NCBI GenBank assembly: GCA_026874595.1
Contig: CM049317.1
Coordinates: forward strand, 15,735,382 to 15,799,381
Length of the DNA stretch: 64,000 nucleotides
Source: Sipunculus nudus
Taxonomy: Eukaryota > Annelida > Sipuncula > Golfingiida > Sipunculidae
Direction: 5' to 3'
Position 1 is the first letter of the stretch. The number at the start of each line of letters is the position of its first letter. Made by a program: the position numbers and the translations under genes. Shown one piece after another: positions 1 through 64,000 of the stretch. The notes under the pieces were generated by a model that was not told where the DNA came from, did no database searches, and saw nothing but the letters and a program-made list of their open reading frames with translations.

Positions 1-600
1 ACCAAACAACCAATCAGCAGCTTTTAAATGTAGTTGTATGAACATGTGACCTGTAACCTCGACCTTCATCAATGCTTTTAATGAATTACTTGTAATAAAT
101 AGTTTGTAAGGTCTGGTCTTGGTTTTATCCTAGGTAGTTATGCGCAACAGCCGGAGGAGAGACAGGGAAGAAGAGATCAAGAAGCAGGGGCCAACTGGAG
201 TGGGATACTCTCTTTACACAGCGCTTTACCCATAGGCCAACTACCTATATCGTAAGCGCTGTTTGTTATGACCTTGTATCCAATCAGATGAGACCCTGTG
301 CTGGAAGCAAAACGGTTTACCAGCCAAGCGAGGAATACACGAAGCCAATGTTGTTCATTTCGTTTTGAGTGACAGCTCATCGCCCCGGCGACCGTTTGAA
401 CAGGCCAAGGGCTCAGAGATATTGCCCCGCACGTGGTTTCTGGGCGGAGCCTGATGCCTGTCGAGTGTTTGTTGACTTGCATTTGGTTGGCTGATTGTCA
501 CATCAGCAGTTTCTTAAGCAGACAGACAGGCCCGAGTGCACAACCTTGCGTTTAAATGCGCCATAAACGGTCAAAGCGGGCAGCGTGAAAATCAGTAGCT
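1..600. other. Intergenic, nothing recognised
   Basis: No gene, RNA or recognisable element is visible. Base composition is more balanced than in the AT-rich sequence that follows, so this may be an old retroelement body lying upstream of the LINE tail at 620-746, but no conserved protein motif survives. Confidence 0.4.
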
Positions 601-619
601 TCTTTAGTAGCGAAAGATT

Positions 620-746
620 TTCGCTGCCTCGGGAGCGTAGAGTCGGATGACTGGAGCAGTCCAGAAGAGAGTGCGATAGAGGCGTGTCGTCGATGACCTA
701 TGCTCCACAAGGAGCGATGGGCCTAAGTAAGTAAGTAAGTAAGTAA
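620..746 (+). mobile_element. 3' end of a degenerate non-LTR (LINE) retrotransposon
   Basis: In one plus frame the DNA reads VVDDLCSTRSDGPK followed by a stop. To my knowledge this resembles the C-terminal tail of LINE-type reverse transcriptase polyproteins. It runs directly into a (TAAG)n simple tail at 724-746, the usual 3' signature of such elements. An in-frame TAG a few codons upstream of this tail shows that the copy is dead. No reverse transcriptase or endonuclease domain remains upstream, so this is a 5'-truncated remnant. The clade cannot be decided by eye. Confidence 0.55.
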
Positions 747-1776
747 TTAGGCGTATGCCTCATTCCTCCATTTTGTAGCTTATCATTAAATTTAAGAAAA
801 GATTCAAATATTTCATCGGGCGTCCCATTGTGGAACAGACTAGTCGTATGTCTAAACGTTGAAGAGTGTCATGTTCTAGTAATAGGCCTACTACGTTTGT
901 GGCGGAATAAATATTTGTTTTATCGTTACAAAGGAAAAATGTATTTGAAAAGGAAATACATACAACAGATTTAAAAAAAAAGTATATGTACCGATTGACA
1001 TGGTACCATTCTCTTGTGAGATTGAGGTAAATAGAATCGAAGGAGACTTGGGAAGAAAAGGAATAGTTATGACATATTGTTTTGTCTTTTCTATAGTACC
1101 GAGTGGAATAAGATAAAACGATTTGAAACACAAGTATTAAGCTACAGTTCTGCAAACAAATTCCCTAACAGGTCCCTGCAGCTCAAACCAATTGGCACCC
1201 TGACAAGGCACTTTTCATCGAACTCCTTTGGAAATTTGAGATGACAGATGAGTTGAATACACCTGACAGCTACGGAATGGTGGCAAGGATGTAAATAGAT
1301 AACTTGTCTGTTATCGTTTATAGAACGATGTTTCAGGTCAAGCTGATTCTGTTTCTGAGCAGTGACGAGAGAGAGTGAACCGAAAGTAAAATCGGCGCCT
1401 TGAGCCTCTTATTGCAAGTCACATAGTCTTGTTTCTTTTAAAAAGAGAGTATTAAAGTATGTTATTTTATAAGTGCTCTGCAATGTTGTTATGCCATTCT
1501 GCTGTACAACTTCATTACTGATTGATCGCCTTTCTTTAGAAATAAAGCCATAAATAAGAAAGTGTTAAAATATATCAGACTATCACATGACATGTCTTTC
1601 TATCACGTGACCAAATCATCATGCATAAGCATTTTATCCCCTGGATATTTCCAAACATTGTGATTACATGTACTTTTTTTTTAATTTAGCAAGCTGTTGG
1701 GTCAAAACTGAGTGAATGTACCAATGACTGCACCGATGTTATTATACAGAGCGGAATTATGTTCAAGTGCAAACAT
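747..1776. other. Intergenic, AT-rich
   Basis: No coding region or RNA gene is supported. Short open frames here have no recognisable motif and no splice-consistent context. Confidence 0.4.
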
Positions 1777-1896
1777 CCCATTTGCATTAAGTGTCGGGTT
1801 ATTTATCCCATTTGAATTAAGTGCGGAGTTATTAATATATTATTAATTAAGTGCAGGGTTATTAATCTCATTTGCATTAAATGCAGAGCTACTATT
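1777..1896. repeat. Four tandem copies of a diverged 30-bp unit
   Basis: Four successive units of exactly 30 bp share the core ATTAAGTG-GGTTATTAAT. Unit 1 begins CCCATTTGCATTAAGTGTCG. The third unit is the most diverged at its start. It is a small minisatellite with no coding potential. Confidence 0.7.
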
Positions 1897-4800
1897 AACC
1901 CGGCATAAACATTTAATTGCTTAATACAAATTCCAATAAATGTAATTGGAAAAAAATCCTTATATGCTATCACAACAATAGTTTATTAACTAAGTAGAAC
2001 GTTTATAAACGTCTCATTGTAATTATATATGATCATTATGTTAAGCAAACCTAGGAGATGTAGTTGAAATGCATATGTATTTTTAAATCCATTTACATAT
2101 TTATTATATTGACATTTATATTTGCATTTACTTCACGTGAAACGTTTGTATTTACATTTAAATGTTACAAGTAACATTTAAATTAAGATCTGATATAGAC
2201 ATACATCTGCTCACGGGACACACTGACGGTGCATACTTAATGTGTAAGGGCACTTAAGACGGTATCGTGCCAGTTTAAATCTTCATGTCCGTAGCTTCTC
2301 TTATAAAAACAAATTTAAAAGACACACCAGTGTCCATTATTTGAGGCTTCACAGTGTATGCATGTTGGAATATAATTTTTAAAACGGGTACATATAAAAA
2401 TATTTATATAAAAATTGATGCAAGAATCGAATACAGAAAGGGGGCCGGGGCGTCGGCACTCACCCCTTTTACATTAGCCCCAAGCATATTTAAGGGTTCA
2501 TTACCCTTTTTTTCGGTATGAACCCCCCTCACCCATTTCCGGTCTTTTCTAAGGTTTTCTTATTTGTCTTGATGAACTGACCCCCCCCCTTCCAAAATTC
2601 TCAATTCGCATATGTATATTTTTCATTTGCGGTTGGAGAAAAATAGGATTACTAGGATTTATTTGTAGTATGTTTAGCGAGTTTACATGGAAAATAAACA
2701 GGTTTTTAACTCTAAATTGAAAAAAAAACTTGTCATCGACGAACCTGTCATCAAATTTAGACTCTTCTTAAACGCTAAATGGAAAACTATACATATAAAC
2801 GATGCTAAATTCAAAAATAGATTATCCTCGAACGTTTAAAATGAATAAAAATTATAAAATTAGCTGGGTGATACGACGCAGTATCAGATATAAATTATAA
2901 ACTATTGCAACTGGGAATTAGCCGCAGCAAGTCTATTTTCAGTGGGAGGATCAATTAGAAAGCAGGTTTTCTCTTTTATTGTCTACTTCCTGTTATCAAT
3001 ATATGTATGAGGAAGTCTATGTTAAAAATGGCGGATCGCGTGATCGTTCTAATGAAGAATAATTGCGTTTAAACCAGGGAGCAACTTTACAGTCGCTTAA
3101 AATTACTTTCCCATAAACTCACCTTTAACTTGTCACGTACATGTGCGTGAGTTTAATTTAGTGGCAGTGCAATGACCATGTTGACTTACTTTTTTAAATA
3201 GAAAACAAGACGGAAACCTCTCTACAAATGTTTATTTAACAGAAATCAAATATCTTATTGTCAGTTTTCATTTACAATTATTGTTACCTAATGAAACTCA
3301 TTTACAATTATTGTTACTTAATGAAACTCAAACTGAAAAGGTATATATATTTATATATACGTGATAGTCGCCTTAGCTCTTTGACACTAGCATGCAGTTA
3401 AACATCAGCGTTATTATGACTTCTGAAAATCAGTTTCGCGTGACTCTAATAAGAATCAGACATACAAGTAACATTAAAAGTAAATAAATATTCTTGTTTA
3501 AGGATGAATAAAAGTATTTATTTTAAATGACAATATACCGAATAATTCTCCTCTGAGAGAATAGAAAACTTTATTACCACGTGTACCTTTTGGTATATCA
3601 CAGATACAGTACAAAGCGCAGACTCCATGTGTTCATATTAACAGGTTCACGGCACGACATATAACAAAGTTATCTCTTGTCTGAAAACTAATTATTCTAC
3701 GACTTTGGCAAAATGTGGGCGCTGTTGTTGAAAACGATGAAAAATATTGAAATCGTAAGAAAAAGAGCACAAGTCCTTACATGAAAATTATATTTGTAAG
3801 GCGACAGGATGTTTACCCGACCTTACCTTTCCCTCCTACGCCACAAATGTCTATTAAGCAGTGGTAACTTGACATTCGTTCTACAACTCATTACACTTAA
3901 CCACTACTTCCAATAGCAGAGTTTGCTGCGTTATACCACCAGGGAATATACACACGGCCAAGAATAAAAAGGCGACATCTAGTTTGAAACACGAAAAACT
4001 CTTCAGAATTATTATTTTCCGATTAGTATTTCTGTTAAATCTTGAAAAAAAAATCTAAAAGGGGAAAAACTGTATTTAAAAGAATTTATTTGTAATCTTT
4101 ACCTAACCGTCTTAGGGGTCGTATAATTACAACTTCCAGGCACACACGTATACATGTTATACACACGACAAATTAATAATATCTCCTGCCGTCCTTTTTG
4201 AAGTATGCTGTGGGAAATCTTATGCAACCTTATTCGCCATAGCCCAGAATCAATGTCCAACTGCAAGCCATAATAGATTTAACGGTTTGGTCTTTTTTTT
4301 CAAGCAACACCTATAAATAGATATAATAATAAATATATGTAATTATAATGTAAAGTGATGTTATGTTGATTATATGGTTCTATGGGCCGGAGGCCTTTAC
4401 ATCTGGATAAACTATTATTTTTATATAATTATAATAAATATATAATACTTACAGTGTTAATAGAGATCGACAAAAAATAATCGCCTCAAAGAAACATACT
4501 GCTTTTTTGTTAAAATAGTTGCAAGGCAAAACACAAACGGTACAGTCCAAAATTGTGGCGCAAAAATACAGTAACCACAAAGACGAATTAAATGTCATAA
4601 GGACCTAAATGAGTTTTTTATTTTTTCGTTGAAGAAAAATATCTGTTTGAGGATAGGTCACACTTTCCTATCCTCCCACGACAGAACTCCCCCTACTTCT
4701 ATGTGGGAGAGTATCAAATTAATATGGTCACGTGACTATCATTAGGCGTTAGAAGTTTCAACTTTCTTCTCCGGGCGGAGGCAGCACTTAATTACAACAG

Positions 4801-5229
4801 TCGTTACCCGCTTTCAGCTAATACCTTCACACTCACGAACAATTCGCCTTTGTTTCCTTTGCATGTTAAAACAACTCATGTCTCAAATGACATGCGGAAA
4901 ATATGACAAACACACGGATGCACATGAATCATAGACACTCAATTCAGAGACCACAAAATAATACAGGTCTTTTGTTACATGTTTTACACTTTGGGTATGT
5001 TATATTCTGAATGGAAACGAACAAAAACGTGTGGTAATGACAATGAGTTTTTGAAAATTTAATTAAGAATAGTGTTCAGGGAATATCTCGTGCACCCTCC
5101 CACGCCTATACTGAGTCCGTATCCGCGTGTTTAGATGAAAGAAAAAGCGAAAGCAAACTTTAACTGGTGCAAACCTTAATTCCTGATTCCTGCATGTTTC
5201 GCTAGTCTGATAATTTAATGAATGCTTGG
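1897..5229. other. Intergenic, AT-rich
   Basis: No gene is seen. A perfect-looking local duplication of about 30 bp (core TTTACAATTATTGTTAC) lies near 3269-3328. The rest is low-complexity AT-rich sequence with scattered homopolymers. Confidence 0.4.
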
Positions 5230-5450
<221 letters not shown>

Positions 5451-5792
5451 CAGATACATATACAAACAAGCACACAGACAGCGACATAGAAATTATGAAT
5501 GTGTGTGTGTGTTTGAAAGAAAGAAATAATGAGATCACGTTATCCGATTCATATGTATACTGACTCATGAATAACGGGCAAAATCTATGTAAATTAACGT
5601 TATTTGTCACCCGCTGTTTTATATAAACCCTTAATGAGATGGCTGTGAAAGTATTAGACTGAATAACTAGACAGTGTTGTCAGTCAGGTCAACAGGACCA
5701 TTGTTTAGGGGAGGTAGGGAGACCAACACAGAGGCAGATATACATACATACAGATAGAGAAGGGATGAGAGAAGAGAGAGAGAGAGTGGAGA

Positions 5793-5796
<4 letters not shown>

Positions 5797-5874
<78 letters not shown>
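5797..5874. repeat. Compound (AT)n(AG)n microsatellite
   Basis: About 46 bp of AT dinucleotides passes directly into about 32 bp of AG dinucleotides. Confidence 0.95.
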
Positions 5875-5877
<3 letters not shown>

Positions 5878-6362
5878 ACATGCTGTAAACTTACTGGACC
5901 GAGGATACATGCAAAATGCTGTCACATCCTACGATATTGAAGGAAAGAAGGAAAGACGAAAATTTTTACCTCTTTTCCGTTTATTATTGATTTTCTGAAA
6001 ATTATATACAATCAGTTCTAAAGTTTCCAGAATAGAAAGTCTTAAGGGTGATGAGTCACACAATTTCAATGAGAACAGTGCTGTTTCAGATGTTTTGAAA
6101 TTTTATAAGAACAATAAACTTTAATTACCACATCCCGAACCCGTGGCCATGTAATGAAGTCAGTACCTACTACATTGTAGCTACAGGGTAACAGGTGGGA
6201 GTTTGTAGCATAATGAAAATAATTAAGAGAGGTCTGGAGCGTGATGTAAATAATGCACTAATGTTTCTAGTTGACCAGGTGCCTGACTTGGTATGTTTTT
6301 GAAATTTGTAGCGTAAACATTTAATTAACACCAGTCTGAAAGCTGACGTGGGCGGTACAATG

Positions 6363-6821
6363 TTAAAGGTGCTAATTCACCTACCTTTTGAAAAAAATCA
6401 ATGTGATGTCTGGCTTTCTTTGTGTATATATTAATGGTCATAGGGCAATTTTGGTTGTGAAAAGTTTTTTTGAGGCCTTCGTGAAGGATGTATGAACTTG
6501 TTTATCAATGACATGTTTATAAACACAGCAACTTTGACAAACTGGAAAATATGTAACCTAAGGTGGTAGGTATATGCGGAGGTAGAAGGGTCACTTGTTG
6601 CAAAACGCAATTTTCAAAGCTCTGGCTTATCTGACTTGCAGGCAGCTTCCCTTGCTGAATTTGTTTTATTTTGGCGGACCCCCATATGATAAACGCGTTG
6701 ATATAAACAAAACAAGCAGCCTGTGTGCGGTGATATCTACATTTTCTGGCCTATTTTTATTAAACCTCCAAGGGACTACCTTTAGTTTTAAAAGGTTAGA
6801 TAGGTGACTGGGCCCCTTTAA
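6363..6821. mobile_element. Non-autonomous inverted-repeat element (TTAA ends), copy 1
   Basis: The left end starts TTAAAGGTGCTAATTCACC. The reverse complement of the right end starts TTAAAGGGGCCCAGTCACC. These form imperfect terminal inverted repeats about 25 bp long around a 459-bp body. The element at 28336-28788 has matching ends and almost the same length. The body has no transposase. TTAA at the ends would fit a piggyBac-type target, but this is inference. Part of the interior recurs in inverted orientation at 8939-9045. Confidence 0.65.
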
Positions 6822-7185
6822 GTGGAATTGGAAGGAACATACTAGTATCCGTGGGATAAAGACATTGAGATCTTAAGTCTAAAAAAAGCTCGATCCCTTC
6901 TCCTTCCATGCGAATTTTGAAAACTATTTTCCTAACTCGCTTTTCCTAAAGATTACAGCTGATACAGAGTAAACCGACTTAACCACATGGCTTCCACAGT
7001 TTCCCATTACCAATGTTTCAAAAGGTTTCTCCTGGGAGAATCCACCCTGGTGTCGCATAATAAAGCTGCAATGGCGCGTACTGCTTTTTGGCTATAAGGT
7101 ACTAGTTGTCCAATATATAACAAAATAGAAGTAATAAGACAGGTCTGGGACGTTATATATATATATATATATAATACAATATCAC

Positions 7186-7440
7186 TCGCCAGGAGGGTAC
7201 GCGTTTATTCATGTGTGCGTGTGTGTGTGTGCGTTTGTTCATATCATAACATAACTCACTCAATAATGAACGGAATCCTATGAAATTTCAAGGCATCTTG
7301 GGAATGGTCAGTCTCATGATCCTAGTCTAAGAAGAACTTTCTAGAATATTCTTAAATGAACAGTCACTTATGCACGAATGAACCAGGGAATATGGGCCGA
7401 ATAAATGAATGGAATCACGGGTTGGTGGTTGGTGGTTGGG
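7186..7440 (+). repeat. Dispersed element, copy A, holding one array-like monomer
   Basis: It begins with the family signature CCAGGAGGGTACGCG, followed by a GTGTGT tract and ATAACATAACTCACTC. It ends with a segment at about 7371-7433 (GCACGAATGAACCAGGGAAT, then GGGCCGAATAAATGAATGG, then CACGGGTTGG) that corresponds closely to one 64-bp monomer of the large array at 40441-46500. Related copies lie at 33796-34140 and 62831-63122. Confidence 0.75.
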
Positions 7441-7511
7441 GGGAGGGGGGGGGGGCTGGGATGGGGGGGGGGGTGGGGGTGGGGGTGGGGGTGGGGGCTG
7501 GGATGGGGGTG
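7436..7511 (+). repeat. G-rich minisatellite, possible G-quadruplex
   Basis: A run of G tracts of 4-12 residues separated by single T or CTGGGAT spacers, including four tandem GGGGGT units. The plus strand has ample tracts for a G-quadruplex. It follows directly on the 3' end of dispersed element copy A. Confidence 0.8.
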
Positions 7512-7599
7512 TTATGACAAAACAGTGGGGATGAATCACCCCCAGAAACCGCATGAGTGTTACACCGAGCCTGGTTGATACCAAGATTATCGTGTGTAA

Positions 7600-7735
7600 G
7601 CCCCTGTCACATAGTCCGAAACCGGAGTGGAAATCTGCAGATGTAAAAATTCTGAGTCAAACGAGCATTCAAACATGGAGCCGGTTACCTCCACCACAAA
7701 AAAAATTGAAAAAAAAAAAAAACAACAGGCACAGT
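7600..7735 (+). mobile_element. SINE-like 3' part
   Basis: It shares the ordered blocks TGTCAC-TAGTCCGAAA, GGA-TGGAA-TCTGCAGATG and GGTTACCTC-ACC with the fuller copy at 29085-29320, and ends in an A-rich tail. The tRNA-like head is missing, so it is 5' truncated. Confidence 0.55.
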
Positions 7736-7807
7736 AAGTAAACGCAACCCCCCAATTCTAGATCAATTCTATCTCTCCCATATGATAATCTCCTTTTTTT
7801 CCGCCGA

Positions 7808-7809
<2 letters not shown>

Positions 7810-7859
<50 letters not shown>
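7810..7859. repeat. (AT)n microsatellite
   Basis: An uninterrupted run of about 25 AT dinucleotides. Confidence 0.95.
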
Positions 7860-7863
<4 letters not shown>

Positions 7864-8938
7864 GGAAAATATAAAGAAAGTATGACGAGACAAAATGATA
7901 AGCAGACAAAGGTTAGTACACAGCATACAAGAAGTAAATGATAACAAATGAAGAAATATGGATATAACAATAGAAGAAATATGATTTCTTATCAGCATGT
8001 GTTAATTAAATGGAATTTAGGAGGACCTGATCACTTTGCGTGCAGGCCTTAATACATGTATATTATTATGTAGAAATGAGTAAGATTTAAAAAAAAACCA
8101 GTCTAACACTTTGCACTTCTATAGATGATTTTCGCTCATTAAACCAGCACGTCAGATATTACATTAGCTACTCAAATATGAAAGAAAATATAGATTTATT
8201 GTATCATACCATGTAAAGTAGGTGTGTTATTCTAACGAGTGCTCGTGTATCCGGACACATCATTAAAGGCTACGTTTAATGTATGGTTTCTAGATTTTTT
8301 ATTGTATAATCATTATTATCAGGAAATAAAGATGGTTCTTTCATTATATTCCTTGAAAATATTACCATGTTTTATTCATTAGTCATAAAGCCTTGCAACA
8401 GCAGTTTTCAACGCCCTTGTACTGATTCTAAATTTATTTTAAAGTAGCCTGAATGTTTATCGGTGATGGTTTGCCCTGACCGGTTTTAGTTTGCATGCCC
8501 GTAAAAAATATTTCTTAATAACATTTTAATCACTTTTCATGACACTTTACATGAGGGGTACTGTCATAAAATTTGTTTGATTTAGAATGTTCTTCTTCAG
8601 CCGTATTGATTATGTGGGTATTTTGCCTGATATTTGCGGTGCAGGATGTAAATCAGGGCCGAGGCGGCTGCAGCCCAGAGCCTTAAAGGGGCCTATTCCG
8701 ATACCCGATGTCTATTAACTAAAGATAATCTCTTGAAACTTTAACCAAAATAAGCTAGAAACCACTCATCCCATTGCATACAGGCTGCTCGTTTTGTTCA
8801 TATCCACGTGTTGTAACATCGGGGGGGGGGGGGGGGCCAAAATAACCAAAACACACTCAACAAAGACCTCTGGTGGCAATTAAGATGAACCAGACTTTTG
8901 CAATTTGGGTTTGCTACTAGTGACCTTCATCTTTTACA
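7860..8938. other. Intergenic, AT-rich
   Basis: No gene is seen. A poly-G tract of about 17 bases lies at 8821-8837. Confidence 0.4.
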
Positions 8939-9045
8939 CATATGCAACAAACCACCTTAGGAAACATGTTTTTATGTTTGTCAACATTGACGCGTGTACC
9001 GTGTTTATTAACAGCTTGTAGATAAACAAGTTCATACATCGTTTA
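8939..9045 (-). mobile_element. Inverted fragment related to the 6363-6821 element
   Basis: Blocks ACCACCTTAGG-AACAT, GTTTGTCAA and ATAAACAAGTTCATACATC appear here in the same order as in the reverse complement of the 6363-6821 interior. It is therefore a second, inverted, diverged copy or fragment. Confidence 0.5.
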
Positions 9046-10660
9046 CAGATGCGTTATAAGCACTTTTCTTAACTGCATTTACCCAGTTGTGGCTCTGCAA
9101 TATAAACCCCGTTGTTGTGACCCCATGTGTGTTGGGTGCTTGTCCTAGTGAGCCGACCACAGGTTACACACGTGATTGTTTTAGCCAGCGAAGTGCATCT
9201 ATTACATTTTCAGTTGGATTATCAAGGAGGCTGGAGGTCAGCAGTGATGACGTAATACATGAAGTCGGCTCTGGGATAGACACCCAGTACAAGGGATCAC
9301 AACAAGTGCTGCGCAGCAATTGGTATACGCTCCGTCCCCTAGATGAATGAAGCCAGAGATTTCTGTATTATATACAGAGCCACAACTGGGTCTAGGGTTA
9401 GAACTGGTCTCTGGTCTCCTCTTGACAAAGCCCCAAATATGTTGTTCACTTGAAACGATAAAATCGAACATTTACCTTATCTTAACCGATTTATATGATA
9501 ATATGTACAGAAAATAGAGCAACACATTTATTGAAGTGCGAATGTATTAGCTCTTGATTCGGTGATGGAAAACATTCATCTGATTCAGAATAACATGGAA
9601 CTCGAACAATCTTATGAATTCTTGGAGTGCATTCTTGAGTTTGGTGAAACTTGTAAAGTTTGAGAATTGTAACCAAACGAAATGGTCAATATTTGATGCA
9701 GTGCATTAATCTGCCATCTTGCGGCAACAAAGTTAACCACCAGCCACCAACATTTTTTTTCTTTGGGAGTGTCAGTCCTTGGAGATAGCATGGCTGGGAT
9801 CTGGTCCTGATCTGGGTACCTTGGGTGCATTTCCCCTCACAAATTATGAAGTGTCATTTTTTTATCTTTTTCATTGGAGTGATTTATTATTCCCGATATC
9901 CGTCAAAATTTTTCAAAATGTACAAATTTTGAAAATTCAAAATATTAAATAACCCCTAAATACTACAAATTATCTAAGACAAACGGTCCGACTGACCGTA
10001 TTGATAATGCTATTTCAGCGTTTTTATAAACAGGTTTGAACGACTCTAACTGGACCTATGTTTACAGTTATTATTGCACCGGGTCAGTAATCTAATAACA
10101 TGTTGTTCCGCTCTACTATCATAAATACATGTTATGTTTCCTGAATTATCGGCTGCAAGTATAGTAGTGCTGCAACGATACAAAGGTGTACCGAATCTCA
10201 AAAGAACCGACTCAATAGACTGACCCAGTTGATGCAAAGAATAAGATTTAATTCCTCCTACTAACAGAGCCATCAAACTTACTCTTGCTGTTTTGCACCG
10301 CTGCGATTAGGTACTGCCACCTCGTGGCAAATGATAAAATTAATTAACGGCTCTCTGGTCGACTATTTAGTGATAAGAGCTGGCACTGAGTCACGTACAT
10401 AGAATCACGTTTCATTGTACGGATTGTAGTACCCAAACGTAAATCACAAAGCCCAGGCAGGGCTACCGACTCATGTCGATGTATCGACACGATTAAGATA
10501 TTTGAGTATCACTAGGCGAGCGAATATTTAACAATAGTCTCGGTGCACCACATTTGGCATGGTACAAGATGAAACGTCATCAGTTCGAAACAAGGTTGAC
10601 GCCATACGATAAGCTGAACATTTCGAAATAAATTTGTATTTACACAAATAATCATCATAA
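9046..10660. other. Intergenic, nothing recognised
   Basis: Short open frames on both strands show no conserved motif or splice context. No RNA gene is seen. Confidence 0.35.
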
Positions 10661-10666
10661 GAAATT

Positions 10667-10700
<34 letters not shown>
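10661..10700. repeat. (AT)n microsatellite split by an LTR
   Basis: AT repeats run to 10700 and resume at 11566, directly on the far side of the LTR. The retroelement therefore inserted into the AT tract. Confidence 0.85.
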
Positions 10701-10704
<4 letters not shown>

Positions 10705-11565
10705 ACAGGTGTCTCTTTTATTGTGTGCAGCAGTCTTGCATGTGTCTGTGTAGCGCTAGCATTGTCCGTTGCCATGGGAGACGCTCAAGCCGGGCCGGCC
10801 CAAGTGTGGGTCTGACGTGTAGAAACACAGCGCTAATGCTGAAACTTTCTGGGCTGGTCTCGCTCTATAAGCACATGTCTTGTAATGTTCTTTGGGCGTG
10901 TGTATTATGTATTGTTTTTTTCTTTCGATCGTTCCTGAGATAGAAGTTTCTAGAATTGCCGGACGGAAAGTTATAAATAGGGGCTGTGTTTTAGAGCCGA
11001 GAGAGAAAGAGGAGAGAGAAATATTCCAGCGTACACGGAAGAGTGTGGGTCAGTTTGTGGTCCTTTCCGATAAATGCAGCAGTTACAGATCTTCTTCGAA
11101 ATTTGTAACGGATTTTATATAGTCTTCAGTTTTCCTTTGCGATCACTACCAGAATTTCACTTTTGGATTACAATAGATTGATTTTGTGATTGAGTTGGAC
11201 TATTATTCTCTGAGACGATTTATGTGAACTGTTCATCTGGATTATACGTATTAAAGGACTTGTTGTCGCTGTGACAGTGGTGGTATCCAGGCACTGTACA
11301 CTTTATTTATTATACTGTGAAATTGTATTGATTTACTGTTATACTGTTGTTATACGGTGTAATTGTACTGATTAAGTGTATTGTAATGTTAGGGTTGTTT
11401 AAAGAATAAATTATAATTATCGTTAACAAAAAATAATTCTTCTTTATTCATTTCCCCAGACATTTCACGGAGCCTAGTGTTACAGAATGTGATTTTTATT
11501 TATCTCCGTAACAAAATTTATGCTCGTCACGACTACGTGATCTGCTGTTATTAGGTTTTGTAACA
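10701..11565 (+). mobile_element. Solo LTR, copy 1
   Basis: Length 865 bp. It starts TGTTACAG and ends TTGTAACA, giving the expected TG...CA inverted termini. Inside are a TATA box (TTATAAATAGGGG near 10972) and an AATAAA signal in the 3' third (near 11405). It aligns along nearly its whole length with 27150-27974 on the same strand. Both flanks are AT repeat, compatible with a 4-bp ATAT target duplication but not decisive. No gag or pol is present nearby, so this is best read as a solo LTR left by LTR-LTR recombination of a Ty3/gypsy-like element; the superfamily is inferred only. Confidence 0.8.
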
Positions 11566-12231
11566 ATATATATATATATCTATACTCCTTGGTTAGATAA
11601 TATGTTAATGCAGCCTAATGTCTGTAAACAATGTCTGTAGGACCAAGGTGTGTATAAATATAGGATTTTTAACCGTTCATTGATCTCGATGCATTTTTAT
11701 GTTTATTTAAAGGGACATATTCATATCTGAGATATGTTAAGCTAAAAAAGTGTTTTCCCCTTAACATTTTACGATATCTGCCAATGTTTCATTCTAAAGC
11801 AGTTTGCTTAATCCTGCACCCGAGTGGAAATCAACTTGCTTCGGGCGCGATCAGTGGGTCTAAAAACACACGCCATGCACCTGTTGACCTTATAGCACAA
11901 CTAGCACATAATCCATATTTTCTCAAGCTTCACATCGGTTTTTTTGTATATCTTCTGTGTTTCTTCTTTCCTGTATCTTCTCCTTGTTCGGGTATTGTCT
12001 TGTTACGAAAATCAGATACACACACAGGACCATAACAAAGTATAGACCAGGTGAACTGTAGACAGCAGGCCCATGTGCATGGAGGGTTTGCTGGGAAATT
12101 TTTGTATTCAACTGAAATGAAAAAATTGCGTGAGATGATTCATATATTATTTTAAATGATTATGTAACTTTAACAGAGGATGCATTAACCAATCATTTAT
12201 ATTCTATTTCATGTTTACATGAAATATTCTA
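11566..12231. other. Intergenic
   Basis: It starts with the remainder of the AT tract. A TTTAAAGGGACATA block near 11708 resembles the ends of the TTAA-type elements, but no matching partner end was found. No gene is seen. Confidence 0.35.
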
Positions 12232-12585
12232 CTAGCTGATAAACCCGGTATACCGGGCTTTTTGCCGGCGTTGGGGATATGTATTAATTGAGAGGATTGT
12301 CGGGTCCTTTTTTATTTAAGAATTGAAATAAAATATAGATTTTCTATGGTTTTGCACTACTGTAGAATAACTCACTCACCTCTCTGAGGCAGCAAACTTT
12401 TTTAAGTCCAGCTGCTTGTATCTTGATTTTGCCACTTATTTTTTATCTGCATTTTACTTCTCCATTACATGAATTATAAACATCATACGTCCAAATTCAC
12501 TTATAACCTCGTCGAGACACTGCGTGAGTGATATTCATATGGTATATGTTGACCTTGAAGACCTGGTCAGTGGTGATGTTTACAT
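12232..12585 (+). mobile_element. Dispersed repeat with CCCGGTATACCGGG palindrome, copy 1
   Basis: It begins ACTAGCTGATAAACCCGG and holds the perfect 14-bp palindrome CCCGGTATACCGGG at 12244-12257. Ordered blocks (GAATAACTCACTCACC, CAGCTGCTTGTATCTT, ACTGCGTGAGTGAT, a final GACCTGGTCAGTG) recur in the copy at 46588-47045. No coding capacity. The family is not identified. Confidence 0.7.
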
Positions 12586-15500
12586 TATTTTGCGAACCGG
12601 AATGGGACGCGGGGGCATTCCGGTTTTTGATTATCTTTGACTGGTTACTATTTTTGGACGGTTAAAGTACAGGTTAATGTGTGGAAGACATTAATTCAAC
12701 ATAGCTTAACTGAACCTCTCATGTAATAGGAGTAGGAAGACATGAACGATGAATTTAATGTACGTTTTAAGGCATGAAAACTGTTCCTGAAGAAAGAAAC
12801 GGAAAAATGCATACCTCGTTAGTGGCAGAAGCGGACCCAAGGGGAGTCTAGGAGGTCGGTCCCCTTTTTCAGCTGCAACCTTTTTTAATCGTATCAGACC
12901 AATTTTGAGGCCTGGAACGTTCGCCCCTACCCCACCCCAACCCTTTGACGAAAATAGGAACCTTGTATTAGGTTTCGTCATAAATCCTCCTTGGTTGAAC
13001 CCCTCCTTTTCGTAAAGCGAGCCAGGGTCATGTGTTTTTCACATTGACTGACCACACACGTGGGTCAGAGCCATTGTCAAATATCAGCCCAAACATGCAT
13101 AAATCTGACACTGAAAGCAAGGTTATTCATATGCACGGAAGCCCTTATTTCGGCTTAATTCTGGGCTTGAGGTGACCACAAAGAAAATCTGGTCTTTGCC
13201 GAAGGCAGTTCGGCTGTTTTCGGTGATAGCCTCCGCTCATATAAGAAAACACGCAAAATCACAAAAAATGATGTGTACATTAAAAATTTTTATTCTAATA
13301 TCGGCCATGTCACTGAGGGAACAATAACCTTTAAAATGAGGTATAGCACAGTATCATACGCAACGCATTTTCAGAGAACATTGCGAACACAGGTGACCGA
13401 ATTCCTTTTATAAGTATTAGATGCTTTCACTCTCTATACCTGACCTCTATCGGCCAACTTCTGAGTAGATGCATTCTTTTAAAATCAATTTAGGTGATCA
13501 TAGTGATCGACTTGGTAGCTCGCACTGTTACTGGTCGTTATAATCAACGAATCACGATGGACAGAACAAAGAGTGGGGTACCATTTTTCAGTTGTATGGT
13601 GACCTAGCCGTGAGAACACGATCAGTAGGTATTTATGTTGGGCCGTTAAGCCTTACTTGAGTCGTGATACAAGCCAAATCGAGGAATGCATCGCAGTGAT
13701 CTTCCATCATGTTGTATTTACATCGTTGTAAGCAGTCCATAATCTTAACATCAGGTAAAAAATTAACACAAAAGAATACATGTGAACTCACAATCCAAAC
13801 TGAAACTCCGTTTCTATGGTAACGAGTCATTTCCTGTATCGCGTACGAGTTGGCTGCATCCAGTAACCCGTGCGAGCCATGCCTGTATTCATACGGTCAG
13901 AAATTCAAACATGCGTAGTGATTTACCAATATGCTGAGTTAAAATGGAATTTTCTCGCTCATGTTAAGTGTTGTTAGAAAGAATACTGAAAAAAGCTAAT
14001 GATTGGTATGGTTTATTTCGAGTGAAAGCGCACCTGTAGGCCATGAGGCGTCAAAAATGACGAAAATAATTGCATCCTCATAGCGCCATAAAGTGCCTTC
14101 TACTCTGAAGGATGTAATGGCACTCTGACAGTACGCTGGTTGTAGACTCTCTAAATGGTGCTTTGCAGGATCATGACGATCCTTGTATCTGCATGAATCA
14201 AATCACTCAAATCTGGTTTTTTTCTGTCCATAGTTATAAAGAACATTATGAAATATAGTACACGGCTCGCTCCGTTCTTAGACAAACACTGGTTAACAAA
14301 TATAATACACAAAACAGCCATCAAAGCATAAGGTATACCTGATAATCATAAAATGAAGGCACAGAGAGCGCGGCGATAATTTACGTTGAGGGAACACAAC
14401 TCTTCAAGACCTCCAATATGTGCTATTATATAGTTAGTACTTGTTAAGACAATTAAAACCCTCTCTGCATAAAGCTGGCGACAAAGCAGGGGAAAAATCA
14501 GCATTCCCCCACCCCCGACACACAGGGTATTCCACATTTAATAACCCCCTCATTTTCTCAATGTAGTGTTATATTAACCTGGTTATCAGTTGTGTTTCCG
14601 GAATTCATTATATTTGGGAGGCAAGTATTTTCGTAGACCTTATGTCAGACGCCCGAAATGCCATAAAACTAAAGTACCCAAAGATGGGAGACCGTCTTCA
14701 AACCGATAGAGTCGCCACCTGCTGGGTATTTTATAAACCAAAATGTAGTACCTCAAAGCCTTCCCTGGTGCAACTTCGGTAATGTGGAATATATGACGTA
14801 GCCATATCTGGGAATTCATTTTAGCTGGCTGCGTTTAGAGTTTAAACGGTCATGACACACCAGTGCCCGTTTATGTGTGTGTTGGGGGAGGGGGTGTCCT
14901 TCTTCCGATTATTTTCTAAAACATTTCCATGTGAACACTAAGTCTTGTATTGACAAAAGTATATGGGATAAAAACTACAATAATAAGAACAATAAAAATA
15001 TATCCTCATCTTTTCGTACACTTCATCTTAAAGGCTGAAGAAAAGGGTTTTTTGGTGAGCTGTCTACCTCTCTTTCGTTTTTTAAAAATGAGAAAGCCAG
15101 CCATTCACCTGTCTTATTTGTAGAATGTATGTATTCTGTAGAGTATGTAACACATTTTTTTTTGTTGGACTCCAGACGGACTCGACCCGGTTTATCGAGC
15201 CTTTACATCCGAGTTCAGTGTACAAATCTGAGTCCAGTAATCTCGAGCTCCAACCTGTGTTCGATTTCATAGAAAGTGGACCCGAGTCCAGTACACACTG
15301 CGCAGAATCGGACTCACTCGAGTACGGCTCGGCTGTTTAGGATTTGCATGCGTCACAGTCTGTGGCTTCTAGATACACAGATGGCGTAGGTATAAATGTA
15401 GTCCGTTCAAATATGGTGGATAAGGCAAATAATCATAAACATTAGCTGTTTTTGTGGTAAGGAGTTAAGTAATATTTTACCAACGTGCAAATGTGAATTA

Positions 15501-15960
15501 TAAACTAAAGTGTTTCCTTGAAATGTAACAAATATTGATTGTAAAGTCTGACGGTTCAAACAAGTAGTCCTGGCCGTTCTACATGCAGTGCCTATCAGGA
15601 AGAGGATAAGGGCATCACAAGGTTTCACAATGACGACATTTTATCAATAGAGCTATCTATATGATGAAATTATTTAGAAAAATATGCAAATAATAACATA
15701 TTAAATGCACAACCCAGGGTTTTTCACGTTGGATTTAAATTTTATAAAAGGAAACCTTTGATTTGGAATTTTCATGAAGATTAACACCTGTAACTAATTA
15801 AATACTGGAATACCCTTTTATTTTTAGGTATCTATTTTCTGTATCAATTCTGTTTGCAATTCTTAACATAACTCGATCCTGTTCCCTTCAGATAAATAAT
15901 ACACCATCGACTGCTAATTAAAATGCGCCTGTTAAAAATTTCATTATATCTCCAAGGATA
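12586..15960. other. Intergenic, mostly nothing recognised
   Basis: A hAT-like end fragment (CAGAAGCGGACCCAAGG near 12827) has a counterpart in inverted orientation at 26310-26326. No coding exon or RNA gene can be supported in the rest. Confidence 0.35.

Positions 15961-15963
<3 letters not shown>

Positions 15964-16018
<55 letters not shown>
15964..16018. repeat. (AT)n microsatellite
   Basis: About 27 AT dinucleotides. Confidence 0.95.
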
Positions 16019-16020
<2 letters not shown>

Positions 16021-16120
16021 GATATCAGCTGTCACCTTCAGCAAATGACACCTTTAATTTGCCAACCAGGTGGGCTGATTTTTAAACTACAAATAGTAGT
16101 ATCAAATTTCACCCAACAGA

Positions 16121-16160
16121 GGGCGCTATAAATAGGGCGGATTGCCCGCATGGTGTGCAG
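16121..16160 (+). promoter_or_regulatory. Candidate TATA promoter
   Basis: TATAAATAG at 16127-16135 is immediately preceded by GGGCGCT, a 6 of 7 match to the TFIIB recognition element. An initiator-like GCAGTT with A at 16159 lies 32 bp downstream of the first T, which is the expected spacing. A consensus splice donor CCG|GTGAGT at 16497/16498 could end a non-coding first exon of about 340 bases. No coding exon on the plus strand follows before 39874, so the target could be the ACE gene, an unannotated transcript or nothing. Confidence 0.4.
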
Positions 16161-16825
16161 TTGAAAGTTCGTGATCGTGGAGATCAACAAGTGAATGAAC
16201 AGTGTACATACACACAGAGATGCACCAAGCGTGAATACGCCTCTGCGCCACGCGGTGCCCAATTTGAATACAGTCCTTCACTGTAGATAACCAAACACGA
16301 ACCAAACCCGGAACGTTGTTAATAAACGGGCTGTGTTCATACGGGAGTTCAGCCGACCATATGTTACTGTATTGAATCATTCCGTATTGGAGCAGTTTGT
16401 ACAAATAATAATTATTGATGGGTCTAGAGGTGATATCATGGACACTGTGACGTGAAATTAAGTCTAATTCCAGGAGAACTGTCACCTCGGACTGCCGGTG
16501 AGTTGTGTGTGCGTGTGTGTGTGTGTTTATGTTTATAAGTAATATATTTGATGTACCTGAGAAGGGACTTGCTTGTCACTTTTCCCAGCAGTAACAACTT
16601 ACTTCAGTTTGGTCTTAACAACATCTCTCATTACTTCAGCTAACTAAATTTTTACGAGTGTCACTGGGGGAGGGGGGTTAACTAATAAACTATTTGACAC
16701 GTACATATACGTATGTTTGTACACGCGTGTATATGATAAATAAGTAACCAGTTCTAGGTTTGTTGCAGTATTAATAACTCGAATATTGTCTGTCTGTCTG
16801 GCTCGCTCTCTAAATAGAGTTATAG

Positions 16826-16831
<6 letters not shown>

Positions 16832-16874
<43 letters not shown>
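16832..16874. repeat. (AT)n microsatellite
   Basis: About 21 AT dinucleotides. Confidence 0.95.
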
Positions 16875-16876
<2 letters not shown>

Positions 16877-17516
16877 TGTGGGTGCCTATATGTACATATG
16901 TACATACCTATTATATAGTTACATTATTACATGTATTATTCAATTCGGATTATCTTCCTATATATATGTGTACATATGTGCATACATCTAAAAAGTTACA
17001 CAATGCATGTATTCGGATCTATATTTATATGTCTGTTCATGATACGTTTCTTGTATTTGTTTGCGTAATAGCCAGGTTTTATCAGTATAATAACAAAATG
17101 TGTATGTATTATTGTGTTTATTTCTCTCTGTGTTTATTTAAGGCTAGTACATTATGAAAACAATGAATAATAATTTCAATTCTTGATTGATTATTTATTA
17201 TTGATAAATTATTATAAACTGTGTTTTGGATATTCATATAACGGGAAGCCTTTGGGGTCCTCTTTTGGAATAATATAAACATTAGGTTCAAAATTTTCCG
17301 ACCCATACCTGGATCAAGATGAGATAAGCTGTGGATTAGGGACCACTGGTGATTCGAACCAAACCAAATTCAATGGCCTTTAAACCTTAGACTATATAAT
17401 TATATTTAGATCAATAAAAAGTAAAAAAAATAATAAATAAAAAAACTGACTTTACCAAAAAAGAGAAATACAAAGTTTTACAAACTAACAATCACTGTGA
17501 AAACGTTACCTCCATG

Positions 17517-17790
17517 CAGGGGCGTCAATATAGGGGGTGGGGGTGGGGTGGGGGTGGGGTGGGGTTATATATCCCCCCTCTTTTTGGCAAGGGGGGATGC
17601 CCCCACTATTCAGAGAATAATATGTATATTTTTTAAATAAAAATAAATAGAATTATAGACTTTGGTTCCATTTATGAGTTTACTATGAAATATATATCTA
17701 AATGGTTTAGAATTAACATATACATGTACCTTATTTTTTAAATTCTTATACTCTATTGATATACATTTGATATTTGTCACACAGACAATA

Positions 17791-17836
<46 letters not shown>

Positions 17837-17939
17837 ATGTCTGTTTTATCCCAATTTTGACTACCCTCCACGCCTGTCATCCCCCCCCCCACCATTGCGA
17901 GTCATCCCCCCCCCCCTTGAAGATAAATTGACGCCGCTG
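17517..17939. mobile_element. Non-autonomous hAT-type element with intact target duplication
   Basis: The left end reads CAGGGGCGTCAATATAG. The reverse complement of the right end reads CAGCGGCGTCAATTTA. CCTCCATG occurs exactly at 17509-17516 and again at 17940-17947, an 8-bp target site duplication. CAGGGGCG ends plus an 8-bp duplication are the hallmark of hAT transposons. The 423-bp body is G-rich at one end, C-rich at the other, contains an (AT)n tract at 17796-17833 and has no transposase. A related fragment (GGGCGTCAATACAGGGGG in reverse) lies near 32120-32155. Confidence 0.85.
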
Positions 17940-18105
17940 CCTCCATGGTAAAAATGAAAATGGACAGTTCTACGAATACGAGAAATTCAGCTTTTTTTTT
18001 TATCAGATTTAGGCATGTCAATAACAGTCCCCCGAAACGATGCATATAGCATAATATAAATAATGCATGTAGTTTATGTAAATATTCAGATTTTACTTCC
18101 GCGTG

Positions 18106-19749
<1,644 letters not shown>

Positions 19750-19751
19750 TA

Positions 19752-19842
19752 CAGTAAAACATCGCCTAACGACCAGCTCTGTTTAGTGACCACCTCAAAA
19801 TTACGACCATAAACGGGGCCGTGAAAAGTGGTCATTTCACTG
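19752..19842. mobile_element. Short pogo/Tigger-like inverted-repeat element
   Basis: The left end reads CAGTAAAACATCGCC and the reverse-complemented right end reads CAGTGAAATGACC, each flanked by TA. A 91-bp element with CAGTRAAA ends and TA duplication fits the Tc1/mariner-pogo group. Diverged relatives begin near 21770 (CAGTGGAACCTGTG) and 38575 (CAGCGAAACCTGTG). Confidence 0.5.
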
Positions 19843-20156
19843 TATAATACATTAGATGGTAGGCCGTTATACTTAGTCACTTTACGTGTTAGACACTTTT
19901 ACAGTTCAATTGTTACAATTAACCTGTTGTCCTTTCCACTGTACCGTAAGATACATCATTTAAACGGTAGCGGGTGAATTAACACTTGTTTTTCTTCTCT
20001 GACGTTCACTTGCGCTATTTCTTTTGCTCCAATTATCTATTTACTTATTTTAGAAGAATTTATAAGTGCATATAGAAATGCTAACAATATCCCGCTGTAA
20101 AAAGGTTAAGGGAGTTTTCCTTTAGTGTGAACACTACTGCTACTGTACAACCACTT

Positions 20157-20168
20157 TAACTACTACGG

Positions 20169-20208
<40 letters not shown>

Positions 20209-20241
20209 GTTACTATTACTACTACTACTACTACTACTACT
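20157..20241. repeat. (CTA)n microsatellite
   Basis: Two runs of CTA trinucleotides separated by a few variants. Confidence 0.9.
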
Positions 20242-20415
20242 TCTGCCTTAACTACACCACATGATAACAGTCAGAAAGCAGATACTATTACCCCTTCTTA
20301 ATTAACTGCAGGCATATACTAGAATACAATATATTACGATCATTGATATCACCTACAATGTCTGCTACCACAGAACATAAAAATGCATCATCGCCATTTT
20401 GTTATTACATGTTTA

Positions 20416-20468
20416 TAATAATAATAATAATAATAATAATCATAATAATCATAATAATCATAATAATC

Positions 20469-20503
<35 letters not shown>

Positions 20504-20522
20504 TATTATTATTATTATTATT
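20416..20522. repeat. (ATA)n microsatellite
   Basis: ATA/ATC trinucleotides that switch to ATT near the end, forming a short self-complementary segment. It generates a spurious poly-isoleucine frame. Confidence 0.95.
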
Positions 20523-21145
20523 TGTAGTAGTAGTATGGTTGTTATTTTCATCATTGTTTGTGGTTTAAGTAGTATATGTATTACTTTCTTTCAGGTCCAT
20601 TATTTTCTAAATTATCAGTGGATCATGTCGCTGTCTAAATGTTATGTTAACTTACTCCGGATACAGACAGAAGACCTCGCTATTTTAGTGTGTTGTGTGC
20701 ACAGGACTCCTCGTTACAAGTCTCGTGGGTGCTGTGGTCCGCTTCAGTTAATCTGTAATGTCTACAAATATTAGAGTCAACCTAAGCCCTTGTCCCTCAT
20801 TGCCTGGACCGTAATGACTGTTATTTTCGTGTATTTAGCTTTAATGTGGCGGTATTTAGATGCACAATTAGGGTGATATGAATCGAGTACAAACTGATGA
20901 CATTATTATTATAAATATAACACCCATTCCAGACTTACAGTGCACCTGTAACTGTCCCTCTCTGAAAGATACCTTGCGATTTCCATGGTTACTTGAACGG
21001 TTTTATTTGGAAAATAAAGTCATGACACATCGATCCGAATGTATTTTAACTACTGTTGATCTAATTTCACATGTATACGCTAGCTATTATCAATGTTCCT
21101 TTCCTGCAATAGTGCATAATTGCATTTAAAGCTTTTATAAGTCCA

Positions 21146-21146
<1 letters not shown>
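20523..21146. other. Intergenic, nothing recognised
   Basis: Two short plus-strand frames occur (ending at 20774 and 21129). Neither has a recognisable domain. Confidence 0.35.

Positions 21147-21204
<58 letters not shown>
21147..21204. repeat. (AT)n microsatellite
   Basis: About 28 AT dinucleotides. Confidence 0.95.
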
Positions 21205-21209
<5 letters not shown>

Positions 21210-24200
21210 CAATTATATATTATTAGGGCCGATATTTCCTTATATATATATATGTATACACGACCATCTGTATAGCATATAAATGATGGATAGATCTTAT
21301 TACTGTTTTAGAGGCCACGTTTTATATGCATGTGGCTAGTAATTATACAGAAATCAAAACCCGTATTAGTTACCTTATACATCTATACCTGTACTTGAGA
21401 CGAGAACATATATATATATATAAATGTGAACCACGTCCCGGTAATGTGACTAAAGCGTGCTGTTGCCTCGATTCCTTACGAAAATTCGTCAAGGTATTGA
21501 ACATATACCATTTTTTTTTGTTTATTTAATACACCATTTCAGGTAATGAAGCGAATGTTTGTATATTTTTTCTTGGCAAGCTTGAAAAGTTACAAGTATT
21601 TTGTATTGTCCGGTAAATAGAAAGACAAAGAAAAATTTCAGATTTTTTTTGTTTCACATGCAAGGCAAATAAGAGCGGCGAATCCGTAGAACAATTCATT
21701 TTTGTGTGTAACCAAACCACTCAGATCACGTGACTTACAAAAAAAAATAATACCAGCATACAGTGGAACCTGTGTTATGTGACCACCCTTTGGACAGACG
21801 CAAGGAAGACACCTGAGTGTGTTTGTGTTTAGCGTAGTGCTTCTTAGGGTTTTTTTTCTCTTCAGTTACCTAACCAAATAGAACTATCTTACCACATTTG
21901 CGACACATGCTGTTAAGGTGGCAGGACTAGTCACCCCACCTGACCTGACATTGTTTCAGTTTTTCCTTTGCATTGTACAATCTAATGCTTTAGTACCCCC
22001 TAAAGTATACATTTTCTAAAAGCTAAGAAAATTCTCTATAATTTGGTGATAATAATCTTTGTTTCTGAGGAACAGGTTTGAATTTATAAGAATTTTAATT
22101 TAATTTTAATATTTAACAAAAAACCGTTTATTCCAGCACAACTAAAGCAGATACACAAAATCTTCTTAAATAAATCGAGAATTTAGATAATAATCCCCAG
22201 GCGTTTTTTTTTGTTTACTGAGATAAGTTTAAAATAACGATTTTACACAGTATTTAATTTTGAAATCTTTACAAATCATTTAATTTTTTACTTTTACCTT
22301 AATAAATCCTTCAAATTTAGTATAGGCGTAAAATAAAAAAAGCTTTTTAGAAGACATATTAACAATTACATATATCAAAGATGGTATGTTTCGGACAAGT
22401 ACTTACTGAGAAATAACGCTCTAAAGATAAGGTGTTCAGGTGAAATGATGTTTCGAGAAAATGGCCAAAAACTATATTCGTATACAGATTATTCGTCCTA
22501 CACACGTAACTAATCACAACTACATGTTGACAGTCACATGAATTTGGTCAAGACGGTGGTTCTTATCAAACCATACTATAATAACATGGATTAATTGACT
22601 ATTTTGCTTTAAAAACGTATTAAAACGATAAAAGTTTGACCTGTCACACCGGCGAACTGTCTAACACCACGTGCATGGACTTCAGTAGGCGGAGCTTACA
22701 GTTTTGGCCGAGTGCCGGGCCTAATAGGTAACCGCGTGTTTACTCAGGAACAAGGGGAACGGGATCTATGGCCATTCAAGGAGAACGAAGATTGATTTAC
22801 TTTTCACGGTTTACATACATTATAGGTATTTGGGAGTTGACTATAGAGACGAGTTTATAACGATCATACAAATCTCGCATACACATACAAGTCATATGTG
22901 AAATCTGGACTTCTTGTTTATTGGAGGGTTGAATAGGAAGACGATGGTTTGTAACATTCATACATCATGCACACACGTTCAAGTCACAGAAGGAGCCCGA
23001 TTATCTTATAAGGTTTATTTACATGGAATCTATAAATGGCAACAAATTAAACAATCAACGTAGTGATAACTGACCTCGTGATAACTGTTTGTATAGTAAT
23101 TAGTGTTCTTTAGTAATAAGTCACTAGATACTTCTGGTTGCATGCACATATCCGAAGGTGCATCTACATGAAATTGTATGTTGTTACAACAGCAGCACAG
23201 AGTTTCCGGGTCAATTATATCTTGAAAAAGATCTAATTTGTTAAAATCCGAAGTGGATTTTTGTACTAAGTTAACGTCGATGTTACTGGTTTATCTCTTT
23301 CAATTAAAGCCAGTTATTCACCTGTCTTTGTGTAAACTTTATTTGATTTTTGGCTTACCCGGCTACCTATGGATAAATCATAGGTAATTTCTAATAAGGA
23401 AGGTACTTTTAACGCTTCTGTGACTGATTTATGAGCCTGTTTATTTGCAAGCCGTTAGAAAACACGGTATATCCGCCAAAGTGGAGAAAAAGAAACATTT
23501 GAATCACGTAGTGCGCATGCTCATGAAAAACTTTAAGGTGCGGAAACCTTTTCGTATTCCGAAGTAAACATATATGAAAGGCTGATTGGCACGCATGTGA
23601 TGCTGGCCACATGTCTACATATATCTTTGAAATTACAAGAGGAACGCCATGCGGTCTCAGACTGATAATTAGTATTATACAATAGAAATACTGTAACCTA
23701 AATATGACGCCTGGCACGTGAGGTGAATTGCTAATTTGGTGGTACACGCACTTATAATTAGTAGCGGAAGTGTCGCTGAACACGACAGATGCGTGACTCT
23801 TACAGAGACTCTTAATGAGCAACGCGTGATAACATTGTAAGAAACTCGTCATTTTCAATAATACTCAAATACTGTGCACAGCACACAATTGAATTTACTT
23901 ATTTTTTAAAATGATATTCTAATTATATGTTTTATTTCACCAAAACTTTTCAAGAAACTTTTAAAGGATTACATATTTAATATAGTTCCAGTCATTTAAT
24001 AATTAGAAGCGTGCATTCTCAAGATTGCACACCTCCGCCATGTGGGGATCCCCATTGTGTAATGCTCCAAAAACCATTTTACATTCATTTATTCGGCCTA
24101 TATTACCAGGTTTATTAGTGCATAAGTGACCGTACATTTGTAAATGTTCCTTGATGATGTTCTTGAATCCGTATCTTGGGGTGGATCAACTTCAAAATCT

Positions 24201-24558
24201 AATTGGTTCTTCATTGGCTCCTTCCAAAATGCCCTGAAAAATTTCTCGATATTCCGTTGATATTATTATTATTCCATGATATTACGTTGAACACACACAA
24301 AGGGACGGGAATGAATATTAAAATATTATAATATATTAGTTTTACGTCACATGCCTTTGCGGTCTTTTTCCTCGCATTACATAACAGCCTATATACTAGT
24401 CATAAAATCAGCGCCTGCGTTTTTGCTTCCCGTTCACGTGATGCCTTTACCTTACCGTATGTAGTATGTTCAAAATGTCATTAAAATATAAACTCTTCTT
24501 ATATTCATTACTCATTTCTCTGGCAATGAGGCAATTTTGTCGTTTATTATTATGATAA

Positions 24559-24595
<37 letters not shown>

Positions 24596-24597
24596 AT
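21205..24597. other. Intergenic, nothing recognised
   Basis: No gene is supported. A 149-codon minus-strand frame (23409-23858) looks like chance, with no motif and no splice-consistent neighbours. A diverged CAGTGGAACCTGTG element end lies near 21770. Confidence 0.35.
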
Positions 24598-24730
24598 ATA
24601 GTGGTATAGCCGTGTTAGTCTGTAGTTGAAGCGTAGGTAAAGATAAAGAGTGACGCCTTTTAGATAGACTAACTTGTTTATTAACACACGAGCTTTCGAA
24701 GCACACAGCCTTCTTCGTCAGGTGGTAATT
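24598..24730 (-). mobile_element. Penelope-like element terminal fragment
   Basis: Read on the minus strand, it runs CCTGACGAAGAAGG, then TTCGAAAGCTCGTG, then a spacer with GTTAGTCTATC, and ends CAGACTAACACGGCTATACC. This combination (a CTGANGA...GAAAGCTC block plus an ACTAACACGGCTA end) is, to my knowledge, widespread in animal genomes and belongs to Penelope-like retroelements. No reverse transcriptase or GIY-YIG sequence accompanies it here. Confidence 0.65.
24681..24722 (-). ncRNA. Candidate hammerhead-ribozyme remnant
   Basis: On the minus strand CTGACGA (plus 24715-24721) matches the CUGANGA core. It is followed by a GAAG...CUUC hairpin arm and then GAAA (plus 24694-24697), the second core. 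Next comes GC-UCGUGU-GU-UA, which can fold as the minimal two-pair stem III with UUA as the cleavage triplet. Penelope-like elements are known to carry such minimal hammerheads. Stem II has a mismatch and stem III a G-U pair, so activity is doubtful. Confidence 0.45.
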
Positions 24731-24839
24731 AAATGGGAACGACGTGTAGAGAGATGTTATATATGATGGAACGACAATGTATAGAGTTCATAATGCCATA
24801 ACATTGTATTCTGATTGGATATTTAGTTATATTACAACA

Positions 24840-25215
24840 TTTATGCTCTTGTGTGGGCGAGGTACGCGGCGGTACAGTGAGTACGCATCGCCTTACTCGG
24901 AAATTTCGCGAAACCGCATGAAAGTCGACGTCATCCATATTATGACGTCACGTCGAAGGGTCGCTTGGTCCAAAGTGCGACCCTCCGTGGTACAGCCCGC
25001 CATTTCCAATAGTAGTCCTTAGCCAAGTCGCCTGTCAGATGCCAAAATCGGTTAGATTAATCGGTCGAGGGTGTGCCGCGAGCCGGATACCCAACCATAC
25101 TCCCTCTGTGAGGGAGGGGGAGGTACGATTTCCCAGTGCTCTGTCCGGCCCAGTATTTGTCTCTCCCGCCCCGACCATCGGGCCAGTTAGATGTTCCATG
25201 CTTGGCCGCCGGAAT
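24840..25215. other. CpG-rich segment with CRE-like palindromes, function unknown
   Basis: It is visibly richer in G+C and CpG than its surroundings. It holds TGACGTCA at 24943-24950, a nearby GACGTCA near 24927, and TTTCGCGAAA near 24903. No splice-supported exon is visible. It could be a CpG island or the unrecognised body of a mobile element adjoining the Penelope fragment. Confidence 0.35.
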
Positions 25216-25335
25216 GCAAAGAAAAAAAAAACATGAACGTAAGTAACATTATAGAGCTAAATAAAGAAAAATAAAACACGTGATAATTATGCAAAAAATG
25301 TTGTAATAAATATAACGAAATAACAAACATAGTAC

Positions 25336-25337
25336 TG

Positions 25338-25400
<63 letters not shown>

Positions 25401-25420
25401 TTAATAATAATAATAATAAA
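25336..25420. repeat. (ATA)n microsatellite
   Basis: About 25 ATA trinucleotides with few interruptions. Confidence 0.95.
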
Positions 25421-26159
25421 AGGCCTAATAATGATTATAAAACTAATAAGGATGATAATAATAATAGAAATATTAAAAAAAATTATTAACAAATCCTGTA
25501 ATCTGTGCCCAGAAGAGGAATACTTTATAATATACAGAACCTTACTGTCAATACTAAACCAAAGAAACGAACTAACGATCACATAAAACAGCACAAACAA
25601 AAAAACAACAACAACACAGGTCGAAACACCTGGCTAACTACGCATGCGCCAGATCAAACATTCAAAAATCTTAACACCTGGTCCACTTCATAATGGGTTT
25701 CCGGAGAATGAGGACCTACAGCCCTTACAAAACAACGTTGTAAAACCCATGTAAGTTAGTCTAGAACTAAATAACCACGCCGTTAGCTTCATTCTAACCA
25801 CATTCACCTGATGATCGGGTCGCATCCCGTGAAACAGACTGTTGTGAACTTTCAATGTTGTTTTTCTTCAGCGTTATATATATACGAATTACTTAAATGG
25901 TTTTATACAGGAAATTTATGCAGTTTTTCGCGGGGTTCTTATTGCATTGCTTCAATGGCTTGTAGTTCTTACGAATTCAAGAAGCAAGTGACCTTTTGGT
26001 AAGAGGATATATAAATATAAAGAGCTATTCCCCCGAAATCTTTATGCCTCCATGCACAAATGAGAATCAAAACTTAATGATGATTATTTTATTTGGTGCG
26101 AAAATTCATGTACTTATAAATCGCCACAAAATAAAGATTTCAGGATCCATGATTTGGGA
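25421..26159. other. Intergenic, nothing recognised
   Basis: No gene, RNA or identifiable repeat is seen. Confidence 0.35.
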
Positions 26160-26326
26160 AAAGTGGGGGTCCAACCAAGGAGGAATAATGAAAAAAACTA
26201 AAAAAACAGGTCCCAGGTCTGGAAAGGAAGGGGTTCAGGACACAAAAAATAATCTGAAACCCTTAACAAAGGTTGTCCGCCCCCCCCCCCATCCCCCCGA
26301 CCCCTCTCCTGGATCCGCTTCTGAAT
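26160..26326 (-). mobile_element. hAT-like end fragment
   Basis: The reverse complement starts CAGAAGCGGATCCAGGAG followed by a G-rich stretch. This parallels CAGAAGCGGACCCAAGGGGA near 12827. The opposite end was not found. Confidence 0.4.
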
Positions 26327-26483
26327 AGCAGGCCTTAATTTATATATATATATTTATATATATATATTTTTTGACAGATGCAATGTGTAATGTGGAAAAA
26401 AATCGAAATTGAGAGACAAATCCTCGAAAGTGCAAGTCCTCGCTAATGTATAACAATTGATTTATACACATCTTTGTACAGTT

Positions 26484-26600
26484 GTTTTTAGCTCAGCTGA
26501 CTGAAAGTCATCTGAGCTTTAACGATCACTCTTTGTCCGTCGTTCGTCTGTCGGGCCGTCCGTCCGGCCGTCTGTCTGTCTGTCCGTCCGTTAACCAGGC
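26484..26600 (+). repeat. Hairpin-led dispersed repeat with TCTG/TCCG tail
   Basis: AGCTCAGCTGAC (26490-26501) and GTCATCTGAGCT (26507-26518) form an 11 of 12 bp hairpin with a 5-base loop. It is followed by a TTTGTCCGTCGTTCGTC block and TCTG/TCCG tetranucleotides. From general knowledge this arrangement is common in mollusc and other lophotrochozoan genomes. Confidence 0.55.
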
Positions 26601-27055
26601 ACAATTGCTAACATTATTAATCTCTGTGGTATTACAGGACCCAGGATGTATGAGCGCCTTCCTAGCAGGTTATATATGTAGTATATGTAGAGTTCATTAT
26701 TGTGTTAGCGGGACCAGCCGGGATCTGATAATTAGCGGCAGACAGAAATGAGGACATTTACCTGGAAGAGACGGAATTGATTTCTGATAATTCATTGTTA
26801 TAGTAGCAGCATTATTATAATTTTATCCGAATAACGTTCCATTGTCAGTTTCCCGATTTACACCCACGCTGGTAATGTATACATGTATAGGTCAATTAGG
26901 TTTGGTTGTATGTATGTATGTGTGTATCTGTTCATGTATGTATGAATGTATCTATTTATGTATTTAGTATATCTTCTCTCAATCTCTTCCTCTCTCTGTC
27001 TATCTCTCATTTGTCTCTCAGTCTTTCTGTTTCTGTCTATCTATCTGTCTGTCTG

Positions 27056-27057
<2 letters not shown>

Positions 27058-27120
<63 letters not shown>
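27058..27120. repeat. Compound (CT)n(AT)n microsatellite
   Basis: CT dinucleotides followed by AT dinucleotides, lying 30 bp before the second solo LTR. Confidence 0.95.
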
Positions 27121-27124
<4 letters not shown>

Positions 27125-27149
27125 TTGCATGCATGTGTAAAATGTCATA

Positions 27150-27974
27150 TGTTACAGCTGTCTGTTTTAATGTGCGCAGGAGTGTTACATGTGTCTGTTA
27201 GACAAACATAGTTCGTTGCCATGGGAGACGTGCGAGTTGGCCTGGCTCGCGTGTGGGGTCTGAAGTGTAGAAACACCGCGTTCTTTGTTCTAGATGTTTC
27301 AAGTCTGTTCCTGTAACGTGTGTAAAGTACTTTGGAGTTTTCCATTTCTAGTATTTTTGGATAAAAAGTTATAAATAGGGGCTGTGTTTAGAGCCGGCAG
27401 AGAGAAGAGAGAAAATATTCAAACGGACACGGAAGAGTTTGAGTCAGTTTTTGGACCTTTCCGATAATTGCAGAACTTATAGATATTCTTCGAATTTGTA
27501 TCGGATTATATAAAGTCTTCAGTTTGCCTTTGGGGTTATTGCCAGAACTTCACTTTTGGATTACAACAGATTGATTTCGAGATTACATTGGATTATTATT
27601 CTCTGAGAAGATTTACGTGAACTGTTCATCTTGGTTATATGTTTTAAAAGATTTGTTGAGCTGTGACAGTGGTGGTATTCAGAATCAAAGCCTAGGAGCA
27701 CTTTGGTACTGTACACTTTACTTGTTATACTGTGTAATTGTATTGATTTACTGTAATACTGTTGTTATACTGTGTAATTTAGTGTATTGTAATGTTAGGA
27801 TTGTTTGAAGATAAAATTATAATTATTTGTTAACAAAAAAACACTGACTTCTTTATTCATTCCCCTAAAATTTCAAGCTGCCTAGTGTTACAGAATCTGA
27901 AATTTTTTTTATCTCCGTAACAAAATTTATGCTCGTCACGACTACGTGTTCTGTTATTATTAGGTTCCGTTACA
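27150..27974 (+). mobile_element. Solo LTR, copy 2, with CATA target duplication
   Basis: Length 825 bp, homologous to 10701-11565 in the same orientation. It starts TGTTACAGCTGTCTG and ends CCGTTACA. CATA occurs directly before it (27146-27149) and directly after it (27975-27978), a 4-bp target duplication that marks this as an independent insertion. TATA box GTTATAAATAGGGG lies near 27368, and an A-rich polyadenylation region in the 3' third. Shared blocks include GCCATGGGAGACG and CACGACTACGTG. Confidence 0.85.
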
Positions 27975-28281
27975 CATACAATATCTGAGACATTTCTAAG
28001 TTTTTTTCTTGTTATTGATTGTTGTTTATTGTTATTGATTGCCAAACAAGTGTGAAAAAGTAGAATTGATTATGTAAAATTGTTGAGTGTGGGAGATATT
28101 TGATTTAGAACTGGAGAGTACTTGACGAGTACTTGCTCAAAACGGGTTGAAACTAATACAACAGCAGTGCAATACTGGAGTAGGGCGTGACCCGGAGTTA
28201 AGATGTCTTTTTATATTAAAGGTGTCTTCTGAGTTCTGTCAAAACGCGGACCCGATTACCACGAAACTTGTGGTGTGATCC

Positions 28282-28304
28282 GGGGGGGGGGGGGGGGGGG
28301 GGGT
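28282..28304 (+). repeat. Poly-G tract
   Basis: About 22 consecutive G residues. Confidence 0.9.
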
Positions 28305-28335
28305 TCTCTTTTTTTTCATCCGCCGAAACCTCTTT

Positions 28336-28788
28336 TTAAAGGGACATAGTCAGGGGCAATATTATGCCTACTCTTTCACACTATCAGTTCACCTTTGCTC
28401 AATATAAACGTTTCGGGGCAAAACAGCTCTGCGTGCTGGTAAACACAGTCCGCGTGTGTATGTTTACGATACCAAGTCCGCCATACCGGAGGTCCGATTG
28501 TGAGCCGCAACATGCCATGTTTCTACTTCTTGGAACATGTATTACATTTTTGGACCAAGTCAGTCAGGGTATCTCCTGATTGACACGTATTGTGGCCCGG
28601 CGATGCACGCACTGTGTTTATGTTTACACCTACGATCGCGCCCGGTCCACTGTTATTAACACTCGTTTATTGGAGTAAGCAAACGCTTCTAGAGCAATAT
28701 TTTGGCAGGTAAAAATTTATTTGTACAAGTGTATAAGCTATGTTTAACATTAATTCAACATGCTTTGTAGGTGATTAGGTCCCTTTAA
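28336..28788. mobile_element. Non-autonomous inverted-repeat element (TTAA ends), copy 2
   Basis: The left end reads TTAAAGGGACATAGTC. The reverse complement of the right end reads TTAAAGGGACCTAATCACC. The 453-bp length and terminal sequence match the element at 6363-6821. The interior has no transposase. Confidence 0.65.
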
Positions 28789-29084
28789 GGATTTCAGAAA
28801 AAAAATATTTGCGGCTTGGAACGCGCAACCCCCCCCCCCCCCCCACACACACACACGCTTTCTGGACCTTGGGACCTTTTTCAGAGTTTTCATTAGTCTT
28901 CCGGGGTAAGACTACTCCTTTTCCTAATTCCTAGATATGCCCCTGCAACGGAAGTTCGTATAAAATGTTTGGTTGATCCGGATAAAGGGGCTTATCCAGC
29001 TTGATTGTTGTTTACCTTGGCGGAGGTATGCGCTCCAATGAGTGTATTTCTAGTTTACATCAACATTTACATCATCGTCTTCTG

Positions 29085-29320
29085 TGGTCTGTGGGTAGAA
29101 CACATGGTTCAAGACCGGGAGTTCGTGAGTTTGAATCTCAACCGAGGTGCCAGGAGTCACCGGGCCTGTTTAATATCAGTATATAAATGAAAGGAAGTCT
29201 GTTCAACTGAATTGTCACGTAGTCCGAAAGGGAATGGAATTCTGCAGATGGGAATGCATAATTAAGATATGCTTAAATACAGGCGGTTACCTCGACCGAC
29301 ATATTATTGAAAAAGAATGA
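29085..29320 (+). mobile_element. tRNA-derived SINE-like element
   Basis: The head resembles a tRNA: an A-box-like region near 29087-29105 and a B-box-like GTTTGAATCTC at 29129-29139, about 40 bp apart. The body carries the same TAGTCCGAAA, CTGCAGATG and GCGGTTACCTC blocks as 7600-7735, followed by an A-rich end. It would be transcribed by RNA polymerase III. It is not a functional tRNA because the cloverleaf arms do not pair. Confidence 0.55.
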
Positions 29321-32300
29321 AAACGGTAATCTACCTGGATCGAATAAAGGAAAGACTTGAATCATTATACATCATATGCTGAAGACTTGTATGATCGATA
29401 CGCACGATGCGTTGTTGACACTGCGTAAAGATGACCACAGCTGCGTCAACAGTCCTTAATGAATGCGTCAGCATACAGAGTACAATGCTCTGACCGGGAA
29501 GTAAACAAACTGGCGACAGGCTTTGATTTGTTAATTACTGGGTACTGTTTGGCATATTTATGGTGTGCGTGTCAGTTGGGTTGTTTACAGTAATAGCTTT
29601 GCTCTAGGCGTTTGATGAGATACTAAATTTGAAAAAAGCTGTGACAATGGAATTAAAAAATCTCTTCTGCTTAATAGAGGTACGGGTTTGTTACTGCTGA
29701 ATGTAAATCATTGCAACAGGTGACTGTGACACTGTGTTTATCTTGGACAGTGCCGTCGATTTATCCTCAATGGTGAGGCGGATGACTCATTCGTGGGAGG
29801 GATGTGTTGGAGAGGGTGTGTGTGTGTGTATGGGGGGGGGGTTACATTTTTATAAACCAATGACTTTTGAAATATCACATTTGTTTCTAGTTGCAAATAT
29901 CTTACAATCAACATGGGCGTGCGCAGGATTTTAGCATGGGGGGGGGGGTTTGTATCGACTATGAATCTCATTACATTTATTTTTTGGGGGATTGGAACAC
30001 CCCCCCCCCCATTGCATCAGTAAATTGCTCCCTTGCTTCTATGTATCAATTTTGGATATTCTAATTCCTATTCTTTTTAATAGATACATTTAACAGGCTG
30101 TACACAGGTGCAAAAACTAGGCAAGCTTCTTATGCCTTATTGTTTGCCAAGGGTGTTCTCATGCTGTTCTGCATTGTGTTGTGCATGTGAAGTGGCTTAA
30201 ACTTTGGATCAAACTTTTCTACTGTCCTACTTCGAGTCGGGGGGGGGGGGGGGGGGGGTTGACAGTCACTGACGATTGGTTATATGTCTGTTCAATCAAA
30301 TTATTAAGATTAATTAAAGATCAGTGATGTTTTAGTAGAAAGGCAATATTTTATTCAGTTTTCTGGAGATGATATTTTAAAGCTTTGAATAAGGCTTTAT
30401 GCAGGGCCTCAGAGAGAAAATTTTCGAGAGGGTAGACCTACAAAAGGGTTGATAAAAGTTGATAACCGACAATATTTATATATATATATATAGCGTGCAT
30501 ATATAAGGAGCACGGGGTTTTTAAACAAAATTAAAGCGATCCCCCACCTACCCATGCACACACAAAGAAAAGCATACAGATAAATAAAAAAAAAAAATTA
30601 AAGGGGCCTCTCCACTTAAATGTTTTATATTCAGCGTGAATAAAAAGTATATTTCCTTCCTTGTATAATTCTATTCACGAACACTTAACAAAAGCAACTA
30701 CCTGATCTATATACTAAAAACTGAGTAAAAGAATAAATTGAAAACAAACGGCATGTTCCTCCGGAATGAAAGACTACGCTTTCCATGGCCCTCCGGACCA
30801 TTGTGAAATGAAAGCAAATTACTATTAATTTTGGTTAATTTCTTCCATGCACGGGTCTGTTGTACTAAGTATAAGATTTACCATAATGTTATACCGTAAC
30901 CCAACGGGTTAAAACCTATATATAAGCTCTAGCTAATGTTATTTTAAACAAATGAGAGATTTTAATTTGAGACCTCATCGTCAAGCCTGTTCTTCTGCCC
31001 TAGGAAATTTTTGGGCCGAGTCATCATAGGCCCTTCCGATCACTTCTGATTAAAACTATAAGCTAACACCAAAGAGAAAAAAACAGTCTCGCATTAACAA
31101 GCATTTAACTGGGCATGGGCCCTATAGGAGACAGAGCCCGAGCCATGACAGCTATATAATTGCAAGTTTACATAAAAGCCAAAAGAGATTTTCCCATTTT
31201 CAAGTATACTATCTGGTGTTCTTCACATAGGACACCCTGACTCCATAGAAACTCTGTATTTACGTTTCGTAAAACACGCGACTTAATCATTTTCGAGCTT
31301 TTTTTGTGCCTTATCGGAAATTCCTAGGCTGAAATAAAATTAAGTGAGACTTCTACATTTTCACACATTTCATTTGGCCCTATAGGAATTCCTGGCCGGT
31401 ACGGGTCCTTTAATTTATAGGCCCCTCAGTTTCGATTAAAAACTCTTAAAACATGCTTCTCCAATGACAAACGGGATGTGCATTTCTTTCGCCCTATATA
31501 GGACTGTCTTGTCCCAAGCATAACACGACATGACTCATGCATGAGCAGCAGCTTCCAATGAGGACTTTTTTTGGTCCACCACAGCTACTAGAGGGTGTCA
31601 TCCTATACTTTTACTAAATTAAAATATTTTTAACTTAAGGCCTGGAACTTACAAATGTAACTTTGTTAGATTATTTTGCAAAAGGCTTAAGCATGCACGT
31701 CCTGACAATTTACGAAATTTAGTGCCCTTAAAAATTTGTTGAACAGATTTAAGGGGGGGGGGGGGGCGCTCGTGCGCATCCCTCTAAACACGTCCCTGAC
31801 CAAGGTTATAAGGTTCTTAAGGATAAGATATAATGTTTTTGAGTATAGTTAGTTCCAAAACATCTCAATAATTTGAATGACACACTTAGGATATTATGTA
31901 TTTGTTTACTCAACACATATATTATGGCTTCAGTCTCACCTTCATCTCATGTCATATTTTACCATATGATTATAATAAGCAACTTCTGGTAAAATTAGAT
32001 AAAATCAGACAAAATTGATCATTCACTTTTTTTTTTAAATATTTATTTTAAATCTTGTTACCTGAATAGCACGTGGGGAGATTACGTCGATCATCCTCTA
32101 TAATTGTAAAAAAGGGGGCTATGTATACCCCGCTCCCCCTGTATTGACGCCCTTGGCCTATTGGAGGGGGGAGGGGTTACCTGCAACTGGGGAAGCATTG
32201 TTGCAGGGCTTTTTTTTTCTGATTAAGCAGATTCTAATAAGTTTTTCCGTTATATGATGTTCGGTCGATCGCCTTTCACTAAATCCCTCGCCCACCAACA

Positions 32301-32974
32301 AAGTGCCAGGTCCTCCACTATTCAGATGTAGTCACAAGCATTTCTGATACTTCTCGTCCTATAAACTTAGACAAATCCTGTCATTTTCTGGCTATTTCAG
32401 TAAATTTTACAATTGTTAGCGCGACAGCTCAATCATAGAAGCAGTTTTCGCCAAAGGCAAAGGACCTATTGGTTAACACGAGACCTACTTCAGTAAAATC
32501 TTTAGAAACCTTGGTTTTCTCGATACAAAATGGTAGTTTTCTTAACAAACCACCAGTTCTATATAAAAAGATATTTTGCAATATATGCTCGCCGCAGGAG
32601 GACTGCTTAAATGGTTCCCATCCGTCCATCCATTGGTCCCGCCCCTTTCAATACTTTTACAGACTTACTCCAATTTGATTACAGTCTACGGCTATGCCGC
32701 GTGACCATAGCCTGGACAGGAAACTTTGATAGGTGTTTTTTTTTCTCGTAATCTCGGAGAGTTAGACCTTTCGTTTCCATCACATCGGGGTAGTCTTTTG
32801 ATGTATTACAAGGCATTCAGTGGGGGAACGGGAACTATTCTTCTTAATGAGGACTCTCCTGATTTTCCGGGTTTGGTAGAAAAGTCTATGGTTTAAAATT
32901 ATTAGTTCAGTAGTATCAAACGTCATGAGTTCATTCTGTTATATTGTCAAGAGCCTTTTCCTAATAGGTTCAGA
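29321..32974. other. Intergenic, nothing coding
   Basis: Poly-G tracts lie at 30239-30258 and near 31753-31766. A hAT-like fragment (reverse of GGGCGTCAATACAGGGGG) lies near 32120-32155. No supported exon or RNA gene. Confidence 0.35.
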
Positions 32975-33185
32975 GAGACCTGGAGAGTCGAGTGGTAAAA
33001 CGTTCGGCTCTCTCCGCCCGCGACCCGTGTTCCATTCCCGGCGTGGCTATGAGAGCGGGTGATTGTGGCCCGTCCAAGGTCTGTGTTTTTCCTCGAGTTA
33101 TCCGGTTTCTCCATCCCAGGAAATTACCGAACGCCACCACTTGAGCCGTAATAAATAGTTATTATAACTGGTTGTACAATCCAGG
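32975..33185 (+). mobile_element. Second tRNA-derived SINE type
   Basis: An A-box-like GTCGAGTGGTAAAACG (about 32987-33002) and a B-box-like GTTCCATTCCC (33029-33039) are followed by a body with ATCCGGTTTCTCCATCCCAG. The spacing and the 3' body fit a tRNA-headed SINE. It is unrelated to the 29085-29320 family. Confidence 0.5.
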
Positions 33186-33795
33186 TAAATTTTATGACAT
33201 AATATAAACTATTCACTATTCTACAGTTCCCAGTTGGCAGTCTCTATGAACTTCTTTGATTTATTCAAAATCATTACCGCGGCGCAAAACGCAAGCGATG
33301 TTATAGAATGAACCACCATAATAAACACATTTTTTTATACCCACAGTATCATATACCAGATCAAACACAGTCATGATTTTCTGCTATAATGTACGGGCAT
33401 CGAATATGTTTTGACGTAGGAATGATTTATGACGCGATATATGAAAAAAACCCTTCAATGTTTGTTACATGTGCCATAACCTTTTATGTGTGTGCCGAGC
33501 TCGCTGTTGAAATAAGGTAATATTTGTAAGTTACGAGTGAGTCACCATGACAACCAGCCTCGAAACTATTTAAGTAATTTGTAGGCAAACGGTTCAAATG
33601 ATTGAAACACTAAAAACATCGCGCCGGATTATATATCAAAATGGAGTCTTTGTTACCCATGGATGATGAATACGATGTCAAATAAAGCCTTGATTTTTTA
33701 CACACATAAGAAATGATTGATGCAGAGCAAATTGTATATTGTACAGGTTTATTAAAAAATTTATAGTGTCGGAAGCGTCGAGAGATAACTTTATT

Positions 33796-34140
33796 GCCTC
33801 CACCAGGAGAGTTTGGTTTCATCCCCTTTCGTATGTGTGTTTCAGTGTGGGTTTGTGTGTTTGTTCATAACATAACTCACGCAATTATTAACGGAATCTC
33901 AGGGAATTTTCAGGGCATTTCGGAAATGGGCATATGAAAAATCGATTAGATTTTGGCATGGATCCGGCACATGATCGGGTTCAGGTACGTCGTCAAAGAA
34001 TATTCACAAATGTAGAGTCACTTATGCACGAATGAACTTGGGTTTATGGGCCAAATGAATGAAGGCAAAATCGGTTTTGGGTTCATTTTACAATAGGGGC
34101 TCCCTTATAGCAGCGGCTTGCATTTCATAGAATGCATAAT
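33796..34140 (+). repeat. Dispersed element, copy B
   Basis: It begins CACCAGGAGAGTTTGG, continues through GTGTGTTTGTTCATAACATA and GGGCATTTCGGAAATGGG, and includes a single monomer-like segment (TCACTTATGCACGAATGAAC then GGGCCAAATGAATGAAGG). It ends near GCTTGCATTTCATAGAATGC. It is a single-copy counterpart of the segment amplified at 40441-46500. Confidence 0.75.
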
Positions 34141-34920
34141 TCTATAGTTTTATATAACAGTGTAGTGTAGAGCTGTGTCCGCACTATAAACCATACTCAC
34201 CGAAAAAAAAACTATTGGATATAAAGTCAAACTGCCTCACAATAATTAAAGCTGTAGCGATACATTAATTCACGATACAATACGTATCACGATACTTCAT
34301 TTTCGATACAATATACGTTACGATACTAATAATTTGTAATGGAGTTTAGAGTTCAAGCCTTGTTCTTTGTTACAATTTACTGTGAAGTTTCCTCCTCTCT
34401 TCAGAAATAATGACACATAAACCTTAATTCTTTAGCTTTATTGATCTTGCGGTGGTTAGCCAATCAGACGCTGGTTAACTTATTTCTGGCCAATGACTGT
34501 TCGTCTTACACGCACAGGGCCGCTGACTGTTATTAAAACCGGATATTGCTGGTTAATTGTCAGACATACTGTTGTATAGTTATATATATCGTCAGCGTAT
34601 TGATATAGGGTCATCTCGCGATAAAGATCCGTTATTTTACACTGTATCGCAAGGTATTGGTACTCAGGTGCAACGTTACAGCTCCACCCACAATCCACGT
34701 TCTGATCACGTGGCCTCAGTATTTATTCGGTGTTTGATAAGTATCGGGCGAAACGCTTTCAGGAGGTGGTTTCTGAAATCTGGGTGACTGAAGATGTTTT
34801 TGCTTTATTGAGCTGGGACCCCAGCCCTGTTCGCTTCTTAAGCGTAATTTTGATGGAGCCGATAGACGAGATGCCACACAAGCCAAACAGGAAACCACGA
34901 GAGGCCGCCACCGTGTTTCC
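34141..34920. other. Intergenic, nothing recognised
   Basis: A CACGATACAATACG-type A/T repeat lies near 34270-34330. Short plus frames up to 34930 have no recognisable motif. Confidence 0.35.
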
Positions 34921-34933
34921 GCACCATTGACCG

Positions 34934-34965
34934 TATAAAAACTACAGCGTCCAAAGCAAGGTAAA
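34934..34965 (+). promoter_or_regulatory. Weak candidate TATA promoter upstream of the ACE gene
   Basis: GTATAAAAA begins at 34933, in a locally less AT-rich stretch. A possible splice donor (ACA|GTGAGC) lies at 35025/35026. It is about 4.9 kb upstream of the ACE start codon on the same strand. A TATA-like word alone is weak evidence in AT-rich DNA. Confidence 0.25.
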
Positions 34966-35099
34966 AACCGGCACCGATCTCAGCGACAGGAACCAAGTCA
35001 ATCTAAAACTCGTGCGAACTTTACAGTGAGCGATCGTTGTTTTCATCATCAGCAGGTTTCTGAATTCATGACCACGCTTTTCCCGCCAGAGTATACTTT

Positions 35100-37992
35100 G
35101 ATTGATTTATTATACGCAATGTTAAATCTTTAAGATATTCAGTTGAGGGACACATAGTATATATCAGGGTATGGTTATTTCATCGCGCTTTGGACAAGGA
35201 GGGGATAATTTTCTGTTATTTTAAAATAAGCAAAGTGTTTACATATCGAGGACCCCCGGGAACATCTTACGTCTCATTATTGACATATGATACAAATGAT
35301 TTGACATTTTAACAATTCCAGTTCTCGATTTACAGGTAACATAACATGATATGCCATTTAAAAAAATCTTTGCTTTAGAATTTTGCCATATGTAAAGATA
35401 CCCTAAGCTAATGATATAAATTGCTGTTCATCTATACTGGTACTGTTGCATGTGTTTGTGGGGCATCCAATCCAAGACCGAGGTATGTACTATATTCAAA
35501 AATTAAAATGTATGTGAACTAGAAATGAAAGGAAAACCTTCCTGTGTTGCATGCAAAAGATTATAATGCTTATAATTTCGAAAAAAAGGTATGCGCTCGT
35601 CCGCACACGGTGTTGTTCTTTCATTATTCCATGTAAATCAATACTTTTCGTGTTATTATTATCATTATTATTATTATAATCATTATTATTATCGTTACCA
35701 ATTAAATATCATTTCATTACATCTCATTAAGGATTTTCAAACATGTTCTGCCTTTTGTAGATTTTATTGTTAATAATAAGTCGGGTATTCCTTATGAACG
35801 ATTGCGCCTTATTTTAACATTAAATAACATATATCAAAGTAACACCAAGGGCGCTTAATTAAAATCTTGTTTCTTGGAAAAAGTTTTTTATCTGGTCATT
35901 TTAGTAGGATATCAAAATGAAAAAAAAGCATTTTTTAGAAGTGCTGTTTGTAGTAATGTATATATTGCTTATTGCGACGTAGAAAATACCGTATTATCTC
36001 TTGGTACCCTCTTCCTTCAAGGAAATAGTTTAATATAATCGATATATACACAAGGAAAATATGGAAATATATTATTATTTCAGCATGATGGGCTGTAACA
36101 TAAGTTTACAAATATGAGTAATAGATTGGTTATTAGCATAAATTATGCCATAATGTGTAAAATTTACTCAAATGGGGAAGCAAAACATTAAATATGTACT
36201 AAGGATTGGACAGGGACTGCCTGAACTTAGAAAATTGTCTACTGACAAGTTGACATCACTTTAAATGATAGGCAATTAGCACAAATATAGGACAGAAAAG
36301 AGATTAATTTAAAACGAATGGTATTGGGATGATAAATTGTTTTAATGCAGGAAGTCGTAGGAGGGAGAAAAACAGAGATTTTGACAACACAGTATATTAC
36401 TTTGATGCATCCATTTTTATTACCGTAATTAATACTGTCAAATATAATGGTTTTACCGTAAAGAAACCATTAATCCATTTCCGGTTTTTCAACCGCGTAC
36501 CAATAAATTTATCAGATAATTTACTTAAGAATAATAGTTATGAAGCATTTGTAACCCCTTGATAAAATATCATATGATAAAATGACGTAAAAAGGCCGAA
36601 GAAGGCTTGTATTCATACACGGACATCGTTTGAAAAGTCTGTTTCTGCTTGGCATTGAAGTGCCCAGGTCAATTAGTCAACAGAGTAATTGGTCAAACTC
36701 TTCAGGAGACGCAGAAATTACCAGAGCATCGTACAGGTAACCCGGAGCGAGAGCCAAACGGCACAATTTCCCTAAGAGCTGCCATTAGCCCCACCAGCAT
36801 CACTACAACATACTGTGTAAATTTAATAAGCTCTTGCACGACTTTTGTCTCGGAAATTTGACGTCAATCGATCATGGCGTGTTGTGTGGCTGTTGGCGCG
36901 TGTGGCGGGCCCGTTCCTTTGTAACTCGGGAGTATTTGTAAACCTACCAAGTTAATGCCCCCCCCCCTCACCGGTGAACCCTCACAGTGATTACATCAGC
37001 CACTGGAAAATAAATAATCCCTGCGTTAATAGGCGTTTCTACTCTTGCTCTCGATTGTCTGACTCACTGTGTGATGCTGTAGTCACAGTGATCAGCTTTA
37101 CCTACACGAAAAATGACACGTTCGCGATTGTAGGATTATTACATAACTCTAAAGGATATTCAGGTAATAACATATTTATTTATAAGCGAATGACCTTACT
37201 TGACACGGCATGCAGCCGGCAGGACTTTCATTTTCTTGATACTTAAACGTTAACTATACAATCATATGATCGTGATGATTAATTCAGGATCGGCCTTAAT
37301 TTCCAGTTTGCTACATAGTTACCAGATCTTAGGTTTAATGTTATTTTTTTGGTCAAAGTGATTCAGAAATAATGGCAAGATATTTGATACCATAAACATG
37401 AAACTTATAGTCGTATAGTCGAATATGTGAATTACAAATATTTTTTCCAAAATATACGATCCATTAATAGACCAGTGAGATCCAGTGAGAAAAATATTAT
37501 TGTTATAACATATTGGGGTAAAAGCGATAAGAGCTATTATTAAACCCCAATGGGATGTGCTAAATATAACTTGTTTTCTTTTGGTTAAGTTACAAACTAT
37601 TCATTATTCCATTTGAACTTCAGAATTGAATTTTAATATATTATCAAATGATTTTGTTTTTAAAGTTTCGTTATAATATTACATGGTGCAATTTCGACGA
37701 AATTAAGGTGCGTCAGAATCACTACATACATTTTTATTGACACCTGTATTAGCTGCATTGCATGTTTAAACATCGATTAAAGTATTTATATGGTAAGGAA
37801 TTCCCCGTCGTCTTCGTTCTTTGTCACGGCGGCAGCACGACAGTCTATTATACGAGTTCAGATGAGCTATATACGTCCTATTAATATTGATGAGAATGTT
37901 TACGTAACGAGGCAGAGCTCTCAGTGGTTTGGCTAATTCTGGTTTCCTGTATTCTGTAATCTGAATTGACAATATCTCCATTATCAGGTATG

Positions 37993-38052
<60 letters not shown>

Positions 38053-38688
38053 TAATGAGGCATAAAAGTATAAAGTATATAACTGGTGCCAATAACAGAG
38101 GTTTACGTGCGGTCTGGAAACTGCCCTATAAAGCACATGCACCTATTGTGATGTCAGTGGCTGGAAGTTTCCCTTGGAGCATGAAGATAGAGAACAGATG
38201 TATCAAGATGATATTATGCAAGTACAGGTCTAATGATTAACTTGTTCCTTTTATGGCTTACAGAGGGAAACATGATTTTTTTTCTAGTTTTATTTGTAAT
38301 GATCTAGGTTATTTATGTGAAAATAGGAAACTGACGAAAATACGAAAATACGAAATACGGCATCACTGACATTGCCAATTTTGATCCAAGTTTTGTTGGT
38401 TATTTCATCATATATATATATATATATATATCAGACCTTTAGCAGATAATAATAGATGCATCAGACGCTTTTGAATAAAAAATCGACATTATATTATTTA
38501 TCTTGATTGAAGTGAATCGGATTAGGTCAAACATTGCTGATCGATTGATACATCAAAATATAAAGGTATTCCAGTACAGCGAAACCTGTGTAATAAGTCC
38601 ACCCATGGGACTGGTCAAAAGTAGTCTTCATTAACAGATGGATTTAGGAGTATATAATATATATGTTTTATATATATATATATATATG

Positions 38689-38735
<47 letters not shown>

Positions 38736-39820
38736 CTATGATACATTGGACAGTGCTGTTGAAATATCAAAGATATAATTACCAAATTCTATAAATTAAC
38801 TTTTTGAAGAGGTTATTCTGGTTTCACTTCATTTGCTTCATTGAAATTCTCAGGTAAAAGCCAGGCACTCTTGTCACAGAAAATATCGATTATTTATCAA
38901 TAATGTCATGAGGATAATCAAAATAACATTTCTCTATAATCAGCCTTACCTTCTATCGAAAGTTTGTCGCCGATATGGTCGTCATGTTCCCAACTGCCGT
39001 AGTACGCATGCGCATATCTGTCAGAAAAACGGCCGGTAATCGAACAATAAATTGCTCCCTCTGGCTTTGTTTCAGGAATTATTTAGAAGGAAGAACTTGG
39101 TCAGTTATTAGTTATTAGTGACCAGTTATTACATTAGCTCAAAGCTGGTACCATATTTATACTTCGCCCAGGAGGGATAATGTTTTTATTGTCGTTTCTT
39201 GGGGTGCCTGTTGGCAACTTCTGCAAAAAAAAGTTATTAACAATCTTTGGTAAACTTTTGTTGAGGGCTAGGGCACCCCAAAAGGCGGTTTGAACGAGTT
39301 TTCTTGCTTTGTTATGATTTTGTTATTATGTTTTGCTTTATTATAAATTACCCAGTGATGAAGCTTGTATCTTGAGTACAATTCAACCATCTGAGGCTAA
39401 AACAAATTTTGTTTTGATCCAATAGGGGTTTTTTTCTTTTTGCTTTTCCGTTTACAAGAACTATAAATGAGGTATTTTAATTTTTTACCTGATGATGATT
39501 ATGTTAATAACTGCTCAAAGACAAGCAAAGTAATATTCAGGAAGTATTTTGAAATTTGATGTCCCAAATTAACCCCATTTATGCTATGACTTCCTGAACT
39601 CGTCCATGTTTGATCTTATTGACTGGACCGACTATTTATATAATTTTATCAAACCATTTAAACTTGTTCATTATAGATTTGAGCAAAAGTCGTCCAGTAT
39701 GATTTATCCAACTAAAAAGTCCAAGGTGATCGCATTTGAATTTGGCCATCTGGAGTGACACAATTCGACCTGATACCATCAAATTTGAAATCGTCCGTAT
39801 AAATCTAGAGGACGTGCATA
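35100..39820. other. Upstream region of the ACE gene, no exon seen
   Basis: It holds (AT)n tracts at 37998-38049, 38411-38431 and 38662-38731, a poly-C at 36958-36967 and a CAGCGAAACCTGTG transposon-end fragment near 38575. No coding exon is supported. Any 5' non-coding exon of the ACE gene would be expected here or further left. Confidence 0.35.
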
Positions 39821-39857
39821 CTTTGTATAAATTTCAGAGACTTTGTATAAATTTCAG
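39821..39857 (+). promoter_or_regulatory. Tandem 17-mer with TATA-like core and acceptor-like end
   Basis: CTTTGTATAAATTTCAG occurs at 39821-39837 and again at 39841-39857, with a 20-bp period. Each copy contains TATAAAT and ends TTTCAG. It could therefore serve as a core promoter just upstream of the ACE start, or as a splice acceptor for a 5' non-coding exon joined at 39858. The sequence does not decide between them. Confidence 0.4.
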
Positions 39858-39873
39858 CGTGCGGAGGTGAAAC

Positions 39874-40174
39874 ATGCTGACGTTGACAGTTCTGACCGTG
39901 GTGTGGCTGCTGCCAGCATCCTGCGGATATTATCATAACAAAGATGTGGACCGCATCCACCGGCTGCTGGAGAGGCTAAAACAATACCACCTCATCAAGA
40001 ATCCGGGAGGAGAGAACGTGGAGGACAGAGTGACGCTAGAAGAGCGAGGGAAACCATGGGATAAAGTAGAAACAATAGAATACAGGTCCAAAGAGGATGG
40101 AGATGATGTTACTGATAATGAAGACCTGCCTCCCGAACAGTCTCTAGATGATGAAACTTTATTTGAAGATTTAG
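39874..40174 (+). CDS. ACE: ACE coding exon 1 (signal peptide and acidic N-terminus)
   Basis: Residues 1-100 plus one base. The start is fixed by an in-frame TGA at 39868-39870 and an A at position -3. [18 protein letters not shown] is a typical signal peptide. Residues 72-100 are strongly acidic ([15 protein letters not shown] and onward) and have no counterpart that I recognise in mammalian ACE. Donor TTAG|GTATGT at 40175. Confidence 0.88.
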
Positions 40175-43100
40175 GTATGTAAGGAGACGCACGTTAGTTT
40201 GAGTCCCTTACCCTTTATTTCTGTCTTTGTTTAGTATTTCATTATATGCATTTGTCTGTTTGGGCCTGTATTTTAGTCTCTCTTATTCAATGTGTGCGTC
40301 TCTCTGTTTTTTCCTCCGTCCGGGGGGGGGGGGGGGGGGGGGGGTATGCGTTCATTCCCGTTCGTGTGTTTGTATGTGTGTTTATATGTGTTTGTTCGCA
40401 ACAAATAATCGAGCAATCATGAACGAAATCACATGGAATTGGCCGAATAAGTGAACGCAAGCACAGGTTAGACGAACTTCTGGACGAATGAATCTGGAAG
40501 GATTGGCCAAATAAGAGAATGCTAGCACGGGTTGGGAAAACTTCTGCATGAATGAAGCTGGGAGTATTTTGCCGATAAAGTGAATGCAACCACGGGTTGG
40601 GGAAACTTCTGCACAAATGAACCTTGGAGTATTATGCCGATTAAGTGAATGCAACCACGGGTGTGGAAACTTCTGCACGAATGAACCTATGAGTATTGGC
40701 CGAATAAGAGAACGCAAGCACGGTTTGGGAAAACTTCTGCACGAATGAAGCTGGGAGTATTGTCCGAATAAGAGAACGCAAGCACAGGTTGGGAAAACTT
40801 CTGCACGAATGAAGCTGGGAGTATTTTGCCGATAAAGTGAATACAACCACGGGTTGGGGGGACTTCTGCACAAATGAACCTGGGAGTATTTTGCCGATTA
40901 AGTGAATGCAACCACGGGTTGGGGAAACTTCTGCACGATTGAAGCTGGGAGTATTGGCCGATTAAGAGAACGCAAGCACGGGTTGGGGAAACTTCTGCAC
41001 GAATGAAGCTGGGAGTATTGGCCGAATAAGAGAACGCTAGCACGGGTTGGGAAAACTTCTGCATGAATGAAGGTGGGAGTTATTGGCCGAATAAGAGAAC
41101 GCAAGCACGGGTTGGGGGGACATCTGCACAAATAAACCTGGGAATATTTTGCCGATTAAGTGAATGCAACCACGGGTTGGGGAAACTTCTGCACGAATGA
41201 AGCTTGGAGTATTGGCCGAATAAGAGAATGCTAGCACGGGTTGGGAAAACTTCTGCACGAATGAAGCTGGGAGTATTTTACGATAAAATGAATGCAACCA
41301 CGGGTTGGGGAAACTTCTGCACAAATGAACCTTGGAGTATTATGCCGATTAAGTGAATGCAACCACGGGTGGAGAAACTTTTGCACGAATGAACCTATGA
41401 GTATTGGCCGAATAAGAGAACGCAAGCACGGGTTGGGAAAACTTCTGCACGAATGAAGCTGGGAGTATTGTCCGAAAAAGAGAACGCAAGCACAGGTTAG
41501 GAATACTTCTGCAAGAATTAAGCTGGGAGTATTTTGCCGATAAAGTGAATGCAACTACGGGTTGGGGGGACTTCTGCACAAATGAACCTGGGAGTATTTT
41601 GCCGATTAAGTGAATGCAACCACGGGTTGGGGAAACTTCTGCACGAATGAAGCTGGGAGTATTGGCCGAATAAGAGAACGCTAGCACGGGTTGGGAAAAC
41701 TTCTGCATGAATGAAGCTGGGAGTTATTGGCCGAATAAGAGAACGCTAGCACGGGTTGGGGGAACTTCTGTTACGATTGAAGCTGGGAGTATTGGCCGAT
41801 TAAGAGAACGCAAGCACGGGTTGGGGAAACTTCTGCACGAATGAAGCTGGGAGTATTGGCCGAATAAGAGAACGCTAGCACGGGTTGGGAAAACTTCTGC
41901 ATGAATGAAGGTGGGAGTTATTGGCCGAATAAGAGAACGCAAGCACGGGTTGGGGGGACATCTGCACAAATAAACCTGGGAGTATTTTGCCGATTAAGTG
42001 AATGCAACCACGGGTTGGGGAAACTTCTGCACGAATGAAGCTTGGAGTATTGGCCGAATAAGAGAATGCTAGCACGGGTTGGGAAAACTTCTGCACGAAT
42101 GAAGCTGGGAGTATTTTACGATAAAATGAATGCAACCACGGGTTGGGGAAACTACTGCACAAATGAACCTTGGAGTATTATGCCGATTAAGTGAATGCAA
42201 CCACGGGTGGAGAAACTTCTGCACGAATGAACCTATGAGTATTGGCCGAATAAGAGAACGCAAGCACGGTTTGGGAAAACTTCTGCACGAATGAAGCTGG
42301 GAGTATTGTCCGAAAAAGAGAACGCAAGCACAGGTTAGGAATACTTCTGCAAGAATTAAGCTGGGAGTATTTTGCCGATAAAGTGAATGCAACTACGGGT
42401 TGGGGGGACTTCTGCACAAATGAACCTGGGAGTATTTTGCCGATTAAGTGAATGCAACCACGGGTTGGGGAAACTTCTGCACGAATGAAGCTGGGAGTAT
42501 TGGCCGAATAAGAGAACGCTAGCACGGGTTGGGAAAACTTCTGCATGAATGAAGCTGGGAGTTATTGGCCGAATAAGAGAACGCTAGCACGGGTTGGGGG
42601 AACTGCGGCGTGAATGAAGCTGGAAGTATTGGCCGAATAAGAGAACGCTAGCACGGGTTTGGAAAACTTCTGCACGAATGAAGCTGGGAGTATTGGCCGA
42701 ATAAGAGAACGCTAGCACGGGTTGGGAAAACTTCTGCACGAATGAAGCTGGGAGTATTGGCCGAATAAGAGAACGCTAGCACGGGTTGGGAAAACTTCTG
42801 CACGAATGAACCAGGCAGTATTTGGCCGATTAAGTGAATGCAAGCACGGGTTGGGGAAACTTCTGCACGAATGAAGCTGGGAGTTATTGGCCGAATAAGA
42901 GAACGCTAGCACGGGTTGGGGGGACTTCTGCACAAATGAACCTGGGAGTATTTTGCCGATTAAGTGAATGCAACCACGGGTTGGGGAAACTTCTGCACGA
43001 TTGAAGCTGGGAGTATTGGCCGATAAAGAGAACGCAAGCACGGGTTTGGAAAACTTCTGCACGAATGAAGCTGGGAGTATTGGCCGAATAAGAGAACGCT

Positions 43101-46100
43101 AGCACGGGTTGGGAAAACTTCTGCACGAATGAAGCTGGGAGTATTGGCTGAATAAGAGAACGCTAGCACGGGTTGGGAAAACTTCTGCACGAATGAACCT
43201 ATGAGTATTGGCCGAATAAGAGAACGCAAGCACGGTTTGGGAAAACTTCTGCACGAATGAAGCTGGGAGTATTGTCCGAATAAGAGAACGCAAGCACAGG
43301 TTGGGAAAACTTCTGCACGAATGAAGCTGGGAGTATTTTGCCGATAAAGTGAATACAACCACGGGTTGGGGGGACTTCTGCACAAATGAACCTGGGAGTA
43401 TTTTGCCGATTAAGTGAATGCAACCACGGGTTGGGGAAACTTCTGCACGATTGAAGCTGGGAGTATTGGCCGATTAAGAGAACGCAAGCACGGGTTGGGG
43501 AAACTTCTGCACGAATGAAGCTGGGAGTATTGGCCGAATAAGAGAACGCTAGCACGGGTTGGGAAAACTTCTGCATGAATGAAGGTGGGAGTTATTGGCC
43601 GAATAAGAGAACGCAAGCACGGGTTGGGGGGACATCTGCACAAATAAACCTGGGAATATTTTGCCGATTAAGTGAATGCAACCACGGGTTGGGGAAACTT
43701 CTGCACGAATGAAGCTTGGAGTATTGGCCGAATAAGAGAATGCTAGCACGGGTTGGGAAAACTTCTGCACGAATGAAGCTGGGAGTATTTTACGATAAAA
43801 TGAATGCAACCACGGGTTGGGGAAACTTCTGCACAAATGAACCTTGGAGTATTATGCCGATTAAGTGAATGCAACCACGGGTGGAGAAACTTCTGCACGA
43901 ATGAACCTATGAGTATTGGCCGAATAAGAGAACGCAAGCACGGGTTGGGAAAACTTCTGCACGAATGAAGCTGGGAGTATTGTCCGAAAAAGAAAACGCA
44001 AGCACAGGTTAGGAATACTTCTGCAAGAATTAAGCTGGGAGTATTTTGCCGATAAAGTGAATGCAACTACGGGTTGGGGGGACTTCTGCACAAATGAACC
44101 TGGGAGTATTTTGCCGATTAAGTGAATGCAACCACGGGTTGGGGAAACTTCTGCACGAATGAAGCTGGGAGTATTGGCCGAATAAGAGAACGCTGGCACG
44201 GGTTGGGAAAACTTCTGCATGAATGAAGCTGGGAGTTATTGGCCGAATAAGAGAACGCTAGCACGGGTTGGGGGAACTTCTGCACGATTGAAGCTGGGAG
44301 TATTGGCCGATTAAGAGAACGCAAGCACGGGTTGGGGAAACTTCTGCACGAATGAAGCTGGGAGTATTGGCCGAATAAGAGAACGCTAGCACGGGTTGGG
44401 AAAACTTCTGCATGAATGAAGGTGGGAGTTATTGGCCGAATAAGAGAACGCAAGCACGGGTTGGGGGGACATCTGCACAAATAAACCTGGGAGTATTTTG
44501 CCGATTAAGTGAATGCAACCACGGGTTGGGGAAACTTCTGCACGAATGAAGCTTGGAGTATTGGCCGAATAAGAGAATGCTAGCACGGGTTGGGAAAACT
44601 TCTGCACGAATGAAGCTGGGAGTATTTTACGATAAAATGAATGCAACCACGGGTTGGGGAAACTTCTGCACAAATGAACCTTGGAGTATTATGCCGATTA
44701 AGTGAATGCAACCACGGGTGGAGAAACTTCTGCACGAATGAACCTATGAGTATTGGCCGAATAAGAGAACGCAAGCACGGGTTGGGAAAACTTCTGCACG
44801 AATGAAGCTGGGAGTATTGTCCGAAAAAGAGAACGCAAGCACAGGTTAGGAATACTTCTGCAAGAATTAAGCTGGGAGTATTTTGCCGATAAAGTGAATG
44901 CAACTACGGGTTGGGGGGACTTCTGCACAAATGAACCTGGGAGTATTTTGCCGATTAAGTGAATGCAACCACGGGTTGGGGAAACTTCTGCACGAATGAA
45001 GCTGGGAGTATTGGCCGAATAAGAGAACGCTAGCACGGGTTGGGAAAACTTCTGCATGAATGAAGCTGGGAGTTATTGGCCGAATAAGAGAACGCTAGCA
45101 CGGGTTGGGGGAACTGCGGCGTGAATGAAGCTGGAAGTATTGGCCGAATAAGAGAACGCTAGCACGGGTTTGGAAAACTTCTGCACGAATGAAGCTGGGA
45201 GTATTGGCCGAATAAGAGAACGCTAGCACGGGTTGGGAAAACTTCTGCACGAATGAAGCTGGGAGTATTGGCCGAATAAGAGAACGCTAGCACGGGTTGG
45301 GAAAACTTCTGCACGAATGAACCAGGCAGTATTTGGCCGATTAAGTGAATGGAAGCACGGGTTGGGGAAACTTCTGCACGAATGAAGCTGGGAGTATTGG
45401 CCGAATAAGAGAACGCTAGCACGGGTTGGGAAAACTTCTGCATGAATGAAGCTGGGAGTTATTGGCCGAATAAGAGAACGCTAGCACGGGTTGGGGGAAC
45501 TGCGGCATGAATGAAGCTGGGAGTATTGGCCGAATAAGAGAACGCTAGCACGGGTTGGGAAAACTTCTGCACGAATGAAGCTGGGAGTATTGGCCGAATA
45601 AGAGAACGCAAGCACGGGTTGGGGGAACTGCGCCATGAATAAACCTTGGAATATTTTGCTGATTAAGTGAATGTAACCAGGGGTCGGGGGAACTTCTGCA
45701 CAAATGAAGCTGGGAGTATAAGCCGATTAAGAGAACGCAAGCACGGGTTGGGGAAACTTCTGCACGAATGAAGCTGGGAGTATTTTGCCGATAAAGTGAA
45801 TGCAACCACGGGTTGGGGGGACTTCTGCACAAATGAACCTGGGAGTATTTTGCCGATTAAGTGAATGCAACCACGGGTTGGGGAAACTTCTGCACGAATG
45901 AAGCTGGGAGTATTGGCCGATTAAGAGAACGCAAGCACGGGTTGGGGAAACTTCTGCACGAATGAAGCTGGGAGTATTGGCCGAATAAGAGAACGCTAGC
46001 ACGGGTTGGGAAAACTTCTGCATGAATGAAGCTGGGAGTATTGGCCGAATAAGAGAACGCAAGCACGGGTTGGGGGAACTGCGGCATGAATGAAGCTGGG

Positions 46101-49100
46101 AGTATTGGCCGAATAAGAGAAAGCTAGCACGGGTTGGGAAAACTTCTGCACGAATGAAGCTGGGAGTATTGGCCGAATAAGAGAACGCTAGCACGGGTTG
46201 GGAAAACTTCTGCACGAATGAAGCTGGGAGTATTGGCCGAATAAGAGAACGCTAGCACGGGTTGGGAAAACTTCTGCACGAATGAACCAGGCAGTATTTG
46301 GCCGATTAAGTGAATGCAAGCACGGGTTGGGGGAACTTCTGCACGAATGAAGCTGGGAGTATTCGCCGAATAAGTAAATGCAAGCACGGGATTGGGGAAC
46401 TCCATCACGAATGAATCTTGGAGTATTGGCCGAATATGTGAATGGAAGCACGGGTTTTGGGATTTTCTGCACGAATGAACCTGGGAGTAATGGCCGAAAT
46501 AAAGTAGGCATTCCATAATAAACACCGCCCACATCGCGGAGGCCTGCATTTTCGAGAGTGCATATTTCTAGTTTGTTTATATCTACTACTAGCTGATAGA
46601 CCCGGTATACCGGGCTTATTACTGGGGTTGGGGAGATTTATTAACTGAGATGTGAAATGTTGGCTCATTTTTTTTATTCTAAAAGTTAACAGAAAATATA
46701 GGTTTTCAGTGGGAAACTGTCTCGATAAGATATGTATAAACATTTTGGCACGACTGCAGAATAACTCACGCACCTCTCTGAGGTACAACACTTCTGTGAA
46801 CAGAAAACGTTTCTTTGTACAGCTGCTTGTATCTTAATTTTGCCACTTACTTTTAAATTACATGAATCCTTAACATCATACCGTCCGTCCGTATAAACTC
46901 ATAATCTGGTGGAGATAGTGCGTGAGTGATCCTGCAGTCGCTCCAATATTTTTAACATTTATTTTGTGGGGCTGTCCTCGTGGCAAGAAATTTATATCCC
47001 GGTATGTTTACCTTGATGACCTGACCAGTGACGGTGTTATAAATATATATAATAATAACAGGGAGATAAAGTAAGCATATGCACATATGTATGTTGCACT
47101 TGGAGGTTAATGTAATTTGCACAAAAATCTGTCATATATTTCAGATAAATTTTTAAACCCAGAAAAATATAAGATTGAAAGCTGGATGACAAAAATCAAT
47201 GAGGAGCTCCGAGAATGGAACCATCGATTGGCGGTGTCTGGCTGGACATACGAGACCAATGTCACGAAGGCCAACGTCGAAAAGGTATGGAGAAACGTAT
47301 CGAAAAGCATAGGCGCGTATGTATCAAAAGAATGGTGTATGTGTGCACTCGAAGAAAAAAAAAAAGGTTCTTGAGGGTTCATTTAGGAACCCATATTATA
47401 TAGTTCTATCCAGAACCATGGTTCCTTCTGGAACCCTTTCTGCAGTGGAAATGTTCCATCGGGCACTTGAAGGTTCATGTGTGTCTGTGCGTTTTTGGCA
47501 GGGGAAGATTAAGCTTAATATAAATGATTAATAATCCATATTGAAAAAAAAAACATATACACACGCAAACACATATACACGTTTAATTTTACATATATGG
47601 AACACGATAACCATTAACTAATTCCCAAAATGGACCTTTCATTGATTATTTTTGTCCATAACATATGACTCTCCATGTATGATCTGTGATGCACCAATAA
47701 TCATTTTGTACAGAGCTTGTGGTTTTATCGGGTCGGAGTGGGGTATGTTGGGGATGGGAGGTGTGGTTTATTTTATGGTTGCAGATATTTCAAACAGAAA
47801 CATCTATACAATTATACGAAATTAATTTTATGACTCTTTGTTTATCAATGCAAATGTAATTGTTATAAAACATTTAATGGTCAGGAATAGAACTTAAGAT
47901 ATTTGTGTTTATATTAAGCAAAATCTGCAACTGAAGCTACAACCCTGAAGCGAGAGTAGTATTGCGCATGCGTATTTAGTATAGTCGACATGTCGGAGTT
48001 ATGATTCGTTTATCTCAAAATGTCAAGATGGCGTATTTGTTTATATTCATTCAGAAAAAGGAAGTTGCGCTGCAAATGGCCATTTGGGCTCGGGGCGCGG
48101 TGAAAAAGGCGAGAAACTTTCTCAGTAGTGGGGTCGACCTTGACCCCGAAATAAATCGGATGTTAAAACTCACGGCTCAAAGTGTTACCTCAGATGATCA
48201 TGAAAAACAAAGGTAAGACAATTTTTCATATAAGTTTGAATTGAATATATACTTTAGGGAACTGAAATAGTGTAAAAAATACACGGGGATTCGCTGGTGT
48301 TTCCCTGATAAAAAGAAAAATGTTACAAACAAAATGGTTCGGTGCAAGTGAAAGTTGCTTTACTGGCGAGGTGGGACAACATCTGACTCATTTAGGTGCA
48401 GCTCTGATTTGGTCTCAGAGGTCAGCTCCATTTTTCATCCTTTTAAATTTAGATATGTTTCAAAACATTGTTTAGCCTGTAAAATAATTAAGTGCGTTTA
48501 TAAGCGTTTTAAAGAAGATGCACTTTGGATGCAGATGCGTACCAAAATTATGTATTCTTTGGGTATGTATGGTTGAATAAACTGGACACTGTACATACAG
48601 AGCGCATACCCCCAAAATCGGGAGTTCATTATCATGATCGCTTTCCAAAATTGGAAGATCCGAACCCGAAGTCACAATTTCCTCAATAATCGATAGAAGT
48701 GTTTAAATACAATGGTCCTGTACCAGTCTTCTGTACCAGTGGCAGTTATTATTAGGGGGACAGGTGTACAGAAAATCATGATCCCAATCCCAAATTCTGA
48801 TCACCACTCCTTATCACAAAGTCCACATCTTGACAACTTATCTAAGGTTCCATCAGACCGAGACAACCGAACAGACAAACGGGCAGAACAGACAAACAGA
48901 CGGACGAATAATATACACATATATGAAAATATAGCCTCTCATTTTTTTTCGCTGGCGGAGTTTACTACAATTTAAACTGTCGCTTTGTGTTTATTTTTCA
49001 ATCTTAGGAAAATTGAAGATCTTCTTAACAAGCTGAGCATGCTATACGGGCAGACAACAGTGGAAAAAGACGGAAAAAAGTATCACGTGGAACCAGAGCT

Positions 49101-51876
49101 AGAAAACGTCCTGGCAAAATCACGTGACTACGATGAGATCCTGTGGGCGTGGTTGTCGTGGAGGAACGCCACGGGTGCAAAAATGCTACCGTTATACGAG
49201 AAACTAGTGAAACTGCAGACTGAATCCGCCAGAGAAAATGGTATGAGTATCTTTTTAGAGACAAATATCGTAAGAAAGCTGAATGATAATTTTATAAAAA
49301 AAAAATAATCTCTACTTATTTCCCTGTTTGTTTGTGCAAATGTCTGCCATGTTAGATTTGTCGAGTCGAGCTGTTAGTTTTCAAAGTACGACTTGAAACC
49401 TGATTTGTCTTGAGTTCGGGGCTGAAAAAAGTTCCCTCATGCAGTACTGGAAACGTGCTTTTCTCAACATTTTCCGAAGAATTATTTTTCATGTAATGTA
49501 AGAGTTACCTCTAACTATGAATCACAAAGCTGATTATATTGGTTAAATACTGATACCATGTTACAAATATACTAGTTTCCATTACATGTTGCCTAAAATT
49601 GGAAGCTCCCTTTCAGTGCATACGGTCACGGCCAAAGAATTCTTAACTATGTCCGCTTATTAGTGGTTCTGTATAGTACTGTACTTTGAAATTATACACA
49701 TACATTTATATATATTAATTTATTTATGGGTGTATGAATGTATATAGAGATAATGCGTGCTGTTATTTTGCAAGTTATTTTGCATATTTTATACACAGGT
49801 AAAATAGTATGATAACAAAATCGTTTTTATGTAAAAATTGAGCCTTTAAGAAAATAATATTTTTGTGGTGTTAAATTGGTGCATAGATGCTCTCAGTAGA
49901 TTTCCACTTTTTATTGGAGAATGAAAATGCGACGGGTGCCAAAACCTGAAATCCACAGACATAAATTATGCATCCAATTTTGCACTTTTTAAAATCCGGG
50001 CTAATGGGAGAATTCAGTGTTGACAAATATTACATACTTGCAGGTTACCGTGACTACGGTAACTACTGGCGGGTTAACGGGTTCGAGCAGGATGACATTG
50101 GCGACGAGGCTGAGAAGCTGATGAGAGAGATGATGCCGCTTTACCAGCACGTCCATGCTTACGTCAGACGCAGACTTATGCAGAAATACCCACAGGCAAA
50201 AATCAGTCCAAAAGGTCCAATACCGGCGCATTTACTCGGTAAGTTACTTCCACGTCTCCCTCATACTCTCAAGTCTGTGAATTTGCTTTAATAGACCTTG
50301 ATTCAGCGAGCCGCTCTGGTGTCTATTTCATGAATACTGAACAAGTCACAACTGCAAGTCAAATCAAATGAACGAAATGCAAAGAATACATTGTTCAAAC
50401 GCAGTCTGAACAAGAACACATTGACCAGGAACGGGACAGGCTCATATGGCTTTTTTATTATTTAAATTCTCGATGTCTTCCTAGGAACACGAAACGAACG
50501 ATTAATACATCGCACCATGCAGACGTCCGCGAAGAGCAATGGAGTCATTTGATTGTTCGATTACCTTGTTCATCATTCATGAAATAGTCACCAGAGTGGC
50601 TCGATGAATCAAGGTCTGTGAAAGCGTAGCTACAGACTTGAAAATATGCTTCCAGGTGACTGGGTGATTCGAGTGAAACGTGTAAATCATTATATACGCC
50701 AAAAAAAAAAAAACCCAAAAAAAACAAATGGCGAAAGATGGACCGAATATCAGTGAACTATGAGCGACCTCAAGTTTAATATTGTCTTCTTTAAGATTCT
50801 AAGTGTATCTAAGAATATCTTGTACATTGTAGTTTAATTAATAGCGGTATACCAATATATTGACATGCGACCTGTGACAACCGGGTTTTAGTGTGTACCT
50901 AAAATGGAAGCCGCCATGAGCGGTTTCGAGAAAGTGGGAGAAATAAACCTGTCAGGGTTCGATAAGGGTATAGGGATGCAACATGAATGTACTCCGAGAA
51001 AAGCGTCGAGGCAAGAATCTAGCTGCGGAGAGAGTTTGGTGGCAAGGCGACGTGTATCGGGAAAGACTAGGGCGGAATAACGCTGTTTTGAACCACGCCC
51101 AAATCCTCAAATCATCGTAGGATATTTGGGCATGACGGTATATACACTTATTTCTCAGGTAACATGTGGGCTCAACAGTGGACGAATATCCTTGACCTTG
51201 TGAGACCTTTCCCATCAGCACCCACGGCGGAAGTGACGTCAGAAATGGAAGCACAAGGTTATGATGCAGAGCGTATGTTCAGAACGGCTGAATCCTTCTA
51301 CACCTCAATCGGGTTGGAACCGATGACCGAAAATTTCTGGAATTATTCGTTGATCAGGTTGCCGACAGATGGCAGGACTGTACAATGTCACGGGTCAGCT
51401 GAAGAAATGCACGATGAAAAGCATGAAGATTTTAGGTAAGTGAAAAATGAAATTAAAAAGCTCTGATTAACTCCCTGCTTTTCTAAGTATAGGGAACATG
51501 GAAAAGCAATAATACTCCGCATTTTACATTGTTGCATAACAAAAGGGCAATAGACAGAGCATGGTGCTCCACATTTCACATTGTTTTGAAAATAAAGGAA
51601 CATAACAGGGCATTGATAGATTTAGTGCACAGTTTTAGTGCTACAATGTTTTAAGCATGCCTATCCAACAGAATATAAGAACGTGTCCCGATTTGGCTAA
51701 AGCCATACTGTTTTATCAATTTAGTATTTTCTTTCTAAGAAAATAATGTATTACAAAGTGTTTGATTATAGACCAGGGCAATCACTGTATTTAGTTGTTA
51801 ATAATTTATTTTCAACTTTTACTGTATATTAAACAAAAAAAACAAAAAAAAAAAAAAAAAACGAAATCATGAGGCC

Positions 51877-51933
<57 letters not shown>

Positions 51934-54900
51934 TGAATAATAGCTGTGGCGGGAGTTTTCGGAGTATGTAACAGCTCATTTTAAATTAATATTAAATTAA
52001 TACTTCTTCATATACAGCGTATGTTTTGTCCAGCTACAGTGTAACATGAACGTCTTTTGTTTACGGATAACATAAATGTCTGTTATTACTCATACGATCA
52101 GTTTTCAGCTTTCACAGTTAACGTATAAGAGATGCCAGAGGGACTGTAGTATATAGGACCGTTCACTTGTGTAGATAGGGCATATTATTCACGACGGTTT
52201 ATTTTTCGCGATAATTTCCGATTCGCAAAAATTGCGAATTTGAAAACCTCGCGAACAAAAAAAAACCTACAATAAATACTTTTGTGAGCAATCTTTCACT
52301 TGTAAAAAGTGGCCTTACCATAGCCGGTATGTCGTCATCATCCCACCTGGCTGAAATTGACATTTTCTGCTTACAGAATCAAAATGTGTACTCGCGTGAC
52401 CCAGGATGACCTGCAAACCGTTCATCACGAGATGGGTCACGTGGAGTATTTCATGCAGTACCGCCACCTGCCGGAGGTGTTTCACTCCGGGGCCAACACA
52501 GCCTTCCATGAGGCTGTAGGTGACACCATAGCTCTGTCCGTCATGACCCCGGGTCACCTCAAAACCATCGGTCTACTCAAAGAGGAATCTCTCACAGAAC
52601 ATCAAGCATATCGTAAGTCATCTCGGTTGAAAAAAATATCGTATAATAATAAAACAAGGCCACAAGATAAAATAAATTGTAGTATGGACTTTTGGAAAAT
52701 AAAAACAAATGTGCGAGTGCAAAGTTCTAAAATAACATTTACCGGTGCAGACAAAATATTGATTTTGCTCACTTGTAATAATAAAATTTAGTATGTGTTG
52801 CACAATACCTCCATAATTACTCTAAAGGGACAAAACTAAGACCCTGATGGTCTTTCACCAACAAAGAATCTTATTGGTGTGGCCTAATTGGTAAAATGCC
52901 ACATGTCAGTATGTCAATATAACACGAATATCAATATCCCTAATAAGAATTATGTACACTTCTCATAATCAGCACAAACGACATTTTAGATTAGACATAT
53001 AGTTAATTCATATTAATTGCTTGGAAAACATATTTAGAGGCTATTAAGGTAATTAAGGCAAATCAAACAGCAGACACCGCCACCTTGGGCGACACCCAAA
53101 AAATATTTGTTGCACGACCATGGAGAAAAAAATATGAGTGGGCGAATTTGTATTTATTCATTTAATTCAACGGAAACATTTTAAATTATTTATTTATTAA
53201 TTTCTTTAACTTATCGTCAAAGACACATTTTATCAGGTTTTCATTTTTTTATTAGTCCGAGATGCTTTCTGTTCGTGCCCAAACTCATTTATTATCACAC
53301 ACACAGACTATATGAAGGGATTAAAGGCCCTATGGTTTAATGCTGGTTTAGATTACGCAATCCTGTTATATGTGATCACAACGGAAATCAGTTGTTCATT
53401 TAAAATTTTAAGACATATAATATTTCTTTATTACAACAGAACGGGATATGAACTTTCTAATGCAAATGGCTTTAGAAAAGGTTGTATTCCTTCCCTATGC
53501 ACTTGCACTGGATAAATGGAGATGGGACGTGTTCAGTGGCGCCATCACGCGGCAAGAGTATAATCGGCGATGGTGGCACTACAGGTAAAACACAAGTATT
53601 TTTTACTCTTAGTTATTTATTAAGTAAATGAAAGGATTAATGTAACAGAGGTTATATTTCCGATTTCGCTTCAATAAAAATAGAATCTAGTAAAACAACG
53701 ATGTCGGCCGAGCGCTTTTGTGGGTGGCTGGGCCTCATGCGCCCGGCGCTGTTGAAGTTGTTAATGGTTCCTTATTCAGTGTATAGGTTCCAGGTAAAAT
53801 ACAAATGTGTGTGACGTGTAAAACCTGTCCGGACATGGATAACGGTATGCATTTCAGAACGCCCCCTGTACGGTTCGCCTTCCGGCGCCGTATACGGATC
53901 CATACCGGTATTCTCCCACTGATGTAATATCATATATATTTAATACAGGAAGTTCTACAATGTACTTAAACTGCGCTCATTATACTTATTTTAACTGTTC
54001 ATAGGCCCCATTAAACCCGGTGAAACTGTGACTTTAGCCGTACTGCCACAGTACGTGGAACATTTCAGTGGAAATACGCTAAACGTATCCGTACCCATAT
54101 CTGTGTCCGTATCAGTGTCTGGATAAATGAAAACAGAGCTTAAGACTTCTGATTCCAAGTCATTTCATTGTTTAAGTTGTTTGCACACTCCAGAAATAAT
54201 GTATAATAATGAAATAGCCTCTAAAATGGATTTGAACATGTGGCTAACCAATCACATGCCTATAGATCACACGCTTTCTGACCAATAATGTTTTACACGC
54301 GCTGGCCCTCTTACTATTAAATACCAGAGAAGTGAGGTAAAGTCTGAACATTCTATTGAATGGTTACCGATATATATTGTAAGCGTGTCGATAAAAGGGC
54401 ATCTGATGATAGCCATACCATACTTGACTTTGTATCGTGATGTATCTGTCCATACTTACAACCCAAGTTTTCACGCACATACTAGTATGCTGTCAGCTAC
54501 ATATATCCACACATGCATTTAGACAAACACACCGGTATATTCTGAAAGAACAATACGAACATGTATCCACGCAATGTATGCGTGACGCATGTATGTGTGC
54601 ATTGGTGTTAGACAGCGTTGACACATGGTCTTATTTTCAGACTGAAGTATCAAGGTTTGAAGCCACCTGTGCCTCGTTCTGGTGAAGACTTTGACCCCGG
54701 TGCTAAGTACCACGTGGCCTGTAACGTGCCGTACATAAGGTAAATAATGACGTCATATATTCTAAGTTAATAAGTGGAATACCTTTGAACAAGATTATCG
54801 TTATTTACGGTTAACGTAACTACCACTTTTGCTTCTCAGAGCCATCCAATATTCAAACGTTGACAAATTAAGAAGTTTAAGATATCTTTATTTTACACTG

Positions 54901-57124
54901 AACGGTAGCTTTCATCATATTTCAGCTCAACGCAGTGGAATGATATGTGTTCTCCTTGGCAATTCCCTCAAATGTATAAAAATATGAAATAAACAAAGAG
55001 ATGACGTCACATATACTTGCTGATTTCTTGTCGTAATATGGTTAAACGTCTTTTGATTACCTAAACGAGTCACTTGTTGTGTTGTTCAGGTAGGACACCC
55101 AGGTGACTGGCGACATCTTGTGGTCTTATCTTACAAAATTCACTCACACAAATTGACGACATGATTGTTTTACGTCATTTTGTACATGAAAATGGATTAA
55201 TAACTCGTCATTAAGAAATCTATCCGCGAATACACGACTTAGTAGGCATTTATACTGGGCTTGTAAACTTTATGCTGGTACGTTGATCTTCATGCTCTCT
55301 CCAAGGTACCAGCAATACCATAAGCTGTCATCAACCAGTTACTGATAACAATACAATGAAAAGGCAGTTAACTCCCCACATTTGTGTGTGAACTTAAATA
55401 AGGCCTATTTAATAATTATATCTACTTCACAATATACTGCAGACAGGGCCTTGGGTCTCTTTGCAGGTATTTCTTCAGTTTTATCGGACAGTTTCAGTTC
55501 CAGCATGCCCTGTGTCAGGAGAAAGGTCACGTGGGCCCCGACCATCACTGTGATATATACAGGTCAAAGGCCGCTGGAAAAAAGCTGAAGTAAGTATTGT
55601 TATCAATGGAGATATAAATTCAGAGCATCCTTCAGAGCGCAAATTTTCTCCAATCAAAAGTGATTAACAAACCTTTTTCACTACACTCACGCCCCCTGTT
55701 AGACGGCAAGGGAAACATGCTCTCGGGTGAAAATTAAATGCTTGCCAGGGATTTACATACATATTATCACCTTCAGTTATGGGTATACTATTTGGAAATG
55801 ACCTGTGGACAATGGAAAAGCGCATGCTTTCACTGGACTCGGCAGCTTTTAGTATAAAGCACTAACAAACGACAGTGGGGCCTAAATGAGGTTCTTTTAA
55901 CATGATTATTGTTAATCACAGGATTTATCGCTATGCTTTTCAGCGCCTAATGGTATTCAAACGTCGAACGATTTAGATGTGGTATTATATGTATCTTTTC
56001 GAATGAACCTAAGCTTTAATCATATTTCAGCTCAACGCAGTGAAATTATGTATTTTGGTTGCCAATCCACTCAAATGTATAAGAATATTCAAAGGATTTT
56101 TCCAGTTTTAATGCCTTACTCAAACGTTATGCGTTTCACTAAATGAATACAAGATGGCGCTGAAATGCAATAACGGTTTGAGCGTAATTAATAATGAGAG
56201 ATATTTTGAGATATCTACTTGATCCCATAGTTGTTAGAACTGCTTTTGTCACAGAAGTCGGTTAAAAGGTGTCCAAAAGCAAAATATCAAATCTCATAAA
56301 AAAATGAAATAAATATAAATAATGAACAAATAAAAAGATGACTTTATTTTGATTCAGAATCTCGTAGTGGTTGCATACTTTTAACATTCGGTTAATGTCA
56401 GGGTTTATTTGTTTACTGCTAGTTTACAACAATCATATATTACGTTCACTGTTTTTTTCTTTATTCTTTAGTACTTGCAAAGGGTATTGTTTCCTACAAG
56501 ACAAGACTCCAAAAGTGTTCAGTTGGATTTTGCTTACGTTCAAGAAAAAAGGCCCCACCTGATTCAATATTTTGACAAGATTTTATATTTGATTATAAAT
56601 TTAAATGTACAAATTAAATTCATATTAGTATGTTCACTATAAAACATTTGTTTACAACTCGATACAGAGAAAATTAAATGTTTTGAATCACGAGTAGCTT
56701 AAGTTATAGTCTAAAGTTTATTATATAAAACAAGTAAAGATTGTTTAAATCTTCGAAAATCCAACCAGTTTTGGAAAATCCCTAAGTTTTCATATACCCG
56801 TTGTAGAGAAAACTTCAACCTTTCAGAATATGTTATATCTAGTGCACCTGGTTAAGGTAATATTAATTAAACACTGATCCTATATGTAAACAAACTCCAG
56901 GACAGTTCTCGGACAATAAAACGTTTAGTATTTTTGCGATATTTTCACAACATTTCTTATTTTGTAGATCGATGTTGAGCCTCGGACAAAGTAAACCATG
57001 GCCTGTTGCCATGGAGATTTTGACTGGCGAGCGAAAGTTCAACACACGCGCTATACGGAAGTACTTCCGGCCGCTGGAGGACTGGCTCATTGAGCAAAAT
57101 CAAAACGAGGCTGTGGGATGGTAA
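39874..57124 (+). CDS. ACE: Angiotensin-converting enzyme-like dipeptidyl carboxypeptidase (peptidase M2), complete gene, 11 coding exons
   Basis: Secreted zinc metallopeptidase that would remove C-terminal dipeptides from peptides. Coding exons: 39874-40174, 47145-47284, 48055-48212, 49008-49240, 50044-50238, 51159-51435, 52377-52612, 53440-53584, 54641-54739, 55467-55589, 56968-57124. All introns are GT-AG and every phase matches, giving 687 residues, the size of single-domain ACEs. Residues 1-18 form a signal peptide. Visible family features: GPIPAHLLG (335-343), zinc motif HEMGH (452-456), third ligand Glu480 (24 residues on, as in the family), substrate residues His420, Lys584, His586, Tyr593 and Tyr596, chloride ligands Arg252, Trp558/Trp559/Arg562 and Arg595, and cysteine pairs 419/439 and 611/623. 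There is no C-terminal membrane segment, so it is soluble. Oddities: the first family disulfide is absent and the loop after Cys419 is altered. All key catalytic residues are intact. Confidence 0.95.
40322..40440 (+). repeat. 5' flank of the dispersed element that hosts the array
   Basis: A poly-G tract (40322-40344) is followed by TATGCGTTCATTCCCG, GTGTGT words, TTTGTTCGCAACA and AATCATGAACGAAATC. This is the same order as in dispersed copies at 7186 and 62831. It then jumps directly into the first monomer, so the middle of the element is deleted. Confidence 0.65.
40441..46500 (+). repeat. 64-bp minisatellite array with higher-order structure, inside ACE intron 1
   Basis: About 95 tandem monomers by length, period 64 bp (CTGCAC at 45181 and again at 45245). 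Monomer core: CACGAATGAAGCTGGGAGTA, TTGGCCGAATAAGAGAACGC, TAGCACGGGTTGGGAAAACT. Variant monomers carry AAGTGAATGCAACC in place of AAGAGAACGCTAGC. A variant series recurs every 837-838 bp, and a larger 2511-2512-bp block is duplicated. Because 64 is not a multiple of three, each strand is read in all three frames in turn. The minus strand happens to be mostly open, which creates many overlapping repeat-peptide frames that I regard as spurious. Confidence 0.95.
46501..46580 (+). repeat. 3' flank of the dispersed element that hosts the array
   Basis: Contains GGCATTCC and GTGCATATTTCTAGTTTG, matching the 3' end of the dispersed copy at 62831-63122 (TGCATTCC...GCAGGTTTCTAGTTTT). The array therefore sits between the two ends of one element copy. 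Confidence 0.5.
46588..47045 (+). mobile_element. Dispersed repeat with CCCGGTATACCGGG palindrome, copy 2
   Basis: It begins ACTAGCTGATAGACCCGG, with the perfect palindrome CCCGGTATACCGGG at 46601-46614, and shares ordered blocks with 12232-12585. It abuts the end of the array inside ACE intron 1. Confidence 0.7.
47145..47284 (+). CDS. ACE: ACE coding exon 2
   Basis: Completes residue 101 and encodes 102-147. It carries the conserved WTYETNVT stretch with N-glycosylation sequon Asn139-Val-Thr. Acceptor ATATTTCAG, donor AAG|GTATGG. Confidence 0.9.
47365..47455. repeat. Small inverted-repeat element in intron 2
   Basis: Alternating GGTTC and GAACC words (GGTTCTTGAGGGTTC, AGGAACCCATATTAT, CAGAACCATGGTTCC, CTGGAACCC) make a self-complementary segment typical of short inverted-repeat elements. 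No target duplication could be fixed. Confidence 0.4.
48055..48212 (+). CDS. ACE: ACE coding exon 3
   Basis: Residues 148-199 plus two bases of 200. Helical N-terminal part of the catalytic domain ([13 protein letters not shown]). Acceptor TTCATTCAG, donor AAAG|GTAAGA. Confidence 0.9.
49008..49240 (+). CDS. ACE: ACE coding exon 4
   Basis: Residues 201-277. Contains the family stretch [10 protein letters not shown], with Trp248, Trp251 and Arg252 at the first chloride site. No cysteines, so the first disulfide of vertebrate ACE is missing. Donor AATG|GTATGA. Confidence 0.92.
50044..50238 (+). CDS. ACE: ACE coding exon 5
   Basis: Residues 279-342. Contains YRDYGNYWR, the HAYVRRRL segment and the start of the signature GPIPAHLLG. 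Donor CTCG|GTAAGT. Confidence 0.93.
50293..50617. mobile_element. Inverted-repeat element (MITE-like) in ACE intron 5
   Basis: Left repeat 50293-50345 and the reverse complement of right repeat 50565-50617 match at 48 of 53 positions (both start AGACCTTGATTCA and end GAACAAG). Total length 325 bp with no coding content. No clear target duplication is seen. Confidence 0.8.
51159..51435 (+). CDS. ACE: ACE coding exon 6
   Basis: Residues 344-434. Starts [10 protein letters not shown] and contains [21 protein letters not shown] and PTDGR. The active-site loop reads Cys419-His-Gly-Ser-Ala, then [11 protein letters not shown]. Vertebrate ACE has CHASAW-DF here, so a Trp is lost and the loop is about two residues longer. 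Confidence 0.93.
51881..51930. repeat. (AT)n microsatellite in ACE intron 6
   Basis: About 25 AT dinucleotides preceded by an A-rich tract. Confidence 0.95.
52377..52612 (+). CDS. ACE: ACE coding exon 7 (zinc site)
   Basis: Residues 436-513. Contains HHEMGH (His452, Glu453, His456), EYFMQY, then FHEAVGD with the third zinc ligand Glu480, then [10 protein letters not shown]. Acceptor TGCTTACAG, donor TATC|GTAAGT. Confidence 0.96.
53440..53584 (+). CDS. ACE: ACE coding exon 8
   Basis: Residues 515-561. Contains [27 protein letters not shown] and WWHYR, with Trp558, Trp559 and Arg562 at the first chloride site. Donor ACAG|GTAAAA. Confidence 0.93.
54641..54739 (+). CDS. ACE: ACE coding exon 9
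   Basis: Residues 563-594. Contains FDPGAKYHV and NVPYIR, with Lys584, His586, Tyr593 and Arg595 for the substrate carboxylate and second chloride site. An extra cysteine (Cys589) lies in this loop. Donor AAG|GTAAAT. Confidence 0.93.
55467..55589 (+). CDS. ACE: ACE coding exon 10
   Basis: Residues 596-635. Starts with Tyr596 and contains FQFQHALC, with Cys611 and Cys623 forming the last family disulfide. Acceptor CTTTGCAG, donor TGAA|GTAAGT. Confidence 0.93.
56968..57124 (+). CDS. ACE: ACE coding exon 11 (C-terminus)
   Basis: Residues 637-687 and stop TAA at 57122-57124. Contains [17 protein letters not shown] and FRPLEDWL, the family end of the catalytic domain, then stops after AVGW with no transmembrane or GPI signal. 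Confidence 0.93.
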
Positions 57125-57755
57125 TATCCAGAAGAGTAACTCACAAAAGTGGATACGGAAATCTTAATATGCCTTTCAAATGAAAGACATTCCTTACACT
57201 GAAATTAATTGTTATAGATTTCGTTTCACACATTTTGTTTTTAATTTCTTTTCGGAAGAAAAACCTTTCTCATCTTTCAAAATCATCATTTGATACTTTA
57301 TTTCGTATACACAAATCTTTGAAGTGACGGGAGATAATAGCTTACTTTTTAATTTTACACAAAACTATGTTTCCAGCAAAGCAGTGATTTTTTTATTAAG
57401 AGTTCTGACGTACCATTTAAAAAGATATTTATTTGTCTTCAAGAATAATTTTAAATTCATACTGTGGAATATCTCTTTCTTCCGACTACTGCAAAATCTA
57501 AGGAGAAGAAGTATCCCCATTTGTTTTTTGGTCTATTAACAATTTGATCAAATTTAAATAATAATTAGGAGTTAAGAAATGAAAAATAACCCTGCCTTAA
57601 ATCATTGAATGATAGCATGAGATTCAATATATGCAAGACCACGTATGCCTTTGTAACTTATAATGTTCCTGCTAAACGTTACGGAATTTAGGGTAATATC
57701 CCATATTACTACTTACAGTTGTTGTGTGCTGAATAAACTGTTATAGTTTATCATG
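57125..57755 (+). other. ACE: Probable ACE 3' untranslated region
   Basis: The first AATAAA that I found after the stop is at 57732-57737 (TGCTGAATAAACTG), suggesting a cleavage site near 57755. No other feature is seen in this AT-rich stretch. Confidence 0.4.
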
Positions 57756-58069
57756 ATTTTTTTCTTATCTTACAAACACACCCCTACATCACACATACAC
57801 AAATATGAAATTTCAATAGTCCTGTTTAATATATAGTCAGTGTCTCCCGCCTTAAAGTGAATAATCAATTTACAGCAGACGATCGTTTGTCATCAAAACT
57901 TTGGATAGGCACCGCGGACATGTTGGGTCAAGCGCTTCATCACTAAACTAGATTACGGGTAGTCGACAAGCGACTACGTGTATCCACAGAAATCAGAGTG
58001 AGATGGGTGAAGTGAGGCATGGATTGAGAGGCAAGGGTGATAGAGAGAGGTGTGTTGCATATTAGCATG

Positions 58070-58920
58070 GATGTCTGCAACCAAAATGTGTATGTAGGTT
58101 GTGCCACCTACCACAAAATCCAGAAAGCTGTCCAAGTTGTATACATATGCAACATTTTAGGCAGATAAGTCAAACCACTACTTGTATATGAGTGATTTTA
58201 TCAGACAGCAGACAAACAGAAGGATGCTGTGCAAAAATGGTGGCAGGTGGCGCCACCTATCTTGTGTATGATCAAGAGCTACGTGAGATCTAAACACATG
58301 CACAATTTTGGCCCAATCGGTCAAACGGTTTCCGAGATATGAGCTTGGATTTCTGCAGCGTAAACGTGAATAAAGGTGGCGGCACCTGTCATAAAATCAA
58401 GAAACCTGTCCAGAATGTATAAATCTGCAAAATTTCAGGTAAATAAGTCAAACCACTGCCGAGATATGAGTGATTTTATCCCAAGGCAGATGGTCGCAGT
58501 TGGCGCCACTAGTTTTGCGTATGATAAAGAGCTATGTGAGATCTGACAACATGCAAAATTTTGGCCAAATCGGTCAGACGGTTCGTGAGATATGAGCTGG
58601 GATGTCTGCAGCGTGAATGTGAATGTAGGTGGCGCCACCTGTCATAAAATCCAGAAAGCTATCCAGGATGTATACACATGCAAAATTTCATGTGGATAAG
58701 TCCAACCAATGCAGAGATATGAGTGATTTTATCCCAAGGCAGAAGAACAGATGGACTCTGTGCAAAAAATGGTTGCAGGTGGCGCCACCAAGTTTAGTGT
58801 ATGTTATAAAGCTATCCAAGGGCTACATTTGTGCAAAATTTTTAGCCTGATCGGTCAAACGGTTCCCGAGATATGTGCGTTTATGTGTGGAAACAGACGC
58901 ACAAAGGGACGCTGGGCAAA
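58070..58920 (+). repeat. Three tandem degenerate units of about 250-280 bp with GGTGGCGCCACC palindromes
   Basis: The block CATAAAATCCAGAAAGCT occurs near 58108, 58385 and 58642. The half-unit block GAGCTACGTGAGATCT and GATATGAG words alternate with it. A palindrome or its variants (perfect AGGTGGCGCCACCT at 58245-58258 and 58627-58640, 13 of 14 at 58777-58789) recurs roughly every 125-150 bp. No protein is recognised; a plus-strand frame that runs through the end of it (58875-59294) has no known motif. Confidence 0.7.
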
Positions 58921-60120
58921 GAGGAAAGGTCAGAGGTCAACCAAAAATTAGTGCGCAGCAGTTCACGTATGACCCGATCATAACCCCGAATTTAAAAAAA
59001 ATTCCGCCCAGCGGTTACAGAGGAATTCTCCGGAAACCTAAGCGGCGGCGGCGGCGTCCGACTGAAAACATAGTATCCGTAAAACTCTGTTTTGGCGGAT
59101 ACAATAAAGAACAATATGTGACTGTTTATCCAATGTCTCGCGATGGCCCTTGCATCAGGAGAGTCCTGTCTTTCAATCCATATTCCGTTGTAAATTTAAC
59201 CACGTCTTTTTATATGAATATAAAGTCTCCTGGAACCTGTGCATCCTTTATTCATCTTCAGTGTACTCCCATCTGCGAAAATAAGAATATATGAATATTC
59301 ATTTATTAGTATGATATAAATCTTATATAATTTTTTTCCAGAGAACATTTAGACATTTAGTAATTATACTTTGTTTCTGCATTACACAGTTTGTACGCAA
59401 CATATACACAACTGCAAAAAAAAGATATTTAAAAAGAAATTTTGAAATTTAGCAGCAACACATAAATAAATTACACCTTAATTTGTTGTTTAAAACGGCA
59501 TAGTTGACATAATCACAACATGGGATATCCAGCCATAAATTTAACTGTCTAATTCTATTTTCAAAGCCGGGAACAAATAATGTCACAAATAATGCAAGAA
59601 AGAATTAATATACTCTTAAAATGAACACGATACGGATTTTACCATGTCGTCCAAAGAATAAGATTTGGGAGATTCTTTGCCATTTCAACAAAGTTTCGAC
59701 AAAATCGTACTACATACTCTGTGGATTTAGAGCATGAGCTAAATGGGATCCTTTCAGGAGACCCCGCAAATATAGCTGAGTGGGTCTGAGTAGCTGCGTT
59801 ATAGGTCCCACTATCTCGAATGAATAAAATCCCAACTGACCCGTGCCATGTCCCGACTTACTGTGGTTGCCTTTTTGTTCACAAAAGATTTTAAATCAGC
59901 AATATTCACGAAGGCAAAGTCGAAAAGTGAAAGGTTGACGGCATGAATAAAACATTGGTCTATACTGTATATTCAAAGTTGATAATTTAAATGATATCAG
60001 ATCTTCCCATTTTATCTGATATCATTAATGAACAATATGTTTTGTCATTAAGATTTTGTGCACAAAATATGATATTCTTAATTAATAAAATAACGGTTAT
60101 ACTCTTTGTATAGATTTTTG
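58921..60120. other. Intergenic between the convergent genes
   Basis: No coding exon is supported. It is mainly AT-rich. Confidence 0.35.
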
Positions 60121-60471
60121 TATTGTTAGATCGCGAAAATGGAACCCTCGCAAAACAGCAAAAAAGTAAAAATTGCTAAATTTTACCCCGGCGAATATGA
60201 AGCCAACCACAATATATCGTTAGTTTAAAGTTTTCGCGATTGACGTAATAATGATGTATCGGAGTCTGGTAAATGGCGAGTGACCAAGTCCAAATGATGC
60301 ACCTGGTCAGTACCACACTAAGCGGCAGGGTAAGTTTGCAAATAGAAAAGGTTAAAGCTGACGGAACATCGAGATTTCGAGATAACTGTGGTTGGTTTCA
60401 AATTCGTTAAATTTTCGCAATTCTCACGTTTTAGTGTTTTACGAGGGTTCAATTTTCGCGATCTCACAATA
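60121..60471. mobile_element. Inverted-repeat element (MITE-like)
   Basis: Left end TATTGTTAGATCGCGAAAAT at 60121 and the reverse complement of the right end TATTGTGAGATCGCGAAAAT (60436-60471) match at 33 of 36 positions. Weaker inverted similarity continues inward (CCAACCACA on both arms). TA at each outer end fits a TA target. A related motif, GCGAATTTGAAA-CCTCGCGAA, appears at 52233 and 60681, so the family has several relics here. Confidence 0.75.
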
Positions 60472-60507
60472 ATGTAACCCAAACTAAGATTATCCATTTT
60501 CATATGA

Positions 60508-60513
60508 TTTATT
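60508..60513 (-). terminator. Candidate polyadenylation signal of the SVOP-like gene
   Basis: AATAAA on the minus strand about 200 bp past the stop codon. It is the nearest well-placed signal seen; no experimental support. Confidence 0.35.
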
Positions 60514-60713
60514 TATATCGAGCACCTTTTGTCCAGTGTTGGCAGATAATATAAAAGATCTGTTGACTGTCGATGGTGCAGAAAATAACAGGCATGGATA
60601 GTGTACAGGAGCTGCCAACGAGGCGACAAAATAAATGACCTGTGGAGAAGGGGTGTGTATTTCACTAAGGTTTGTATTTCGCGAATTTGAAACCCTCGCG
60701 AACAATAAGCCAA

Positions 60714-60926
60714 TCACAGTATCGTTCTTGTGGTAATAAATTGGTAGGAATAAGGCTGGTTAATTAAGTTACATTGGACGTTGATGGGGATTCCCCGGCT
60801 CTTTCTACCCACCATCATTGAGCGTCCCTTTGTGTCGTAGGGCAGGAAGAAACAGGCTACCCCTCCTAAAATGGCAAGGAAGGCGTACAGTCCGAGAGCC
60901 GAATACAGCGACGTACTGAGTAATAC
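60714..60926 (-). CDS. SVOP: SVOP-like terminal exon
   Basis: 70 residues and stop (TGA at 60714-60716). Starts [18 protein letters not shown] in the phase set by the upstream donor. The acceptor ATTCTGAAG|GTATTA is preferred over a nearby CTCAG, which would break the frame. After TKGRSM the tail diverges from the known family end; an unseen further splice is possible. Confidence 0.8.
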   Translation of the reverse strand, partial: VLLSTSLYSALGLYAFLAILGGVACFFLPYDTKGRSMMVGRKSRGIPINVQCNLINQPYSYQFITTRTIL

Positions 60927-63666
60927 CTTCAGAATGGAAAAGATAAAATGTAGAGTAAAACCCAAGAAACGAGGTTATCATTTTAATCATTATAATATTA
61001 AGGATTGTTTCTATATTAATGGTACAGGCACGACTGATATGTTATGCAACATGGTTAAAATAAGATATGTGAAAAAAACGAGAACCCAATGCAATTTTTT
61101 GCCTGGTCAATGAAATGTAATCAGTTGTCATTTGGTAAAACCTTGATTCAGTGATGTAAAATACCATAAACTTCACTATATCCCGAAGGAGGTCATCATA
61201 CTCAATGAACCCTCAATTTATCCTTTCTGTATCAATTAGGAATGAGAATTGGAAAAAGTGAGGTACGAAATGTTTAATATATCAAGTAAAATGGCAAACA
61301 GTAATTTTCAAAGTTAAAGATGTCGCAGACAACCAACCGTGGTATATTTTACGAAAATGCACGTTGCTTTTAAAGAGGTCCATTCAAAATCATAACAGTG
61401 TTAAAATCTTTGTCTGAATTGTGTAAAATGATAAAAGTAGAAATCCAAGTCTATATTTATGAAAATATTTGTAAAATACCGTAAACTTTGTAAACTTACC
61501 TCTCCCACAAATGGAGTGATTACCGAACCTATCCTAGCAAATCCCGAACATACACCAAGTCCGAGTGCTCGTATCGATGTCGGATAAACCTGAAATATTA
61601 GCAGCAGATACATGGATCAACATGTAACTTATAACGAAATGTCCTGTTTCTTATTTAAAGACAAGAGGTTACAAAAGTAGCAGGAGAACAGTGCGACATA
61701 ATTATATCAAGGCCAGTGCATCCTTATGTTACAGTTTTGTTATCCCTCCGCATGGTGGCGAAAAGTATTGTTTTACCATTGTTATAAAGTGATTGTCTGT
61801 CAGCTACTTTACGTAAAAACAATCAACTGATTTTGATACAATTTCGTGGAGGTTAAGGTGTACATCTACAAAACAATCCATTAAGTTTTGGGGGTAATAT
61901 GAATCACCATTGTATTCTTTTAATTCAATGTGTTCTATACCACTGTCACATACGGCTTTTTCTTTATATGGTCCGTTTCATCCCCTCATGTCTACCTGTT
62001 TTTTATTTGTTACATTTAAAGGGAAACAATTATAGTGTAGAGTAGAGGGTGTAATGACATAATTTTCAACAAGACAATTAAATACCTACCTTACACCTTA
62101 TTAAGAAACTTTTTTTAAATAGCAGAAATCAGTCTAAATTTTGCAACATATCAGACCCACTTTAGGCGGTCAAAGTCATTGGTCACATGCAAAAAAAGCC
62201 TCAATTGACACCTGCTGATTGGATGTTAACACTAAAAATATAAACAGCTAAATCAAAGATGGCAATTCATGCAGGGACACGTCATATCTTACAGATCATT
62301 GTGGACAGACAAACATTTTTTGACACATAACCTTGGGATTTATTGTAAAATTCTTAATATAAGGTTGTCACCTCCGTATATAGTTTTCCAGGGAAAAAAT
62401 TGAAAAATATAACCTTAAGAGAATATTATCAACAAAAACCAGGTGGACAGCAGATGGTTAAACAGACTATAAAAGAACTATTCATTGATACTGGGGGACT
62501 GCTTTATCCGGGAGGTGACCGGAGATCGGGTTGTTGAGTAGTGACTGCTGTGTACACTGGTCCATGAGAATCCTTAGGGAAGGTCTCAAGGGGTGTTTCC
62601 ATGTGAGCGTATATGCGTATTTGCGTGAAAAACCGCTCATATGATTTTGTAACAAGGGTGTTTCCATGTGTCCGTCAGCGTATATGCGAATATGCGTGAA
62701 AATCGCCACAGGAGCGATTTTCACGCATTGGGTCTCCATGAACACGGGGATTCAGGGTAAAATGACATCATTTCAGGATCTTTTTTGTTGAAGGCCTGTT
62801 CGATCCACTGTCATATAGGAATACTTCCTGTTGTCTCCGCCAGGAGAGTGTGCGTTCATCCCCGTTTGTGTGTGTTTGTTCACAACATAACTCTCGTAAT
62901 CATGAAAAGAATCTTATGAAATTTTAAGGGCATTTCGGAAATTGGAAAAGAAAGGATAAATTAGATTTTGATGTGGATTCGGCACAAGACCCGGATTCAG
63001 GAATGTCATCAAAGAATACATGTATTCATCAAAGTAAAGTCACTTATGCACGAATGAACCTGGGAATATGGGCCGAATAAGGGAACGCAAGGCTTGCATT
63101 CCTTAGCATGCAGGTTTCTAGTTTTTTAAATGTTTACATTGTAGAACAATGTACACGCCCTATATTTTTATGCATGATATAATTACATTATATAACATGT
63201 TTACTTAAAATAGCATAGTGTAAGATAATTACACTATTTGGGTATCATTGTACAGTGTTAATTAAATTATAAATTTTTTTTTATACAAGCAAAAGTGGAA
63301 TCATGGGGTTAATGTTAGTCCCGTACAACTTAACAAAAATACAAACACTTCAGAATAATGTTTGGCCAAGTTTTTTATGTGCCGTAGTTTTCTTTCATAT
63401 AATTTTATTGATTCCAGAAGCCCTAAGACGTGGCTACAAAACAAATGACTTTGGTTAGTTCGCCAAGTGAAGTTATTGGAGTGTGGTCAACAAATGGCGC
63501 TCCTTAGCCTTAATTTTTTTATATAAACGTTTTAATATTAATTCATACATGTAACCATGTTTGGATTATGTGATAATGACGTACTTCCGGTGTGTATATA
63601 AAAGCCACTTGAAATCCCGCAGCGATAGAACTCCTGGCTACAAACAGCAACCCGAGCATGATAATC
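60714..63666 (-). CDS. SVOP: SVOP/SV2-type major facilitator transporter, last three exons (5' end outside window)
   Basis: Membrane transporter of the major facilitator superfamily, synaptic vesicle 2-related branch; substrate unknown. Exons in transcript order are 63666-63585, 61589-61500 and 60926-60714. Boundaries are GT-AG and phases agree. The joined region covers the last membrane helices: a helix ending QVAFIYTPE, then [20 protein letters not shown], then ITPFVGE, then a final helix and [24 protein letters not shown] and FLP-TKGR are the familiar C-terminal motifs of SVOP and SVOPL. The paralogue (SVOP versus SVOPL) cannot be decided from this fragment. It converges on the ACE gene. 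Confidence 0.88.
61500..61589 (-). CDS. SVOP: SVOP-like penultimate exon
   Basis: Exactly 30 codons, [12 protein letters not shown] through ITPFVGE, phase 0 at both ends. Acceptor TATTTCAG|GTT, donor GAG|GTAAGT. Confidence 0.9.
62586..62726. repeat. Local duplication and perfect 13-bp hairpin in an SVOP-like intron
   Basis: GTGTTTCCATGTG-AGCGTATATGCG occurs twice, about 66 bp apart. The second copy ends in GCGTGAAAATCGC (62694-62706), which pairs perfectly with GCGATTTTCACGC (62714-62726) across a 7-base loop. It is likely a palindromic mobile-element relic. Confidence 0.7.
62831..63122 (+). repeat. Dispersed element, copy D, with one array-like monomer
   Basis: Begins TTGTCTCCGCCAGGAGAGTG, then TTCATCCCCGTTTGTGTG, CACAACATAACTC and GGGCATTTCGGAAATTGG. 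It has one monomer-like segment (TTATGCACGAATGAACCTGG, then GGGCCGAATAAGGGAACGC) and ends GCAGGTTTCTAGTTTT. This is the cleanest single-copy version of the element amplified in ACE intron 1. Confidence 0.8.
63585..63666 (-). CDS. SVOP: SVOP-like antepenultimate exon
   Basis: One base plus 27 codons, [20 protein letters not shown] and on to FIYTPE. Acceptor TTTTCACAG|GATTAT, donor GAA|GTACGT. Upstream exons lie beyond the right edge. Confidence 0.85.
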
Positions 63667-64000
63667 CTGTGAAAATATGATAGAATAATGATAAATATGA
63701 ATCTGCAATATAAATTCTTAAAAAAAACCCCGACAATTAAAGACAGCGGAAGCCCTGCCATGTTTCAGAGAGACATTACGTTCCTAAACTAAAGTAAAAA
63801 TTTACCCGATACGATGAGGACGACAACATATTTTCCAATTTATAATTTTTTTTTATTTTGTGAGCCTTAAATCAATGATGGTTAATCCAATATATCATGA
63901 AATGTGCAAAAGTACAAATCGCTTGCTACCCAGTAATTTCCTTTCAATGCTGTGCCAGTTCTGTAAAACCCCAGCCAAAACTCAGATTTACAGCATTAAC
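63667..64000 (-). other. SVOP: Intron of the SVOP-like gene
   Basis: AT-rich, no exon visible. The next upstream exon must lie past the window end. Confidence 0.6.

Follow-up and report, generated by a model that had tools for sequence, protein, structure and literature searches.

A 94-unit tandem array in intron 1 of an ACE-like gene of Sipunculus nudus: very probably the expanded middle of a HINE-like mobile element

The oyster element Cg_HINE (Crassostrea gigas) is described as having a left flank with a subterminal repeat, an inverted repeat and a microsatellite, central tandem repeats, and a right flank with a subterminal repeat and a palindrome; it uses T-rich targets and also occurs in or near genes (PMC7492417). 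The oyster clusters of that set consist of units of 138-181 bp, mostly in 2-5 monomers and with 29.3 monomers in the longest, and an element-associated oyster array, CgiSat01, is reported with 89 monomers (PMC8268682). Pearl, DTC84 and MgE of other bivalves are, according to PMC7492417, HINE-like elements with short central-repeat arrays; for Pearl it cites at most six repeats of ~160 bp. DINE-1 and DINE-TR1 of Drosophila are non-autonomous Helentrons with central repeats of ~150 bp, and the arrays derived from them reach ~540 copies (82.6 kb) as satellites, with independent expansions in virilis/americana, biarmipes and the montium group (PMC4067079; PMC9957191). Whether the central repeats of HINEs are captured satellites or the element's own sequence is treated as an open question in the Discussion of PMC7492417.

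Here we analyse a 64,000-nucleotide stretch of Sipunculus nudus contig CM049317.1 (the window), in which a long tandem array occupies most of intron 1 of an ACE-like gene and is flanked by the ends of a HINE-like element. Compared by description, this element resembles Cg_HINE in flank layout, central tandem repeats, T-rich target and genic location. Unlike the oyster repeats as published, it has a 64-bp unit in 94 copies with 13-mer and 39-mer higher-order repeats, and its ordinary copies contain the unit about once. With DINE-1 and DINE-TR1 the family shares the passage from central repeats to satellite arrays and the repeated independent expansion, whereas the DINE arrays are described as satellites, no intron location being given in those accounts (PMC4067079; PMC9957191); Pearl's arrays are far shorter. 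The preliminary description had called the array unusual. This holds within the family, where 3 of the 38 loci listed exceed ~2.2 units (40 candidates were scored in each search, and array counts are not a family-wide frequency), but not against the 89-monomer oyster array already in print (PMC8268682). While the conversion of transposons into satellite-like DNA is already known, the series from one to 94 units in one genome is unusually clear: it leads from about one unit or less, over an apparent subfamily with ~1.9 units, to separate growth to 8-9, ~90 and 94 units. This series favours an intrinsic origin of the central repeats and makes each step datable, and the present case shows that such repeats can also grow within the intron of a gene that seems intact.

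The ACE-like gene and its first intron

The coding part of the gene extends over 39874-57124 on the plus strand and comprises 11 exons (39874-40174, 47145-47284, 48055-48212, 49008-49240, 50044-50238, 51159-51435, 52377-52612, 53440-53584, 54641-54739, 55467-55589 and 56968-57124). All introns are GT-AG, the frame is intact over 687 codons, and the only stop is the terminal one. Exons were located by motif and by a search for the family in the species' own genome, which also recovered eight exons; a bacterial ACE had been tried as exon guide and was discarded, as 84 stretches fitted the patterns and none of them encoded a relative. The Pfam family Peptidase_M2 (PF01401) matches the product over positions 4-581 of 581 (E 6e-222), the HEMGH zinc motif is present as HHEMGH, encoded by exon 7, and exon 1 encodes an N-terminus that is hydrophobic as judged by eye. 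As judged from sequence, the gene is thus an apparently intact, complete ACE-like M2 peptidase gene with a full-length domain and predicted peptidase function, in line with what had been claimed for it before.

Intron 1 (40175-47144, GT..AG ends, frame maintained) measures 6,970 bp, matching the earlier figure of roughly 6.97 kb. Without the element it would comprise about 711 bp, and the nine other introns measure 727-1378 bp. Tandem Repeats Finder, a check that had been proposed in the preliminary description, reports a single array in this intron at 40438-46498 (plus strand; period 64, 94.2 copies, 85% matches, score 8084). Wraparound segmentation resolves this array into 94 monomers of 64-66 bp (60 of 64 bp, 33 of 65 bp and one of 66 bp) with 47 distinct sequences among them. 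Both methods hence agree with the claim of one large array filling most of the intron, whose earlier limits (40441-46500) and count ("about 95" monomers) were off by a few bases and one unit. Minus-strand frames of up to 174 aa occur in the array, but they are broken and restarted across the 64/65-bp units; they were rejected as coding and regarded as stop-poor repeat sequence. In public viral contigs, a 48-base pattern of the unit had no exact match.

A HINE-like element around the array

Positions in the element are given as E numbers, which refer to a consensus of ~412 bp built from 39 dispersed copies. Both ends of this consensus align to the flanks of the array, delimiting an element of about 6,259 bp in sense orientation (40313-46571, plus strand; the 5' limit is approximate). 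Its 5' part (40313-40437, plus strand; blastn match to E15-109) contains a decayed subterminal repeat, CCTCCGTCCG, a poly-G run (~40322-40344), a TG-rich tract and the end of E15-109. At the junction between E109 and the first unit (40434-40444, plus strand) the core E110-247 is absent, and none of 39 other loci aligns beyond query position 97, with 40 of the 832 candidates scored. The 3' end (46508-46571, plus strand) agrees with consensus E349-412 at 54 of 64 bases and includes the subterminal repeat TCGCGGAGGC (46534-46543), a palindrome (46545-46562) and a terminal CTAG (46568-46571). With blastn E-values of 1e-24 and 2e-36 for the two flanks and with order and orientation conserved, the array is almost certainly the expanded middle of one old mobile element in ACE intron 1. 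The earlier reading as an independent minisatellite was correct in that a large array lies in an intron of a complete gene, yet it is incomplete because the array sits between the two ends of a Helentron-like element, dispersed in the genome, and grew from that element's internal unit. That a minisatellite unrelated to the element formed in the intron by chance, its likeness to a dispersed repeat being incidental, has nothing in its favour besides the array itself; as both flanks align to element ends and ordinary copies include the unit, its probability is close to nil.

The consensus carries perfect 10-bp subterminal inverted repeats, GCCTCCGCCA at E5-14 and TGGCGGAGGC at E375-384, which are decayed in the ACE copy. 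Its TG-rich tract corresponds to the HINE-type microsatellite after the inverted repeat. At the 5' end a CCTCC/GGAGG hairpin, formed by the subterminal repeat and a short sequence complementary to it, folds weakly (z -1.32, equalled in 24 of 200 shuffles). The 3' palindrome reads TGCATTC-CTGA-GAATGCA, and a 50-nt 3' piece, which includes a second small hairpin, folds with z -4.16 (equalled in 0 of 200 shuffles). Among the 78 copies examined, the CTAG end (CTRR type) is recognised by the search pattern in 30, and it is also present in the ACE copy; a T precedes 32 of 42 recognised 5' ends and follows CTAG in 26 of 30 cases, against a background of.31. Subterminal repeats, TG-rich tract, 3' palindrome, CTAG and T/T flanks together give the family the anatomy of a HINE, a non-autonomous Helentron, and we accordingly call it HINE-like on sequence grounds. 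The 3' palindrome and the CTRR-type end are shared with canonical Helitrons as described in PMC4067079, whereas the 5' TC and the A/T flanks are not; a canonical Helitron was rejected since the 5' end reads GCCTCC after a flanking T and the flanks are T/T. A MITE or another element with long terminal inverted repeats was likewise rejected, only weak pairs of 16 nt and 14 nt spanning the array. The Rep domain (PF14214) has 143 matches in the same genome, several of them within frames longer than 2,000 aa; element parts had no match in 12 Rep loci of 3.4-3.6 kb, which are too short for the ends of such an element.

Dispersed copies of the family were recovered from 15 contigs of the assembly (1.4265 Gb, 153 contigs). 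Four further copies, all unexpanded, lie in the window: two that match the consensus with about 0.9 unit (33794-34144, plus strand; 24004-24261, minus strand), one that matches it with a shortened 3' end (62831-63121, plus strand), and one lacking a recognisable 3' end and leading into a G-rich tract (7187-7428, plus strand). Copies picked by their 5' end (n=16) contain.69-.89 unit in nine cases and.31 or less in seven, and 57 of the 59 copies picked by the unit contain 2.0 or fewer units, the unit alignment giving 2.0 or fewer for loci L052 and L054 and.89 for L082. Sampled ordinary copies hence carry up to about one unit, or ~1.9 units in the case of an apparent subfamily. In a core tree of 60 of the 78 copies (110 bp needed, 18 dropped), ten copies selected through their 5' end share one group with three copies of the window and five that had been selected through the unit. 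From this midpoint-rooted topology, taken without support values, we describe the two-unit form as no more than an apparent subfamily.

Growth of the array

The unit is also multiplied in two other copies with both ends present, to ~90 units of 63 bp (C7) and to 8-9 units of 67/68 bp. Unit identity within the three arrays amounts to.861,.842 and.853, compared to.69-.72 between arrays and.74-.77 to dispersed units. Of the 94 ACE units, 93 have their closest neighbour within their own array, as do 91 of 92 and 8 of 8 units in the others. In a unit tree, 13 dispersed units fall within the ACE clade, and the units of C7 are not monophyletic. Autocorrelation of the C7 array is strongest at lag 63; high values near lag 5,012 come from short overlaps.

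Within the ACE array we find 13-mer and 39-mer higher-order repeats, which the earlier reading had missed. Mean unit identity rises to.939 at lag 39 and.891 at lag 13, compared to a permutation mean of.851, each value being reached in 0 of 2,000 permutations. Following the 39-unit periodicity, two blocks of 34 units (m04-m37 at 40695-42885 and m43-m76 at 43207-45395, both plus strand) align over 2,191 columns with seven substitutions and two gap columns, and are thus 99.6% identical over 2.2 kb, while the outermost units of the array are diverged. With blocks only 0.4% different, much of the present length is recent, and the locus is suited to direct measurement of length variation in natural populations. 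The earlier expectation that array length may vary between individuals fits this recent internal duplication. The mean pairwise difference among ACE units (13.9%) is close to that of the element ends from the consensus (12.6% and 15.6%), so that the first growth step may date back to the time of insertion and could lie before or after it.

In the account we favour, a HINE-like element inserted long ago in sense orientation into ACE intron 1, as its two ends show; its internal ~64-bp unit was amplified to 94 and its unique core lost, both of which are directly visible in this copy, and the array would persist as neutral ballast. Taken as a whole, we hold this account with high confidence. In view of the two separate parallel arrays, of the junction private to this copy and of how the units diverge, growth probably took place after insertion, perhaps starting by slippage on the two-unit form. 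Since higher-order repeats and old edge units are its expected traces, and this pattern is found, unequal exchange between sister chromatids or homologues would be the likely engine, and we regard in-place growth by this route as probable. An arrival of the element with its long array, its units having been multiplied by rolling-circle replication or acquired from a satellite, would fit the proposals made for Helitron-internal sequence and repeat capture in PMC12628747 and PMC7492417, and the similarity of unit and end divergence would permit early growth. Such an arrival is nevertheless unlikely, as the ACE junction is found in none of 39 other scored loci and an array of ACE-type units in no other copy (40 candidates scored per search), unit length and sequence are not the same in the three arrays, and the closely similar blocks date much of the length to recent times. 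These blocks are difficult for short reads and could point to an assembly artefact in array length. We consider this highly improbable given the 47 distinct units, the substitutions and indels by which the blocks differ, the comparable array at C7 and the position of the window within a 78.6-Mb contig, though contigs may have gaps elsewhere.

The array and the ACE transcript

Lying between exons 1 and 2 of a complete gene, the array must be crossed by splicing, as had been stated. A simple scan of its sense strand (6,061 bp) found neither GTRAG nor pyrimidine-rich YAG motifs, compared to 69 and 96, respectively, in the rest of the window (57,700 bp), with the caveat that one sequence repeated 94 times does not amount to 94 independent draws. 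The suggestion that the array could affect splicing is therefore unsupported, and normal splicing is the default expectation. The array would be carried in the primary transcript and spliced out with intron 1, and a notable effect on the ACE gene is improbable.

The GC skew of the array (+.299) exceeds that of all 91 overlapping 6-kb windows taken from the rest of the stretch, which leaves room for an effect on transcription. A functional array, in which this tract, rich in G and in purines and situated 264 bp downstream of exon 1, alters transcription and its length tunes ACE output, would be consistent with the skew over 6 kb and the first-intron position; the unit sequence is, however, the element's own, so that the skew requires no selection, and similar growth is seen in other copies. 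We thus rate a functional role as very unlikely. If it applied, copy number would shift in 13- and 39-unit steps, with tuning for example via R-loops or slowed polymerase, and the element's unit would constitute a built-in expansion seed by which any copy can become a tuner. Among windows of 1 kb, one that contains a microsatellite surpasses the array, with a GC skew of.419.

Array and element copy in ACE intron 1

Tandem Repeats Finder, run on the window, reports a single array at 40438-46498 with a period of 64 and 94.2 copies, and segmentation yields 94 monomers (m00-m93) of 64-66 bp each, among which 47 distinct sequences occur. The large tandem array that the preliminary description had claimed for intron 1 of the ACE-like M2 peptidase gene is thus borne out: all 94 monomers lie within the 6,970-bp intron 1 (40175-47144) of an intact gene, whose 11 exons are joined in frame across GT-AG introns to give 687 codons with one terminal stop. 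The predicted product covers positions 4-581 of the 581 of Peptidase_M2 (E-value 6e-222), and ACE chains top the list in a PDB search. The nine other introns of the gene measure 727-1378 bp.

A search of the 1.4265-Gb S. nudus genome (40 of 331 candidates scored) revealed, besides the ACE array, at least 39 loci on 15 contigs with stretches that are 79-89% identical. Alignment of all 39 fetched loci gave a 412-bp consensus, E, in which TTTT-GCCTCCGCCA..., a TG-rich tract and a unique core are followed by the 64-bp unit, present about 1.9 times, then ...TGGCGGAGGC..., a palindrome and finally CTAG. Of the two flanks of the ACE array, the left one matches E15-109 and the right one the 3' terminus of E as far as CTAG, both in correct order and orientation. 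The ACE array sits inside a copy of a mobile element, which spans 6,259 bp (about 40313-46571); intron 1 without the element would measure about 711 bp, similar to the neighbouring introns. In this copy the core E110-247 is absent and E109 joins the unit directly, a junction beyond which none of the 39 other scored loci match (40 of 832 candidates scored). Further copies in the window are found at 7187-7428, 24004-24261 (minus strand), 33794-34144 and 62831-63121.

Some smaller features were also seen in the window. A G run occupies 40322-40344, where E carries its short 5' inverted repeat. The remaining part of intron 1 holds a palindrome around CCCGGTATACCGGG at 46596-46619, and an inverted repeat pair within 46737-46954 (37 nt, 84% complementary, 144 nt apart), each perhaps a relic of another element. 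A 253-bp direct tandem duplication lies at 58237-58743 (2.0 copies, 85% matches).

Element class and number of units

E has perfect subterminal inverted repeats of 10 bp, a small inverted repeat nested in its 5' part, which folds weakly (z -1.32), and a 3' palindrome, of which the 50-nt 3' piece folds at z -4.16. Reading the element-end flanks in 78 copies, we found T before the 5' end for 32 of the 42 ends that could be recognised, and T after CTAG for 26 of 30; the background is.31 in both cases. Subterminal inverted repeats, nested 5' inverted repeat, 3' palindrome and T flanks are all as in HINEs (non-autonomous Helentrons), the anatomy of which is set out in PMC4067079 and PMC7492417; by its predicted structure, the dispersed family has HINE anatomy. 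The 5' TC and A/T target of canonical Helitrons were not found in the E family, while its 3' CTAG is common to Helitrons (CTRR; PMC4067079). Scoring 150 of 195 candidates gave at least 143 matches to Rep (PF14214) in the same genome, several of them within open frames that exceed 2,000 aa, so rolling-circle elements are present there; none of the matches examined for a link could be tied to the E ends. The Helitron-like Rep domains in frames beyond 2,000 codons possibly belong to transposons that are still active.

To describe the number of units per copy, two samples were used. Among 16 copies picked for their resemblance to the ACE 5' end (651 bases each, taken from the top of the 39 loci used above for the junction), the unit span was.69-.89 in nine and.31 or less in seven, and none had two units. 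Among 59 copies picked by the unit (all 39 loci of the first search and 20 of 27 further non-ACE loci from the unit query given next), 57 had 2.0 or fewer. The unit is thus an ordinary piece of the element, duplicated in some copies. With the unit as query (40 of 738 candidates scored), arrays were found at three loci, namely ACE, C7 (6.04 Mb) and C16 (24.10 Mb), the latter two named after their contigs, and the other 35 loci had about 2.2 units at most. Queries with the C7 unit (40 of 906 scored) and the C16 unit (40 of 587 scored) gave no additional long array, the latter returning about 2.4 units at C10:18972559-18972712. Since the ACE array was missing among the scored loci of the C7-unit query, divergent arrays can escape such a search, and there are at least as many arrays as counted here.

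History of the arrays

Monomers of the ACE array resemble each other at a lag of 39 (mean identity.939) and, less strongly, of 13 (.891); the permutation mean is.851, and none of 2,000 permutations was as high in either case. Over 2,191 aligned columns, 7 substitutions and 2 gap columns separate block m04-m37 from block m43-m76, and among the 16 outermost units the poorest best matches to any other unit are those of m00 (.844), m92 (.815) and m93 (.846). Such higher-order lags, near-identical blocks and diverged outer units are marks of unequal exchange. The ends of the ACE element are 12.6% and 15.6% divergent from the consensus, similar to the family means of 11.5% (63 hits) and 13.2% (45 hits), and the mean pairwise difference among its units is 13.9%. 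Thus the insertion is old and the latest large duplications are recent, while growth may have set in early; a first growth step before insertion and one after it are alike compatible with this divergence.

The C7 copy comprises a 5' part starting at E6, followed by about 90 units of 63 bp (89.6-91.2 by two counts), and its array stops against unrelated sequence in the fetched locus L048. Another C7-like unit (92%) lies roughly 3 kb farther along the same strand and is followed by the element 3' end, E263-412. We read C7 as probably one complete element into which an insert of about 3 kb, sequenced here from its two ends, is nested. By eye, one end of this insert (about 6038570-6041612; L048 and a second locus, L177) seems to be the inverted repeat of the other, as would be seen for a nested DNA transposon. 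The C16 copy has both element ends, and its unit of 67/68 bp is repeated 8.3-9.4 times.

Mean unit identity inside the ACE, C7 and C16 arrays is.861,.842 and.853, respectively, compared to.69-.72 between arrays, and each array is closer to 48 dispersed units (.74-.77) than to the other arrays. The nearest neighbour of a unit comes from its own array for 93 of 94 ACE, 91 of 92 C7 and 8 of 8 C16 units. Separate growth of the arrays is a reading against which the groupings in the unit tree count: 13 dispersed units fall inside the ACE clade, and no clade unites the C7 units, in trees that are weak owing to the short sequences.

Gene context, published systems and further loci

On the sense strand, the ACE array contains neither GTRAG nor pyrimidine-rich YAG, compared to 69 and 96 occurrences in the remaining 57,700 bp of the window, a repeated unit being a non-independent sample. 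The GC skew of the array, +.299, lies beyond the range of -.050 to +.131 seen in 91 overlapping windows of 6 kb elsewhere, and one 1-kb microsatellite window has a higher value (.419). By default, the array would be transcribed and then removed along with the intron; tuning of gene expression by the array is a possible candidate effect.

That HINEs can contain satellite-like arrays and give rise to satellites is already known. Cg_HINE copies of oyster occur in or near genes, and the longest array in that set has 29.3 monomers (PMC7492417), an element-associated oyster array has 89 (PMC8268682), DINE-TR1-derived satellites reach up to about 540 copies (PMC9957191), and a review covers the route from element to satellite (PMC12628747). 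Titles and abstract openings listed by searches of the open-access literature yielded no description of the 64-bp family or of an ACE intron array. The particular value of this case lies in the unit series within one genome and the higher-order structure inside a gene.

Nine COX1 frames of bacterial type (577-578 aa, near-equal scores) occur on contigs C60, C61, C62, C66, C72, C74, C75 and C89, and a separate 489-aa frame on C123 may be mitochondrial. For one bacterial-type COX1, the best 80 named relatives listed are only 52-58% identical, so the assembly seems to include, besides the animal, bacterial genomes from an unplaced lineage. Many more M2 (ACE) exons lie outside the window, on C12 near 49.8-49.9, 52.3 and 59.0 Mb, on C17 near 17.2 Mb, on C6 near 59.5 Mb and on C9 near 12.15 Mb: this genome has an expanded M2 peptidase family.
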